A stretch of DNA of 64,000 nt from Variovorax brevis (lineage in GTDB: Bacteria; Pseudomonadota; Gammaproteobacteria; Burkholderiales; Burkholderiaceae_C). Made by a program: the position numbers and the translations under genes. The notes beneath the pieces are model-generated. The model was not told where the DNA came from. It worked only from the letters and a program-made list of their open reading frames with translations, and made no database searches. The DNA lies in contig NZ_JASZYG010000008.1 of the NCBI RefSeq assembly GCF_030317105.1, positions 310,001-374,000 on the forward strand, written 5' to 3'. Position 1 is the stretch's first letter; the number at the start of each line of letters is the position of its first letter. Below, in pieces: positions 1-64,000 of this stretch.

Positions 1-1
1 G

Positions 2-232
2 CTCGCCACGATTCCCGGCGTGGTGCCCGGCGTGCATGACCGGCCCGCGGGCTGCCTGTTTGCGCCGCGCTGCAACTACGCCACCGCGCATTCGCGTGCG
101 GTGCGGCCCGAACTGCGTGCCATTCCCGGCAGCGAGGGCGGCCTGGTGCGATGCCACTACGCACTGGGCGATCCCAACCGCGCCGCGCTCATCGAGCGCG
201 ATGGCCCGCAACCCGTGGAGGCCCTGCCATGA
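2..232 (+). CDS. Oligopeptide/dipeptide ABC transporter ATP-binding protein, C-terminal fragment (DppD-like)
   Basis: Only the last 76 codons lie in the window; the gene starts upstream of base 1. The fragment carries the cysteine-bearing tail typical of peptide-importer ATPases, seen as CLFAPRC followed by a later RCH. This tail (oligopeptide/dipeptide transporter C-terminal region) is characteristic of DppD/OppD and DppF/OppF. The stop overlaps the start of the next ATPase gene as ATGA at 229-232, so the two are probably translationally coupled. By family knowledge the protein would pair with the following ATPase to drive a periplasmic-binding-protein-dependent peptide importer. The substrate cannot be read from this fragment. 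Confidence 0.85.
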   Translation, partial: LATIPGVVPGVHDRPAGCLFAPRCNYATAHSRAVRPELRAIPGSEGGLVRCHYALGDPNRAALIERDGPQPVEALP

Positions 233-1248
233 CGACGCGCGACGAAATCGTCGCCGAAGCCAGGGACCTGCAAAAGGTATACGACATCCGCCGCGGCATG
301 TTCCGCGCGCCTGCGCACCTGCAGGCCGTGGGCGGCGTCTCCTTCACCCTGGCGCGTGGCCGCACCCTGGCCGTGGTCGGTGAGTCCGGCTGCGGCAAGT
401 CCACGCTGGCGCGCATGGTCACGCTCATCGAGAAGCCCACCGCCGGCACGCTCTCGCTGGTAGGCATGGACGCTGTGAATCCGCCGTCCGGGCGCAAGCG
501 CGAGCTGCGGCAGGCGGTGCAGCTGGTGTTCCAGAACCCCTATGGCTCGCTGAACCCGCGCAAGAAGATCTCGGCCGTTCTGGAAGATCCGCTGGCCATC
601 AACACCACGCTGGGCAAGACAGAGCGCGCGGCCAAGGCGCGCGAGATGCTGTCGCGCGTCGGCCTGCGGCCGGAGTACGCCAATCGCTACCCGCACATGT
701 TCTCCGGCGGGCAGCGCCAACGCATCGCCATCGCGCGTGCGCTGATGCTGCAGCCACGCCTGCTGGTGGCCGATGAACCGGTGTCTGCGCTCGACGTGTC
801 GATCCAGGCGCAGGTGCTCAACCTGCTGGCCGACCTGCAGAACGAACTGGGGCTGGCCTATCTCTTCATCTCGCACGACCTCGGCGTGGTGCGCCACATC
901 GCGCACGACGTGCTCGTGATGTACCTCGGTCACGCGGTAGAGCAGGGCCCGAAGGCGCGGATCTTCGCGCGGCCATTGCACCCGTACACGCAGGCTTTGC
1001 TCGCGTCGACGCCGGGCTTGGCGGCGGGTCAGCGCATCGTGCTGCAGGGCGAATTGCCCTCGCCGCTGAACCCGCCCACCGGCTGCGTGTTCAACACGCG
1101 CTGCGCGCATGCGACCGACCGCTGCCGCGCTGAACGGCCTGTGTTGCGCGCACTCGACGAAAGGATGGTGGCATGCCATCACGCCGAGAAGTTTATTGAT
1201 GGTGCAGCCGGTGTGGCTCCCCATAATCCGCAGCTTGCGCCGGCCTGA
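229..1248 (+). CDS. Dipeptide/oligopeptide ABC transporter ATP-binding protein (DppF-like)
   Basis: A 339-residue ATPase of a peptide-type ABC importer, acting on the cytoplasmic face of the inner membrane. Walker A GESGCGKST is at residues 51-59, the Q-loop near 102, the signature SGGQRQR at 159-165 and Walker B LLVADEP near 178-184. The C-terminal tail again has the CVFNTRC motif of the family. The start at 229 is chosen because it overlaps the upstream stop and the ABC domain begins a few residues later. A longer in-frame start at 151 would bury most of the preceding gene. It is followed after 60 bases by the binding-protein gene, consistent with one dpp-type operon whose permease genes lie left of the window. 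Confidence 0.92.
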   Translation: MTTRDEIVAEARDLQKVYDIRRGMFRAPAHLQAVGGVSFTLARGRTLAVVGESGCGKSTLARMVTLIEKPTAGTLSLVGMDAVNPPSGRKRELRQAVQLVFQNPYGSLNPRKKISAVLEDPLAINTTLGKTERAAKAREMLSRVGLRPEYANRYPHMFSGGQRQRIAIARALMLQPRLLVADEPVSALDVSIQAQVLNLLADLQNELGLAYLFISHDLGVVRHIAHDVLVMYLGHAVEQGPKARIFARPLHPYTQALLASTPGLAAGQRIVLQGELPSPLNPPTGCVFNTRCAHATDRCRAERPVLRALDERMVACHHAEKFIDGAAGVAPHNPQLAPA

Positions 1249-1308
1249 AGGCGGGCGCGCAACCCTTTCCCTCTCCCCTGTGTCTCCCTGTCTGAAGGAG
1301 TTTTCGCA

Positions 1309-2931
1309 ATGACAAGCAAGTCCCCTGTCGCGCGTCGCGTTCGTGCCGCCGCAACCCTGATCGTTCCCGTTGCCTTTGCGCTGGCCTGTGGCGCCGCGGC
1401 GGCCAAGACGCTCGTTTATTGCTCCGAGGGCAGCCCCGAGAATTTCTACCCCGGCGTGAACACCACCGGCACCTCCTTCGACGTGACCACGCAGGTCTAC
1501 AACACCATCGTCGAGTTCGAGCGCGGCGGCACCAAGGTCGTGCCGGGCCTGGCTGAAAAGTGGGACATCTCGGCCGACGGCACCGAGTACACCTTCCACC
1601 TGCGCAAGGGCGTGAAGTGGCACACCACGAGCAAGAGCTTCAAGCCCACGCGCGACTTCAACGCCGACGACTTCATCTTCATGATCGAGCGCCAGTGGAA
1701 GGAAAACGACCCCTTCTTCAAGGTCACCAGCCCCAACCATTCCTACTTCAACGACATGGGCATGCCCAAGCTGTTGAAGTCGGTCGACCGTGTTGACGAC
1801 TACACGGTCAAGATCGTGCTGAACAAGGCCGAGGCGCCGTTCCTGTCGAACCTGGCGATGCAATACGCCGGCATCCAGTCGAAGGAATACGCCATTGCCA
1901 TGCTCAAGGCCGGCACGCCCGAGAAGGTGGACCAGGACCCGATCGGCACCGGCCCCTTCTACCTCGTGCAGTACCAGAAGGACGCGATCATCCGCTTCAA
2001 GGCCTTCCCGCAATACTGGGGCGGCAAGGCCAAGATCGACGACCTGATCTTCGCCATCACGCCCGATGCGTCGGTGCGCTGGGCCAAGCTGCAAAAGGGC
2101 GAGTGCCACGTGATGCCGTACCCCAATCCGGCCGACCTCGACGCGATCCGCAAGGACCCGAACGTGACGCTGATGGAGCAACCCGGCCTGAACGTCGGCT
2201 ACCTCGCCTACAACACCCAGAAGAAGCCGTTTGATGACGTGCGCGTGCGCAAGGCCATCAACATGGCGATCGACAAGAAGGCGATCATCGACGGCGTTTA
2301 CCAGTCTTCCGGCATTGCCGCCAAGAACCCGATTCCGCCGACGATGTGGTCGTACAACGATGCGGTCAAGGACGACGCCTACAACCCCGAAGCCGCCAAG
2401 AAGTTGCTGGCCGAGGCCGGTTTCCCCAACGGCTTCACCACCGACCTGTGGGCCATGCCGGTGCAGCGGCCCTACAACCCGAACGCCAAGCGCATCGCCG
2501 AACTGATGCAGGCCGACTTGGCCAAGGTCGGCGTCAAGGCCGAGATCAAGACCTTCGAATGGGGCGAATACCGCAAGCGCATGCAGGCTGGCGAACACCA
2601 GATGGGCATGCTCGGCTGGACCGGCGACAACGGCGATCCGGACAATTTCATGTACACGCTGCTGGGCTGCGCATCGGCGCAGTCCAATGGTTCGAACGTG
2701 GCCAAGTTCTGCTACCAGCCGTATGAAGATCTGGTCGTGAAGGCCAAGAACGTGCCCAAGCAGGCCGATCGCGATGCGCTGTACAAGAAGGCGCAGGTGG
2801 TCTTCAAGGAACAGGCGCCGTGGTTCACGATTGCGCACGCGGTGCAGCTCAAGCCCGTACGCAAGGAAGTGATCGACTTCAAGCTGAGCCCGTTTGCGCG
2901 CCATACCTTCTACGGCGTGGATATCAAGTAG
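1309..2931 (+). CDS. Periplasmic peptide ABC transporter substrate-binding protein (DppA-like, SBP family 5)
   Basis: A 540-residue extracytoplasmic solute-binding protein. Residues 1-33 form a signal peptide with a basic start, a hydrophobic core and cleavage likely near AAAA-K. The mature part has family-5 features: [10 protein letters not shown] near the start, a VVPGLAEKW segment, [12 protein letters not shown], and later [23 protein letters not shown] ribosome-binding site lies 8 bases before the ATG. Family members bind di- or oligopeptides, and some bind glutathione or haem precursors; the specificity here is not decided. It follows the two ATPase genes, an order in which the binding protein is translated last. 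Confidence 0.92.
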
Positions 2932-2937
2932 CTTGTT

Positions 2938-3030
2938 GCTCGCCCCAGGCTCCGCGCACTTCGTGTCGCTCCTCCAACCCCCTGCCGGGGGCAACATTAG
3001 CGGCCCGGCGAAGCCGGTTCCGCGGTGTTT
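2938..3030. repeat. Dispersed intergenic hairpin repeat, copy 1
   Basis: This about 93-base element begins GCTCGCCCCAGGC, continues with ACTTCGTGT and CCAACCCCCTGCCGGGGG, and ends with GCCGGTTCCGCGGTGTT. Near-identical copies lie at 62,547-62,713. It contains two foldable parts, a CCCC/GGGG stem and a longer AACA...GGTGTT arm. It lies directly after the stop of the binding-protein gene, where a REP-like or terminator-like element would be expected. I recall such repeats as common in Comamonadaceae genomes, but no search was made. Confidence 0.75.
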
Positions 3031-3060
3031 CCCGCATGAGCTTGGGTTGCACAATCGGCT

Positions 3061-3816
3061 ATGACCACAGCGATTCTGAGTGCGTTGCCTGAGGAGCAGG
3101 AGGGGCTGGCGGCGCAGCTGGATGGGGTGCGCCTCGTGCGATACGCGGGGCGGGATTTTCATTTGGGGCTGTGGCACGGGCGCAGCGTCGTGTTCGCCTT
3201 GTCGCGCATCGGCAAGGTGGCGGCGGCGACGACGGCTGCGGCACTGATCGAGCGCTTTGGTGCCACGCGCATCATGTTCACGGGCGTGGCTGGCGGATTG
3301 CATCCGGATGTGCGGGTGGGGGATACGGTCATCGGCACCGAATTCCTGCAGCACGACATGGATGCGTCGCCGCTGTTTCCCAGGCACGAGGTGCCGCTTT
3401 ATGGGCGCTCCCGATTTCCGGCCGATGGGGAGCTTGTCGGCTTGCTGCTGGCTGCGGCGCGCTCGGATGCTGCGAGTGCCGACAGACTCTTTGATGACGA
3501 AACGCGGGCGCGCTTTGGACTCGAATCTCCGCGCGTGCACCAGGGGCTACTGATCAGCGGCGACCGCTTCGTCTCTCGCGCCGAGGAAGCACACGCGCTG
3601 CGTCAGGCGTTGCCGCAGGCGCTGGCCGTGGAGATGGAGGCCGCGGCCGTGGCGCAGGTGTGCCACGACCACGGCGTTCCCTTTGCCGCGGTGCGCAACA
3701 TCTCCGACCGCGCCGACGATCAGGCGCATGTCGACTTTCCGGCCTACCTCGCGCAAGTCGCAGGACGACAGGCGCGGGCGTTGATTGCTGCATTGCTGCC
3801 CACGCTGCCGACGTGA
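3061..3816 (+). CDS. mtnN: 5'-methylthioadenosine/S-adenosylhomocysteine nucleosidase
   Basis: A 251-residue cytosolic nucleosidase that should cleave the adenine base from methylthioadenosine and S-adenosylhomocysteine, feeding methionine salvage and removing methylation products. The N-terminus ILSALPEEQEGL and the motif FTGVAGGL are typical of the family, as is AVEMEAAAVAQVC near the C-terminus, which holds the ribose-binding Met-Glu pair. A following SDRAD segment supplies the catalytic Asp region. It is about 20 residues longer than the E. coli enzyme. The next gene starts inside its stop codon (GTGA at 3813-3816), so the two are coupled. Confidence 0.88.
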   Translation: MTTAILSALPEEQEGLAAQLDGVRLVRYAGRDFHLGLWHGRSVVFALSRIGKVAAATTAAALIERFGATRIMFTGVAGGLHPDVRVGDTVIGTEFLQHDMDASPLFPRHEVPLYGRSRFPADGELVGLLLAAARSDAASADRLFDDETRARFGLESPRVHQGLLISGDRFVSRAEEAHALRQALPQALAVEMEAAAVAQVCHDHGVPFAAVRNISDRADDQAHVDFPAYLAQVAGRQARALIAALLPTLPT

Positions 3817-4334
3817 ACGACCTGCGCGAACTGACGTCCAGCTTCCCGCACGCGGGCCGGCTCGACGCCATCGTGCTGCGGCCAGCACGCCGAGCGCCTG
3901 TGCGCTGCGTGACCGAGGCCCTCGCGCTGGCTGGACGCGGGCTTGAGGGCGATCGGGCCGTCTTGCGCGCCTCAACGGCAGTGGGCGGCGGCAAGCGGCA
4001 AGTCACCTTGATCCAGGCCGAGCACTTGCCGGTGATCGCCGCGCTGTCGCGCCACGCGGCCGTCGGGGCGGAGCTTCTGCGGCGCAACCTCGTCATCTCC
4101 GGCTTGAACCTGCTTGCGGCGCGCAGCCTGTTCCGGGACCAGCCGATGCACCTGTGCATCGGCGCGGAGGTTGTCCTTGACATCACCGGCCCGTGCGAGC
4201 CCTGCTCGCGCATGGAAGAGGCGCTTGGCGCCGGCGGGTACAACGCCATGCGCGGCCATGGCGGCGTCACGGCACGCGTGCTGGCCGGTGGGCGCCTGCA
4301 ATGCGGTGACGTGGTGTCGGTGCGGCTTCCCTGA
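3813..4334 (+). CDS. MOSC domain-containing protein
   Basis: A 173-residue MOSC (molybdenum cofactor sulfurase C-terminal) domain protein with a GTG start overlapping the mtnN stop. The core contains VTLIQAEHLP, a GELLRRN-like segment (VGAELLRRNLVISGLNL) and the conserved cysteine motif TGPCEPCSRME. MOSC proteins bind molybdenum cofactor or transfer sulfur, and many stand-alone members (YiiM type) reduce N-hydroxylated compounds. A molybdenum hydroxylase subunit is encoded 1.5 kb downstream, but a functional link is only an inference. A longer ORF from 3660 exists but would lie inside mtnN. Confidence 0.85.
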   Translation: MNDLRELTSSFPHAGRLDAIVLRPARRAPVRCVTEALALAGRGLEGDRAVLRASTAVGGGKRQVTLIQAEHLPVIAALSRHAAVGAELLRRNLVISGLNLLAARSLFRDQPMHLCIGAEVVLDITGPCEPCSRMEEALGAGGYNAMRGHGGVTARVLAGGRLQCGDVVSVRLP

Positions 4335-4399
4335 GCTTTTGGCGCCGCAGCGGCGGTTGATTGACGTGGGCCGGTCAGGCCAACACAATGAAAGTGGAA

Positions 4400-4428
4400 G
4401 GGCCGGCCAGTACCGGCCCCTTGTTTTT
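4400..4428 (+). terminator. Rho-independent terminator after the MOSC gene
   Basis: A 7-bp perfect GC stem GGGCCGG/CCGGCCC (4400-4406 with 4413-4419) with a 6-base loop is followed by CTTGTTTTT. It lies 65 bases after the MOSC stop. It also argues against a start for the next gene at 4361, because that start would place the hairpin inside the coding region. Confidence 0.8.
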
Positions 4429-4447
4429 CCAAAGCGAAAGGCTGCCT

Positions 4448-5845
4448 GTGGTCCTGACACGAAAGCTTCTGGGGCGCGCCGCGATGGCGTTCGGCGCCAT
4501 CGTGCTGAACGCCTGCAGCAGCACACCGGCGAGCGCCCCGCCATCCGGAGGCGCCGATTCGCAATTGCGCGCCATCGCGAAGGAGGCCTACATCTACGCC
4601 TTCCCGATGCTGGAAAACTACAACACCATGTACAAGCAGTTGGCCAACCCGGCCGGCAAGGAGTACACCGGCGGCTTCGGAAAGTTCAGGCACTACTCGG
4701 AGGCCTACACGCCGGAAAACCACGACGTCGTGACGCCGAACAACGACACACCGTACTCCTGGGCGTGGCTCGACTTGCGTGCCGAACCCTGGGTGGTGAG
4801 CGTGCCCGCGGTGCCGGGTGACCGCTACTACGTGCAGCAGTGGGTCGACCTCTTCACCTACAACTTTGCCTACGTCGGCTCGCGCACCACCGGCAACGGG
4901 CTGGGCAACTTCCTGATCGTCGGGCCGAACTGGAAGGGCGCGATGCCGGCGGGCATCAACCAGGTGTTTCGCTCGGAAACCGACATCGTCATGACGCTGA
5001 CGCGGGTGGCGCTCGATGGCCCGGCCGACGTGCCCAACGTCAAGGCGGTGCAGTCCGGCATGCAACTGCGCTCGCTCAGCCAGTACGACAAGATGACTGC
5101 GCCACGGCCCGCGCCGGCCATCGTGTTCCCACCCTACGACGCGGCGAAGGCGCGCTCGCACGACTTCATCGGCTACCTGAATTTCCTGCTGCAGTTCACG
5201 CAGCCGCCGCATCCCAGCGAGGTCGACCTGATGAAGCGCTTCGCCATGATCGGCATCGGCCCCGGCGTGCCCTTCGACGCGGCCAGGCTGCCGCCTGCGA
5301 CTTTGGCCGCCATCGACGCGGGCGTTGCCGACGCGAAGGCCGAGCAGGCGCAGGTGGCCCGGACCACGCTGTCGTCCAACGGCCTGTTCGGGACCCGCGA
5401 GGCGCTAAAGAACAACTACATGACGCGGGCCATCGCCGCTGAAAAGGGTCTGTACGGCAACTCGCTGGAAGAGGCGTGGTACGGCGGCTACGCGGGCGAT
5501 GGCAACAAGCTGTCGACCGTTCACTTTGCCAAGGGGCAACTGCCCCCGGCGAAGTTCTTCTGGTCGATGACGCTCTACACCCTGCCTGACCGCTTTCTTT
5601 ACGCGAACCCCATCAAGCGCTATTCCGTTGGCGACCGCACGCGCGGACTGAAGCGCGATGCAGACGGCGGCCTGACGCTATACATTGGCAATGCGTCGCC
5701 GGGGCCGGACAAGGAATCGAACTGGCTGCCGGCGCCGCCGGGCCCTTACAGCGCCGTCGCCCGTGTCTACGGACCGAGCAAGGCGGCGATGGACGGAACC
5801 TGGAAACTGCCGCCACTGACGCCCATGGACAGCCCGACGAAGTAA
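4448..5845 (+). CDS. DUF1254/DUF1214 domain lipoprotein
   Basis: A 465-residue putative lipoprotein. I prefer the GTG at 4448, since it follows the terminator and has GCGAAAGG 7 bases upstream. It gives a lipoprotein signal with the lipobox LNAC ending at residue 23. The N-terminal half has DUF1254 features (EAYIYAFPMLENYNTMY, then TPNNDTPYSWAWLDLRAEPWV). The C-terminal part has the DUF1214 features FWSMTLYTLPDRFL and LYIGNASPGPDKESNWLPAP. Proteins with this pair are widespread in the periplasm or envelope of proteobacteria, and their biochemical role is unknown to me. An in-frame ATG at 4361 is the alternative start. Confidence 0.88.
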   Translation: MVLTRKLLGRAAMAFGAIVLNACSSTPASAPPSGGADSQLRAIAKEAYIYAFPMLENYNTMYKQLANPAGKEYTGGFGKFRHYSEAYTPENHDVVTPNNDTPYSWAWLDLRAEPWVVSVPAVPGDRYYVQQWVDLFTYNFAYVGSRTTGNGLGNFLIVGPNWKGAMPAGINQVFRSETDIVMTLTRVALDGPADVPNVKAVQSGMQLRSLSQYDKMTAPRPAPAIVFPPYDAAKARSHDFIGYLNFLLQFTQPPHPSEVDLMKRFAMIGIGPGVPFDAARLPPATLAAIDAGVADAKAEQAQVARTTLSSNGLFGTREALKNNYMTRAIAAEKGLYGNSLEEAWYGGYAGDGNKLSTVHFAKGQLPPAKFFWSMTLYTLPDRFLYANPIKRYSVGDRTRGLKRDADGGLTLYIGNASPGPDKESNWLPAPPGPYSAVARVYGPSKAAMDGTWKLPPLTPMDSPTK

Positions 5846-5886
5846 GACCAACAACCATTTCGACCACCCACGAACAGGCGAATCCC

Positions 5887-8226
5887 GTGAACACTGCAAC
5901 CCTGACCCCGCCGACCGAAGCGGGCCGCTTCGGCAGCGGCCAATCCGTGCGTCGTCTCGAAGACGAAGCGCTGCTCGCCGGCAAGGGCCGGTACACCGAC
6001 GACGTGCGCGTCGAGGGCACCCTGCACGTGGCCTTTGTGCGCTCGCCCTATCCGCATGCGCGCATCGTGTCGGTGGACACATCGACGGCGGCATCGATGC
6101 CGGGCGTGGCGAAGGTCATCACCGGCGCCGATCTCGTGGCCGATGGCGTCAAGGCGATCCCGGGTGTGGCGGGATTCGTGCGCGCGGATGGCACGCCTGC
6201 CGCCGGCCCGCCGCGGCGGGCGCTGGCGCACGAGCGTGTGCGTTTCGTCGGGGAAACCGTGGTGGCTGTGCTGGCCGACACCGTGCAGCAGGCGCGCGAT
6301 GCGGCCGAGGCGGTGTTCGTCGAGTACGAAGAGTTGCCGATGGTCGTCGACCCCATGAAGGCGATCGAACCCGGCGCACCCGTGATTTGCGACGAGGCGC
6401 CGGACAACGTCTCGGCCGAGATGCGCCACGGCAACGCGCAGGCCACGGCCGACGCCTTTGCAAGGGCCGCGCATGTGGTCAAGCTCGAGATCAACAACCA
6501 GCGCCTGGCGGCCGTCACCATCGAGCCGCGTTCCGCGCGCGCCGACTTCGACAAGGACACCGGCCGCACCACGATCCGCATGAGCACGCAGTGCCCCTCG
6601 GGCGTGCGCGACAACATCTCCAGCGACATGCTCGGTGTCGCAAAAGAGGACTTCCGCGTCGTCGTGGGCGACGTGGGCGGCGGCTTCGGCATGAAGACCG
6701 GCGTCTATCCGGAAGAAGCGCTGGTGGCCATCAGCGCCCGCTCGCTGAAGCGCTCGGTGAAATGGATTGCCGATCGCAGCGAGGAGTTCGTCTCCGCCAC
6801 GCATGGCCGCGACGTGCTCGTGCAGGCCGAGCTGGCGCTGGATGCCAACGGCAAGATCCTCGCGCTGCGCCTGCTGTCGCACGCCAACGTCGGCGCGTAC
6901 CCGACCGGCGCGGGCGTGGCCATCCAGATCCTGATCGGCCCGTGGGTGCAGACCAGCATCTATGACATCCAGACCATCGACTTCCATTTCAAGGCCGTGA
7001 TGACGAACACGACGCCCACCGGTGCGTACCGGGGCGCGGGCCGGCCGGAAGCCATCTTCAACATGGAACGCCTCATGGACGAGGCGGCGCGCCAGACGGG
7101 CATCGACCGCATCGAACTGCGTCGCCGCAATTTCGTCAAGCCGCAGCAGATGCCGTACACGAACCCGATGGGCCAGGTCTACGACAGCGGCCAGTTCGAG
7201 AAGGTGATGGACGGTGCGCTTGCGCTGGCGGACTGGTCGGGCTTCGACGCGCGTGCCGCCGAATCCGCCAGCCGCGGCAAGCAGCGGGGCCTCGGCATCG
7301 CGACCTTCCTCGAATGGACCGGCGCCATGGTGCTGGAAGAGCGCGTCACCGTCACTGTGCTGGCGGACGGCATGATCGAAGTCTTCTCGGCCGTCAACGC
7401 GATGGGCCAAGGCATCCAGACTTCGCTCACGCAGTTGATCGTCGACGCCTTTGGCGTGCCCTTCGACAAGGTGCGTGTAATCCTCGGCGACACCGATCGC
7501 GGCGATGGCTTCGGCAGCGCGGGCTCGCGCTCGCTGTTCGTTGGCGGCTCGGCGGTTCGCGTCGGATCGGATCGCGCCATCGAGCACGCCCGCGGTCTTG
7601 CTGCCAAAGAGCTGGAGGTGGCCGCTGAGGACGTGACCTACGCGACCGGCCAGTTCACCGTGGCCGGCACCGACCTTTCCATCGGCTTGTTCGACCTTGC
7701 CGGCCGCCAGCCCGATCGCCGGATCTTCCTGGAGTCGGTGAGTTCCGTGTCCGCGCCGAGCTGGCCCAACGGCTGCCACGTCAGCGAGGTCGAGGTCGAC
7801 ATGCAGACCGGCGACGTCGAAGTGGTCGCCTATGCGTCGATGAACGACGTGGGCCGTGTGGTGAACCCGATGATCGTGCGCGGCCAGCTCGACGGCGGGG
7901 CCGTGCAGGGCATCGGCCAGGCCTTGCTCGAGGAAATCGTCTACGACCAGGAGACCGGCCAGCTCGTGACCGGCAGCTTCATGGACTACGCGATGCCCAT
8001 CGCCTTCGGCTCACCGGACTTCAAGACCGACATGGACCAGTCCACGCCCTGCCTGACCAATCCGCTGGGTGTGAAGGGAGTGGGCGAACTGGGCACCATC
8101 GGCGCGACGCCGTCGGTCGTCAACGCCGTGGCCGATGCGCTGACGCGCGCGGGTCACAAGGACAAGACGACGAAGCTGCAGATGCCGCTGACGCCCACGC
8201 GCCTGTGGTCTGTGCTCCAGGCTTGA
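5887..8226 (+). CDS. Molybdenum hydroxylase large subunit (xanthine dehydrogenase/CoxL family, form II-like)
   Basis: A 779-residue molybdopterin-binding subunit starting at GTG. It carries the family motifs GGGFGMKTG near residue 262, AYRGAGR at 380-386 and GVGELGTIG with the candidate catalytic Glu at 734. AYRGAGR is the pattern of form II CoxL-like and aldehyde-oxidase-like enzymes, not the AYxCSFR of true CO dehydrogenase. Such subunits normally work with an iron-sulfur subunit and a FAD subunit, and neither is encoded next to it here. The substrate is unknown; purines, aldehydes or N-heterocycles are typical. Its stop abuts the stop of the convergent corA gene with no spacer. Confidence 0.88.
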   Translation: MNTATLTPPTEAGRFGSGQSVRRLEDEALLAGKGRYTDDVRVEGTLHVAFVRSPYPHARIVSVDTSTAASMPGVAKVITGADLVADGVKAIPGVAGFVRADGTPAAGPPRRALAHERVRFVGETVVAVLADTVQQARDAAEAVFVEYEELPMVVDPMKAIEPGAPVICDEAPDNVSAEMRHGNAQATADAFARAAHVVKLEINNQRLAAVTIEPRSARADFDKDTGRTTIRMSTQCPSGVRDNISSDMLGVAKEDFRVVVGDVGGGFGMKTGVYPEEALVAISARSLKRSVKWIADRSEEFVSATHGRDVLVQAELALDANGKILALRLLSHANVGAYPTGAGVAIQILIGPWVQTSIYDIQTIDFHFKAVMTNTTPTGAYRGAGRPEAIFNMERLMDEAARQTGIDRIELRRRNFVKPQQMPYTNPMGQVYDSGQFEKVMDGALALADWSGFDARAAESASRGKQRGLGIATFLEWTGAMVLEERVTVTVLADGMIEVFSAVNAMGQGIQTSLTQLIVDAFGVPFDKVRVILGDTDRGDGFGSAGSRSLFVGGSAVRVGSDRAIEHARGLAAKELEVAAEDVTYATGQFTVAGTDLSIGLFDLAGRQPDRRIFLESVSSVSAPSWPNGCHVSEVEVDMQTGDVEVVAYASMNDVGRVVNPMIVRGQLDGGAVQGIGQALLEEIVYDQETGQLVTGSFMDYAMPIAFGSPDFKTDMDQSTPCLTNPLGVKGVGELGTIGATPSVVNAVADALTRAGHKDKTTKLQMPLTPTRLWSVLQA

Positions 8227-9219
8227 TCAGGACAGCCAACCCTTGCGGCCGAAGTACCACATCGGCACCACGGCGGTGGCAATCATCAGCACCACGACGT
8301 ACGGATAACTCAGCAGCGGCCCGAGCCACTCCAGCTCGGGGAACTTCATGTTCATGCCGTAGATGCTCGCCACCAGCGTTGGCGGCAGCAGCGCGACGCT
8401 GGCCACCGAGAAGATCTTGATGATCTTGTTCTGGTTGATGTTGATGAAACCGACCGTCGCATCCATCAGGAAGTTGATCTTGTCGAAGAGAAAGGCTGTG
8501 TGGTTGTCCAGCGATTCGATGTCGCGCAGGATTTGCCGCGCCTCCTCGAACTGGTCGGCATTGAGCATGCGGCTGCGCATCATGAAGCTCACGGCGCGGC
8601 GGGTGTCCATCACGTTGCGGCGAATGCGCCCGTTCAAGTCTTCCTGGCGGGCAATGGCGCCCAGCACTTCACCGGCGAGCTCGTCGCTCACATTGCCTTT
8701 GAGCACCTTCTTGCTCATTTGCTCAAGCTCGACATAGATGTTCTCGAGCGAATCGGCCGAGTATTCCGCGTCGGCGTCAAAGAGCTTGAGCAGCACTTCC
8801 TTGGCGTCCTCGATCAGCCCCGGTGCCCGGCGCGCGCGCATGCGCAGCAGGCGAAACACCGGCACGTCTTCGTCGTGAATGGAGAACAGCACGCCGCGGC
8901 TGCGCAACTCGGCGTTGTGCTGGTTGAGGATGAACGCGACGCGCACCGAGCGCGGGTCTTCGTCGTCATCGATCAGGAAGTCGCTGCGAATATGCAGCTC
9001 GCCGTTGTCTTCTTCGTAGAAACGCGCGGATTCCTCGATGTCCTCGTCCATCGCGTCTTCGGGAATGGACAGGCCGTAGTACTGCTTGATCCAGCGCTTT
9101 TCATCGACCGTGGGCGATTCGAGGTCAACCCAGATCGGCTGGAATTTGGAAAGCTCTTCGAGCGCCTCGATCTCTTCCTGGACGAGGCGGCCGTTGGCGA
9201 GCGTGAAGATATTGAGCAT
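8227..9219 (-). CDS. corA: CorA family magnesium/cobalt transporter
   Basis: A 330-residue inner-membrane divalent-cation channel. The long acidic cytosolic N-terminal part has the usual helical region, and two C-terminal transmembrane segments are present. The signature YGMNMKFPE, the GMN selectivity motif, precedes the last helix, and the basic tail FGRKGWLS follows it. The start at 9219 has GGAG 7 bases upstream on the minus strand. CorA forms homopentamers that admit Mg2+ and sometimes Co2+ or Ni2+. The gene converges on the molybdenum hydroxylase gene with adjacent stop codons. Confidence 0.93.
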   Translation of the reverse strand: MLNIFTLANGRLVQEEIEALEELSKFQPIWVDLESPTVDEKRWIKQYYGLSIPEDAMDEDIEESARFYEEDNGELHIRSDFLIDDDEDPRSVRVAFILNQHNAELRSRGVLFSIHDEDVPVFRLLRMRARRAPGLIEDAKEVLLKLFDADAEYSADSLENIYVELEQMSKKVLKGNVSDELAGEVLGAIARQEDLNGRIRRNVMDTRRAVSFMMRSRMLNADQFEEARQILRDIESLDNHTAFLFDKINFLMDATVGFININQNKIIKIFSVASVALLPPTLVASIYGMNMKFPELEWLGPLLSYPYVVVLMIATAVVPMWYFGRKGWLS

Positions 9220-9454
9220 GGCTCACTCCCGGAGAAACGACGGATGGGGGGCGAAGTAGGGGGCGCTTTCAAACCCCTGGGCACGCCATCCGGCGATGGG
9301 CGTCAGCAGGGAGTTGAAAGCTGCCGAGTCGGGCAGATTTCCAAGGCGATTGCTCCTGTCGGTTCAACGGGCGCGATTATGTCATCGGCGCCCGGCAATT
9401 CGCTGTGCGCAAACCGGTTTCGGATGGCGAAGCTCGCTGCAGTGATCTGGATGG

Positions 9455-11563
9455 ATGTACAGTGATGGCCTCGCCATGCTCACGATCGAACGACCCACGG
9501 ACCGCCTGCAAAGCGCGCTCGCCACGCTCAACGAAGCGCAGCGCGAAGCCGTTCTCCACGGCATGGATGGCGCAGGTGACGATCAACGTCCGCTGCTGGT
9601 CGTGGCTGGTGCGGGCTCGGGCAAGACCAGTACGCTCGCGCATCGTGTGGCCTGCCTGATCGCCAAGGGCGTCGATCCGCAACGCGTGCTGCTCTTGACC
9701 TTTTCGCGGCGCGCCGCGATGGAAATGGACCGTCGCGCCGGCCAAGTCCTGACGAAGGTGTTGGGGCTGGGTTCGCAGACGCCACCCTCGCTCCCCTGGG
9801 CCGGCACCTTTCACAGCGTGGGCGCGCGCCTGTTGCGCGAATACGCCGCACAAATCGGCCTGGCCGAGAACTTCACGATCCACGACCGGGGCGACGCGGA
9901 AGACCTGATGGGCATGGTGCGCCACGACCTCGGCTTCTCATCGACGGAGCGGCGATTTCCACAGAAGGGAACCTGCCTGTCGGTCTACTCGCGCGTCGTC
10001 AACACGCGCGACGGCCTGCACGACGTGCTCGCCAAGGCCTTTCCCTGGTGCGCCGAATGGGAAGGCGAACTCAAGCGCCTGTTCGGCGCCTACGTGGAAG
10101 CCAAGCAAGAGCAGAACGTGCTCGACTACGACGACCTGCTCCTGTGCTGGTCGGAAATGATGGGCGAGCCTTCACTGGCCGTGCAGGTGGGCGGACGCTT
10201 CGACCATGTGCTGGTCGACGAATACCAGGACACGAATCGCCTGCAGGCCGAAATCCTGCAAAGGCTCAAGCCCGACGGACGCGGCATCACGGCGGTGGGC
10301 GACGACGCGCAGTCCATCTATTCATTCCGTGGCGCGACGGTGCGCAACATCCTGGATTTCCCTGCGCAGTTCGGCGCGCCGGCGCGCATCGTCACGCTGG
10401 AGCGCAACTACCGTTCGACGCAGCCCATTCTGGACGTCTCCAATGCCGTCATTGCCGCCGCCAGCGAACGCCACGCGAAGAGGCTGTGGACCGACAAGCC
10501 TTCTGCGGGCAAGGCCCAACTGGTGCTGGTGCCAGACGAAGCCCAGCAGGCGCGGTGGGTCGCCGACCGCGTGCTGGCGCACCGCGAAGGCGGACTCGCC
10601 CTCAAGTCACAAGCCGTGCTGTTCCGCGCTTCGTCCCACAGCGCGGGGCTGGAGCTGGAACTCGCACGCCGCAACATTCCCTTCGTGAAATTCGGCGGCC
10701 TCAAGTTTCTCGAGGCGTCGCATGTGAAGGACCTGCTCGCCGTCCTGCGATTCGCCCAGAACCCGAAAGGCCGCATGGCAGGGTTCCGGGTCACGCAACT
10801 CATTCCGGGCATCGGCCCGGTGACCGCTGCGCGGCTGCTGGATGCCATGGACGAAGCCGCTGACCCCGGCGCCGCCTTGCAAGGCTTTGCGGTTCCTGGC
10901 GCTGCGAAGGTGCAATGGGCCGAGTTCGCCGCTGTCTACGCCGAGCTTCGAGGCGGTGCAGGCGCGTGGCCCGCGGACGTAGAGCTGGCGATGCGCTGGT
11001 ACCTTCCGCATCTGGAGCGTCTTCATGAAGACGCGTCCGTCCGCCGCGCCGACATCGAGCAGTTGGTGCGCCTTGCCGCAGGCTACGGCTCGCGCGAAAG
11101 CTTCCTCACCGAACTCACCCTCGATCCACCTGAGGCGACGAGCGATCGCGCCGGCCCGCCCTTGCTCGACGAGGACTACCTGATCCTTTCCACCATCCAT
11201 TCGGCCAAAGGCCAGGAATGGACTTCGGTGCATGTCCTCAACGTGGTCGACGGCTGCATCCCGTCCGACATGGCGACCGGCGACCCGGAAGACATCGAAG
11301 AAGAACGCAGGCTTCTCTACGTGGCGATGACGCGGGCGCGTGACCATCTGCACCTGCTGGTGCCGCAGCGCTTCTACGTCACGCAACAGGCCGCGCGAGG
11401 TGACCGCCACCTGTACGCCGGGCGCACGCGCTTCATCACGCAGGCCGATGCCAAGGCCTTTGAAGAAGTGGTTTGGCCTCCGCCGCCAGAACGTCCGGCC
11501 GCCGTCCCGCCGCCGGCTGCCACGATCGACCTTCGCAACCGGTTGCGAGCGGCCTGGCGGTAG
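9455..11563 (+). CDS. UvrD/Rep-type ATP-dependent DNA helicase
   Basis: A superfamily 1A helicase of about 702 residues. Visible motifs in order are I (AGAGSGKT near residue 52), II (VLVDEYQDTN), III (VGDDAQSIYSFRGA), IV (LERNYRST), V (STIHSAKGQEW) and VI (RRLLYVAMTRARDHL). It is shorter than UvrD or Rep from E. coli and lacks an obvious extended C-terminal domain. Such proteins unwind DNA 3' to 5' in repair or replication restart, and this one cannot be assigned to uvrD, rep or pcrA from sequence reading alone. The start is uncertain: 9455 gives the longest product, and the ATG at 9476 is a good alternative. Confidence 0.88.
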   Translation: MYSDGLAMLTIERPTDRLQSALATLNEAQREAVLHGMDGAGDDQRPLLVVAGAGSGKTSTLAHRVACLIAKGVDPQRVLLLTFSRRAAMEMDRRAGQVLTKVLGLGSQTPPSLPWAGTFHSVGARLLREYAAQIGLAENFTIHDRGDAEDLMGMVRHDLGFSSTERRFPQKGTCLSVYSRVVNTRDGLHDVLAKAFPWCAEWEGELKRLFGAYVEAKQEQNVLDYDDLLLCWSEMMGEPSLAVQVGGRFDHVLVDEYQDTNRLQAEILQRLKPDGRGITAVGDDAQSIYSFRGATVRNILDFPAQFGAPARIVTLERNYRSTQPILDVSNAVIAAASERHAKRLWTDKPSAGKAQLVLVPDEAQQARWVADRVLAHREGGLALKSQAVLFRASSHSAGLELELARRNIPFVKFGGLKFLEASHVKDLLAVLRFAQNPKGRMAGFRVTQLIPGIGPVTAARLLDAMDEAADPGAALQGFAVPGAAKVQWAEFAAVYAELRGGAGAWPADVELAMRWYLPHLERLHEDASVRRADIEQLVRLAAGYGSRESFLTELTLDPPEATSDRAGPPLLDEDYLILSTIHSAKGQEWTSVHVLNVVDGCIPSDMATGDPEDIEEERRLLYVAMTRARDHLHLLVPQRFYVTQQAARGDRHLYAGRTRFITQADAKAFEEVVWPPPPERPAAVPPPAATIDLRNRLRAAWR

Positions 11564-11932
11564 CCGTGCGGGCAGGGCGCAGCCGTTTCTGACCCCGCGG
11601 TCCAAGTCGGGGAATGGCGCCGAACTCCCTTCTTGCTGGAGGGTTGGGTAACGGTCTGGCAACCTACATGTCTGAAGGAAAAACGCCGTAACGCAAGGCA
11701 GCGCTTGCAATGCTTGCTATCAAAATAGAAGCGGATTTTCCGCTGAAAGATTCGGTTTCCACCCGGAGTTCCCGGGGATTGCAATTCCACGCCCCGGCGG
11801 GCATAGTGAATCGACTCTCTCTTCCTTCTCCCGCTTTTCTTCCTTCCTTCCTCACCCCCCTTTTTTCCCGTCGGCCCCGCCCGATCCCTTGGGCGAGGTC
11901 ATTTCCCCACCGTCAATCCCAGGAGGTCATTC
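11564..11932 (+). other. Intergenic region with pyrimidine-rich leader before hpf
   Basis: This 369-base gap has no convincing gene. Its second half includes an almost pure pyrimidine stretch on the plus strand (about 11,813-11,872) with repeated CTTCC units, ending about 60 bases before the hpf start. The hpf promoter is presumably in this gap, but I could not fix a clear -35/-10 pair. A possible sigma-54 site near 11,696-11,712 fails on GG-to-GC spacing. Confidence 0.5.
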
Positions 11933-12262
11933 ATGAATTTGACGATCAGCGGTCATCACCTCGACGTCACTCCCGCCCTGCGCAGCTATGTCACTGGCAA
12001 GCTAGACCGGATCACACGGCACTTCGACCAGGTGGTCGATGTGAAGGTCATCCTCACCGTGGAAAAGCAGAAGGAAAAGGAAAAGCGCCAACGAGCCGAA
12101 TGCAACATTCACGTCAAGGGCAATGACATGTTCGCCGAGTCGAGCCATGCTGATCTCTACGCAGCCGTCGATGAACTGGTCGACAAGCTGGATCGCCAGG
12201 TCGTGCGCCACAAGGACCGACTGCAAGACCACCACCACGAAGCCCCCAAGCGGGTCATGTAA
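11933..12262 (+). CDS. hpf: Ribosome hibernation promoting factor (HPF/RaiA family)
   Basis: A 109-residue protein of the sigma-54 modulation/S30EA family. The N-terminus [20 protein letters not shown] is followed by the basic helix [11 protein letters not shown] and the [18 protein letters not shown] segment that contacts the ribosome. It lacks the long C-terminal dimerisation domain, so it is the short gammaproteobacterial-like form. A perfect AGGAGG lies 7 bases before the ATG. It is followed by a terminator and then ptsN, the usual neighbourhood in Burkholderiales, where rpoN often lies upstream; rpoN is not in the adjacent sequence here. Confidence 0.93.
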
Positions 12263-12301
12263 CGTGATGTAGTTATCGCCTCCGGGCAAATACTCTTGCG
12301 T

Positions 12302-12328
12302 GCCGCCTTCGGGCGGCTTTTTGCTTTT
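12302..12328 (+). terminator. Rho-independent terminator between hpf and ptsN
   Basis: A perfect GCCGCC/GGCGGC stem with a TTCG tetraloop is followed by TTTTTGCTTTT. It separates hpf from ptsN and supports the downstream ptsN start at 12,366 rather than an earlier one within the hairpin. Confidence 0.88.
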
Positions 12329-12365
12329 GGCGGTGAAGGTGCATAATCGCCCCCGTCCCTCCACC

Positions 12366-12833
12366 ATGAATCGCCTCGCGTCCATCCTGCCGCCCGCTCA
12401 AGTCCTTGTGAGCGTTGATGCAACCAGCAAGAAGCGCGCCTTCGAAGAGGCCGGCCTCCTGTTTGAAAATCTCCATGGTCTGGGCCGCGCCCTGATCACG
12501 GACAGCCTGTTCGCCCGCGAACGGCTCGGCTCCACCGGCCTCGGTCACGGCGTCGCCATCCCGCACGGCCGCATCAAGGGCCTGAAGTCGCCGATGGCCG
12601 CCGTGTTCCAGCTCGCGAACCCCATCGGCTTCGATGCGCCGGACGAGCAGCCGGTTGTCCTGCTGATCTTTCTGCTGGTGCCGGAAGCCGCCACCCAAAA
12701 ACACCTGGAAATCCTCTCCGAGATTGCCGAATTGCTGAGCGATGCCGGCTTGCGCGAGCGGATCAAGTCGAGCACGGATGCCGCGGCGCTGCACTCGCTG
12801 ATCGCGGGATGGCAGTCGGCGCAAATCGCTTGA
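12366..12833 (+). CDS. ptsN: PTS IIA-like nitrogen-regulatory protein EIIA-Ntr
   Basis: A 155-residue single-domain EIIA of the fructose/mannitol type. The phosphorylation site region GHGVAIPHGRIKG is present, with His67 as the likely phosphoacceptor. The next conserved block, LLIFLLVPEAATQKHLEILSEIA, also matches PtsN. The protein is the end point of the nitrogen phosphotransferase relay and regulates potassium uptake and carbon/nitrogen balance in other proteobacteria. This is notable because two potassium uptake systems (trkAH and kup) are also in the window, although far away. It is followed by hprK 102 bases downstream. Confidence 0.92.
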   Translation: MNRLASILPPAQVLVSVDATSKKRAFEEAGLLFENLHGLGRALITDSLFARERLGSTGLGHGVAIPHGRIKGLKSPMAAVFQLANPIGFDAPDEQPVVLLIFLLVPEAATQKHLEILSEIAELLSDAGLRERIKSSTDAAALHSLIAGWQSAQIA

Positions 12834-12935
12834 CCTTGGGCCCATACGTCGGGTGTGGCCGACGATGCGGGGTTGTTTCGCGGTATTCTGGACTGCTCCA
12901 AACTTCTTGGGCGCTGAGCGCCGCCACTTGAACGC

Positions 12936-13895
12936 ATGAAGCCCACCGTTGTCAGCGCGGACGCGATGTTCGAGGAGTTTCGCGGCTCCCTGCGCTGGGA
13001 GTGGCTGGCAGGCCTGGGCGCCTCCGAACGCCAGTTCGACGCTGAAGTGATCAGCCGCGCCCAGTCCGCCGCCGATCTGGTCGGCTATCTGAATTACATC
13101 CATCCTTATCGCGTGCAGATCCTGGGCGCGCGTGAAGTCGCGTACTTGACGATGGGGACGCCCGAAGACTGTGCGCGGCGTATCGCCCGCATCGTCACGC
13201 TGGAGCCGCCGATGCTCGTGCTGGCGGACGGCCAGACCGCACCGGACGCCCTGCTCTCGATTTGCGAGCGCGCGCAATTGCCGCTGTTTGCGACCCGGGA
13301 ATCCTCCGCCTTCGTGATCGATGTCCTGCGCGCCTATTTGTCCAAGCATTTCGCCGAACGCACTTCGATGCACGGCGTTTTCATGGACATCCTGGGCTTG
13401 GGCGTGATGATTACCGGGGAATCGGGACTGGGCAAAAGCGAATTGGGCCTCGAGTTGATTTCGCGTGGCAATGGCTTGGTCGCCGACGATGCGGTTGACC
13501 TCTACCGCATCAACCAGACCACCATCGAAGGGCGCTGCCCCGACCTGCTGCAAAACCTGCTGGAGGTGCGCGGCATCGGCCTGCTGGACATCCGCGCGAT
13601 CTTTGGCGAGACGGCGGTGCGCCGAAAGATGCGCCTCAAGCTGATCGTGCACTTGGTGCGGCGTGACAGCTTCGAGCGCGACTACGAGCGGATGCCGTCC
13701 GCACCGCTCACGCAGGATGTGCTGGGCATTCCGGTTCGCAAGGTGATCATCCAGGTCGTCGCCGGCCGCAACATCGCCGTGCTGGTGGAGGCGGCGGTGC
13801 GCAATTCGATCCTGCAGCTGCGCGGCATCGACACCTATGCCGATTTCGTGGCGCGGCACCACAAGGCGATGGAAAGCGCGCGCGACCAAGACTAG
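12936..13895 (+). CDS. hprK: HPr kinase/phosphorylase
   Basis: A 319-residue bifunctional enzyme that phosphorylates and dephosphorylates a serine of HPr or NPr. Walker A GESGLGKS is at residues 161-168. It is followed by the HprK motifs [17 protein letters not shown] and [14 protein letters not shown], and the C-terminal region has the family [19 protein letters not shown] block. In betaproteobacteria hprK usually sits with ptsN and often with rapZ; here rapZ is not downstream and a long gap with a surface-protein gene follows. Confidence 0.93.
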
Positions 13896-14790
13896 GTTGG
13901 GGGTTGCAAGGGGATCCCTTCGACGACGGCGCGCTCGCAAGGCTTGAGCGGCGGAGGCGCATGTCTTCTGCGCACTTGCAGGGGCGATCGCGCCCCGGAA
14001 TCCAGATCGCACGTTTCAGTCTTGTCTCTGACTCTGCAGCATCTGCAGCAGACCGGCGCCAGCAAGCGAGTTTTCAAGGCTGGCGGCGCTGATGCAGCCT
14101 GCGCCATCCATTGACCCTCTCTTCCCCTCTGCTGAAGCGCAAGTGACGTGCGCGCCGCGTGCGCCTTGATCACTGGCAGGGCGTTCGCTCGTGACGATGC
14201 TCGCGATCCCAGCGAACCTCATTCGAACAAGTGCATTCAGGCTTGATCTTGCACTTCCGCGCTGTCCAGGTTGCTCCCAAGACGCTATCTCTTCGCTGAG
14301 CAAGTCCCCCTTGCCTCGGCGCTCTCACCGCGTCCACCCAAACCGCGGCTGCTTCATGAGCCCGCCAGCGCGATGACCACTCGTGCGCGAACTTCAGGCT
14401 TGACGAGCGGGCATCGACTCTAAATCGAGTGTGAACTTTTCCGCGTGATCGTCGAATTTCGTCGCATTGAAGCGCGGAAATTCCATAAATGCAAAAAACG
14501 TCTCAATTCAATTGAGTGACAGAGAATCACTTTCGGAAATTTCCCAGTGGATCAATGGTGTTTTCGAATTTTCCTTTCGTGTCCTGCGTTTTACAGTTCT
14601 TCATCTCCTCAAAGTTTTGGTGTCTGCGTGGGTCCAAGAGGCCTTCGCACACAAGGCAGCGGGGGTTGGTCATTGTTTCTTGCGCAGCTGAATTGCGTAG
14701 CGGTGTTTTGAATCGGATGTTCTGATTTCCAAAATCCTCGCAGAAGAAATATTTGAGTTTTATTTGTTTAAACTAAGTACTGGAATTTCT
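13896..14790 (+). other. Long intergenic region, AT-rich in its second half, upstream of the Ig-like surface protein
   Basis: Nearly 900 bases without a recognisable gene. Short ORFs on both strands show no family features. The first part is GC-rich with a small GGGGCG/CGCCCC hairpin at 13,981-13,996. From about 14,440 the base composition becomes clearly AT-rich compared with the neighbours, and CTCAAT/ATTGAG at 14,502-14,516 forms an inverted repeat. The position suggests a long regulatory leader or a site of H-NS-like silencing for the surface protein; that is inference. Confidence 0.5.
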
Positions 14791-17382
14791 GTGGTCTCGA
14801 AAAAAACGTCGGTTGTGATCAATAACGGCAAGGCCGCCAAGGCCGTTGAGTTGGACGGAAATTCCGTTGTCAAGCTCAAGGCGTCGCCGGGTTTCAAATA
14901 CATCCTCAATTCCGAGGGCGACGTCGCTCCGGAAAATGTGACGATCACCCGCGTGGGCGATGACTTGCAGTTGACGCTGGAAGGCATTGGCGAAGCGCCC
15001 GTCGACGACAACGGCGATTGGACCTTCACCCCCACGACGCCGCTGCCCGAGGGCCCGCACGCCATCACCACGCAGGAGAAGGATCCCGCTGGCAACCCCG
15101 GCCCGGTGAGCCCGCCGCTGGACATCGTCGTGGACACGACCGCACCTGAAGCACCTACCTCCCTGGTGGCAACCGACGACGTCGGCGCCAAGACCGGTCC
15201 GGTGGCCGACGGCGACACGACGGATGACAACAAGCCCACCTTCTCGGGCAAGGGCGAGCCTGGTTCGACCGTCACCGTGTACGACAACGGCGTCAAGCTG
15301 GGCGATGCACCGGTGGACTTGAAGGGCAACTGGAGCCTCACGCCGACCACGCCGCTGGCCGATGGCCCGCACGCCTTCACGACGACGACGAAGGACCCGG
15401 CTGGCAACACCAGCCCGGTGAGCGCGCCGCTGAACGTCGTGATCGACACTGCGGCACCCGCCGCACCCACCACCCTGGTGGCAACCGACGACGTGGGCGC
15501 CAAGACCGGCCAGCTCGCCAATGGCGACGTGACCGACGACAACAAGCCCGCCCTCTCGGGCAAGGCCGAACCGGGTTCGACCGTCACGGTGTACGACAAC
15601 GGCACCAAGCTGGGCACTGCACCGGTGGACGCCAATGGCAACTGGACGCTCACGCCGACCACGCCGCTGGCCGATGGCCCGCACGCCTTCACGGCAACGG
15701 CGACGGATCCGGCTGGCAACACCAGCCCGGCGACCGCGCCGCTGAATGTGACTGTGGACACGGCTGCACCCGTGGCGCCCGCCATCACCAAGGGCATCGA
15801 CAACGAAGGATTCGTCACGGGCAACCTGGCCAATGGCGCGACGACAGACGACACGACGCCAGCGCTCGTCGGCACAGCCGAGCCGGGTAGCACGGTCACC
15901 ATCTATGACGACGGCAAGCCGCTGGGCACTGTGACCGCCGGTCCTGACGGCCAGTGGAGCTATACGCCCACCACGCCGCTCAAGCAGGGCGAGCACGACT
16001 TCACGGTCACGGCCACGGACTCGGTGGGCCACGACAGCCCGGCCTCGGCGCCGTACACGCTGACGGTGGACACCAAGGAAGTTGCCACCATCAAGAGCAT
16101 CAGCACTGACTATGGCGTGAAGGGGGACTTCAACACCCATGACACGTCGCTGACCATCAATGGCGACCTGACCAAGGCCCTGAATGCCGATCAGAAGGTG
16201 CAGATCTCGATCGACGGCGGCAAGACCTGGAGCAATGTCAACGCTGCAGCAGGTGCGACCGAGTGGTCCTATGTGGATCCACGCACGCTCACCGACGGCA
16301 GCTACGAGTACCAGGCGCGTGTCGTTGACACGGCAGGTACCGTCGTTGGCCCGGCGACCAGCCAGGAAGTCATCATTGACACGACGCCGCCGACGACCAC
16401 CATCACCATCGACGCGATCACCAATGACACCGGTACGCCGGGTGATTTCGTGACCGCTGACAAGTCGATCACGATCAGTGGAACGATCAGTGCTCCGCTT
16501 GCTGACGACGAGCGGGTGCAAATCTCCCTCGAAGGCAGCAATACATGGACGGTGGTCGACGTACCGGCCGGTGCGACCACTTGGAGCTATGTGGACACGC
16601 GATCGCTGGAAGTGGGCGAGCACGTCTATGAGGTGCGGGTTGCGAATGTGCGCCCCGGTGTGACCGGCGATCATGACACTCAGGTGGTCACGATCGAAGA
16701 CAGGCCAGCCACCCCCATCGGGCTGGACCTCAACGACGATGGCCAAATCGGCGTCACGGGTGCCACGTCGTCCTCCCAGAAGGATGCCGGTGCAGCGATG
16801 GGCCACACGGTACAGTTCGACATCGACGCCGACGGCCAGAAGGACACCATCGAGTGGTTCGACGGTTCCGGCGACGGCATCCTGATCGACAACCGCGACG
16901 GCCACGCAGCGGAGCACATGGACGGTTCACGCCTGTTCGGTGACCAGGGCGGCAACTACAGCGACGGCTATGCCAAGCTGAGCCTGCTTGACGTCAACGG
17001 CGACGGCCAACTGGCCGGCAGCGAACTGGACGGCATCGAACTGTGGGTCGACAACGGCGATGCGGTGGTCCAGGCAGGCGAAATCCAGACACTGGCACAA
17101 CACGGCGTCGCGGCCATCGGCACGAACGCACACCTCGTCGAAGACGAGCATGGCAAGCAGCATCTGCAATCGACCGCTACTCGCGACGATGGCATGTTGA
17201 TCATGAGCGAAGACGTGTTCTTCCTGCAGGATCACTCGGCGACCGCAAAGCCGGCGCAAGCCGGGCAGCAGGAACCGGTTGCGCCGGTGGCAGTGGATTG
17301 CCCGACGTATGAGGCCCACACCACCGTGAGCAGCACGAGCCAGTTGCTGGTCGACGACAAGGTGCACACCACGATCCTGTAA
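14791..17382 (+). CDS. Ig-like repeat surface protein, probable type I secretion substrate
   Basis: An 863-residue acidic protein. An N-terminal segment of about 65 residues resembles the prefix of BapA-like adhesins. It is followed by tandem bacterial Ig-like modules, about three and a half copies of a 104-residue unit with EPGSTVTVYDNG and the Trp-bearing TPTTPL block. Then come two modules of a second type with QISIDGGKTW-like strands. The last 200 residues have acidic calcium-binding loops, seen as LDLNDDGQIG and DVNGDGQLAGSE. There is no classical signal peptide and no glycine-rich RTX nonapeptide array. The start is uncertain: GTG at 14,791 has GGA 8 bases upstream, and an in-frame TTG at 14,764 is possible. 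Neighbouring type I secretion genes suggest export to the cell surface. Confidence 0.8.
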   Translation: MVSKKTSVVINNGKAAKAVELDGNSVVKLKASPGFKYILNSEGDVAPENVTITRVGDDLQLTLEGIGEAPVDDNGDWTFTPTTPLPEGPHAITTQEKDPAGNPGPVSPPLDIVVDTTAPEAPTSLVATDDVGAKTGPVADGDTTDDNKPTFSGKGEPGSTVTVYDNGVKLGDAPVDLKGNWSLTPTTPLADGPHAFTTTTKDPAGNTSPVSAPLNVVIDTAAPAAPTTLVATDDVGAKTGQLANGDVTDDNKPALSGKAEPGSTVTVYDNGTKLGTAPVDANGNWTLTPTTPLADGPHAFTATATDPAGNTSPATAPLNVTVDTAAPVAPAITKGIDNEGFVTGNLANGATTDDTTPALVGTAEPGSTVTIYDDGKPLGTVTAGPDGQWSYTPTTPLKQGEHDFTVTATDSVGHDSPASAPYTLTVDTKEVATIKSISTDYGVKGDFNTHDTSLTINGDLTKALNADQKVQISIDGGKTWSNVNAAAGATEWSYVDPRTLTDGSYEYQARVVDTAGTVVGPATSQEVIIDTTPPTTTITIDAITNDTGTPGDFVTADKSITISGTISAPLADDERVQISLEGSNTWTVVDVPAGATTWSYVDTRSLEVGEHVYEVRVANVRPGVTGDHDTQVVTIEDRPATPIGLDLNDDGQIGVTGATSSSQKDAGAAMGHTVQFDIDADGQKDTIEWFDGSGDGILIDNRDGHAAEHMDGSRLFGDQGGNYSDGYAKLSLLDVNGDGQLAGSELDGIELWVDNGDAVVQAGEIQTLAQHGVAAIGTNAHLVEDEHGKQHLQSTATRDDGMLIMSEDVFFLQDHSATAKPAQAGQQEPVAPVAVDCPTYEAHTTVSSTSQLLVDDKVHTTIL
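15163..15770 (+). repeat. Near-identical 312-base tandem repeats inside the Ig-like protein gene
   Basis: The stretch CTGGTGGCAACCGACGACGT begins at 15,163 and recurs at 15,475 with a single changed base just after it, a period of 312 bases or 104 codons. The two units remain very similar over most of their length, more so than the flanking half units. Such recent duplication is a typical source of length variation in adhesin genes. Confidence 0.8.
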
Positions 17383-17396
17383 GCGAACCGTCCGGG

Positions 17397-17422
17397 GCGT
17401 GGCAACCGCAGGGTTGCCACGC
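17397..17422 (+). terminator. Strong hairpin after the Ig-like protein gene
   Basis: A perfect 11-bp inverted repeat GCGTGGCAACC/GGTTGCCACGC with a 4-base loop lies 15 bases after the stop codon. It lacks a T tract, so it may act as a weak terminator or an mRNA-stabilising structure rather than a full stop between this gene and the OmpA-family gene. Confidence 0.6.
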
Positions 17423-17497
17423 GCCTGGATCTGCTTTCCAACACCCACCACATCCCCAATATTCAAGCGATGCCCCTTGGGCATCCGGAGCTTCACC

Positions 17498-18463
17498 ATG
17501 AAATCGACAAGTCTTGTTTCCAATGGCCAGCGCGCGTCAAAGCGCCACGGCATCATTGCTTCCATCCTGACGGCACTGTGCCTGACGGCTCCCGCTGCAT
17601 TCGCGGCAACGCCAGGGCAAGTCCTTCGCGAAGGACCGGTCTACAGCCCGGTTCCCGGGATCGCTTCCAGCCAGGCGCAAATCATCATCTTCAGAAAAGC
17701 GGCAGCCGCGACGATGCCGGCCGCTGCAGCAGCAGAGCCGGCGCACGTCTACATCAACAGCCACTTCCATACCGCGCTGCTGCCCAACGGCTACACGCGC
17801 TTTTGCCTGAACCAGGGCATCTACACGATCCAGGCCCCCATCGGCGATGCGCCCGTGTATGCGAGCAAGGCCAACCCGGATCCCAAGCGTCTGGTGAGCC
17901 TGGAAGGCGGCAAGACCTACTTCGCCGCCGTGTCCGAAGATGGCAAGGGCGAAGCCGTGCTGGTCGACCGCGCTGACGCGGAACGCCTGCTGGCAAGCGC
18001 GCGCGAGCCGCACCACGTCATCAGCCGCGTGCCTGAGCGCGTGGCGTGCAACGAAGTGGCCGCGCCGGCGCAACCCGCCAAGTTCACGCTGAATGGCGAC
18101 GTGCTGTTTGAATTCGACCGCGGCGACTACGGCTCCATCACGTCGGCCGGGCGCACCGAACTGCAGAAGGTCGTGGGCTTCATCAACGAGCAGTCTGCTG
18201 GCGCGGCCACCCGTGTGGGTGTGCGCGGTCACGCCGATCCGATGGGTGGCGCTGCGCACAACCAGAAGCTGTCCGAGCAACGCGCGCAGTCGATTGCCCG
18301 CGTGCTGAAGGAGCAAGGCATTGCAAGCGATCGCATCCATGCAGACGGCGTCGGCAGCACCATGCCGGTGGTCAACTGCCCCAAGGGCGCCAAGGCCGAG
18401 AAGATCGCCTGCAATGCGCCGAACCGACGTGTCGAGGTGACGGTGGAGGGGATGAAGAAGTAA
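17498..18463 (+). CDS. OmpA-family outer membrane protein
   Basis: A 321-residue envelope protein with a signal peptide of about 35 residues (cleavage near AFA-ATP). The middle part (about 40-170) resembles small lipoprotein-like domains seen with DUF2846 (HFHTALLPNGYTRFCL), without firm assignment. The C-terminal 125 residues are a peptidoglycan-binding OmpA domain with DVLFEFDRGDYGSI, VGVRGHADPMG, LSEQRAQSIARVL and the closing NRRVEVTVEG. The start at 17,498 has CCGGAG 7 bases upstream. It follows the Ig-like protein gene by 115 bases, so it may anchor the secretion apparatus or the adhesin to peptidoglycan; that role is inference. Confidence 0.88.
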   Translation: MKSTSLVSNGQRASKRHGIIASILTALCLTAPAAFAATPGQVLREGPVYSPVPGIASSQAQIIIFRKAAAATMPAAAAAEPAHVYINSHFHTALLPNGYTRFCLNQGIYTIQAPIGDAPVYASKANPDPKRLVSLEGGKTYFAAVSEDGKGEAVLVDRADAERLLASAREPHHVISRVPERVACNEVAAPAQPAKFTLNGDVLFEFDRGDYGSITSAGRTELQKVVGFINEQSAGAATRVGVRGHADPMGGAAHNQKLSEQRAQSIARVLKEQGIASDRIHADGVGSTMPVVNCPKGAKAEKIACNAPNRRVEVTVEGMKK

Positions 18464-18473
18464 GAAAAACAAC

Positions 18474-18552
18474 GCCCGCGCAAGCGGGCTTGATCAGGGT
18501 CGCGATGCGACTGGGCGGCATGTGCCGTTCAGCGCTTCGCGGCCCTTTTTTT
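18474..18552 (+). terminator. Terminator region between convergent ompA-type and tolR/exbD genes
   Basis: A GCCCGC/GCGGGC stem with GCAA loop (18,474-18,489) starts 10 bases after the OmpA-family stop. A second structured stretch ends in GGCCCTTTTTTT at about 18,541-18,552. The two convergent genes need termination here; the exact extent of the second hairpin is not certain. Confidence 0.6.
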
Positions 18553-18594
18553 GTTGTGGACCTGCAGGCGTCCCTGTCTCAGCGCCTCAGTGCA

Positions 18595-19050
18595 TCACTT
18601 ACGCGCTTCAGCCTGGGTCACAAAGCCGATTCGACTGAGCCCAGCCTTGTTCGCAATGCCCATGAGTTCGACCACCTTGCCGTAAGGCACCGTGGCGTCT
18701 GCCCTCAACTGCACTTCCGTGTCACGACTCGCGGCAGCCGCCTTTGACAAGCCGGCGGCAAGTTCCTCCGCCGTCACGGGTTGATCGTTGAGAAAAACGG
18801 CGCCCTTGGCATCGACGACGACGCTGACGAACTTCGACGTGTCGTTGGGCTGGCCGGCGTCCGTTTTCGGCAGATCGAGGCGTATCGAGCTCGCCATGAG
18901 CGGCGCAGTGATGATGAAGATCACCAGCAGCACCAGCATCACATCGACCAGCGGCGTGACGTTGATGTCCGACAGGGGGCGTTGGCCCCCGCCCCCGAGC
19001 GCCCGCCCGCCGGAGGAGGTGGTGCCCGGCGCGGTGCGACCGAAAGCCAT
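18595..19050 (-). CDS. Biopolymer transporter TolR/ExbD
   Basis: A 151-residue inner-membrane protein of the TolR/ExbD family. A short cytosolic N-terminus is followed by the signature DINVTPLVDVMLVLLVIFII, in which the transmembrane helix holds the conserved proton-path Asp. The periplasmic part ends with VPYGKVVELMGIANKAGL, typical of the family. With the upstream TolQ/ExbB protein it should form the proton-driven motor that energises either TonB-dependent receptors or the Tol-Pal system. No tolA, tonB, tolB or pal is adjacent, so the choice between the two systems is open. The ATG at 19,050 lies 11 bases after the preceding stop. Confidence 0.9.
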   Translation of the reverse strand: MAFGRTAPGTTSSGGRALGGGGQRPLSDINVTPLVDVMLVLLVIFIITAPLMASSIRLDLPKTDAGQPNDTSKFVSVVVDAKGAVFLNDQPVTAEELAAGLSKAAAASRDTEVQLRADATVPYGKVVELMGIANKAGLSRIGFVTQAEARK

Positions 19051-19061
19051 CGTCGAGCCTC

Positions 19062-19754
19062 TCAGTTCGCTGCGGGCCGCGCAGGCGGCAACGCTGCGGG
19101 TGATGCAAAGCGTGTCAGCAAGTCGTGCGCAAAGCCTTCCAGCTCCGCCTCGATGCGGCCGATCATCCGGCCGAAAACGTTGTAGGCGAGCACGGCGGGA
19201 ATGGCGACGACGAGGCCGAAGGCCGTCATCACCAGCGCCTCGCCCACCGGGCCTGCAACCTTCTCGATGGTGAAGCCGCCCGTTTGCACTGCAATGCTCG
19301 CCAATGCGTGGTGGATGCCCCATACAGTTCCCAGAAGGCCCACAAAGGGCGCGGTGGCGCCCACGGTGGCCAACAGGATCTGTCCGCCTTGCAGCCGTCG
19401 CAAGGCCGCATGCAGGGCGTCGCGCAGCGCGCGCGTGAGGCGTTGAATCGCGTCACCGCCGGCAGCAAGTGTTCGGGGTGGGGCGTGGGTTTGTGCGTCG
19501 TGTTCGCGCAAGGCCCGGATCGCGGGGAGAACCAGCGCAGCGCGGTCGAAGGATGCGAGCCGCTGCTCTGCCTCGTCGACCGATGGCGCCTGCCAGAACG
19601 CTGCAATGCTGCGAAGCACGGCGCGCGTGCCGCCGCGCAAGAGCCACCCCTTCCACAGGATCGTGACCCAGCTTGCGATGGACATGGCAAGGAGCAGCGC
19701 CGCCACCGAGCGGCTCACGCCGTCCCCCTGGGTGAGCAACGCCAGCGCGCCCAT
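19062..19754 (-). CDS. MotA/TolQ/ExbB proton channel family protein
   Basis: A 230-residue inner-membrane protein with three hydrophobic segments. The first lies near residues 15-35, and the last two flank the hallmark stretch LLATVGATAPFVGLLGTVWG and the VMTAFGLVVAIPAVLAYN segment. It would be the channel partner of the downstream TolR/ExbD protein. The start at 19,754 lies 5 bases after the dapB stop, so translation is probably coupled to dapB. Longer ORFs in this frame run into dapB and are not real. Confidence 0.9.
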   Translation of the reverse strand: MGALALLTQGDGVSRSVAALLLAMSIASWVTILWKGWLLRGGTRAVLRSIAAFWQAPSVDEAEQRLASFDRAALVLPAIRALREHDAQTHAPPRTLAAGGDAIQRLTRALRDALHAALRRLQGGQILLATVGATAPFVGLLGTVWGIHHALASIAVQTGGFTIEKVAGPVGEALVMTAFGLVVAIPAVLAYNVFGRMIGRIEAELEGFAHDLLTRFASPAALPPARPAAN

Positions 19755-19759
19755 TGAGC

Positions 19760-20593
19760 TCAGCGCAGCCCGAGGACGTCGAACATGTCGAACAAGCCGG
19801 TCTTCTGGCTGGCCAGGAAGCGCACGGCACGCAGGCTGCCTTGGGCATAGGTCACCCGGCTGGCGGACTTGTGCGTGATCTCGATGCGCTCTCCCGTGCC
19901 GGCAAAGAGCACCGTGTGGTCGCCCACGATGTCGCCGCCGCGAATGGTGGCAAAACCGATCGACGAAGGGTCGCGCTCGCCGGTGACGCCTTCGCGTGCA
20001 TAGACGGCGCAGTCCTTGAGGTTGCGGCCCAGCGCGTCGGCGATGACCTCGCCCATCTTCAGCGCCGTGCCAGAGGGCGCGTCGATCTTGTGGCGGTGGT
20101 GCGACTCGATGATCTCGATGTCGTAGCCGGTCGAAAGCGCCTTGGCGGCCATTTCCAGCAGCTTGAGCGTGACGTTCACGCCCACGCTCATGTTGGGCGC
20201 CATGACAATGGCAATGTCTTTGGCGAACCCGGCGATCTGCGCCTTTTCGGCATCGCTGAAACCGGTGGTTCCGATCACGGCCTGAACGCCCAACTCGCGG
20301 CAAACGGCCAGGTGGGCCAGCGTGCCTTCCGGGCGCGTGAAATCGATCAGCACTTGCGCGTTCTTCAGCCCTTCGCGCAGGTCGGAAACGATGGGCACGC
20401 CGCTGGCAACGCCCAGGGCGGCCGCGGCGTCGCTGCCAAGCGCGCTGCTGCCGGCGACGTCGAGGGCGCCGACGAGGCGGCAGTCATCGGTGGCCTGCAC
20501 CGCCTCGACCAGCATGCGGCCCATGCGGCCGGACGCGCCGGCAATGGCGACCCGACGGTGTGCGGGTGAAGAGGAAGAGTTGGAGTCGGTCAA
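19760..20593 (-). CDS. dapB: 4-hydroxy-tetrahydrodipicolinate reductase
   Basis: A 277-residue NAD(P)H-dependent reductase of the lysine/meso-diaminopimelate pathway. The N-terminal nucleotide-binding motif [14 protein letters not shown] is followed by [15 protein letters not shown] and the [10 protein letters not shown] loop. The catalytic [16 protein letters not shown] segment carries the conserved His-His and Lys. The C-terminal block has [13 protein letters not shown]. The best start is the TTG at 20,593, with AAGG about 9 bases upstream; upstream in-frame ATGs run into bamE and encode unrelated arginine-rich sequence. It is in a four-gene unit with bamE, tolQ/exbB and tolR/exbD. Confidence 0.92.
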
Positions 20594-20642
20594 GCGATTC
20601 GGCCTTGAAGAAGAAGGGCGCCGCAACTCCGCCGATCGGCGC

Positions 20643-21194
20643 TCAGCGCCCGGATTCGAGAGGCGGATAAACAGGCGGGATTGGGGGAAGAGGCTGCGCC
20701 GGCTCTTGCGCCTTGGCATCCTTGGACGGGTCGTACTTCTTGAGTTCGTCCTCTGACGCCTCGAGCTTCGGAACACTTCCCTTGCGGCTGCGCGTGTCCA
20801 GTGTGGCGACGAACTCTTCTTCGCTCGGCATTGGATCGCCCTCGAAACGGTCGAGCACCTCGCCGTTGAAGAAGAGCGTCAGGCGACGCTGCTGTGGCTC
20901 GACGCCCTGGCGCCGGATCGTGAAAACGTAGTCCCAGCGGTTGGAATGGAAGACGTCATTGAGCAGTGGCGTGCCGAGCACTTCGCGGCACTGCTGGCGC
21001 GTCATGCCCGTCTTGAGCGCCTCGACTTGCTGCTTGGAGACGAAGTTGCCTTGCACGATCTCGACCTTGTAGGGCGTGATGGCATAGAGCGCATTTCGCG
21101 TGCTGTCGCCAACGCTGCTGCAAGCACTGAGGCAGGCGCTGCCGACCACTGCCAGAAGGAGTGGCCAGATGCGGCGAAAGTGAAGGGCAGCCAT
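20643..21194 (-). CDS. bamE: Outer membrane protein assembly factor BamE
   Basis: A 183-residue lipoprotein with a signal peptide and lipobox LSAC. The SmpA/OmlA domain follows with [22 protein letters not shown], then [16 protein letters not shown] and WDYVFTI, all family hallmarks. BamE supports the BAM complex that inserts beta-barrel proteins. The C-terminal proline-rich tail is an extension compared with the about 113-residue E. coli protein. It is divergent from fur, the conserved arrangement in Burkholderiales and related bacteria. Confidence 0.93.
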
Positions 21195-21273
21195 CGGAGA
21201 AAGTGGTAGCGATATGATCGGACCATTGTAGCGGCTGGCCACTTGCCGGCCGCCTGCAGGCGCAGGAACCTCC

Positions 21274-21693
21274 ATGGACAAGATCGACGAACTCAAGAGC
21301 ACCGGGCTGAAGGCAACTCTGCCCCGGCTGAAGATTCTGGAAATCTTCCAGACTGGCGGAAAACGCCACATGACGGCAGAAGACGTCTTTCGGGTTCTGC
21401 TCAATGACCATTCCGACATCGGCCTGGCCACCGTGTACCGCGTGCTCACGCAATTCGAGCAGGCGGGCATCCTCGAGCGCAGCCACTTCGAAAGCGGCAA
21501 GGCCGTCTACGAACTGAACGAAGGCACGCACCACGATCACCTGGTGTGCACCTCCTGCGGCAAGGTCGAGGAGTTCTACGACGCCGAGATCGAGCGCCGC
21601 CAGCAAATGATCGCCAAGGACAAGGGGTGGACTCTCCAGGACCACGCCATGTCGCTGTACGGTCTTTGCGGCGATTGCGTCAAGAAGCGCTAA
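21274..21693 (+). CDS. fur: Ferric uptake regulator
   Basis: A 139-residue Fur repressor. The winged-helix DNA-binding part includes [15 protein letters not shown] and [15 protein letters not shown]. The metal-binding region has [16 protein letters not shown] and the closing CGDC, so both CxxC pairs are present, as in zinc-structured Fur proteins. An AGGAA ribosome-binding site lies 6 bases before the ATG. It is transcribed divergently from bamE across a 79-base region that must hold both promoters. Confidence 0.95.
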
Positions 21694-21710
21694 CAGGCTC
21701 CAAACCAAAA

Positions 21711-21743
21711 AAAGCCGCGGCGCATTGGTTGCGCCGCGGCTTT
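21711..21743. terminator. Bidirectional terminator between fur and the tolC-type gene
   Basis: A perfect 14-bp stem AAAGCCGCGGCGCA/TGCGCCGCGGCTTT with a 5-base loop lies between the convergent stops at 21,693 and 21,760. Seven A residues precede it on the plus strand, giving a T tract when read on the minus strand, so it is strongest for the TolC-type operon. Confidence 0.9.
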
Positions 21744-21759
21744 GGCTGTACTTGGCCGT

Positions 21760-24363
21760 TTACTTGGGACCCAGGATTCCGGAGGCCATCGCCCTGAGGT
21801 CAAAAGCCTTCCCGGGTGCGGGCTCCGCCGGTAGCGAGGGCAGCAGCATGGCCGAGTCGGCGCGGATGCGAAGGTCGGCCGCCTGTGCGTCAAAGCGGTT
21901 GTTCACCTGGGCAATCTGGTTGTTGTAGTGGTCATTCTCGGCAATGAGCACGTCCAGCAAAGTGCGCTTGCCAAGGTGGTACCACTGCTCGAAGAAGATG
22001 CCTCGCACACGATCCGTCTCCTTGATCAGCGACGTGTACTCCGACGCCCGGCTCGCTGCTGCATCGCGCTGTTCGGCCGCAGTGCGCAAGCGGTACTCCA
22101 GGTCGCGTGACGCAGCATTCGCCTTCTCTTCACCGGCGTTGGCGCGCTCGTAGGCCGCCCGCTGTGCCGCCACGCTCGAGCCGCCCTGGAACACATTCCA
22201 TTGCAGCGCCAGGTTGGTCGACCATGGCTGGCGGTTTCCGTAGCCATCGGTCTGCGTTGTCTTGGAGACAACCCAGTTCACCTGCGGCAAGCGCGAGGCC
22301 TTCACGGCGTCCGCATACAGGCCGGCGGATTTCGCTTCGGCGCGTGCTTGCCGCACGGCGGGGTGCTCCGTAGCCGAAGAAAGAGCCATCTGCAAATCGG
22401 TGACGCCCGTGCCCCACTTCATGTTGGCGGGCAGTTGCACCTCTTCGCCGACGAGCTTGGCCAGGGTGACCTGCGTTTCCCGCATTTTTGCAGCGATCTG
22501 GTCGCGACTTGCAATCGCCTGCAGGCGCCGTGCACGGGCCTGCGTCAACTCGCTCGCGCGGCCGCGGTCGCTCTCGGTGATCTGGCTCAGCATCGTGACC
22601 AATTGGTCCATGCGCTTCACGTAGGCCTGGCTCAGTTCCAGTTCCTTTCGATAGCGCCGCAGCTCGATCAATGCGGCGGTGGTTTCGTAGGCAACACCCT
22701 GGCGCACTTGCTCCAGGCCCTCCCGCACGGCTTTGGATTTCTCCGTTTGGCTGGCGATGGTGCTCGACAGCCGGCCCCAGTCGAACACTGGCGTCGTCAC
22801 GCTGATGTTGGCGCCGGCGCTGGTGGGTGAATTGGCGGATCCACTTCCGAAATTCGCCGTCGGCGACGCCACGCCCACCTGGACCTGCGGCCAACGCTGC
22901 CCTTTGGTCTGGTTGATGTCTTCCGCCGAAGCCTGCCAGTTGGCGCGGGCTTCACGGATCGCAGGGCTTGTGGCCAGTGCCTTCTGCACCAACTCCTCGA
23001 CGAAGCGCGAGCTTTCGGAGCCGTCCGACGGCGTGGAGCCGCCTTCCGGGCCTTCCCTGGCTGCAGCAACAGTCGTATCACCAGGCGAAGGCGCTTCCGC
23101 GTCGACGCCCGGGGCCGCCCAAGCGCTTTCGCGTGCACTCACGCTGGTGCGCTGCTGAGCGTCCGCGGTCTGGACGGTGCTGGGGGCCGTCCGGGCGTCT
23201 TTGCCTGACGCCACACTTGTGAGCCGGGTTTCAATCGCCTGGGCCGTGCTGGGGGCTGCCTGGGCGATCTTGCCTGCGTCGATGGTGGTGGGCTTGGCTT
23301 TGATGGCCTGGGTCGTGCTGGGGGCCGACCAAGCTTTCTCGCCTTCGTCCTTGTCATTGCGCCAGGTTTCAATCGCCTGGGCCGTGCTGGGGGCTGCCTG
23401 GGCGATCTTGCTTGCATCAATGGCGGTGGGCTTGGCTTTGGCGGCCTGGGTCGTGCTGGGGGCTGACCAGGTTTTCTCGGCTTCGTCCATGTCATTGCGC
23501 CTGGCTTCGATCGCTTGGGCTGTGCTGGGGGCTGCCGGGGCGATCTTGCTTGCATCAATGGCGATGGGCTTGGCTTTTACGGCTTGGGTCGGGCTGGGGG
23601 CCGACCAAGCTTTCTCGGCTTCGTCCATGTCATTGCGCCTGGTTTCAATCGCCTGGGCCGTGCTGGGGCCTGCCTGGGCGAATTTGCCTGCGTCGATGGT
23701 GATGGGCTTGGCTTTGACGGCCTGAGTCGTGCTGGGCGCCGACCAGGTTTTTTCGGCTTCGTCCATGTCATTGCGCTGCCTGGTTTCAATCGCCTGGGCC
23801 GTGCTGGGGGCTGCTTGGGCGATCTTGCCTGCGTCGATGGGGGTGGGCTTGGCTTTGATGGCCTGGGTCGTGCTGGGGGCCGACCACGCCTTCTCGCCTT
23901 CGTCCATGTAGTTGACGCTGGTTTCGATCGCTTGGGCCGTGCTGGGGGCTACTTGCGCGATCTTGGCTGCATCAATGGCTGCGGACTGGCGTTCGAGGGC
24001 CTGAACGGTCCTGGGGGCTGCCGGTGCGGTCTCGTCTTCGTCCGCGCCGGCGAATTCGGCTTCAAACGCCTGGGTGGCTGCGTTGGCCGCTTCTGCGGTC
24101 GTCAACTCTGCTTCGAGCATGGGCACGCCGTCGGCTACCGCACGTCCATGCAGTACGCCGAGGATTCCCAATACCCGCTTGCCGTTGTCATCCATGGGAA
24201 TCAAATCGGCGGCCATGCCGAACGCATCCTGCGATGCGTTGCGCTTGGGGGCTTGCTGCGCCAAGGCGCCAACGCTCGTGAAAGCCATGAGCGCCATGCT
24301 GGCCCCGACGACGAATCGGCGCATGGCGCTCGATCGTCGTTTGATCGTCTGATCTTGTTTCAT
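21760..24363 (-). CDS. TolC-family outer membrane protein with a long N-terminal repeat domain
   Basis: An 867-residue protein, about twice the length of TolC. Residues 1-36 form a signal peptide (cleavage near ALA-QQ). Residues 37-130 are acidic and low-complexity. Residues 130-406 are six tandem units of about 46 residues, each with APSTAQAIE and SAPSTTQAxKAKP cores and an acidic DMDEAEK linker. The TolC domain begins near 450 and runs to the end, with the two-fold pattern expected for an outer membrane channel (VQKALATSPAIREARANW, ISVTTPVFDWGRL, later LALQWNVFQGGSS). It is downstream of the membrane fusion protein gene by 2 bases. It should be the outer membrane channel of a type I secretion system. 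I know no function for the repeat domain. Confidence 0.88.
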   Translation of the reverse strand: MKQDQTIKRRSSAMRRFVVGASMALMAFTSVGALAQQAPKRNASQDAFGMAADLIPMDDNGKRVLGILGVLHGRAVADGVPMLEAELTTAEAANAATQAFEAEFAGADEDETAPAAPRTVQALERQSAAIDAAKIAQVAPSTAQAIETSVNYMDEGEKAWSAPSTTQAIKAKPTPIDAGKIAQAAPSTAQAIETRQRNDMDEAEKTWSAPSTTQAVKAKPITIDAGKFAQAGPSTAQAIETRRNDMDEAEKAWSAPSPTQAVKAKPIAIDASKIAPAAPSTAQAIEARRNDMDEAEKTWSAPSTTQAAKAKPTAIDASKIAQAAPSTAQAIETWRNDKDEGEKAWSAPSTTQAIKAKPTTIDAGKIAQAAPSTAQAIETRLTSVASGKDARTAPSTVQTADAQQRTSVSARESAWAAPGVDAEAPSPGDTTVAAAREGPEGGSTPSDGSESSRFVEELVQKALATSPAIREARANWQASAEDINQTKGQRWPQVQVGVASPTANFGSGSANSPTSAGANISVTTPVFDWGRLSSTIASQTEKSKAVREGLEQVRQGVAYETTAALIELRRYRKELELSQAYVKRMDQLVTMLSQITESDRGRASELTQARARRLQAIASRDQIAAKMRETQVTLAKLVGEEVQLPANMKWGTGVTDLQMALSSATEHPAVRQARAEAKSAGLYADAVKASRLPQVNWVVSKTTQTDGYGNRQPWSTNLALQWNVFQGGSSVAAQRAAYERANAGEEKANAASRDLEYRLRTAAEQRDAAASRASEYTSLIKETDRVRGIFFEQWYHLGKRTLLDVLIAENDHYNNQIAQVNNRFDAQAADLRIRADSAMLLPSLPAEPAPGKAFDLRAMASGILGPK
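23146..23976 (-). repeat. Six tandem 138-base repeats in the TolC-type gene
   Basis: Units start at codons 130, 176, 223, 269, 315 and 361 of the gene, each 46 or 47 codons long. Units 2 to 5 are nearly identical, and the first and last are more diverged, the usual pattern of a minisatellite growing from its middle. Each unit contains two half units built on the same APST-x-QA core, which suggests an older 23-residue ancestor. A change in copy number would stay in frame. Confidence 0.9.
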
Positions 24364-24365
24364 TC

Positions 24366-25751
24366 TTATCTCTCCCGGAACGCTTCGCGCGCCTTCATCA
24401 CGGGCTTGAGCAGGTAGCTCAGGACCGTTTTTTCGCCCGTGCGCACTTCGACCGTCGCGGTCATGCCGGGCATGATGGGGAACTCCTTGCCGCCGGCGCT
24501 CAGCGATGCCTTGTCGGTGCGCACCAACAGGCGGTAGTAGGAGCTGTCGCCCTTGCCTTGGCGCGACTTGTCCTCGTCCTTCAGCGTGTCCGGGCTCAGA
24601 TGCTCCACCGTGCCATGCAGGCCGCCATAGATGGAGTAGTCGTACGCCGAGATCTTGACGGTCGCAGGCAATTGCGGCCGAACGAAGGCAACGTCCGACG
24701 GGCGGATCTTTGCCTCGACCAGGAGCTGGCCTTCGAGCGGCACGATTTCCATGATGTCGGCGCCTTGCTGGATCACGCCGCCAATCGTGGTCACGCGGAT
24801 GTTCTTCACGGTGCCCCTGACAGGCGCCTTGATGGTCGTGCGCTTCATGATGTCTTCGCGCGCGCCGACGTTTTCCTTGGACTGGGCCAGTTCGCTTTCA
24901 AGGCGGGTCAGCTCGGCGTTGGCGTCTGCACGGAACTTGTTCTGGCGCTCCGCGATTTGCAGGCGGAACTCGTTGGCCTGTCGCTTCATGCGCAGGATTT
25001 CCACTTCCGACATCAGGCCGCGCTGCGACAGGGGCTCCGACAGCGAGATCTCGCGCTCGGCCAGTTGCAGGCTGCGTTGCAGCGCCTGCACGCTCTCTTG
25101 CAGCGTCTGGCGACGTGCGTTGAAAGCCTGCGTCTCGTCACGCACGATCGAAGGCACCGCCAGGACTTCCGGCGGGAAGGTCAGCGGCTGTTGATAGGCC
25201 TCTGCGCGCAGGCGGACCACCGAGGCCTTGAGCCCCAGCACCTTGGACAAGCCTTCGCGATAAGACGCACCGGCGCGCGTCGGGTCGATCTCGAGCAGCA
25301 CTTGCCCCCGCTCGACGATGTCGCCCTCGCGGACGTTCATCGACGCCAGGATGCCGCCCTCCAGGCTCTGGATGACTTGCTCGCGGCTCGCCGGAATGAT
25401 GCGGGCTTCGCCTTGGGTGATTTCTTCCACCTTGGCGAAATGCGCCCATCCCAGCCCCACCGTCACGATGCCCGCAATCAGGTACAGCACCAGCATGCTG
25501 CCGGGCGTCTTTTGAACCAGCATGGCTTCGCGAAGGTCCTGCATGAAGGCGAGATCTTCCGTGCGTGCCTGGCCATTGGACGCTCCCCTGCGGCTCAGTT
25601 CTTTCTTGCTGAAAGGCGCGGTGCCCGCTTCAAGCTTCGGCTCGTTTGCCGCGCTGTTGTTGGTGTGGTCTTCACCGAGGGACGACTCCGTCTGCGAGTT
25701 CGCGGAGGGCGCCGTGGTGGCGTTGACGTCGTTCTTTGACTTGCGGCTCAT
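24366..25751 (-). CDS. HlyD/LapC-type membrane fusion protein of a type I secretion system
   Basis: A 461-residue inner-membrane adaptor. A hydrophilic N-terminal tail of about 85 residues precedes one transmembrane helix (VLYLIAGIVTVGLGWAHF). A biotinyl/lipoyl-like half domain follows (VIQSLEGGILASMNVREGDIV), then a long periplasmic coiled coil. The returning half motif IKAPVRGTVKNI is next, and the C-terminal HlyD signature near VMKAREAF ends the protein. This is the family that links a type I ABC ATPase to a TolC channel. The start overlaps the stop of a 68-residue leader ORF (ATGA at 25,748-25,751), and the stop is 2 bases from the TolC-type gene, so the three are one translation unit. 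Confidence 0.92.
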   Translation of the reverse strand: MSRKSKNDVNATTAPSANSQTESSLGEDHTNNSAANEPKLEAGTAPFSKKELSRRGASNGQARTEDLAFMQDLREAMLVQKTPGSMLVLYLIAGIVTVGLGWAHFAKVEEITQGEARIIPASREQVIQSLEGGILASMNVREGDIVERGQVLLEIDPTRAGASYREGLSKVLGLKASVVRLRAEAYQQPLTFPPEVLAVPSIVRDETQAFNARRQTLQESVQALQRSLQLAEREISLSEPLSQRGLMSEVEILRMKRQANEFRLQIAERQNKFRADANAELTRLESELAQSKENVGAREDIMKRTTIKAPVRGTVKNIRVTTIGGVIQQGADIMEIVPLEGQLLVEAKIRPSDVAFVRPQLPATVKISAYDYSIYGGLHGTVEHLSPDTLKDEDKSRQGKGDSSYYRLLVRTDKASLSAGGKEFPIMPGMTATVEVRTGEKTVLSYLLKPVMKAREAFRER

Positions 25752-25954
25752 GCGGATACCCCGTTGGCTTCGCTCGCGCCCCAGGCAACAAGCGAAACTT
25801 GCGCGGCATTCACGCCATGGCACCCGGCTGCGCCGAGCACGCCATGACGAGCACACAACCGGCGAACTGCCCCCATCAAGGTGTCCTGCCTGTCATGCGC
25901 TACGGGCGCATGCATTGACTGCACGCCCCGACCTTTAACCATTTCTGCCGCCAT
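25748..25954 (-). CDS. 68-residue leader ORF derived from the N-terminus of the type I secretion ABC ATPase
   Basis: The first 38 residues match the first 38 of the ABC ATPase encoded at 30,704, with 26 identities by eye (MAAxMVxGRG, QDTL, GAVR, LCA). After about residue 40 the match is lost and the ORF ends by overlapping the fusion-protein start. The ribosome-binding site AGGAGTTTTTATG is identical to that of the ABC gene. It could be a translated truncation that now serves only to couple translation of the downstream gene, or a pseudogene fragment. I see no codon evidence that the peptide itself is needed. Confidence 0.6.
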   Translation of the reverse strand: MAAEMVKGRGVQSMHAPVAHDRQDTLMGAVRRLCARHGVLGAAGCHGVNAAQVSLVAWGASEANGVSA

Positions 25955-26170
25955 AAAAACTCCTGTTGACGCTTGCGCGAACCATCCGATGTGCGAAACA
26001 AAGGTTGTGCGCTCCCCAGCAGCAGCAACATTCATTTCCAGAATGTCAATTGGAAACTTTCAGGCGACATCCGAATGCAGGCGGAGTACTGCGCGGGGCT
26101 CGGAAATTTCTGAGTTGGGGTGCATTCCGGTCCGAGTTGGCGGGTGGTGGGAAATGGGCGTGAAATATTG
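25830..26170 (-). repeat. Duplicated promoter and 5' end, copy A (upstream of the fusion-protein gene)
   Basis: About 340 bases here align by eye with 30,580-30,920 in the same orientation. They cover the upstream region, the ribosome-binding site and the first codons of the ABC gene. Conserved stretches include CCATAAAAACTCCTGTTG, GAATGCAGGCGGAGTA, CGGAAATTT and CCGGTCCGAGT. The copies differ by many substitutions and small gaps, so the duplication is not recent. Confidence 0.85.
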
Positions 26171-26976
26171 CGCGGTTCGCGGGTCGGCCCGTGCCCGGAT
26201 TCGATGCGGGGCACCACGCTCGGCTTTTGTCGATTTGGGGGGCGCTTGCCGCAGGCAATAGGGCGTGCTTGGTGAGGATTGATCCATGGCCAGCAGCGAA
26301 GTTGTGAGGGGCAAAAGCCTTGAATCTGTCTTTTTCAGTCGCCAGGATGCACCCAGCGTCGCTCAAATCGACTCATGAATTTTGTCGCTTTCAAATCAGA
26401 CGACAGGAACACTGATCGCCTCGAATCGTGAAAATATTCGCCATTGGTGTTGCATGTTTTATCGTCATCTGTGCGATTTTGCTATTTCCTCTTTTGACAT
26501 GACGCGCAAATTTTTGGGCGCATTCCGGAATTTGGCGAATTGGACGAGTCGATTAATTGATGATTTTTCAATTTGCGTTCTGCGACTTACAAGTGAAGGT
26601 GCGGCTTTGTCGATTCCATAAAAGGGAAAAGTTATTTGCATGAAGCATTGAGTACGCCGCCTGATAAATTCCAGCGCCTTGCTCTTTCGCGAGATTCGAG
26701 AAAGCAGCAGTGGCGGCTCGTTCCGGCCGGTGCGTGCGTGGCCGGCTGAGGAGTGCCAGCCGTTGGAGCGATTCGAGACGCGTCGTGGCAGCGGATGCGG
26801 GCCCACTTCACCCTTGTCTGGCGGGCGCCGCGATCCTCCGCTTGCGTTGGCGCTGGTGGCGACGATGGGCTGTGGCGGCGAGAGCTTTGTCGAGCGTCTC
26901 CGACGCTCCGACGAAGACGCAACGCCGCTCCGGTCTTCGCGAGGCCTTCGATTGATTTGGCCGCATCCCCGGGCTT

Positions 26977-27240
26977 GTGTTCTTCGACCGCGCCAGGGCG
27001 GTCGTGATCGGAGTGAGTACCTCGTCGGCAGTGCGCGGGCCGAAGCGGGTAGTCATCGACGAATTCGGCGACCTGTGTTCAGCAGAGAAAGCAGGCCTGT
27101 TCTTCAAGGTGCCCAAGCGCCACGAGCGCGGCTCAGTGGTGCCCAGTTGGCATTCACGCAGTGGGCGAGCGCTTCCGATTGAATGGAAACTCGGGCGAGG
27201 CGGCGGATCCGCAAAGAGGGCCACGTCGGTGACTTAACCG
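26977..27240 (+). pseudogene. IS21-family istB fragment, frameshifted
   Basis: The translation from about 27,049 reads VVIDEFGDL, then a FFKVPKRHERGS stretch, matching the Walker B and following region of IstB (IIDELGYL ... FFQV..RYERGS). After about 27,140 the reading frame shifts and LAFTQWASA follows, matching the conserved PFTQWA motif. No Walker A part or istA gene was found, so only the C-terminal third survives. A GTGCAAAGTCCAC stretch at about 27,383 resembles an IS21 end, which is inference. Confidence 0.6.
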
Positions 27241-27427
27241 GCGCCGCCCTGCTCGCCTGCTCGGGGCTCGTCCTTCGCGCCAGCCGAGCGTCAAAGTTGA
27301 AGCAGTCGCGCCAAAGACCGAGGCGTTTGGGTGCGCAGGGCGCACGCGGTCGCGTCAGGCGGATTTCTTAATGTGACGGCTGGCGTGCAAAGTCCACGAT
27401 GCTGGGTCGTGTCGTGCCCCGCGCCAG

Positions 27428-27829
27428 TTACACACCTCTTGATGTACTGGGCCGCTTCATGGCGATTGTGGAAGCAGCAATCGAGCGACTGGAAGAACTC
27501 CTCAGCGCCATCTCGGCCAGCCCTCAACACCCATGTGATCCTCCGATTCGTGCTCATGACATGCCGCATGAGAGCACTGCCGATGCCTTTGCGCTGGAAG
27601 GTAGCGCTACCGCCACAATGGAAGGGTAGCCGATGCAAAGCCCGTCAGTGAACGCCCTCGCAAATCCGATGACTTCCTCGGCGGACGCGACCGCGACAGC
27701 GGCACGCTGGCTCGCAGCGACGAGCAACTCGAATTCATCGCGCGTGCCGCGCCTGTGTTGCCAACCCGTGTCACGCAAGAGGTCGTAGACGGCCTCCAGG
27801 TCGGCGGCGTTCAAGTCGCGAATTTGCAT
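27428..27829 (-). pseudogene. GNAT-family N-acetyltransferase pseudogene with two frameshifts
   Basis: The start MQIRDLNAADLEAVYDLL and GFARAFTDGLCIGYPSIVAV read in one frame. Near 27,605 the frame changes and the acetyl-CoA motif FQRKGIGSALMRHVM follows with the GAEEFFQSL block. Near 27,485 the frame returns to the first one and ends with IAMKRP and a TAA at 27,428. The total of 402 bases equals a normal 133-residue GNAT protein, so the two indels roughly compensate. A single base loss at GCGC(T)ACC would restore the expected VAPTFQRKG reading. Confidence 0.75.
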
Positions 27830-28400
27830 GTGCATGGCATGAGGCGAAGACGGCAGCGGCCAAGACAGCCGCCAGCGAGTCGTCGCGATTTGATCGGCGG
27901 TGAGTCTGCATGGTCTTCGCGGAGTGGGCTTGAACGGATTGACACCATCCGACCGAGCCACGGCGCCTGATTCAAGGTCAAGGCGAATCCGCGCAATCCC
28001 GCGTCGCGAGACGATCACACGGACACGGCAATCGCTCGGTGACCAGGGTCGAACGGCCGGTGTGATCAGCGCTGAACTCTGGCGCCGCGGCCGCACTGTG
28101 TTCCCGGCCAATGCGCGGGATATCAGGAACGCCTCGGGGCAAGAGACGATGTGCGGCACTGCCGGTGGGATCACTGTCGCAAAGGTGCTGAGCGGCAAAA
28201 CCCAAGCGCTACGCCAACCGCGCCGCGCAAGCCCTGTGTCTGTCAGCCGCCGCGCGGCACTCCAGCCATTTGGCATCGGGCGCGGACTTCAGGCCCCTGT
28301 GTCTCACGTCAAAACAGGGGCAAGGCTCCCACCGCCCCTAGCCGCAAACTCGCCCCGGCGACCTATGCGCTGCTCACCAGAGGCACGGCAAACAAAAAAA

Positions 28401-28438
28401 AGCCAGGCCGCTGCGGTTCAAAACGCAGCGGCCTGGCT
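28401..28438 (-). terminator. Strong Rho-independent terminator after the type I secretion ABC gene
   Basis: A perfect 15-bp stem AGCCAGGCCGCTGCG/CGCAGCGGCCTGGCT with an 8-base loop is followed, on the minus strand, by seven T residues. It lies about 60 bases after the ABC stop and should isolate that gene from the downstream fusion-protein gene. Confidence 0.92.
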
Positions 28439-28452
28439 CGTCGGAAAAGTCG

Positions 28453-28478
28453 ATGCGCACCGGCCAACCGGTGCGCAT
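28453..28478 (-). terminator. Second hairpin between the ABC stop and its terminator
   Basis: A perfect 11-bp inverted repeat ATGCGCACCGG/CCGGTGCGCAT with a CCAA loop lies 18 bases after the ABC stop. It has no T tract and probably adds to termination or protects the mRNA 3' end. Confidence 0.6.
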
Positions 28479-28496
28479 TCAGTGTGCTCTGTCAGC

Positions 28497-30704
28497 TCAT
28501 GCAGTAGCCCCGGCCACGCTCGCCGGGCTCGTGCCGCGAAGGCTCGCCAGCACAGCATCCTTGGGCCCGTTTGCCGTCACCTTGCCTTCGGTGTCCATCA
28601 CGATGATGCGGTCCACCAAGTTGAGCACCGACAGCCGGTGCGTCGCCACGATGAGCGTCTGGCCACGCGTGGCGACCGCCATCTTCTCGAGGAAGAAGCG
28701 TTCGGTCTGCAGGTCCATCGAGCTGGTCGGTTCGTCCATCAGCAGGACGCGCGGGCGAAGCAGCAGGCAGCGTGCGAGCGCGACGAGCTGGCGCTGGCCG
28801 CCCGACAGGCCCTGGCCCGCCTCGCCGATCGGCATGTCGTAGCCGCGCGGATGTCGCGCCGCAATGGCGTCGATGCCCGTCAGCTTGGCGATGTAGAGGA
28901 ACTGCTCCGTCGTGGTGGCCGGATTGCCGATGATGACGTTGTCCTTGAGCGTGCCGTGAAAGAGGCGTGCATCCTGCGACAGCAGGCCGACGGCCGCGCG
29001 CACGTCCGCCGGATCGATCTGTACGACGTCGATGCCATCCATCAGCACCTGCCCGCTGGTTGGCTGGTACATCGACGCCATGATGCGCAGCAGCGTCGAT
29101 TTGCCGCAGCCGATGTTGCCCAGCAGCGCAACGCGCTCGCCCGGCTTGAAATCCAGGTTGATGTCCTGCAGCACCGTGGGCGCCGGCTGCATCGGAGGCG
29201 CCGGGTACGAAAATCCGATCTTCTTCAGCGTGACCGCGCCGCGGAATTCGGGCTTCGCAAGGTAGCGCCGATCCGGCGACCGTTCCTGCGGCTGCGCCAT
29301 GATCTGGCCCAGCGAACGCATGGCGGTCTTGGCCTGCTGGAAGCGGATGGCCAGACCGACCACAGCCGCCAGCGGCGAGGTCGCACGGCCGGCGAGCATC
29401 ACCACGCCGAACAGCGCGCCCTGGGTCAGTTCGCCGGCATGGATCAGGTAGACGCCCCAGACGACAAGGATCACCGTCTGCAACTGCTGGATCAAGGTGA
29501 CCAGGTTCACCGTCAGGCTCGACAGCGCACGGGACTTCATCGAGCTCGTTGCGGACAGCGCGCTGAAGCTTTCCCACTTCTGCTGCATGACGCCTTCACC
29601 CCGCGCCGCCTTGAGCGACTCGAGTCCTTCGATCGCTTCGATCAGCAGGCCTTGCTTGAGCGAGCTTTCGCGCAGGTTTTCCTGCATCACGCGCGCCAGC
29701 GGCCACTGGATGGCGACGCTCAGCACGATGATGATCGGAATCGCCAGCAAGGGCACCAGGGCCAGCGGTCCGCCGATGAGAAAGATGATGCCGACGAAGA
29801 GCAGCACGAAGGGCAGGTCGGAGAGCGTCGCAATCGTGGCCGAGGTCACGAAGTCGCGCACCGACTCGAACTCGCGCAGCTGGTTGGCGGACGAGCCAGC
29901 CGATTTCGACTTGAACTCCATGCGCGTCGACAGCACCTTGCGAAACAGCATGGCGCCGAGAATCAGGTCGGCCTTCTTGCCGGCCACGTCGACCAGGTGC
30001 GAGCGCACGTGGCGCGCGACGGTTTCGAACACCATCGCGACGACGACGCCGATGGCCAGCGACCACAGCGTGGCATAGGCCTGGTTCGGCACCACGCGGT
30101 CATACACGTTCATCGTGAAGAAGGTGCTGGCAAGCGTCAGGACGTTGATCAGCAGCGCTGCCAGTGCCGCGCTGGCGTAGTAGCGGCGATAGCGCCACAG
30201 CGTGGAAAACAGCCAGTGGCCTTCGGTGTGCTCGAGCGTCGATCCGGCGCGGTCGTCCAGCCGCGCGCGTGGCTTGGCCAGCAGCGCATGCCCCGCGTAC
30301 AACTCGTTCATCTCCTCGACGCCGAGCGTCGAGCTGCCGTCGCCGGCGTCCGGGAAGACGACCTCGTAGGTCGCGGAGTCGCCACTGCCGTGGCGCGCAG
30401 TGAGGATGCACGCACCGCCGTCCTTGCGCATCACGGCGATGGGAAAGAGGTGGGACAGCAGGCCGCCGATGTCGCGCTTGACCCATCCCGCGCCGATGCC
30501 GGCCTGCTCCATGATGCGCAAGGCCAGCGTGGGCGAGAGTCGCCCGCCACGTGGCAGCCCGGCGCGCAAGGCGGCTTCGCTGAGTGCAACGCCATGATGC
30601 GCACACAACCAGCGCACCGCCCCCAGCAAGGTGTCCTGCTCGTCGTAGACAACGGGTGCCTGCACTACCTGTGCGCCCCGACCTTCAACCATCACTGCCG
30701 CCAT
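28497..30704 (-). CDS. Type I secretion ABC transporter/permease with N-terminal C39-like domain (LapB/HlyB-like)
   Basis: A 735-residue fused ABC exporter. Residues about 15-145 are a C39-peptidase-like domain, probably non-proteolytic since no clear Cys-His catalytic pair is visible. Transmembrane helices start near 175 (YASAALAALLINVLTLAST) and run to about 445. The ATPase domain has Walker A GNIGCGKST, signature LSGGQRQ and Walker B VLLMDEPTSSMD. Start 30,704 is preceded by AGGAG and five T residues; the longer ORF start has no site. It matches the ATPase of adhesin-exporting type I systems and should pair with the fusion protein and TolC-type protein encoded 2.7 kb further along the minus strand. 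The likely substrate is the Ig-like protein at 14.8 kb, by inference. Confidence 0.92.
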   Translation of the reverse strand: MAAVMVEGRGAQVVQAPVVYDEQDTLLGAVRWLCAHHGVALSEAALRAGLPRGGRLSPTLALRIMEQAGIGAGWVKRDIGGLLSHLFPIAVMRKDGGACILTARHGSGDSATYEVVFPDAGDGSSTLGVEEMNELYAGHALLAKPRARLDDRAGSTLEHTEGHWLFSTLWRYRRYYASAALAALLINVLTLASTFFTMNVYDRVVPNQAYATLWSLAIGVVVAMVFETVARHVRSHLVDVAGKKADLILGAMLFRKVLSTRMEFKSKSAGSSANQLREFESVRDFVTSATIATLSDLPFVLLFVGIIFLIGGPLALVPLLAIPIIIVLSVAIQWPLARVMQENLRESSLKQGLLIEAIEGLESLKAARGEGVMQQKWESFSALSATSSMKSRALSSLTVNLVTLIQQLQTVILVVWGVYLIHAGELTQGALFGVVMLAGRATSPLAAVVGLAIRFQQAKTAMRSLGQIMAQPQERSPDRRYLAKPEFRGAVTLKKIGFSYPAPPMQPAPTVLQDINLDFKPGERVALLGNIGCGKSTLLRIMASMYQPTSGQVLMDGIDVVQIDPADVRAAVGLLSQDARLFHGTLKDNVIIGNPATTTEQFLYIAKLTGIDAIAARHPRGYDMPIGEAGQGLSGGQRQLVALARCLLLRPRVLLMDEPTSSMDLQTERFFLEKMAVATRGQTLIVATHRLSVLNLVDRIIVMDTEGKVTANGPKDAVLASLRGTSPASVAGATA

Positions 30705-30920
30705 AAAAACTCCTGTTGCTGCCGCTCTCGCGAACCGATCCCATGCGTAAAACAACGGTTGCGCGTTCTCCAGCAGCAACGTTTGTTTCTCAACCGTTAA
30801 TTGGACGCTTCAGGCCCTTGGATGAATGCAGGCGGAGTAGTGCGTGCCCTTCGGAAATTTCCGAGTTCGGGTGCGACCCGGTCCGAGTAGGCGGGTCGTT
30901 GGCGAAGAATGTGAATTAGT
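30580..30920 (-). repeat. Duplicated promoter and 5' end, copy B (native ABC gene)
   Basis: This is the partner of copy A at 25,830-26,170. It contains the start and the first codons of the intact ABC gene plus about 215 bases upstream. Because the duplicated part stops shortly after the coding start, the two genes probably share or once shared the same promoter. Confidence 0.85.
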
Positions 30921-31055
30921 GTGCAGCGCGGTCGCGCGCAGGCGAGGGACGACGCCGTTCGAGAACCAGCGGCGCTGGCGAACGAGTGCACATCGCCGAG
31001 CGGCGCTCGCGCCGTGCCGCGGCGCCCATCAACCGCCGGCCGGTCGGGGAAGGAT
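30705..31055 (-). promoter_or_regulatory. Intergenic region upstream of the type I secretion ABC gene
   Basis: A 351-base gap between glgP and the ABC gene, both read on the minus strand. The half nearest the ABC gene is shared with copy A and presumably contains the promoter, but no clear -35/-10 pair could be assigned. The half nearest glgP is GC-rich and shows nothing recognisable, and no clear glgP terminator was found. Confidence 0.5.
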
Positions 31056-33527
31056 TCAGTTCAGCGAGACAGGCCTGGTATGCCAGATCTCATGCGCGTA
31101 CTGGGCAATCGTCCGGTCCGACGAGAACGCGCCCATGCCGGCCACGTTGAGGATCGCCATCCGCGTCCACGCATCCGGGTTGCGGTACAGCGCATCGACC
31201 TTGTCCTGCGCCTCGACATAACTCTCGTAGTCGGCCAGCAGCAGGTAATGGTCGCCCCAGCTCATCAGCGCCTCGTAGATCTCGTGATAGCGCGAGGTTT
31301 CACCGTGCGAGAACTCGCCATCGCGGATGCTGTCGAGCGTGTTCTGCAGCTCCGGATTGGCGTCGTAGATCTCGCGTGGTTGGTAGCCGCTGGCGCGAAT
31401 GTCAGCCACCTGCGGCGTGGTGTTGCCGAAGATGAAGATGTTCTCCGGTCCCACGGCCTCGCGCATCTCGACGTTGGCGCCGTCCAGCGTGCCGATCGTC
31501 AATGCGCCGTTCAGCGCGAACTTCATGTTGCCGGTGCCCGATGCCTCGGTGCCGGCCGTCGAGATCTGTTCCGACAAGTCCGCTGCCGGCATGATCACCT
31601 CGGCCAGGCTCACGCTGTAGTTGGGCAGGAACACCACCTTGAGCAACTTGCCCACGCGCTCGTCGTTGTTGATGACCGCGGCCACGTCGTTGATGAGCCG
31701 GATCACCATCTTGGCCATGTGATACGCCGATGCCGCCTTGCCGGCGAACACGACCACGCGCGGCACGTGGCCGGCTTCGGGCGCTTCAAGGATGCGGTGG
31801 TAGCGCGTGATGACGTGCAGCACGTTGAGCAGCTGCCGCTTGTATTCGTGCATGCGCTTGACCTGCACGTCGAACAGCGCGTCGGTGTCCACGGTCAGGT
31901 TCAGGTGCTGCTCGATCCAGTTGGCCAAGCGCAGCTTGTTCTCCCGCTTGGCGTGGCGGAAGGCGCGCACGAAGGTCGGCTGCTCGGCCATGTGCCGCAG
32001 GGCTTCGAGCTGGTTCAGGTCGCGCCGCCAGCCGCGGCCGATGCGCGCGTCCAGCAGCTTCGCCAGCGGCGGATTGGCCTGCGCCAGCCAGCGGCGTGGC
32101 GTCACGCCATTGGTCTTGTTGTTGAAGCGATCGGGGTAGAGCTTGGCGAAGTCGGAAAAGATCGATTGCTTCATCAGCTCCGAATGCAGCCCCGACACGC
32201 CGTTGATCGAATGGCTGGCCAGCACCGCCACGTAGGCCATGCGCACCCGGCGCTCGCCCGATTCGTCGATCAACGACAGGCGCCGCATCAGCTCGACGTC
32301 GTGGCCGTGCTCCTGCGTCACGGCCGCCAAGAACTTCGTGTTGATGTCGAACAGGATCTGCAGGTGCCGCGGCAGCACGCGGCCGAACATCTCGACCGGC
32401 CACGTTTCCAGCGCCTCGTGCATCAAGGTGTGGTTGGTGTAGCTGAAGACCTTCTGCGTGTGGGCCCAGGCGGTGTCCCACGGCAGGTCGTGTTCGTCGA
32501 TCAGCAGGCGCATCAACTCCGGCACGGCAAGCACCGGGTGCGTGTCGTTCAGATGGATGCTGACTTGGTCGGGCAGGTCGTCGAAGCTGGTGTGGTTGCG
32601 CAGGTAGCGGCGGATCAGGTCCTGCACGCTGGCGCTGACGAAGAAATATTCCTGATGCAGGCGCAGCTCGCGCCCCGAAGGCGTTGAGTCGTCCGGGTAG
32701 AGCACGCGCGAGACGTTCTCCGAATGGTTCTTGCTCTCCACCGCCTGCATGTAGTTGCCGCGGTTGAAGGCCGAGAGATCAATCTCCTCGGTGGCGCGCG
32801 CCGACCACAGGCGCAGCGTGTTGGTCGCCTGCGTGCCGTAGCCTGGAATGATGGTGTCGTAGGCCACGGCCTGCACATCGTGCGTGTCGACCCAGCGCGC
32901 GGCGCCGTAAGGTGCACCCTTGCCTTGCGGGCGCTGCACGTGGCCACCAAAGCGCACGCGGTAGGTGACTTCAGGCCGCTGGAATTCCCAGGGATTGCCG
33001 CGCGTGAGCCAGTAGTCGGGCGTCTCCACCTGCTGGCCGTCGACGATGCGCTGGCGGAACATGCCGTATTCATACCGGATGCCATAACCCATGCCCGGCA
33101 CGCCCAGGGTCGCCATCGAATCGAGAAAGCAGGCTGCAAGCCGGCCCAGGCCGCCGTTGCCCAGCGCCGCGTCGGGTTCGCGCTCGGCCAGCGCATCGAT
33201 GTCGACGCCGAAGTCTGCCAGCGCCTGCTTGACGGTGGCCTGCAGTTCCAGCGCGAGCAGCGCATTGGTGAAGGTGCGCCCGATGAGGAATTCCATCGAC
33301 AGGTAGTACACGCGCTTGAGCTTCTGCGAGTACTGGGCACGCGTGGTCGCCATCCAGCGCTCGACGAGCTGGTCACGCACCGCCAGGGCCGTGGCATGCA
33401 GCCAGTCGTCCTGGCTGGCGGCGACCGGGTCCTTGCCGACGGCGTAGATGAGCTTGTTCGCGACGGCGAGCTTGAAGGCTGCAACGTCGCGATCGGGGTG
33501 GTCGTATTTGAAATCTTCGATGGTCAT
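31056..33527 (-). CDS. glgP: Glycogen/starch/alpha-glucan phosphorylase
   Basis: An 823-residue phosphorylase that releases glucose-1-phosphate from glycogen. N-terminal family features are [13 protein letters not shown] and the [16 protein letters not shown] block. The C-terminal pyridoxal-phosphate region contains [23 protein letters not shown] with the cofactor-binding Lys. The start at 33,527 gives the usual length; an upstream ATG at 33,578 would overlap the glgA stop. It is the last gene of the six-gene glycogen cluster, 31 bases after glgA, and supplies the breakdown arm. Confidence 0.94.
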
Positions 33528-33558
33528 GGTGCGAAGCTTGGGTTCCGAAGGCGCCGGC

Positions 33559-35019
33559 TCAGGCGAGTGCCTGGCCATAGACCTCGATGTAACGGGATGC
33601 GGCGCTCCCCCAGTCGGCCGGGCGGCGCATGGCGTTGGCGCGCACCGCCTTCCAGTCGGTGGGGCGCCGGTAGACCGCGAAGGCGCGGCGCATCGCGCGC
33701 GCATAGTTGGCGGCATTGAAGGTGTCGAAGCAAAAGCCGGTGGCTTCGCCGCTGGCCATGTCTTCGAAGGTGGTGTCCACCACGGTGTCGGCCAGGCCTC
33801 CGATGCGGTGCACCAGCGGCAGGCTGCCGTACTTGAGGCCGTACATCTGCGTCAGGCCGCAAGGCTCGAAGAGCGAGGGAACGACGGTTACGTCGCCACC
33901 GCCGAACAGCCGATGCGCCAGTGGTTCGCTGTAGCCCAGGGTCACGCTGATCGATTGCGGATTGGCGGCAGCCCGGTCGCGGAACGCGTTTTCGAGCCAG
34001 GCGTCGCCGCTGCCGAGCAGGGCCAGCTGGCCACCTTGCGCCACCAGGCCATCGAGCCCTTCCAGCACCAGGTGCAGGCCTTTTTGTTCGGTCAACCGGC
34101 TCACGACCACGAACACCGGTGCATCGGCGAGCGGCGCCAATCCCAGCTCATCCTGCAACGCGGCCTTGCAACGCGCCTTGCCGGGCAATCGCTTCACGTC
34201 GTAGTGATGGGGAATCAGGCTGTCGGTGGCGGGATTCCAGACCTGGTCGTCGACGGCGTTGAGGATGCCGGTGAGCACCCCCGCGCGGCTGCGCAGCAAG
34301 CCATCGAGGCCGCAGCCTTGCTCGGGCGTCTGGATCTCGCGCGCATAGGTCGGGCTCACGGTCGTGATGCGGTCGGCAAAGCACAGCCCGCCTTTCATGA
34401 AGGAGAGCTGTCCGTGGTATTCGAGTCCGTTCACGCCGAAGGCGGCGGACGGCAGTCCCAGTTCGGCGAAGTGCCAGGGCGCAAACAGGCCTTGGTACGC
34501 CAGGTTGTGCACCGTGAACACGCTGCCCACCCGCGGGCGACCGTTGGGGGGCGCAAACGCCATGTAGGCCGGCGCCAGTGCGGCGTGCCAATCGTGCGCA
34601 TGCACCATCTCGGGTTGCCACTGCGGATCGAGCCCCCGTGCCAGGAGGGCGGCCGCCCAGCCCAGCAGCGCAAAGCGCCGGTGGTTGTCGGCATAGGGGT
34701 GGCGCGATGCATCCTCGTAGGGATTGCCGGGCCGGTCGTACAGCGCCGGCGCATCGATCCAATAGGCGGGAATGTCCGTCGTGCCGGAAATGGCGATACG
34801 GCCGAAGCGCAAATGCACCCGCTCGCCCCACGGCGCACCGAATTCGGCCACCAGTACGCTGTCCGCGACGCCGGCCACGATGGCCGGAAAGCCGGGCAGC
34901 AGCACCCGCACGTCCTGGTCAGCGGCCATGAGCGCGAGAGGCAGCGCACCTGCGATGTCCGCCAGGCCGCCAGTCTTGAGCAGGGGGAAAAGTTCGGCGC
35001 TGACTTGCAATATTCGCAT
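33559..35019 (-). CDS. glgA: Glycogen synthase (ADP-glucose type)
   Basis: A 486-residue GT5 glycosyltransferase that elongates glycogen from ADP-glucose. The N-terminal ADP-glucose-binding motif KTGGLAD is at residues 16-22. The C-terminal catalytic block [15 protein letters not shown] holds the conserved Glu. Length and order of motifs match bacterial GlgA. The start lies 4 bases after the glgC stop, so the two are coupled, as expected for the synthesis step that uses GlgC product. Confidence 0.95.
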
Positions 35020-35023
35020 CGGC

Positions 35024-36313
35024 CTACGTCAAACGCTTCAACATTTCGCGGGTGACGAGGACCACGCCGCCCTCCGTGCGCTCGAAGCGCGCGGCATCGG
35101 CCACGGGATCTTCACCGATCACCATTTCGTCAGGAATCACGCAGCCGCGGTCGATCACCACGCGCTTGAGCCGGGCGGCACGGCCGACTTCCACATCCGG
35201 CAGGAGCACCGCCTGATTGATGTCGCAGAAGGAATGCACCCGCACGCCCGAGAACAGCACCGAATCGCTCACCTTGGAGCCCGAGACGATGCAGCCGCCC
35301 GAGACAATGGTGTTGACCGTCATGCCGTGCTTGCCGTCGCGATCGAGCACGAACTTGGCCGGCGGCAGTTGCCGCTGGTAAGTCCAGATGGGCCAATCGG
35401 TGTCATAGATGTCGAGTTCGGGAGTAATCGAAGCCAGATCGAGGTTGGCAGCCCAGAATGCATCAATCGTGCCCACGTCGCGCCAGTAGGCCGGCGCGTC
35501 GGCGCCGCGGCGTGCCCGCGTGACGCAGGACATGCCGAACGGATGCGCCACCGCACGGCTCGACGCCACCGCACGCGGGATGATGTCCTTGCCGAAATCG
35601 TGGCTCGAATCGGGGTTGAGGTTGTCCTCTTCCAGCAGCTGGTAGAGATACTCGGAGTCGAAGATGTAGATGCCCATGCTGGCCAGCGCCACGTCGGGCT
35701 TGCCGGGCATGGACGGCGGGTCGGCCGGCTTTTCCAGGAATTCGGTGATGTTGCGGTCTTCGTCGACGTCCATCACGCCGAAGGCGACGGCTTCCATGCG
35801 CGGCACCTCGATGCAGCCCACCGTGCAGCCTCGCCCGTGGGCGACGTGGTCGACCAGCATGACGGAGTAGTCCATCTTGTAGACGTGGTCGCCCGCCAGC
35901 ACGACGACGTAGTCGTGCGGCGTGGAGCGCGTCTGGATGATGTCCAGGTTCTGATAGACCGCGTCGGCCGTGCCGCGGTACCAGTGCTCGTCGCCCACGC
36001 GCTGCTGCGCCGGGAGCACGTCGACCATCTCGTTGAGTTCGGCGCGCAGGAAGCTCCAGCCGCGCTGCAGGTGCCGCATCAGCGAGTGCGACTTGTACTG
36101 CGTCACCACCGCCATGCGCCGGATGCCGGAGTTCAGGCAGTTCGACAGCGCGAAGTCGATGATGCGGAACTTGCCACCGAAGTACACGGCTGGCTTGGCG
36201 CGTCGATCGGTCAGCTGTTTGAGCCGCGATCCCCGGCCGCCGGCCAGAACGAGTGCGATGGTGCGGCGAACGAGTTGATGCGCCTGCAGGGTCGTTGGTG
36301 TGTTGTCTGCCAT
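35024..36313 (-). CDS. glgC: Glucose-1-phosphate adenylyltransferase
   Basis: A 429-residue ADP-glucose pyrophosphorylase, the committed step of bacterial glycogen synthesis. The N-terminal nucleotidyltransferase motif [20 protein letters not shown] is followed by [15 protein letters not shown]. Later the glucose-1-phosphate region FLEKPADPP is present, and the C-terminal part forms a left-handed beta-helix with [11 protein letters not shown]. Allosteric control by fructose-1,6-bisphosphate or similar metabolites is normal for the family. It lies 59 bases after glgX. Confidence 0.95.
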
Positions 36314-36372
36314 CTTTGCCTCCGGTTGATTTTCCCGGCGATCAGCCTAGCACCCCGCGAGCCGCTTGGCTC

Positions 36373-38418
<2,046 letters not shown>

Positions 38419-38491
38419 GGTGGGAACGATTGGCCGTGTTGAGGTCAGGCGCCGGCCGGCTCGCCCTTTCGAAGAGACAACCGCCGAGCCC

Positions 38492-40651
38492 TCACGCCAG
38501 CGTCCACATCACGGTTGCAAGCGGCGGCACCGTCATCACGAGCGACTGCTCCCATCCGTGCGAACTCACCGCCTCACTCTCCACCACGCCATTGCCCACA
38601 CCGCTTCCCCCGTAGACCGGGTTGTCCGTGTTGATGATCTCCCGGTACGACCCGACAGAAGGAACCCCCAGCCGGTAACCCTGTCGCACCACCGGCGTGA
38701 AGTTGCACACCGCCACGACGAAGCTACCGTCCCGCGCCCGCCGGACGAAAGCGAACACCGACTGCGCCGAGTCGTTGTGGCTGATCCACTCGAAGCCATC
38801 GGGTTCGCAGTCCAGGTCATGCAAGGCGGGAAAGTGGCTGTACACCTTGTTCAGGTCGCGCACCAGGCGCTGCATGCCTTGGTGCGCAGCATCCGCAAGC
38901 AAGTGCCAGTCCAGGCTGCGGTCGGCGTTCCATTCGGCGTATTGGGCGAACTCGCAGCCCATGAAGAGCAGCTTCTTGCCCGGATAAGCCCACAAGTAGC
39001 CGTACAGGTTGCGCAGCCCCGCGAACTTCTGCCAGGTGTCGCCGGGCATCCGCCCGATCATCGAGCCCTTGCCGTGCACCACTTCGTCGTGCGAGAAGGG
39101 CAGCACGAAGTTCTCGCTGAAGGCGTACATCAGGCCAAAGGTGATCTGCTGATGGTGGTGCTGGCGGTACACCGGATTCAGGCCCGCGTAGGCCAGCGTG
39201 TCGTTCATCCACCCCATGTTCCACTTGTAGTGAAAGCCCAGTCCGTTGTGCTCGGGCGGACGCGTCACGCCGGGGAAACTGGTGGACTCTTCGGCGAGGG
39301 TCACCGCGCCGGGCCGCTCGACGCCCACCACGCGGTTCATGCGCTGCAAAAACTCGATGGCCTCCAGGTTCTCGCGCCCGCCCTTCGCATTGGGCACCCA
39401 CTCGCCGGCGCGGCGGCTGTAGTCGCGGTAGAGCATCGAGGCGACCGCGTCGACCCGCAAGCCATCGACCCCGTAGCGCTCCAGCCAGTACAGCGCGTTG
39501 CCCACCAGATAGTTGCGCACCTCCGTGCGCGCAAAGTTGAAGATCAGCGTCTGCCAATCATTGTGGAAGCCTTCGCGCGGGTCGGCGTATTCATAGAGCG
39601 CGGTGCCGTCGAAGTTGCCCAGCCCGTGCGCGTCGGTCGGAAAGTGGGCGGGCACCCAGTCCAGGATCACGCCGAGCCCGGCGTCATGCGCGGCTTCGAC
39701 AAAGGCGCGAAAGTCGCTGGCGGTGCCGAAGCGCGAGGTCGGCGCATACAGGCCGATGGGTTGATAACCCCACGAGCCGTCGAACGGATGCTCGCTGACA
39801 GGCAGCAGCTCGATGTGCGTGAAGCCCATGTCGCGCGCATAGGGCACCAGCGACTCCGCCAATTCGCGATAAGTCAGCCACTCATGGCCGTTCTTGCGTC
39901 GCCAGGAGCCAAGGTGCACTTCGTAGATGCTGATCGGCGCATGGCGCCCGTTGGCCTGCGCGCGCTCGGCCGGCACCTTGGCCGGCGGCGGCAGCGGCTG
40001 CACGACGTTGGCCGTCTCCGGGCGCAGCTTGGCGGCGAAACCAAAGGGATCGGCCTTGCGCAGCACCTCGCCGCGGGACGAAAGGATCTCGTACTCGTAG
40101 GCATCGCCGACCGCGAGGTGCGGCGCGAAGATTTCCCAGACGCCGCACTCGCGGCGAAAGCGCATCATGTGACGGCGCCCGTCCCACTGGTTGAAGTCGC
40201 CGACGACGGAGACGCGTCGGGCGTTCGGCGCCCAGACGGCGAAGGCGACGCCGTGGACGCCTTCCATCTCGCGCAGATGGGCGCCCAGCCGTTCGAAGGG
40301 CCGCAAGTGCGTGCCTTCCGCCAGCAACCAGACATCTGTTTGGCCCAGCACGGGCGGAAAGCGGTACGGGTCTTCCAGCACTGTCTTGTGCGTGCCCCAG
40401 TCGACCTCGAAGCGGTAGTTGAGTTGCTCGTCCGTCGAAGCGATGTGTGCCTCCAGCAGGTCGGATTCACCCTGCCGCGTCAATTCGCCCAGCGATGTGC
40501 CCGAACCGGCGTCCACCACGGTCACCGACCTGGCGCCCGGCATCAGCGCGCGGATCCAGAAGCCCGCCTTGTCGCGGTGCGGACCCAGCACGGCAAAGGG
40601 GTCGCCATGTTCAGCGCGCATCAAGGCGCGGACTTCGGCATCAGGCAGCAT
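38492..40651 (-). CDS. glgB: 1,4-alpha-glucan branching enzyme
   Basis: A 719-residue GH13 branching enzyme. The N-terminal domain has HGDPFAVLGPH and a CBM48 module with FAVWAPNARRVSVVGDFNQW. The catalytic regions include DWVPAHFP, GLRVDAVASMLYRDY with the nucleophile Asp, AEESTSFPGV with the acid Glu and PFSHDEVVHGKGSM. The ATG at 40,651 overlaps the stop of the upstream glucosidase gene (TGATG), so translation is coupled. The ORF continues upstream in frame, but that part overlaps the other gene and has no family similarity. Confidence 0.95.
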   Translation of the reverse strand: MLPDAEVRALMRAEHGDPFAVLGPHRDKAGFWIRALMPGARSVTVVDAGSGTSLGELTRQGESDLLEAHIASTDEQLNYRFEVDWGTHKTVLEDPYRFPPVLGQTDVWLLAEGTHLRPFERLGAHLREMEGVHGVAFAVWAPNARRVSVVGDFNQWDGRRHMMRFRRECGVWEIFAPHLAVGDAYEYEILSSRGEVLRKADPFGFAAKLRPETANVVQPLPPPAKVPAERAQANGRHAPISIYEVHLGSWRRKNGHEWLTYRELAESLVPYARDMGFTHIELLPVSEHPFDGSWGYQPIGLYAPTSRFGTASDFRAFVEAAHDAGLGVILDWVPAHFPTDAHGLGNFDGTALYEYADPREGFHNDWQTLIFNFARTEVRNYLVGNALYWLERYGVDGLRVDAVASMLYRDYSRRAGEWVPNAKGGRENLEAIEFLQRMNRVVGVERPGAVTLAEESTSFPGVTRPPEHNGLGFHYKWNMGWMNDTLAYAGLNPVYRQHHHQQITFGLMYAFSENFVLPFSHDEVVHGKGSMIGRMPGDTWQKFAGLRNLYGYLWAYPGKKLLFMGCEFAQYAEWNADRSLDWHLLADAAHQGMQRLVRDLNKVYSHFPALHDLDCEPDGFEWISHNDSAQSVFAFVRRARDGSFVVAVCNFTPVVRQGYRLGVPSVGSYREIINTDNPVYGGSGVGNGVVESEAVSSHGWEQSLVMTVPPLATVMWTLA

Positions 40652-42261
40652 CAAGGCTCTCCCATGAACACGCCCCAGGGCGGCAACGCGAGAACGTTGC
40701 CTTCGCATCTTGCGCCGCCGAAGGGTGTGTCCGCCAGTGGCTCGAGCATCTGCGGCAGTTTCAGCGACACCGCCTCGCCGGACAGGTTGAACACCGCCTG
40801 CAGGGAGGCGTTGCCATCGCGGCGCTCGAACCACAGCAGCGGCTCGGGCGAGTCCAGGAATTCCATGTCGCCCAGGCGCAGCAAAGGCTGGCCGCGGCGC
40901 CAGCGCAGCAGGGCGCGGCTGTAGTTCAGCATCGAGCCGGGGTCGCTGGACTGGGCGTCGATGGCCAGCGGCAGGTGTGCCGGCGATACCGGCAGCCACG
41001 GCGTGCCGGTGGTGAAGCCGCCGTGGGGCGCGTCGGCACGCCAGGCCATGGGCGTGCGGCATCCGTCGCGGCCCTTGAATTCAGGCCAGAAGGCGCGGCC
41101 GTAGGGGTCTTGCAGCAGTTCGAAGGGCACGTCAGCTTCGGGAAATCCGAGCTCCTCGCCCTGGTACACGCTGGCGCTGCCGCGCAGCGACAGCAGCAAG
41201 GTCAGCCACATGCGATTGCGGCGGGCATCGGCCGGGCCGCCGTCGTTCCAGCGCGTCGCCACGCGCGCCACGTCGTGGTTGGAGACCGCCCAGCAGCCCC
41301 ATCCCTGCGTCTTGGCCAGCGCGCTGTCCAGCGCCTCGACTTCCTTGCGGATGAGCGCACCGCTGTGGTCGGCCGTGAGCAAGGCAAAGCTGTAGGCCAG
41401 GTGCAAGCGCTTGCCCATCTCGGTGTATTGCGCCATGACGGGCGGCGCGTCCTCGTCGCCGACCTCGCCCAAGGCGGCCGCGCCGTACTGATCCAGCAAC
41501 TGGCGCAGCTTTTCCAGGAATCCGAGGTTCTCCTGCTGGCTCTTGTCGTACAGGTGCTCCTGCATGGCATAGGGGTTGTCCGCCCGCACCGTGCTGACGT
41601 GGCCGCCGCGCGTCGGAGGGTTGTCCCGCAACAACGCATCGTGAAACTGGTGGTTACAGGCGTCGAATCGAAACCCGTCCACACCGCGTTCGCACCAAAA
41701 GCGGACTTCGCCCAACAGGGCCTGCTGCACCGCTTCGGAGTGGAAGTTGAGGTCGGGCTGCTCCGCCAGGAAGCTGTGCAGGTAGTACTGGCGCCGTCGC
41801 GAATCCCACTGCCAGGCCGAGCCGCCGAAGACCGAAAGCCAGTTGGTGGGCGGCGTGCCGTCGGGCTTGGGGTCCGCCCAGACATACCAGTCCGCCTTGG
41901 AGTTGTCCCGGCTGGCCCGGCTCTCCGCGAACCACGCGTGTTGGTCCGAGGTGTGCGACAAGACCTGGTCGATGATGATCCTGATGCCGAGTTGGTGCGC
42001 TTTAGCGAGCATGGCGTCGAAGTCGGCCAGGGTGCCGAAAATGGGGTCGACGGCACGATAGTCGGCCACGTCGTAGCCAAAATCCTTCATCGGGGAGCGG
42101 AAAAAGGGCGACACCCAGATCGCATCCGCCCCCAGTTCGGCCACGTGCTCCAGCTTCGACGTGATGCCCGGCAGGTCCCCGATCCCGTCCCCGTTGCTGT
42201 CCATGAAGCTGCGCGGGTAGATCTGATAGATCACTGCGCCGCGCCACCAGTTATTGTTCAT
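40651..42261 (-). CDS. GH13 alpha-glucosidase (oligo-1,6-glucosidase/alpha-amylase family)
   Basis: A 536-residue GH13 exo-enzyme. It opens with WWRGAVIYQIYPRSFMDSNGDG, typical of alpha-glucosidases of the GH13_23 type. Catalytic blocks are IDQVLSHTSDQHAWF, VDGFRFDACNH with the nucleophile Asp, and VSNHDVAR. It probably releases glucose from small alpha-glucans such as maltose or isomaltose-type oligomers. Being first in the glycogen cluster and overlapping glgB by one base, it is likely part of glycogen or maltodextrin recycling. The start at 42,261 has AAAGGTG 3 bases upstream; a farther start at 42,294 is less likely. Confidence 0.88.
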   Translation of the reverse strand: MNNNWWRGAVIYQIYPRSFMDSNGDGIGDLPGITSKLEHVAELGADAIWVSPFFRSPMKDFGYDVADYRAVDPIFGTLADFDAMLAKAHQLGIRIIIDQVLSHTSDQHAWFAESRASRDNSKADWYVWADPKPDGTPPTNWLSVFGGSAWQWDSRRRQYYLHSFLAEQPDLNFHSEAVQQALLGEVRFWCERGVDGFRFDACNHQFHDALLRDNPPTRGGHVSTVRADNPYAMQEHLYDKSQQENLGFLEKLRQLLDQYGAAALGEVGDEDAPPVMAQYTEMGKRLHLAYSFALLTADHSGALIRKEVEALDSALAKTQGWGCWAVSNHDVARVATRWNDGGPADARRNRMWLTLLLSLRGSASVYQGEELGFPEADVPFELLQDPYGRAFWPEFKGRDGCRTPMAWRADAPHGGFTTGTPWLPVSPAHLPLAIDAQSSDPGSMLNYSRALLRWRRGQPLLRLGDMEFLDSPEPLLWFERRDGNASLQAVFNLSGEAVSLKLPQMLEPLADTPFGGARCEGNVLALPPWGVFMGEP

Positions 42262-42375
42262 GCGCACCTTTCTGGTTCGAAAACATTGTGGCACGCGAGA
42301 AGTGGGCCATTGCCCAAGCCGCGATAATCCACCCTTCCCCGGCCGTTCTGGCGCCGGGAGCCTGTTTCAAGCTCA

Positions 42376-45015
42376 ATGAATCCCAGCTACAAACCCGCCG
42401 ACGTCGAGTCCGCCGCCCAGGCCCAGTGGACGGCAGCCGATGCCTACCGCGTGACCGAGGACGCGAGTCGCAAGAAGTACTACGCCTGTTCCATGCTGCC
42501 CTACCCCAGCGGCAAGCTGCACATGGGCCACGTGCGCAACTACACCATCAACGACATGCTCACGCGCTACCTGCGCATGAGCGGCTACAACGTGCTCATG
42601 CCCATGGGCTGGGACGCGTTCGGCCTGCCCGCCGAGAACGCCGCCCTGAAAAATGGCGTGCCCCCGCATGCGTGGACGATGGAAAACATCGCCTACATGA
42701 AGAGCCAGCTCCAGGCCATGGGCCTGGCGATCGACTGGAGCCGCGAAGTCGCCACCTGCGATCCCACGTACTACAAGTGGAACCAGTGGCTGTTCCTGAA
42801 GATGCTCGAAAAGGGCATCGCCTACCGCAAGACGCAGGTCGTCAACTGGGATCCGGTCGACCAGACCGTGCTCGCCAACGAGCAGGTCATCGACGGCAAG
42901 GGCTGGCGCACCGGCGCGCCGGTCGAGCGCCGCGAGATCCCCGGCTACTACCTGAAGATCAGCGACTACGCCGAGGAACTGCTCGAGCACACGCAGCACA
43001 AGCTCCCGGGCTGGCCCGAGCGCGTGCGGCTGATGCAGGAAAACTGGATCGGCAAGAGCGAAGGCGTGCGCTTTGCGTTCACCCACGAGATCCGCGACGA
43101 CAAGGGCGCGCTGATCCAGGACGGCCGCATGTACGTGTTCACCACGCGTGCCGACACCATCATGGGCGTGACCTTCTGCGCCGTGGCGCCCGAGCATCCG
43201 CTTGCCGTGCATGCCGCGAAGACGAACGCCAAGGTCGCCGCCTTCATCGAGGAATGCAAGGCCGGCGGCACGACCGAGGCCGAACTCGCCACGCAGGAGA
43301 AGAAGGGCGTGCCCACGGGCCTGACCGTCACGCACCCCATCACCGACGAGCAAGTGCCGGTGTGGGTCGGCAACTACGTGCTCATGAGCTACGGCGACGG
43401 CGCCGTGATGGGCGTGCCGGCGCACGATGAGCGCGACTTCGCCTTTGCCAACAAGTACGGCATCGAGATCATCCAGGTCGTGCTGGTCGACGACGAGCCG
43501 CACTTCGACTATCACAAGTGGCAGGACTGGTACGCCGACAAGGAACGCGGCGTCACCATCAACTCCGACAACTTCAGTGGCATGAGCTACAAGGAGGCGG
43601 TCAAGGCCGTCGCCCACGCGCTCGAAGTCAAGAAGCTGGGCGCCTCGCAGACCACTTGGCGCCTGCGCGACTGGGGCGTGAGCCGCCAGCGCTACTGGGG
43701 CACGCCGATCCCTATCATTCATTGCGACGAGCACGGCGCCGTGCCGGTCCCCGAAAAAGACCTGCCGGTGGTGCTGCCCACCGACTGCGTGCCCGACGGC
43801 TCCGGCAACCCGCTCATCAAGCATGAAGGCTTCCACGCCGGCGTGGCCTGCCCGGTGTGCGGCCGCCCCGCGCGCCGCGAGACCGACACGATGGACACCT
43901 TCGTGGACAGCGCGTGGTACTTCATGCGCTACTGCGATCCCAAGAGCGACAAGAGCATGGTGGCCGAGGGCGCGAAGTACTGGATGCCGATGGATCAGTA
44001 CATCGGCGGCATCGAGCACGCCATCCTGCACTTGCTGTACGCGCGCTTCTGGACCAAGGTCATGCGCGACCTCGGCCTGGTGAAGATCGACGAGCCCTTC
44101 AGCAAGCTGCTCACGCAGGGCATGGTGCTCAACCACATCTACTACACGCGCAACGAGAAGGGCGGCAAGGACTATCACCCGCCGTCGGAAGTCACGCCCA
44201 AGCTGGATGCGCAAGGCCGCATCGTCGGCGGCACCACCGCGGACGGCACCGAAGTCGAATACGGTGGCGTCGGCAAGATGGGCAAGAGCGAGCGCAACGG
44301 CGTCGACCCGCAAGACCTGATCGAGAAATACGGCGCCGACACCGCGCGCCTGTACACCATGTTCACCGCGCCGCCCGAGGCCACGCTGGAGTGGAACGAC
44401 GCCGCGGTGGAAGGCTCGTCGCGCTTCCTGCGCCGCGTGTGGAACTTCGGCGTCACGCTGCACGAGCAGGGCGCAGTGGCGGACGACGGCAAGGGCCCGG
44501 CGCCGGTCTTTGGCAAGGACGCCAAGGCCCTGCGCCATGAAGTGCACACCGTGCTGCGCCAGATCGACTACGACTACCAGCGCATGCAATACAACACGGT
44601 GGTGTCGGGTGCGATGAAGCTGCTCAACGCGCTGGAAAGTTTCAAGGTCAACGACGCCGGCGACAAGGCTGCCGTGCGCGAAGGCTTCGGCATCCTGCTG
44701 CGTTGCCTGTACCCAGCCACGCCGCACATCAGCCATCAGCTGTGGCAACAGCTCGGCTACGACAAGGCCTACGGCGACCTGCTGGATGCACCTTGGCCTG
44801 CAGTCGATGCCCGCGCGCTGGAGCAGGACGAGATCGAACTCATGCTGCAAGTCAACGGCAAGCTGCGCGGTGCGATCCTCGTTCCCGCAGGCGCTTCCAA
44901 GCAGGAGATCGAGAAAATCGCATTGGCAAGCGAAGCCTTCGTGAAGCACGCCGAAGGTGCGAGCGCCAAGCGCGTGATCGTGGTGCCGGGTCGCCTCGTC
45001 AACGTGGTGATCTGA
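42376..45015 (+). CDS. leuS: Leucyl-tRNA synthetase
   Basis: An 879-residue class I synthetase. The HIGH-type motif reads HMGH in [17 protein letters not shown]. The editing domain with its threonine-rich loop ([13 protein letters not shown]) follows. The KMSKS-type motif reads [12 protein letters not shown], with glycine in place of the usual first serine. The C-terminal anticodon-binding part includes [12 protein letters not shown]. It is divergent from the glycogen cluster across 114 bases, and followed after 5 bases by lptE, the conserved order. Confidence 0.96.
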
Positions 45016-45020
45016 GCCTC

Positions 45021-45542
45021 ATGCGCACGCCCACATCGACCTCGCGCCGCGGCTTCGTGGGCGCGCTCGGGGCCGGCGCGGCGGCGCTGGCCGTGACCGC
45101 CTGCGGCTTCAAGCTGCGGCAGGCGCCGATCTTTGCATTCCAGACCATTGCCCTGCCCGCCGCCCCGACCGCCTACCTGAGCCAGTTGCGCCGCGCGATC
45201 AACGTGACGGGCAGCCTCACGGCCGTGCCGCCCGAGCAGAACGCGACGGCCCAGGTGGTCTTCGAGGTGCTGGGCGAAGCACGCGACACCACCATCATCT
45301 CGTCGGACGCAGCCGGCCAGGTGCGGGAAATGCAGCTGAACTACAGGGTGCGCTTCCGGCTGCGCACGCAGGACGGCAGGGAACTGATCGGGCCTTCCGA
45401 AATGGCGCAGTCGCGTGACATCTCCTACAACGAGACGGCCGCGCTCGCCAAGGAAAGCGAATCGAACCTGCTGTACCGCGACATGACGGCCGACATCGTG
45501 CAGCAGACGCTGCGCCGACTGAGCGCCGTCAAGTCGCTGTGA
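45021..45542 (+). CDS. lptE: LPS-assembly lipoprotein LptE
   Basis: A 173-residue outer membrane lipoprotein that plugs LptD in lipopolysaccharide export. The signal region reads SRRGFVGALGAGAAALAVTAC, with a lipobox cysteine followed by GFKLRQ, the hallmark of LptE. The paired arginines before the hydrophobic part resemble a twin-arginine signal, which would be unusual for LptE. The position just after leuS is conserved from E. coli to Burkholderiales, which supports the call despite low sequence conservation. In those genomes holA normally follows; here it is 8 kb away. Confidence 0.9.
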   Translation: MRTPTSTSRRGFVGALGAGAAALAVTACGFKLRQAPIFAFQTIALPAAPTAYLSQLRRAINVTGSLTAVPPEQNATAQVVFEVLGEARDTTIISSDAAGQVREMQLNYRVRFRLRTQDGRELIGPSEMAQSRDISYNETAALAKESESNLLYRDMTADIVQQTLRRLSAVKSL

Positions 45543-45551
45543 TCCCGGACC

Positions 45552-46025
45552 ATGGAGTCACTCGACCGCATTGACCGCCTCCTGCTCGAAAAGCTGCAGG
45601 CTGACGGGCGGCAAAGCGCGCAGGCGCTGTCCGAGGCCGTTCACCTCTCGGCACGCGCCACGCTCAATCGCGTGCGCCGGCTGGAAGAGCAGGGCGTCAT
45701 CGAGGGCTATCGCGCACAGATCAGCCGCGCTGCCATCGGCGAGCACGTCGCGGTGTTTGCCGAAGTGACCCTCAAGGACCAGCGCCAGGCCACGGTGCAG
45801 CGCTTCGAGCGTCATGTCACGTCGTGCCGCGAAGTGGTGGCCTGCTGGCTGCTGAGCGGTCGCTACGACTACCTGCTTCGCCTGGGTTGCCGCGACCTCA
45901 CGCACTACCGCAACCTGACGAACGCCTGGATCGACGACGTGGGCCTGGGCATCGACCGCATCGTCACCAGCACCGAGTTGCAGACGGTCAAGGAATTCAC
46001 CGGCTTTCCGATTTCGCGTCCCTGA
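45552..46025 (+). CDS. Lrp/AsnC family transcriptional regulator
   Basis: A 157-residue regulator. The N-terminal winged helix starts LDRIDRLLLEKLQADGR and has LSARATLNRVRRLEEQGVIEGY. The C-terminal effector-binding (RAM) domain includes VVACWLLSGRYDYLLRLG and closes with TVKEFTGFPIS. Members sense amino acids and usually control adjacent uptake or catabolic genes. It starts the island inserted between lptE and holA and is the best candidate to control the permease, ornithine cyclodeaminase and arginase genes. It lies only 9 bases after lptE but reads as a foreign member of that operon. Confidence 0.92.
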   Translation: MESLDRIDRLLLEKLQADGRQSAQALSEAVHLSARATLNRVRRLEEQGVIEGYRAQISRAAIGEHVAVFAEVTLKDQRQATVQRFERHVTSCREVVACWLLSGRYDYLLRLGCRDLTHYRNLTNAWIDDVGLGIDRIVTSTELQTVKEFTGFPISRP

Positions 46026-46395
46026 AGCACCAGAAGCCACTTCCGAATCGGACGCTTCGGGCCGCCTGAACGGCCGCCGACGACGCGTGCACGGGCCGCG
46101 ACGGCCATTACCGCCAAGTGCGTTGGCTAGAATTCGGACGCGGCCCAACCAGTGGCTGCCGCGTCACAAGAGCCGGATCAGGGAGAAACGGCGCGCGGCA
46201 CCCGATTGCGGTCGTCAGGGAGACAACATGCACCGCACAACGTGTCGCAAAGTACGACATGAAGCCACTTGCGCGCCCCGTCGGCCGCACCACCCGCCAC
46301 TTGCGCATCCATGCGCATGCCAACGGCTGCCAATGGCAGACGGCTGGCAGGGCGCCTGCCTTTCCATTTCCGAACGCTGCGTCCGATAGTCCGCG
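46026..46395 (+). promoter_or_regulatory. Leader region before the porin, with a half palindrome and a small ORF
   Basis: This 370-base gap holds CACTTCCGAATCGGA at 46,038-46,052, matching one arm and the centre of the perfect palindrome at 51,459-51,477. It also holds the small ORF at 46,228-46,389. No terminator or clear sigma-70 promoter was found. The palindrome is a candidate operator for the adjacent Lrp-type regulator. Confidence 0.5.
46228..46389 (+). CDS. Possible 53-residue upstream ORF before the porin
   Basis: This ORF starts with MHRTTCRKVRHEATC and has a strong AGGGAG 9 bases before its ATG. Its stop lies 6 bases before the porin start, and the porin itself has no good ribosome-binding site, so translation could be coupled. 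The peptide is arginine- and histidine-rich with no known family. It may be a leader or an artefact of GC-rich DNA. Confidence 0.3.
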   Translation: MHRTTCRKVRHEATCAPRRPHHPPLAHPCACQRLPMADGWQGACLSISERCVR

Positions 46396-47493
46396 ATGAA
46401 AGCACTTCATCTGGGGCTTGGCGCCCTGGCTGCGCTATGCGCGGCTGAAACTGCGCTCGCGCAATCGAGCGTGACCGTGTTCGGCGTCGTCGACACGACG
46501 ATCCAGCACATTCGTAGCAGCAGCGGGTCCGTGTCCCGTCTGGGAACGGGCGGCATCAACGGCAGCCGCCTGGGCTTCAAAGGCACCGAAGACCTCGGCG
46601 GCGGGCTGGCGGCCGGCTTCCATCTCGAAGCAGGTCTCAACACCGATACCGGCGAAGGCCGCCCCACCAGCAACGACAACGTCAGCGAGACCGATTCACT
46701 CGGCATGGCCTTCAACCGCCGTGCCACGGTCAGCCTGCTCGGTTCGCTCGGCGAGGTGCGGCTCGGCCGCGACTACACGCCCGTCTCGGACAACCACACC
46801 GATTTCGACGTGTTCGGCAACTCGGGCGTGGGCGACTCCAGCCTGCTCACGCAGTCGCTGGCGATCGGCCTGGCGGGTGGTGTGGGCGTGCGCACGGACG
46901 TGCGCGCTTCCAATGCAGTCGTGTACGTCCTGCCGCCCGACCTGGGCGGGATCTGGGGCTATGCCATGTATGCGTTGGGCGAAACGCTCGTTGGCGATCC
47001 GAGGGGTTATCGCCGCGGCGACGGCAGCTATCGCGGCGCGCGCATCGGCTACGACAACGGCTCGCTGAACGCGGCGCTGGCCTATGGCGTCAACCAGCTC
47101 TCGTCGCAAGGCGACCTGGACAACCTCCACTTCGGCGCGACGTACAAGTGGGGCGACGCCCAGCTCTTCGGCCAACTGAGCCGTGAGCGGACCACGGTCG
47201 ATGGCGTGTCCTACACCAACGATGCCGCAGCCCTGGGCGTGCAGTACGCGCTGGATGCGCAGCTCTTCAAGGCGCAAGTGGTGCGCAACCGCATCCGCCG
47301 CGCCGGCATCGAGCCCATGGGCGCCACCATGTTCGCGCTGGGCTACCAGTACGACCTGTCCAAGCGCACTGCGCTCCAGGCCGTCATCTCGCACATCCGC
47401 AACGACGCGCAAAGCTCCTTCGACCTGGGCTTGCCCACCTGGGCGGGTTCGAGCGTGTCAGGCGTGCAGGCGGGCATCCGCCACAGCTTCTGA
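46396..47493 (+). CDS. Gram-negative porin (Burkholderiales type)
   Basis: A 365-residue 16-strand porin. Residues 1-22 form a signal peptide ending ALAQ. Next comes SSVTVFGVVDTTIQ, the usual first strand of betaproteobacterial porins, then GSRLGFKGTEDLGGGLAAGFHLE, and strands continue to a final phenylalanine (GIRHSF) that serves as the BAM signal. It would admit small solutes such as amino acids through the outer membrane. Its place between the regulator and the amino-acid permeases suggests co-use in amino-acid uptake. Confidence 0.93.
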   Translation: MKALHLGLGALAALCAAETALAQSSVTVFGVVDTTIQHIRSSSGSVSRLGTGGINGSRLGFKGTEDLGGGLAAGFHLEAGLNTDTGEGRPTSNDNVSETDSLGMAFNRRATVSLLGSLGEVRLGRDYTPVSDNHTDFDVFGNSGVGDSSLLTQSLAIGLAGGVGVRTDVRASNAVVYVLPPDLGGIWGYAMYALGETLVGDPRGYRRGDGSYRGARIGYDNGSLNAALAYGVNQLSSQGDLDNLHFGATYKWGDAQLFGQLSRERTTVDGVSYTNDAAALGVQYALDAQLFKAQVVRNRIRRAGIEPMGATMFALGYQYDLSKRTALQAVISHIRNDAQSSFDLGLPTWAGSSVSGVQAGIRHSF

Positions 47494-47526
47494 GATCTGG
47501 CCAAGAACAACCAAAGGGAGACATGT

Positions 47527-48996
47527 ATGGGATTGATCCATCGAATGATGCAAACCAAGGCCATCGATTCAGGCGGGAGCTCCGGACATGGCGGACTCGC
47601 GCCATCGTTCGGGCTGTTCTCGCTGACGATGCTGGGCGTGGGCGCCACCATCGGCACGGGTATTTTCTTCGTGATGGCGGAGGCGGTGCCCAAGGCGGGG
47701 CCGGCGGTCTTGCTGTCCTTCCTGCTCGCGGGATTCACTGCGGGGCTCACGGCGGTTTGCTACGCAGAACTCGCCGCCTCGATTCCCGCCACGGGCTCTT
47801 CGTATTCCTACGCCTACGCGGCGCTGGGAGAGTTCCCGGCCTTCATAGTCGCGGCCTGCGTGGTGCTGGAGTACGGGCTGGCGGCCAGCGCGGTGGCCAT
47901 CGGATGGTCGGGCTATCTCAATAACTTCCTCACGAATCTCTTCGGGATCCAGATACCGGAGGCATTGCGAAGTCCCATGTTCGTGTCCGGAGAGAACGGC
48001 CTGGAGATCCATGCGGGGCACTTCAACCTGCCGCCGATGATCCTCGTCACGATGTGCGGCTTGCTGCTGATGCGCGGCGCCAAGGAGTCGGCCACGGCGA
48101 ATGCCGTCATGGTCACGATCAAGTTGTGCGTGCTCGTCTTCTTCGCGGCCATCGCCTTCAGCGCCTTCAAGACGTCCCACTTCGAACCCTTCTTCAACGA
48201 GTCGGGCATGAAGGGCGTGGCCGCTGCGGCAGGCACCGTGTTCTTCTCGTTCATCGGGCTCGACGCAATTGCCACGGCGGGCGCCGAGGTGCGCAATCCC
48301 AAGCGCAACATCCCGCTGGGCATCGTGATGGCCCTGCTCGTGGTGTGCGCGGGCTACTCGATGGTGGCCATCGCGGCCCTGGGTGCCCAGCGTGCCGAGG
48401 CCTTTGCGCACCAGGACGCCGGATTGGCCGTGATCCTGCAGCAAGTCTCTGGCCACGCCTGGCCGGCGATCGTGCTGTCCGCTGGCGCGGTGATTTCAGT
48501 CTTCAGCGTGACGCTGGTGTCCCTCTACGGCCAGACCCGCATCCTGTTCGCCATCAGCATGGACGGATTGATTCCCCAATCCTTCCGCGAGGTGAACCCG
48601 CGGACCCTGGCGCCGGTGAAGAACATCATCTACGTCTGCATCGTGGTGGCGATCATCGCGGGCACGGTCCACTCCGCCTATCTGTGGGACATGGTCAGCA
48701 TGGGCACGCTGGTCGCATTCATCGCGGTGTCGCTGAGCGTGCCCATCCATCGGGCGCGCCAGAAGGGCGTGAAAGCCGAAGGCTTCCGCCTGCCCTTCGG
48801 CCCCTACCTGATCCCGGGCCTGAGCATCGCGGCTTGCCTGTACATCATCAAGGACCTGTCGGCGGCCACCTTCACCGTCTTCTTCATCTGGATGGCGCTG
48901 GCGTTGGTGGCCTATTTCACCTACGGCATCCGTCACTCGAAGCTGCCGCGTGAATCGGTGCAACTGCCGGTGAACCAAGGAAGGAAACAAGCATGA
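47527..48996 (+). CDS. APC-family amino acid permease, copy 1
   Basis: A 489-residue inner-membrane permease with about 12 predicted helices. The APC signature GVGATIGTGIFFVMAEAV lies in the first helix, and GLDAIATAGAEVRNPKRNIP is the conserved loop of cationic amino acid transporters. The sequence is very similar along its length to the permease at 50,014, so the two arose by duplication. Basic amino acids such as arginine or ornithine are likely substrates because of the neighbours, but this is inference. AAAGGGAG precedes the start. Confidence 0.9.
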   Translation: MGLIHRMMQTKAIDSGGSSGHGGLAPSFGLFSLTMLGVGATIGTGIFFVMAEAVPKAGPAVLLSFLLAGFTAGLTAVCYAELAASIPATGSSYSYAYAALGEFPAFIVAACVVLEYGLAASAVAIGWSGYLNNFLTNLFGIQIPEALRSPMFVSGENGLEIHAGHFNLPPMILVTMCGLLLMRGAKESATANAVMVTIKLCVLVFFAAIAFSAFKTSHFEPFFNESGMKGVAAAAGTVFFSFIGLDAIATAGAEVRNPKRNIPLGIVMALLVVCAGYSMVAIAALGAQRAEAFAHQDAGLAVILQQVSGHAWPAIVLSAGAVISVFSVTLVSLYGQTRILFAISMDGLIPQSFREVNPRTLAPVKNIIYVCIVVAIIAGTVHSAYLWDMVSMGTLVAFIAVSLSVPIHRARQKGVKAEGFRLPFGPYLIPGLSIAACLYIIKDLSAATFTVFFIWMALALVAYFTYGIRHSKLPRESVQLPVNQGRKQA

Positions 48997-49871
48997 AAGT
49001 CTGCATCGTCGGATACACGCAGGACTCGGGTGGCCACGAAGCGCTGGCACTGGCGCGCACCATGGCCGGGCGCGGCAACATGGCCGTGATCGTGTGCGTG
49101 GTCACGCCCGAAACCTGGGGCCACACATCGCTGGGCGTTGACCAGGACTATGGACGTTTCCTGGAAGACCACGCGACGGAGTTGCTCAATGAAGCGCGCA
49201 CGCTGATGGGCGAAACGCCCCACGTGCGCTACGAGCGCATTGCCGCCCCATCGGCCAGCGAGGGCCTGACGCAGGCGGCTGAGCGCGAGCGCGCCGACTT
49301 GATCGTGCTGGGCTGCACGGCGAGCGGCAACGCGGTCGGGCGCCTCTTCCTGGGCAGCGTCACCGACGAGATCCTGCACTCCTCCGCAAGGCCGGTGGCC
49401 ATTGCGCCGCCAGGCTACACGGCGACCGCGGCCCTGACGCGCCTCACGGCAGGCTTCTCGGGCAGCGAGTCGGCACGCAGCACGGTCCTGCATGCCCTGG
49501 GCATGGCTGGGACCATGGGCGTGCCGCTGCGGCTGGCCAGCTTTGCGGTGCGCGACCGCAGCGCCTTCGCCTCGCGCGTCGGGCCGGAGGCGGAGCAGGC
49601 GATGCTCGACCGGCAAACCGCGCATGCGCAAAGCGCGCTCGATGCCGTGCGATCGCAAATCTCGGTGACGGGCTACCCGGTGGAAACCGCCATCGGCGTC
49701 GGGCTGAACTGGGACGACGCGCTGACGGCCATCTCCTGGCAGGAGGGCGACCTGATGCTGCTCGGTTCGAGCCGCCTGGGCGCGCTGCAACGCGTGTTCC
49801 TGGGTTCGAACGCCGCCAAGATCGTCCGGGCATCGACGGTGCCGGTGATCATCGTTCCCCGGCAGGGCTAA
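48993..49871 (+). CDS. Tandem-domain universal stress protein (UspA family)
   Basis: A 292-residue protein of two fused Usp domains. Each half ends with the ATP-binding pattern: GCTASGNAVGRLFLGSVTD in the first and GSSRLGALQRVFLGSNAA in the second. Usp proteins bind ATP and modulate transporters or stress survival, and some bind transporter domains. The ATG overlaps the stop of the upstream permease (ATGA), so the two are co-translated. A role in regulating the permease is possible and unproven. Confidence 0.9.
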   Translation: MKVCIVGYTQDSGGHEALALARTMAGRGNMAVIVCVVTPETWGHTSLGVDQDYGRFLEDHATELLNEARTLMGETPHVRYERIAAPSASEGLTQAAERERADLIVLGCTASGNAVGRLFLGSVTDEILHSSARPVAIAPPGYTATAALTRLTAGFSGSESARSTVLHALGMAGTMGVPLRLASFAVRDRSAFASRVGPEAEQAMLDRQTAHAQSALDAVRSQISVTGYPVETAIGVGLNWDDALTAISWQEGDLMLLGSSRLGALQRVFLGSNAAKIVRASTVPVIIVPRQG

Positions 49872-49886
49872 GCCCGGTTCTCTCCG

Positions 49887-49942
49887 GGAACCCGCCACGG
49901 GTTCCAACGCGACCCCCGCGAGCCTCGGCGCGCGGGGGTCGC
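49887..49942 (+). terminator. Two tandem hairpins between uspA-type gene and second permease
   Basis: The first is GGAACCCG/CGGGTTCC (49,887-49,905). The second is a 12-bp stem GCGACCCCCGCG/CGCGGGGGTCGC with a 10-base loop (49,909-49,942). Neither has a T tract. Together they could attenuate transcription or separate the two permease units. Confidence 0.6.
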
Positions 49943-50013
49943 GCGCTTGGGGCGTTCAGGCGATGATCCGCCGCCCGCGCGAAATCGCCGGGCCCACAAG
50001 AAAAGGGGCAGGC

Positions 50014-51453
50014 ATGGCGTTGATCGACCGTATGTTGCGCACCAAGGGCGATGAGGAAGGCGCGGGTGCCGACCCCGCGCATGGCGGCCTCGCGCCTTCG
50101 TTCGGCCTGTTCTCGCTGACGATGCTCGGCGTGGGCGCGACCATCGGCACCGGCATCTTCTTCGTGATGACGGAGGCCGTGCCCAAGGCCGGGCCGGCAG
50201 TGTTGCTGTCCTTCCTGGTGGCCGGGCTCACGGCGGGCCTGACGGCCGTTTGCTACGCGGAACTCGCCGCCTCGATTCCGGCTGCGGGCTCATCCTATTC
50301 ATACACCTACGTGGCGCTGGGCGAATTTGCGGCGTTCATGGTGGCCGCGTGCGTGATGCTGGAGTACGGCCTCGCGGCCAGCGCCACGGCAATCGGATGG
50401 TCGGGGTATCTCAACAACTTCCTGGTCAATCTGCTGGGCGTGCAGATACCCGAGGCCTTGCGAAGCCCGGTGTTCGTGCGCGGCGCGGACGGCCTCGAAA
50501 TCCACGCCGGGCAATTCAACCTGCCGCCCGTGGTGCTGGTTGCGTTGTGCGGGCTGCTGCTGGTGCGGGGCGCCAGCGAATCGGCCAAGGTGAATGCGGT
50601 CATGGTCTTGATCAAGGTGGCCGTGCTGGTGTTTTTCTCGGCCATTGCATGGAGCGCCTTCGATGCAAGGAACTTGCAGCCCTTCTTCAACGAGGCGGGC
50701 ATGAAGGGCGTCGCGGCAGCAGCGGGCACCGTGTTCTTCTCGTTCATCGGGCTGGACGCGCTCTCCACCGGCGCCGGCGAGGTGCGCAACCCCAAGCGCA
50801 ACGTACCGCTGGGAATCCTGCTGGCGCTGCTGGTGGTCTGCGCGGTCTACCTCACGGTGGCAGTGGCTGCGCTGGGCGCCCAGCGGGCCCAGGACTTCGC
50901 GCATCAGGACGCGGGGCTCGCGGTGATCCTCCAGAACGTGACCGGCCAGGCTTGGCCCGCCGTCGTGCTGTCCGCCGGCGCGGTGATCTCGGTCTTCAGC
51001 GTGACGCTCGTGTGCATCTACGGGCAAACGCGCGTGCTGTTCGCGATCAGCTTCGACGGACTCATCCCCGCGTCTTTCAGCCGCTTGAGCCAGCGCACGG
51101 CGACGCCGGTCAACAGCATCGTCTACGTGTGCCTGGCCGTGGCGCCGATTGCCGGCACCGTCGATCCAGGCTACCTGTGGGACATGGTGAGCATGGGCAC
51201 CCTGGTCGCATTCATGGCGGTGTCGGCCAGCGTGCCGGTGCATCGTGCGCGGCAGGGCGGCGCGCTGCACCACGGCTTTCGGCTGCCCTTGGGCCCCTGG
51301 TTGATTCCCGGACTGAGCATTGCGGCCTGCCTCTACATCGTCAAGGACCTCTCCAGCGCCACCTTCACGGTGTTCTTCATCTGGATGGTGGTCGCGGTGT
51401 TGATCTACTTCGCGTACGGCATCCGGCACTCAGCACTCGCCCGCCAGGCCTGA
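50014..51453 (+). CDS. APC-family amino acid permease, copy 2
   Basis: A 479-residue paralogue of the permease at 47,527, with the same GVGATIGTGIFFVM signature and GLDALSTGAGEVRNPKRNVP loop. Most helices match nearly residue for residue. The start at 50,014 has AAAAGGGG 5 bases upstream. An upstream in-frame ATG at 49,963 would add a poorly conserved 17-residue extension. Having two close permeases suggests different affinities or substrates for related amino acids. Confidence 0.9.
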   Translation: MALIDRMLRTKGDEEGAGADPAHGGLAPSFGLFSLTMLGVGATIGTGIFFVMTEAVPKAGPAVLLSFLVAGLTAGLTAVCYAELAASIPAAGSSYSYTYVALGEFAAFMVAACVMLEYGLAASATAIGWSGYLNNFLVNLLGVQIPEALRSPVFVRGADGLEIHAGQFNLPPVVLVALCGLLLVRGASESAKVNAVMVLIKVAVLVFFSAIAWSAFDARNLQPFFNEAGMKGVAAAAGTVFFSFIGLDALSTGAGEVRNPKRNVPLGILLALLVVCAVYLTVAVAALGAQRAQDFAHQDAGLAVILQNVTGQAWPAVVLSAGAVISVFSVTLVCIYGQTRVLFAISFDGLIPASFSRLSQRTATPVNSIVYVCLAVAPIAGTVDPGYLWDMVSMGTLVAFMAVSASVPVHRARQGGALHHGFRLPLGPWLIPGLSIAACLYIVKDLSSATFTVFFIWMVVAVLIYFAYGIRHSALARQA

Positions 51454-51458
51454 CCAGC

Positions 51459-51477
51459 CACTTCCGATTCGGAAGTG
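51459..51477. promoter_or_regulatory. Perfect 19-base palindrome, candidate operator
   Basis: CACTTCCGA-T-TCGGAAGTG is a perfect inverted repeat with one central base, 117 bases before the ornithine cyclodeaminase start. The same arm and centre occur at 46,038-46,052 next to the Lrp-type regulator gene. A further related TTCC-TCCGAA lies just downstream at about 51,482-51,491. Lrp/AsnC proteins bind such short palindromes, so this is a candidate site. Confidence 0.55.
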
Positions 51478-51593
51478 CGTGTTCCTCCGAACATCCTTTT
51501 CGGGTGCCCCGCCACCGTGCAACGTCCTTTGTGGAGGAGCCGTCAAACCTAGACTTCCTTTACGGCCGCAGTGGCCCCGCAAAGGAGAGAACA

Positions 51594-52646
51594 ATGACCC
51601 GTTATGTCGACATCCATGACATGAAGCACCTGATCCAGCAACTGGGTGTCCAACGCATGTGCCGCGAGATGGAGGCGTGCATTCGCGAAGACTTCCTGCG
51701 CTGGGAAGATTTCCAGAAGAGCGCGCGCACGGCGAACCATTCCACGGGCGGCGTGATCGAGCTGATGCCGGTGTCGGATCAAAAGCTCTACGCCTTCAAG
51801 TACGTCAACGGCCACCCAGGCAACCCGAGCGTGAAGATGTCCACCGTGATGGCCTTCGGCGTGCTCGCCGATGTGGCGACCGGCTATCCAATGCTGCTCA
51901 GCGAGCTCACGATGACCACCGCGCTGCGCACGGCAGCCACCTCGGTGATGGCTGCCGCCGCGCTCGCCCGGCCGGATTCGCGCTCGATGGCGCTCATCGG
52001 CAACGGCGCGCAGTCCGAGTTCCAGGCGCTCGCCTTCATGGACCGCCTGAACATCCGCGAACTGCGCCTGTTCGACGTCGATCCCCACGCCACCGACAAG
52101 CTCATGCGCAACCTCACGCCGCAGATCCGCAGTGGCGCGCTGCAGGTGCGTCGCTGCGCCAGCGTTCACGAGGCGGTGCGCGGCGCCGACATCGTCACGA
52201 CGGTGACGGCCGACAAGACCTACGCGACCATCCTCACGGCCGACCTGCTCGAGCCCGGCATGCACCTCAACGCCGTCGGCGGCGACTGCCCCGGCAAGAC
52301 GGAACTGGAAGCCGAGATTCTTCGCCGCGCCAAGGTCTTCGTCGAATACGAGCCGCAAACGCGCGTCGAAGGCGACCTGCAGCAGATGCCGGCCGACTTC
52401 GCCGTGACCGCGCTGTGGGAAGTGCTGGCAGGCCGCGTCGCAGGACGCGAGAGCGCGCAACAGGTCACGCTCTTCGATTCCGTCGGCTTTGCGCTGGAAG
52501 ACCTCTCGGCCTTGCGCTACGTGCATCGGCTCGCCCTGGCCCACGGCGTGGGCAGCGACATCGACCTGGTGCCCTCGATGGACGATCCCAAGGACCTGTT
52601 CGGCTATTCCCTGCAATGTGCGCAACCCGTGCGCAAGGCCGCCTGA
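51594..52646 (+). CDS. Ornithine cyclodeaminase
   Basis: A 350-residue member of the ornithine cyclodeaminase/mu-crystallin family. The Rossmann motif IGNGAQSEFQA and the catalytic stretch VGGDCPGKTEL, with its conserved Asp, match bona fide ornithine cyclodeaminases rather than the alanine dehydrogenase or mu-crystallin subgroups. It should convert ornithine to proline and ammonia using NAD+. The start at 51,594 has AAAGGAGAG 4 bases upstream. The next gene encodes arginase, so the pair would turn arginine into proline and urea. Confidence 0.92.
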   Translation: MTRYVDIHDMKHLIQQLGVQRMCREMEACIREDFLRWEDFQKSARTANHSTGGVIELMPVSDQKLYAFKYVNGHPGNPSVKMSTVMAFGVLADVATGYPMLLSELTMTTALRTAATSVMAAAALARPDSRSMALIGNGAQSEFQALAFMDRLNIRELRLFDVDPHATDKLMRNLTPQIRSGALQVRRCASVHEAVRGADIVTTVTADKTYATILTADLLEPGMHLNAVGGDCPGKTELEAEILRRAKVFVEYEPQTRVEGDLQQMPADFAVTALWEVLAGRVAGRESAQQVTLFDSVGFALEDLSALRYVHRLALAHGVGSDIDLVPSMDDPKDLFGYSLQCAQPVRKAA

Positions 52647-52659
52647 GGAGTCACCCGCC

Positions 52660-53574
52660 ATGCAACACCAAGCCCTCGCCCTGATCGGCGCCGAAGTCGG
52701 TGAAGGCGCCAGCGACAGCGGCTGCAAATGGGGCGCGCAGGTGCTGCGCGAGCGCGGCCTGGCCGAGCACCTCGACGCGCCCGGTCGCGACGCACGCTGG
52801 GTGAAGATGGTGTGCGCGCGGCCGGAAGAGGAGGCGCAAGCACGCATGGAATCGGTCGGCCAGTTCAGCATCGAGCTGGCGCAAGTCGTGCAGCATCAAC
52901 TGCAGCGCGGCACGCAGCCTGTGGTGGTGGGCGGCGACCATTCGTGCGCGGTCGGCACTTGGAGCGCCGTGGCGCAAGTGTGGCGCGAGCGTGGCGACAT
53001 CGGGCTCATCTGGGTCGATGCGCACCTGGACGCGCACACCCCGGCAACATCGGACAGCCTGGCGCCGCACGGCATGCCCGTGGCGGCCCTGCTGGGCCAC
53101 GGCGTGCCGGGGCTCACCGAGCTGTACGGTTGGGCGGGCAAGGTCAAGCCAGGCAATCTCGTGATCATCGGTGCGCGCAGTTTCGAGTCTGGCGAGCAGG
53201 CGCTGCTCGATCGCCTTGGCGTGCGCGTGATGTACATGCCCGAAGTCGATCGGCGCGGCTTCGAAGCCTGTTTCGACGAAGCGCTTGCGCTGGTGCGCCG
53301 CCATACGGTGGCCTGGGGCCTGAGCTTCGACCTGGACGCACTCGACCCGGCCGATGCGCCCGGAACGGGAACGCCCGTGGATGCCGGCATCGCCTTGGCG
53401 GACGCTGCGCACGCCATGCGTGGCTGTGCGCTGGAGGTCGACTGCGTGGCCATCGAGCTGACCGAATACAACCCGGTGCACGACGTGGAGGGCCGCACGG
53501 CGCAGTCCGCGTTCGCGTTGCTCTCATCCATCACCGCCCTTCCCGTGTTGGCAGAACAGCGCCTGGTCGCCTGA
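52660..53574 (+). CDS. Arginase/agmatinase family enzyme, probable arginase
   Basis: A 304-residue ureohydrolase. The manganese-binding motifs are all present: GGDHS, WVDAHLDAH and SFDLDALDP. The C-terminal Glu lies in VAIELTEYNP. The pattern and the adjacent ornithine cyclodeaminase favour arginase (arginine to ornithine and urea) over agmatinase. GAGGAG lies 9 bases before the ATG and the gene follows the cyclodeaminase by 13 bases. It is the last gene of the island before holA. Confidence 0.9.
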   Translation: MQHQALALIGAEVGEGASDSGCKWGAQVLRERGLAEHLDAPGRDARWVKMVCARPEEEAQARMESVGQFSIELAQVVQHQLQRGTQPVVVGGDHSCAVGTWSAVAQVWRERGDIGLIWVDAHLDAHTPATSDSLAPHGMPVAALLGHGVPGLTELYGWAGKVKPGNLVIIGARSFESGEQALLDRLGVRVMYMPEVDRRGFEACFDEALALVRRHTVAWGLSFDLDALDPADAPGTGTPVDAGIALADAAHAMRGCALEVDCVAIELTEYNPVHDVEGRTAQSAFALLSSITALPVLAEQRLVA

Positions 53575-53629
53575 CGCCATTGGCGCGGCCCCAGGGGGGA
53601 CGTGTCCGGAGTCTCCTAAACTCCGGGTC

Positions 53630-54703
53630 ATGGAACTAGCCCCGAACCGGCTCGCGACGCACCTGAAAGAGGGGCTCAAGCCGCTGTACACGATCCACGG
53701 CGACGAGCCGCTGCTGGCGCAGGAGATGGCCGACGCCATCCGCGCAGCCGCGCGCGTCCAGGGTTACACGGAGCGCAGCTCGTACACCGTGGCGGGCGCC
53801 CATTTCGACTGGGGCGGCGTGCTCGCGGCGGGCGGCTCGCTCAGCCTGTTCGCCGACAAGCAGATCGTGGAAGTGCGCATTCCCTCGGGCAAGCCCGGAA
53901 AGGACGGCAGCGTCGCGCTGCAGCAGCTGGCGCAGTCGGCCGTGGGCAACGACAGCACGCTCACGCTCGTGATGCTGCCGCGCCTGGACAAGATGACGCG
54001 CACCGGCGCGTGGTTCAGCGCCCTGGCGTCGCACGGAGTCACCCTCCAGGTCGATCCGGTCGAGCGCGGCGCCCTGCCGCAATGGATCGCGCAACGGCTG
54101 GGCCTGCAGGGCCAGCGGGTGATGGGCGGCGAGGAGGGTCAACGCACGCTGCAGTTCTTTGCCGACCGCGTCGAAGGCAACCTGCTGGCCGCGCACCAGG
54201 AAATCCAGAAACTCGCGCTGCTGTACCCGGCGGGTGAGCTCTCTTTCGACCAGGTCGAAGGCGCGGTCAACAACGTGGCGCGTTACGACGTCTTCAAGCT
54301 CTCCGAAGCCGTGCTGGGCGGCAATCCGCAGCGCGTGGCGCGCATGCTCGACGGCCTGCGGGCCGAGGGCGAGGCCGAAGTGCTGGTGCACTACACGCTG
54401 GCCGAGGACATCCGGGCACTCAAACGCGTGAGGGACGCCATGGATGCCGGGCGTCCGCTGCCGATGGCGCTGCGCGAAAACCGCGTATGGGGCCCGAAGG
54501 AGCGCGCCTTCGAGCGCGTGCTTCCGCGCATCGACGGTCGCGCGCTCACGCGCCTGCTGCGCGCCGCGCACCGGGTCGACGGCATCGTCAAGGGGCTCAA
54601 GCAGCCCGACTGGCCGGCGGACAACTGGCAAGCGCTCCAGCGGCTGGCGCTGATGCTCTGCCGGCTCTGCATGACGGACGCCCCCGCCCCCCGACGCGCC
54701 TGA
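53630..54703 (+). CDS. holA: DNA polymerase III subunit delta
   Basis: A 357-residue clamp-loader subunit. The N-terminal region [17 protein letters not shown] is typical of HolA, followed by [12 protein letters not shown]-like and [11 protein letters not shown] segments. The C-terminal part has [18 protein letters not shown] and [15 protein letters not shown]. In many proteobacteria it follows lptE directly; here the catabolic island lies between them. It is followed after 49 bases by proA. Confidence 0.92.
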
Positions 54704-54752
54704 AAAGGACCGGCGGCAGCCGGGTCGTGGCGGGAGTGGGAAAATACCTTCC

Positions 54753-56042
54753 ATGAACGCCTTCAACGTCGACGAACACATGCAAGCCTTGGGCGCGCAG
54801 GCCAAGACGGCCTCCGCCCTGATGGCGCGCGCCGATGCCGCCACCAAGAACCGTGCCCTGAAAGCCCTGGCGCGCCGCCTGCGCGATGCGGGCCCGGAAC
54901 TGGCGCAAGCCAATGCCCGCGACATCGAGCGCGCCACGGCGGCCGGCTTGTCCGCTCCGATGGTCGACCGCCTCAAGCTCACGCCCAAGGTGCTCGCCAC
55001 CGTCGCGGAAGGCTGCGAGCAACTGGCCGCAATGCCCGACGTCATCGGCGACATCATCGGACTGCGCCAGCAACCCAGCGGCATCCGCGTCGGCCAGATG
55101 CGCGTGCCCATCGGCGTGTTCGGCATGATCTTCGAGAGCCGGCCCAACGTGACCATCGAGGCGGCGAGCCTCGCCATCAAGAGCGGCAACGCGGCCATCC
55201 TGCGCGGCGGCTCGGAGGCCATCGAGTCGAACAAGGCGCTGGCGCAACTGGTGGGCGCATCGCTGGAAGAAGCCGGCCTGCCGGTCGATGCGGTGCAGCT
55301 CGTGCAGACCACCGACCGCGAAGCCGTCGGCCGCCTGATCGCCATGCCGCAATACGTGGACGTCATCATCCCGCGCGGCGGCAAAGGCCTGATCGAGCGC
55401 ATCAGCCGGGACGCCAAGGTGCCGGTCATCAAGCACCTGGACGGCAACTGCCATGTCTTCGTGGACGACAGCGCGGACATCGCCATGGCCGTGAAGGTGG
55501 TCGACAACGCCAAGACGCAGAAGTACAGCCCCTGCAACGCAGCCGAAGGCCTGCTGGTCGCGCGTTCGGTCGCTCCAAGCTTCCTGCCGAAGATCGCCGC
55601 GATCTTCGCGGCCAAGGGCGTGGAGATGCGCTGCGACGCCGACGCCGCCGCGATCCTGCGCGCCGACGCCACGCTGGCCGGCGCCCGCGTCGCGGATGCC
55701 GTCGAATCCGACTGGTCCGAGGAATACCTGGCCGCCGTGATCAGCATCAAGGTGGTGGAAGGCGTGGACGAAGCCATCGCCCACATCAACCACTATTCGA
55801 GCCACCACACCGACGCGATCATCACGCGCGACCACGTCAACGCCCAGCGCTTCTTGCGCGAAGTCGATTCGGCCAGCGTGATGGTGAATGCCAGCACGCG
55901 CTTTGCAGACGGCTTCGAGTTCGGTCTGGGCGCGGAGATCGGCATCAGCACCGACAAATTCCACGCGCGCGGCCCGGTGGGCATCGAAGGATTGACCTCG
56001 CTGAAGTACGTCGTTCTCGGCCAAGGCGAAGTCCGCAGTTGA
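54753..56042 (+). CDS. proA: Glutamate-5-semialdehyde dehydrogenase (gamma-glutamyl phosphate reductase)
   Basis: A 429-residue enzyme of proline synthesis, reducing glutamyl-5-phosphate with NADPH. The motif [23 protein letters not shown] and the catalytic [13 protein letters not shown] block with the active cysteine are both clear. The C-terminal end has [11 protein letters not shown]-like ([12 protein letters not shown]). The position after holA is conserved in betaproteobacteria. It lies near, but apparently outside, the arginine-to-proline island. Confidence 0.95.
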
Positions 56043-56085
56043 GGCATCCTCCGGGAGGCGTATAAAGCGCCCGGGGGAGCACAAC

Positions 56086-57546
56086 TTGAAAATCATCATC
56101 CTCGGCGCAGGCCGAATCGGCGAAAGTGTCGCGGGCACCTTGGTGTCCGAGCGCAACGACATCACCGTCATCGACACGGACGCGCGTCGCCTGCGCGAGC
56201 TCGAAGACCGCTTCGAGCTGCGCGGCGTCGTGGGCAGCGGCATTGATCCCGACGTGCTGGCCGAGGCGGGCGCACGCGACGCCGACATGCTGATCGCCTG
56301 CGCGGCGCTGGACGAAACCAACCTGGTCTGCTGCAAGGTGGCGCACCAGGTGTTCGGCATTCCGACCCGCATCGCGCGCGTGCGCTCCAGCGCCTTCAAG
56401 GACGACAGCCCGCTCACCGGCAAGGATGGTTTTGCGGTCGACCGCATCATCTGCCCCGAAGAATCGCTCACCCGCTACATCGGCAAGCTGGTCGAATACC
56501 CCGAGGCGCTGCAGGTGCGCGAGTTCGCGGGCGGCTTGGCCTGCCTGGTGTCGGTGCGGGCGGTGGCTGGCGCGCCGCTGGTGATGCACAGCATCGCGGA
56601 ACTGCGCGAGTGCGTGCCCAACGCCGACATGCGCATCGTCGCGATCTATCGGCGCCTGGAAGACCGGCCCGACGTCTTCATCACCTGCGAAGGCATCACC
56701 CGCATCGAGCCGGGCGACGAGGTCTTCGTGCTCTCTGCACGCGAGCACCTGCCGGCCGTGTTGTCGGCGCTGCACCGCTACGACCAGTCGGCCAAGCGAG
56801 AGGTGGAACGCATCATGATCGCCGGCGGTGGCCGGGTCGGCCTGCGGCTGGCCAAGCAGTTGCTGGCGACGGGGCGCAACTACCAGCTCAAGGTGCTCGA
56901 GCGCGACCATGACCGCTGCGTGCAGTTGGCCTCCGAACTGCCCGGCGTGCTGGTGCTGCACGGCGACGGCACCGACGAGGACATGCTGGAAGACGAGGGC
57001 ATCGAGTACATCGACCTTTTCCTGGCGCTCACCAGCGACGACGAGGACAACATCATGGCCAGCTTGCTGGCCAAGCGCATGGGCGCCACGCGCGTGCTGG
57101 CGCTCATCAACCGACGCACTTATGCCGAGCTGATGCACGGCACGCAGATCGACATTGCGCTGTCGCCGGCGCAGACCATGCTGGGCGAACTGCTGGCCTA
57201 TGTGCGCCAGGGCGACGTGCAGGCGGTGCACAGCCTGCGGCGCGGCGTGGCCGAGGCGCTGGAGATCGTGGCGCGGGGCGATCGCAAGACCTCGCGCGTG
57301 GTGGGGCGCTGCATCGACGACCTCAAGCTGCCGAAGGGGGCGCAGGTGGGCCTCATCATGCGCGGCCTTCCTGTGGTGGGCGAAGGCGAGACACCGCCCG
57401 CCGAGGAGATCGTGCCTGCGCAAGTGATCATCCCGCACGGCAATACCGTCATCGAGAGCAACGACCACATCGTCATGTTCATTCCGCGCAAGCGCCAGAT
57501 CCGCGAGGTGGAAAAGTTGTTCCGCGTCAGCGCGACATTTTTCTGA
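56086..57546 (+). CDS. trkA: Trk system potassium uptake regulatory subunit TrkA
   Basis: A 486-residue peripheral membrane protein. Two RCK/KTN domains are present, each with a nucleotide-binding motif: ILGAGRIGESVAG at the start and IAGGGRVGLRLAKQL near residue 250. It binds NAD(H) or ATP and gates TrkH. The start is TTG at 56,086 with GGGGGAG 6 bases upstream, which decides it. It is followed by trkH. Confidence 0.94.
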   Translation: MKIIILGAGRIGESVAGTLVSERNDITVIDTDARRLRELEDRFELRGVVGSGIDPDVLAEAGARDADMLIACAALDETNLVCCKVAHQVFGIPTRIARVRSSAFKDDSPLTGKDGFAVDRIICPEESLTRYIGKLVEYPEALQVREFAGGLACLVSVRAVAGAPLVMHSIAELRECVPNADMRIVAIYRRLEDRPDVFITCEGITRIEPGDEVFVLSAREHLPAVLSALHRYDQSAKREVERIMIAGGGRVGLRLAKQLLATGRNYQLKVLERDHDRCVQLASELPGVLVLHGDGTDEDMLEDEGIEYIDLFLALTSDDEDNIMASLLAKRMGATRVLALINRRTYAELMHGTQIDIALSPAQTMLGELLAYVRQGDVQAVHSLRRGVAEALEIVARGDRKTSRVVGRCIDDLKLPKGAQVGLIMRGLPVVGEGETPPAEEIVPAQVIIPHGNTVIESNDHIVMFIPRKRQIREVEKLFRVSATFF

Positions 57547-57609
57547 CGTCATGAGCCGACGGGCCCTTGCCGAGGCGAATTCCGCAGCACGCAGTGCGGA
57601 GGTTGCCCC

Positions 57610-59076
57610 ATGACCGACTTCTATCCGGTGCTGCGCGTGCTGGGCGCGCTGCTCACCTTTTTCTCGCTGGGCATGCTGCTGCCGTGCGTCGTCTCCTGGG
57701 TACAGAAAGACGGCCTGATCCACGTCTGGGGCATTTCAGCCGGCGCGGCATTCGCCTGCGGCGCCGTGCTGTGGGCGGGCCTGCGCAAGTTCAAGCGGGA
57801 GCTTCAGCCGCGCCACGGCATTTTCCTCGTGTCGCTGACCTGGGTGCTGCTGCCCTTCTTTGCCAGCGTGCCGCTGCTGTGGGCGCTCAACGAAATCGGA
57901 CGACCCATCAACTTCACGCACGCCTACTTCGAGGCCGTGTCAGGGCTCACGACGACCGGCGCGACGGTGCTCACCAAACTCGATGCGCTGCCCCTGTCGA
58001 TCAACTTCTGGCGCACCTTCCTGCAGTGGCTGGGCGGCATGGGCATCCTGGTGCTGGCCGTGGCCATCCTGCCCTTGCTCGGCGTGGGAGGCAGCCAGCT
58101 TTTCAAGGCCGAGATCGCGGGGCCGATCAAGGACAGCAAGCTCACGCCGCGCGTGAAAGAGACCGCCAAGGGGCTGTGGGGCATCTATTCCACCTTCTCG
58201 GTGGCCTGTGGCCTGGCCTACTGGGCGGCAGGCATGACGCCCATGGACGCCCTCATGCACATGTTCAGCACCGTGAGCCTGGGCGGGTTGTCCAATCACG
58301 ACGCGAGCTTTGCGCACTTCAATTCGCCCTGGCTGGAGGCGATTTCCGTCGTGTTCATGCTGGCCGCAAGCTGCAATTTCGCGCTGTACTTCATTGCCGT
58401 GCGCAAACGCAACTTCCACGGCTTCTGGCGCGACCCCGAAATGCGGGCGACGCTCATCGCCCTGATCGGCGGCGGCGTATTGGTCTCCGCCGTGCTGTGG
58501 GCCAAGGGCATCTACGGCCCGCTCGATTCGTTGCGCTACGGCATCTTCCACACCATCTCGGTGGGCAGCACGACCGGCTACGCCACCGTCGACTACCTGA
58601 AATGGCCCGCCTTCGCGCCCATGCTCATGTTGCTGCTCTCCGGCCTGGCCACCAGCGCCGGGTCGGCCGGCTGCGGCATCAAGATGGTGCGGGTGTTGAT
58701 TCTCGTGAAGCAGGCGCTGCGCGAGATGACGCGGCTGGTGCACCCCCGCGCCGTGCAACCCGTGACGCTGGGCAACATGGTGGTCGACAACCGGGTGATT
58801 TTCTCGGTGCTGGCCTTCATGCTCGTGTACGGCGTGACCATCATTTCGCTGAGCATGCTGCTGGTGCTGTCCGACCTGGACCCCATCACCGCCTTCAGCG
58901 CCGTGGTGGCCAGCGTCAACTGCACGGGGCCGGGGCTGGGGGACATCGGCCCGTCGTCCCATTTCGGCGTGCTGACCGACTTCCAGGTGTGGGTCTGCAC
59001 CTTTGCGATGGTGCTCGGGCGGCTGGAGCTGCTGAGCTTCATTGCGCTGCTGACTCCGTCGTTCTGGCGGAAGTAG
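57610..59076 (+). CDS. trkH: Trk system potassium uptake protein TrkH
   Basis: A 488-residue inner-membrane potassium channel-like transporter. The TrkH/KtrB pore loops are visible, including FEAVSGLTTTGATVLT near residue 105, HMFSTVSLGGLSNHDAS near 220, FHTISVGSTTGYATVDY near 315 and FSAVVASVNCTGPGLGDIG near 430. GGAGG lies 8 bases before the ATG. It takes up potassium with the preceding TrkA. The downstream 128 bases include GGGGCGCC and GGCGCCCC arms at 59,091 and 59,144. Confidence 0.94.
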   Translation: MTDFYPVLRVLGALLTFFSLGMLLPCVVSWVQKDGLIHVWGISAGAAFACGAVLWAGLRKFKRELQPRHGIFLVSLTWVLLPFFASVPLLWALNEIGRPINFTHAYFEAVSGLTTTGATVLTKLDALPLSINFWRTFLQWLGGMGILVLAVAILPLLGVGGSQLFKAEIAGPIKDSKLTPRVKETAKGLWGIYSTFSVACGLAYWAAGMTPMDALMHMFSTVSLGGLSNHDASFAHFNSPWLEAISVVFMLAASCNFALYFIAVRKRNFHGFWRDPEMRATLIALIGGGVLVSAVLWAKGIYGPLDSLRYGIFHTISVGSTTGYATVDYLKWPAFAPMLMLLLSGLATSAGSAGCGIKMVRVLILVKQALREMTRLVHPRAVQPVTLGNMVVDNRVIFSVLAFMLVYGVTIISLSMLLVLSDLDPITAFSAVVASVNCTGPGLGDIGPSSHFGVLTDFQVWVCTFAMVLGRLELLSFIALLTPSFWRK

Positions 59077-59204
59077 ATCATTGCAGGATAGGGGCGCCAT
59101 CTTTGTTGCAGATGGCAAGGCGTAACCGCTTGTCATCGGGCGAGGCGCCCCCAAATCCTACAATTCCGACTTACGTCGCAGAAAACGCATAACAAGGCCG
59201 TTGC

Positions 59205-60506
59205 ATGGTTCCCCATCTCGTCACCGCCCTGACCGGCCCGATCAACGAACTCGAACAGCGCGTGCTCGACTCGATGCCCGCCATCGAGCGCTGGTTCCGG
59301 CTGGAATGGATGGAGCACACCCCGCCCTTCTACAGTTCGGTGGACATCCGCAACGCCGGCTTCAAGCTGGCGCCGGTGGACACCAACCTCTACCCCGGCG
59401 GCTGGAACAACCTGACGCAGGAAATGCTGCCCCTGGCCGTGCAGGCCGCGCAGGCCGCCATCGAGAAGATCTGCCCCGAGGCGCGCAACCTGCTGGTGAT
59501 TCCCGAGAACCACTCCAGCAACACCTTCTACCTGGCCAATGTGGCCCAACTGGTGCGCATCTTCCAGATGGCGGGGTTGAATGTGCGCGTCGGCTCCATC
59601 GACCCGGCCATCAAGTCGCCCAAGAAAATCGAGCTGCCGCACGGCGAAAGCGTGTGCCTGGAGCCGGTGGCGCGCAGCAAGCGCCGGCTGGGGCTGAAGA
59701 ATTTCGACCCCTGCACCATCCTGCTGAACAACGACCTGTCGGCCGGCATCCCCGGGATCCTGGAAGACCTGCACGAGCAGTACCTGCTGCCGCCGCTGCA
59801 CGCCGGCTGGTCGGTGCGCCGCAAGAGCAACCATTTCCGCAGCTACGAAGAAGTGTCCAAGCGCTTCGGCAAGCTGCTGGGCATCGACCCGTGGCTCATC
59901 AACCCGATGTCCAGCCACGCGGAGAACGTGGACCTCGCCGAAGGCGTCGGTCTGGACGTCCTCACCAGCCATTGCGACGCCCTCCTTACCAAGATCCGCC
60001 GCAAGTACAAGGAATACGGCATCAACGAGAAGCCCTTCGTCATCGTGAAGCCCGACAACGGCACCAATGGCGTGGGCGTGATGACGGTGCGCGACGCCAA
60101 GGACATCGAAACGCTGGCGCGCAAGCCCCGCGGCAAGGCCACTGGCAACAAGGCCAAGACCGGCACCAACTTCAGCCAGGTGATCGTGCAGGAGGGCGTG
60201 CTCACGCGCGAGCGCATGCACGACGGCGTGGCCGAGCCGGTGGTCTACATGATGGACCGCTACGTCGTGGGCGGCTTCTACCGCGTGCACGCCGGGCGCA
60301 GCATCGACGAAAACCTCGATTCGCCGGGCGCAAGCTTTGTGCCGCTGGCTTTTTCGGAGAGTGCGCACTTACCGCAACCGGGCGCCAAGCCGGGCGCAAG
60401 CGCACCCAATCGCTTCTACATGTACGGCGTGATCGGCCGGCTCGCCATGGTGGCGGCCAGCTACGAGATGGAGGCGACCGACCCGGACGCCGAGGTCTAC
60501 GAGTGA
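59205..60506 (+). CDS. gshA: Glutamate-cysteine ligase (betaproteobacterial/acidithiobacillus type)
   Basis: A 433-residue ligase making gamma-glutamylcysteine, the first step of glutathione synthesis. The sequence does not resemble the E. coli GshA fold; it matches the other family found in betaproteobacteria and Acidithiobacillus, with WMEHTPPFYSSVDIRNAGFK near the start and KPDNGTNGVGVMTVRD in the ATP-grasp-like centre. The C-terminal end is EMEATDPDAEVYE. AAGG lies 6 bases before the ATG. gshB is not next to it here. Confidence 0.9.
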   Translation: MVPHLVTALTGPINELEQRVLDSMPAIERWFRLEWMEHTPPFYSSVDIRNAGFKLAPVDTNLYPGGWNNLTQEMLPLAVQAAQAAIEKICPEARNLLVIPENHSSNTFYLANVAQLVRIFQMAGLNVRVGSIDPAIKSPKKIELPHGESVCLEPVARSKRRLGLKNFDPCTILLNNDLSAGIPGILEDLHEQYLLPPLHAGWSVRRKSNHFRSYEEVSKRFGKLLGIDPWLINPMSSHAENVDLAEGVGLDVLTSHCDALLTKIRRKYKEYGINEKPFVIVKPDNGTNGVGVMTVRDAKDIETLARKPRGKATGNKAKTGTNFSQVIVQEGVLTRERMHDGVAEPVVYMMDRYVVGGFYRVHAGRSIDENLDSPGASFVPLAFSESAHLPQPGAKPGASAPNRFYMYGVIGRLAMVAASYEMEATDPDAEVYE

Positions 60507-60670
60507 CGAAACTTTCGTCCGACACCGCGCTATGCGCTCGCGGCGCGTAGCGGCAGAATACGCTTCCCCCAGCAACGGACAATAAAAAAGGCGGAGGGCG
60601 GTTACGGTGATCCAAACTCTCCGTTGTGCCCGGGCGTGAATGGCGCCGACTCGCTTTTTCCTGCGACTTT

Positions 60671-62545
60671 GTGTCATCCAACAAAACCACCACCACCTCC
60701 GGCGCGCTGATCCTTGCGGCCATCGGTGTCGTCTATGGCGATATCGGCACCAGCGTGCTGTACGCCACCAAGGAAGTCTTCAGCCACGAACGGGTGTTGT
60801 TCACGGTGGAGAACGTCTACGGCATCCTGTCGATGTTCTTCTGGACCTTGACCGTCATCGTTTCGCTCAAGTACGTGGTGCTGGTGCTGCGAGCCGACAA
60901 CGAGGGTGAGGGCGGCTTGGTCGCCATGCTCGCGCTGGCCTCCCAGGCGGTCGCCGACAAGAAGAAATTGCGACGGGTGTTGCTCATCGTCGGCATCTTC
61001 GGCACATCGCTCTTCTACGGGGATGGCGTCATCACGCCGGCCATTTCGGTGCTGTCCGCCGTCGAGGGCCTGGAAGTCGTTTCGCCCCAGTTCAAGCACT
61101 ATGTGATTCCCATCACCTTGGTGGTGCTCTTCTGCCTTTTTGCGGTGCAAAAGCACGGTACGGCAGGCATCGGCCGCTACTTTGGGCCGATCACGATCAC
61201 CTGGTTCCTTGTGATCGGTGTGCTGGGCGTGTCGCAAATCGTGAACCATCCGGAGATCCTGCGAGCCATCAGCCCTTGGTATGCGCTGAAGTTCATGTGG
61301 GACAACACGGTGACGAGCTTCATCATCCTGGGCGCCACCGTGTTGTGCGTGACCGGGGCCGAGGCGCTCTATGCCGACTTGGGCCACTTCGGCAAGGGTC
61401 CGATCCGCATCGCGTGGTTTTCGGTGGTGATGCCCTCGCTGACGCTCAACTATTTCGGCCAGGGCGCGCTGCTGCTCACCAATCCGGCGGCGGTGAAGAA
61501 CCCCTTCTTCATGATGGCGCCGGATTGGGCTCTGATTCCGTTGGTTGTACTGGCGACGCTGGCCACCGTGATCGCGTCGCAGGCCCTCATCACCGGGGCC
61601 TTCAGCGTGACGCGGCAGGTTATCCAGCTGGGCTACCTGCCGCGGCTGAACATCGAGCACACCAGCGTTCGCACGGCGGGGCAGATCTACATTCCGTTTG
61701 TGAACTGGGGGCTGTTCGTGGCCATCGTGCTGGCGGTGCTGATGTTCCGCAGCTCCAGCAACCTGGCGGCGGCCTATGGCATCGCGGTGACCACCGACAT
61801 GCTGATCACGACCATCCTGACCTTCTTCGTGATCCGCTTTGCGTGGAAGCTGCCGCTCGCGCTGTGCATTGCATCGACGGCCGTCTTCTTCATCGTCGAT
61901 TTCGCATTCTTTGCCTCGAACCTGCTGAAGCTTCCCGAAGGCGGCTGGTTCCCGCTGATGATCGGCGGCTTCATCTTCACGCTCATGCTCACCTGGAAAG
62001 AGGGGCGCAAGCTCATGGGGCAGGTGCAGCGCACCGAAGCCATCGACCTGCGGGCCTTCCTCGGCTCGGTGTTCGTGAATCCGCCGGCGCGCGTCGACGG
62101 CACGGCGGTTTTTCTCACAGCGGAGCCGGGCGTGGTGCCCAACGCGTTGCTGCACAACCTCAAGCACAACAAGGTGCTGCACGAGCAGAACCTCTTCGTG
62201 ACGGTGCGCAACCACGAGGTGCCGTGGATTCCCATGGACAAGCGCATCGACATGGAGCCGCTGGGCCACCACTGCTGGCAGGTGGTGGTGCACTACGGAT
62301 TCAAGAACGACATCGACTTGCCGCGGGCTTTGGAAAGCGCCCGCATGCGCGGCTGCCAGCTGGAGCCGATGACGACAAGCTACTTCCTTTCGCGCGACGT
62401 GGTGATTCCCACGCTCGGCAGTGGCATGGCGCCTTGGCGCGAGAAGTTGTTTGCGCAAATGCACCACAGTGCGAGCGGAGCGGCGGATTTCCTTAGTTTG
62501 CCGAACAACGCCGTCGTGGAGTTGGGGTCGAAGATCGAAATCTAG
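60671..62545 (+). CDS. kup: Low-affinity potassium transporter Kup
   Basis: A 624-residue inner-membrane proton/potassium symporter of the KUP/HAK/KT family. The first helix carries the family signature [22 protein letters not shown], and later [22 protein letters not shown]-like ([18 protein letters not shown]). About 12 helices are followed by a hydrophilic C-terminal tail. Neither GTG candidate (60,671 or the longer 60,626) has a strong ribosome-binding site; 60,671 gives the usual N-terminus MSSNKTTTT. Together with trkAH it gives two potassium uptake systems close together. Confidence 0.93.
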
Positions 62546-62546
62546 G

Positions 62547-62713
62547 GCTCGCCCCCAGGCTTGCTCACTTCGTGTGGCCTCCAACCCCCTGCCGGGGCAA
62601 CACCAGCGGCCCGGAGAACTATTGCTCGCCCCCAGGCTTGCCCACTTCGTGTGGCCTCCAACCCCCTACCGGGGGCAACACCAGCGGCCCGGCAAAGCCG
62701 GTTCCGCGGTGTT
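62547..62713. repeat. Dispersed intergenic hairpin repeat, copies 2 and 3 in tandem
   Basis: Copy 2 (62,547-62,615) is cut short after GGCCCGG. Copy 3 (62,624-62,713) is complete, ending AAAGCCGGTTCCGCGGTGTT. Both resemble 2,938-3,030. The complete copy can fold as AACACC...GGTGTT with an inner CCGGC/GCCGG arm. They fill the gap between the convergent kup and NRPS genes and may serve as a bidirectional terminator. Confidence 0.8.
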
Positions 62714-62760
62714 CCTGGAATGAAGCTGCTCCGGACGATGCCAGTCCGGGCGCCACCCGA

Positions 62761-64000
62761 TTACTTGCGGCCGACTGCCGACATCATCCTGCCGAACAGG
62801 CCCTTGCGTTCCGGCGCTGCTGCGGTCGCCGGACCCACCGGCTTGGCAGCGGCCGCATTCGAAAGCTGCGCCAGGCTTTCAAAGATGTAGCGCCGCGCCT
62901 CCACCCGGAAGCCCAATGCCTGCTCGGACTGCTGCAACGCACGCATCGCCAGCAGCGAGTCGCCACCGAGGTCGAAGAAATTGTCGGTCGAGTGGATGTC
63001 GTTGACGTCGATGCCCAGCACGCCCGCCCAGATCTGCGCCAGCTGCGCCTGTTCGGGCATCAGCAGTTGCTGGTTGCTGGGCCGATGCGCCGCCAACCGG
63101 ATCTCGGCGTCGCTGGGTTTCTGCGCATCGGCCTGCAGGCGCGTGAGCACCTGCGCGGCCGCGGAGCCGGTCGGGTCCGCGATGTCGTCGAGCGTGGACG
63201 ACGGGTTCTGCGTCATGCGCTGCAGCAGCTCGAGGAAGCGGTCGCGGAAGGCCTCGCCAGTTTCGGGCAGGTAGATGTCGGCGTTGTAGATGATGGCGCC
63301 TTCCAGGCCATGCGGCTTGTCCATGAGCCACAGGCCGAGGTCGTCCGTGGCGCCGCGCTGACGGAGGTGAATCTGCTGATGGCGCACACCGGCACCAAAG
63401 TCGCTCGGGCGTTCGCGCGCGTCCTGGAACGAGAACAGCGCGTGATAGGCGCCGGCCCCTTGGGCGGCTCGCGCGCTGGCTTCCGGCTCGGCCGCCACGC
63501 GCTCGAAGGGAATCTGCTGGTGGCTCGTGACGGCCAGCAGTTCCTGCTTGACGTAGCGCACGTAGTCCACAAAGGGCAGCGAGTAGTCGATTTGCAACTG
63601 CACCAGCAGCAAGTTGGTGAAGAAGCCCATCACGTGTTCGAGTTCGGGCGCTTCGCGTCCGCGCACGGGCACGGCGATCACGATCGAGTCGGTGTGGATG
63701 GACTTGCCCATCATGAGGCTGTAGAGCGACATCATGAGCATGTTGAGCGTGGCGTCCGAACTGCGAGCCAAGGCGCGCAGGCGCTCGGCCGTCGGCTGGT
63801 CGATCTTGACCCACTGCGGCCGTCCGTCGCCGCTCATGCCGACGCGCCGTGGCATGTCGGTTTGCGCGGGCACCGGCATCGGCGCCTTGCCGAAGCGGTC
63901 TTTCCAGAAGCGCAGCTGGCCTGCACATTCTTCCTGTTCGAGCCAGCGGCCATACCACTCGGCATAGTCGCCATAGGTCACGGGTAGCGCCGGCAGCGCA
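62761..64000 (-). CDS. Non-ribosomal peptide synthetase, C-terminal part (condensation domain and carrier protein)
   Basis: The gene runs off the right edge, and 412 codons of its 3' end are seen. The start of the fragment reads LPVTYGDYAEW, the usual condensation-domain segment. The domain continues through MGFFTNLLLVQLQID and QIPFERV. After a linker of about 75 residues, a carrier domain follows with the phosphopantetheine site FFDLGGDSLLAMRALQ. No adenylation domain lies between them, and no thioesterase follows; the protein ends with a basic tail GLFGRMMSAVGRK. The product is unknown. The rest of the gene and its cluster lie beyond the window. Confidence 0.88.
   Translation of the reverse strand, partial: ALPALPVTYGDYAEWYGRWLEQEECAGQLRFWKDRFGKAPMPVPAQTDMPRRVGMSGDGRPQWVKIDQPTAERLRALARSSDATLNMLMMSLYSLMMGKSIHTDSIVIAVPVRGREAPELEHVMGFFTNLLLVQLQIDYSLPFVDYVRYVKQELLAVTSHQQIPFERVAAEPEASARAAQGAGAYHALFSFQDARERPSDFGAGVRHQQIHLRQRGATDDLGLWLMDKPHGLEGAIIYNADIYLPETGEAFRDRFLELLQRMTQNPSSTLDDIADPTGSAAAQVLTRLQADAQKPSDAEIRLAAHRPSNQQLLMPEQAQLAQIWAGVLGIDVNDIHSTDNFFDLGGDSLLAMRALQQSEQALGFRVEARRYIFESLAQLSNAAAAKPVGPATAAAPERKGLFGRMMSAVGRK

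Follow-up and report, generated by a model that had tools for sequence, protein, structure and literature searches.

A 23-residue repeat array in a long, variable extension of a TolC-family clade found beside type I secretion genes

The TolC-family gene and its neighbours

The window analysed here is a 64,000-nucleotide stretch of the Variovorax brevis contig NZ_JASZYG010000008.1 (contig positions 310001-374000). On its minus strand lies a TolC-family gene (21760..24363), the frame of which is open throughout and encodes 867 residues comprising a signal peptide, an N-terminal extension with a repeat array and a TolC channel domain. The probable signal peptide, placed by eye, covers residues 1-35 and ends in ...SVGALA-QQ (24259..24363, minus strand). 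About 420 residues lie between it and the channel, 300 of which are repeat. This extension consists of a non-repeated N-terminal part (residues 36-115; 24019..24258), the tandem array (residues 116-415; 23119..24018) and an array-to-channel linker (residues 416-454; 23002..23118), all on the minus strand. The channel domain (residues 455-867; 21763..23001, minus strand) is supported by Pfam, PDB sequence matches and Foldseek. The OEP profile (PF02321) aligned in two stretches with an E-value of 2.6e-38 (132.1 bits, cut-off 22), and residues 456-835 are TolC by this profile, by PDB sequence search and by the fold of the predicted model. An earlier note on this DNA, made from the sequence alone, had placed the array between a signal peptide and a TolC domain, and these matches bear it out.

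Among the TolC subfamilies, the type I secretion profile TIGR01844 scored best, at 149.7 bits below its cut-off of 225.15, and the protein is therefore assigned to the TolC family only. It contains no cysteine and hence no lipobox. Lacking a cysteine and scoring 52.6 bits with TIGR01845 against a cut-off of 210.05, it does not qualify as a lipidated outer membrane factor of the OprM/NodT type. The host genome is an 8.59-Mb draft in 83 contigs.

The neighbourhood points to a type I secretion system (T1SS). An HlyD-family type I secretion adaptor (24366..25856, minus strand; TIGR01843, 341.9 bits, cut-off 208.65) adjoins the TolC gene and may actually begin at a later ATG. An LssB-type type I secretion permease/ATPase (28497..30779, minus strand; TIGR03375, 853.5 bits, cut-off 693.1) is encoded 2.6 kb from the HlyD gene. 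On the opposite strand, beyond exbD, exbB, dapB, bamE and fur, lie a probable secreted adhesin substrate with Ca2+-stabilised Ig-like repeats (14764..17382, plus strand; NF033510 above cut-off) and an adjoining OmpA-family protein (17399..18463, plus strand). The start of the adhesin also shows a weak match, below cut-off, to the BapA prefix (E 0.0023).

Relatives of the TolC gene share this context. Across 13 loci, 12 of them fetched and one from Pantoea, an HlyD match was found near TolC in every case (at L043 as its last 197 residues only), LssB in 12, matches to the Ig-like adhesin of the window in eight and an OmpA relative in five; absences among these counts may result from how far the fetched stretch reached or from how sensitive tblastn is. 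Several members of the clade lie beside Ig-like (Bap-type) adhesins, and the adaptor and T1SS ABC permease near the gene, in the window and in relatives alike, identify the protein by context as a T1SS channel.

The repeat array

Half-units of 23 residues, 13 in all, make up the array and alternate between two flavours, one with IDAxKIAQA and the other with MDEAEKxWS ahead of a core of the form [AG]P[SR][TP]xQ; the last half-unit is degenerate. The 13 cores start at residues 116-393 and are spaced by 23 residues, once by 24. At the DNA level, Tandem Repeats Finder reported a 69-bp period at 23170-24043 (12.6 copies, 63% matches) and a 138-bp period at 23223-23979 (5.5 copies, 87% matches, score 1114). 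The smallest unit is therefore 23 residues and not 46, as had been noted earlier, although pairs of half-units do make up about six 46-residue units. The array likewise runs slightly further, over 23119-24018, than the 23146-23976 first given. Units 2-5, counted in phase from residue 116, are indeed the most alike, but at 80-85% protein and 86-90% DNA identity they fall short of the near identity claimed for them; the first and last units are more diverged. The acidic linker described as joining the cores is clear in five of the six units and lost from the last. Charge is balanced overall, with 36 Lys and Arg against 35 Asp and Glu.

The repeat is real and lies in frame. No two of the 46-residue units are identical in DNA. 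Among 20 same-phase half-unit comparisons, which overlap and are not independent, dN was lower than dS in 16; the four exceptions were two pairs with a dS of zero and two that include the half-unit lengthened by one residue. GC content peaks at the third codon position and, together with the prevailing dN < dS, this is as expected of a translated array.

No Pfam or NCBIfam family accounts for the repeat, which agrees with the earlier remark that known TolC channels have no such domain. The extension matched nothing above cut-off in Pfam, where the best hit was GRA6 (17 bits, cut-off 27), and nothing in NCBIfam at an E-value of 0.01. Within 101 Variovorax genomes, only the window gene matched the array well; weak matches containing stop codons occurred in two (E 0.004-0.005). 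Neither the plasmid nor the phage collection yielded a match to the array, and spread by phages or plasmids was rejected on this basis.

AlphaFold2 gave the extension low confidence. Residues 37-450 folded alone had a mean pLDDT of 40.3, with 365 of 414 residues below 50, and in the full protein, modelled from a three-row alignment, residues 64-448 stayed below 50. A helix at residues ~57-76 (pLDDT ~70) appeared when 37-450 was folded alone and not in the full-length model. The latter reproduced the channel, with ten-residue pLDDT means mostly of 70-92 in the main helices and lower values in the predicted strand regions, and its TolC part matched TolC by Foldseek (best E 4.3e-11). Because the runs used a single sequence and a three-row alignment, the low confidence is weak evidence of disorder. 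By the charge-hydropathy rule, two of 20 extensions in the clade (L048 and L049) are disordered, that of the window not being one of them. The idea that the repeats extend the channel finds no support here, no fold having been predicted for residues 37-450, alone or within the full protein; with no confident model, a folded domain or a channel extension is rejected for now.

Length and filling of the extension across relatives

Relatives of the channel domain are sparsely distributed. In a genome collection with one genome per species, they were found in six of 101 genus genomes including that of the window (E up to 1e-80), in three of 399 genomes of the order sample including that of the window (1e-80) and, in the family (399 genomes) and class (369 genomes) samples, in the window genome only (1e-70 each); the family, order and class searches were limited to the best four to five candidates in each genome and could have overlooked relatives. 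Four of 255 genomes in the family of genome G501 and nine of 259 in that of G611 also carried relatives (1e-80 each), and further ones were encoded on a Pantoea plasmid and on a contig filed as viral. Once duplicates (among them L008, the same sequence as L003) and one truncated row (L030, whose frame leaves the locus end inside the extension) were dropped, 20 measurable orthologs remained, the window included. Four loci (L020, L031, L033 and L034) were replaced by longer fetches (L045, L046, L048 and L049). Signal peptide ends were placed by eye.

Extension lengths in the 20 orthologs were 11, 57, 61, 64, 77, 122, 128, 141, 187, 196, 248, 260, 268, 268, 293, 322, 420 (window), 474, 478 and 512 residues. 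Nineteen thus carry 57-512 residues, the remaining one (L032) 11, and 15 have at least 100. Eight TolCs from outside the clade, hand-picked rather than drawn at random from 30 plasmid hits, have 3-106 residues ahead of the channel with the signal peptide counted, or 0-78 without its ~28 residues, and none reaches 100. The four orthologs at 57-77 residues overlap the longest controls (60 and 78). A long extension is therefore a habit of this TolC clade, overlapping the controls at its short end. The description of the array as a grafted domain was overstated: since 19 of 20 orthologs carry at least 57 residues at that place, the array represents one way of filling a variable linker found throughout the clade and not a foreign domain inserted into an ordinary TolC. 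Beside the 11-residue ortholog (locus L047), both HlyD and LssB are in place, suggesting that the system works without a long arm in that lineage.

The 23-residue repeat turned up in no other ortholog examined, and other fillings take its place. Tandem Repeats Finder, run on the extension DNA, detected tandem arrays in four of 20 extensions: that of the window (periods of 69/138 bp), L045 and L046 (18 bp) and L039 (9 bp), the main periods all being multiples of three bases. L045 and L046 carry, by protein, 21 and 29 AKQAE[ML] hexamers in a row, the number differing between two related genomes at the same place as the window array. L039 has 22.8 copies of a 9-bp unit encoding QQA triplets. Long Ala/Glu/Arg-rich charged stretches without a DNA tandem array fill the extensions of L048 and L049. 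The other 14 have neither array nor charged stretch and many of them are Pro/Ala-rich; the label 'PA_rich', given to 13 (all but L032), fits only some, Pro content ranging from 6 to 26%. Because 16 of 20 extensions are without a tandem array, arrays are the exception in the clade.

The tree omitted L045, the frame of which is broken within the channel. In it, the 19 remaining orthologs formed one group apart from the eight controls (support 100/99), with long branches between the two sets. The window grouped with L006, L003 and L007 (100/100), its nearest relatives, which share 65-68% channel identity with it and have 77-141 Pro/Ala-rich residues and no array. L039 grouped with L019, L037, L038 and L040 (100/100), and L048 and L049 with L035 (99/96). 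The hexamer rows had no clearly supported position. Rows with the 23-residue array, with the QQA triplets and with the charged stretch are each nested, in well-supported groups, among rows lacking these features, so that the three arose separately or were lost repeatedly. The seven filling labels need six changes on the tree, the minimum possible. An origin of the window array by duplication of an EKLW segment found before the channel in L003 and L007 looked attractive to the eye and was dropped, as the alignment scores did not rise above those of shuffled sequences (43 and 161 of 500 shuffles reached them) and the L003 alignment falls on another segment.

Tryptophans recur at the ends of the extension. 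A Trp lies 22-28 residues ahead of the channel in 12 of 20 orthologs and 40-44 residues ahead in three (window, L003 and L007); at the other end, 11 of 20 have one at extension residues 9-16. The motif [FY][SA]xWL is likewise present in 11 of 20. Leaving the window aside, 14 extensions reach 100 residues; in these, Trp numbers 25 among the 1120 residues of the end zones (first 30 and last 50 positions) and four among the 2777 of the middles. The Fisher p of 1.6e-10 overstates this clustering, as the motifs were noticed before counting and the orthologs are related. Five of the 20 (L006, L036, L021, L004 and L032) have a Trp at neither place. The window protein has no N-terminal Trp; its array contains six (residues 160, 207, 253, 299, 334 and 345), five of which occupy the same unit position, and Trp 415 (ESAW), the last array residue, lines up with a Trp of L003.

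The extension as a possible periplasmic tether

The usual picture of a TolC-type channel is a compact tube bearing at most a short lipidated tail. The channels of Bap-type adhesin T1SSs belong to the same channel family as the window protein; examples are L026, beside bapA on a Salmonella plasmid, and L025 from Acinetobacter. At L022, L025, L026, L027 and L029, an adhesin gene precedes TolC and a T1SS permease/ATPase gene follows it. Some of these channels have short extensions (34, 60 and 78 residues in L026, L027 and L025, respectively), and the eight non-clade TolCs examined, none with a 100-residue extension, fall outside the window clade in the tree.

Lipidated outer membrane factors of the OprM/CusC type resemble the window protein in having an N-terminal segment ahead of a TolC-like core. 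They differ from it in that the window protein has no cysteine and its extension is repetitive and 420 residues long; the CusC tail measures about 20 (PMC3017539). By analogy, the Trp-Leu motif might stand in place of the CusC/OprM acyl anchor. The distances do not agree well, however: the motif lies 23-27 residues before the channel, whereas in OprN the matching profile position comes after 42 chain residues, the first of which may not be the acylated Cys. YbjP, a lipoprotein partner of Escherichia coli TolC, has a linker that runs along TolC from the equatorial domain to the outer membrane (PMC13082787). The window arm could be likened to this linker, with the difference that YbjP is a separate protein with a globular domain. 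Among the matches listed in the open-licence literature, we found no description of a long or repetitive TolC extension, and the portions covered of the HgdD and Bap-system papers contain nothing on such extensions (PMC8277102, PMC4647330).

The fillings of L045, L046, L048 and L049 are similar in composition, and in composition only, to domain II of TolA, and the APST-type units of the window are unlike it. This domain is a long periplasmic stretch rich in Ala, Lys and Glu. In its own system, TolA connects the outer membrane with a further layer of the envelope or part of the machinery and sets the spacing between them.

We consider it somewhat probable, at roughly 55%, that the array is a lineage-specific expansion within a long, low-complexity and probably disordered extension typical of this T1SS TolC clade, and that the arm serves as a length-tolerant periplasmic tether or spacer. 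Once the signal peptide is removed, a presumed trimer would carry three arms, one per protomer. By analogy with known TolC structure, they would branch off at the beginning of the first TolC helix, level with the equator of the channel and in the periplasm, the location that the earlier note had also expected. What relatives appear to keep is the presence of the arm and, in most of them, a short motif with Trp close to at least one end; its sequence and length would be free, and unrelated tandem repeats may have enlarged it in three lineages. The window array, with Trp at the same place in five 46-residue units, could be a multivalent version. In a more specific form of this proposal, the reach of the arm rather than its sequence would be under selection, the end Trp motifs would dock it near to and far from the channel, and each lineage would build the spacer from unrelated material, anchoring the channel to a further layer of the envelope or part of the machinery and setting the spacing; the window version would be multivalent. 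We regard this form as rather unlikely, its odds being lowered by the occurrence of tandem arrays, of three kinds, in only four of 20 extensions.

The main rival, ranked next after the tether, is neutral expansion, which is possible and on balance doubtful. Under it, nothing would constrain the sequence ahead of the channel, where slippage or unequal recombination would lengthen and shorten GC-rich repeats; any in-frame soluble filling would be tolerated, with no function beyond harmlessness. The spread of lengths from 11 to 512 residues agrees with this, as do the differing fillings with 16 of 20 extensions free of arrays, the 77 residues of the window's nearest relative and the near absence of an extension in L032, beside HlyD and LssB matches. 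Neutrality is harder to reconcile with the finding that 15 of 20 orthologs, and none of the eight hand-picked controls, have extensions reaching 100 residues, with the clustering of Trp at the extension ends and with dN < dS in 16 of 20 unit comparisons, non-independent as these are.

Alternatively, the repeat might be a dedicated domain that binds peptidoglycan or the OmpA-family protein encoded nearby, six copies providing avidity. This would explain the regular alternation of two half-units and the regular Trp, and the OmpA-family gene does adjoin the adhesin gene in the window. We hold it to be improbable, as the repeat matched no family, peptidoglycan-binding or otherwise, of the libraries searched and was seen in none of the other orthologs examined; the proposed OmpA partner is weakened further by the presence of its relative at five of the 13 loci, compared with an extension of at least 57 residues at 12. 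A role in retaining or gating the adhesin, in which the extension might enter the channel or hold the adhesin N-terminal region, is very unlikely; what speaks for it is the genetic link, the loci holding T1SS genes and eight of 13 matching the Ig-like adhesin. Least of all do we expect an assembly or sequencing artefact. The genome is a draft in 83 contigs, but the units all differ in DNA, the frame is intact, the array lies inside a long contig, and arrays of another kind occupy the corresponding position in G501 and G1378, both single-contig genomes.

The array, found in no family library tried, is thus less exotic than it first appeared, and the pattern across the clade, with different fillings between Trp-bearing ends, is of more interest than the array itself. 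The channels of this clade carry extensions up to the length of the channel chain, differing in sequence from lineage to lineage. They form a natural series of length variants, with which one could ask what holds such a channel in the envelope, in what way it contacts the peptidoglycan and by what means large adhesins stay on the cell surface.

Arrangement of the secretion and adhesin genes

In the window, the genes for the adhesin and the OmpA-family protein (14764-18463) lie on the strand opposite the type I secretion (T1SS) genes (21760-30779), and fur, bamE, dapB, exbB and exbD sit between the two groups. This split arrangement differs from that of the related locus L041, where matches to the adhesin, OmpA, LssB, HlyD and TolC are all on the same strand in a single row. 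LssB and HlyD are also near each other in related loci (L041 and L042, for example), whereas about 2.6 kb separates them in the window (25857-28496). Two ORFs tested from this interval matched no Pfam family; by eye, however, they resemble acetyltransferase pieces in two frames.

Repeats and additional open frames

Other frames are open over the TolC repeat array, at 23177-23725 (plus strand, 182 residues) and 23139-23558 (minus strand, 139 residues), and are probably a by-product of the GC-rich repeat. Tandem repeats also occur elsewhere in the window: a 312-bp array of 2.5-3 copies (15004-15931) inside the Ig-like repeats of the adhesin gene, and two copies of a 77-bp unit with 95% matches (62547-62692).

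Possibly degraded and unusually filed relatives

The T1SS operon of Variovorax sp. J2P1-59 looks truncated, because the HlyD match 5' of TolC covers only the final 197 residues (query 300-496; L003 7315-7905, L043 7357-7947) and no LssB was found upstream of TolC in either row. The genomes behind these rows, J2P1-59 and G055, are evidently one genome. In the ortholog with 21 hexamers (L045, about 9347-11960, minus strand; the same gene also appears in L020), the reading frame of the channel domain is interrupted, and two overlapping frames span the channel. Its source, G501, is a single-contig genome, and the break may reflect a pseudogene or a sequencing error. A TolC of the window's clade, with an extension of 187 residues, is encoded on a contig filed as viral (IMGVR_UViG_3300048927_000501, L021), which is probably bacterial DNA.
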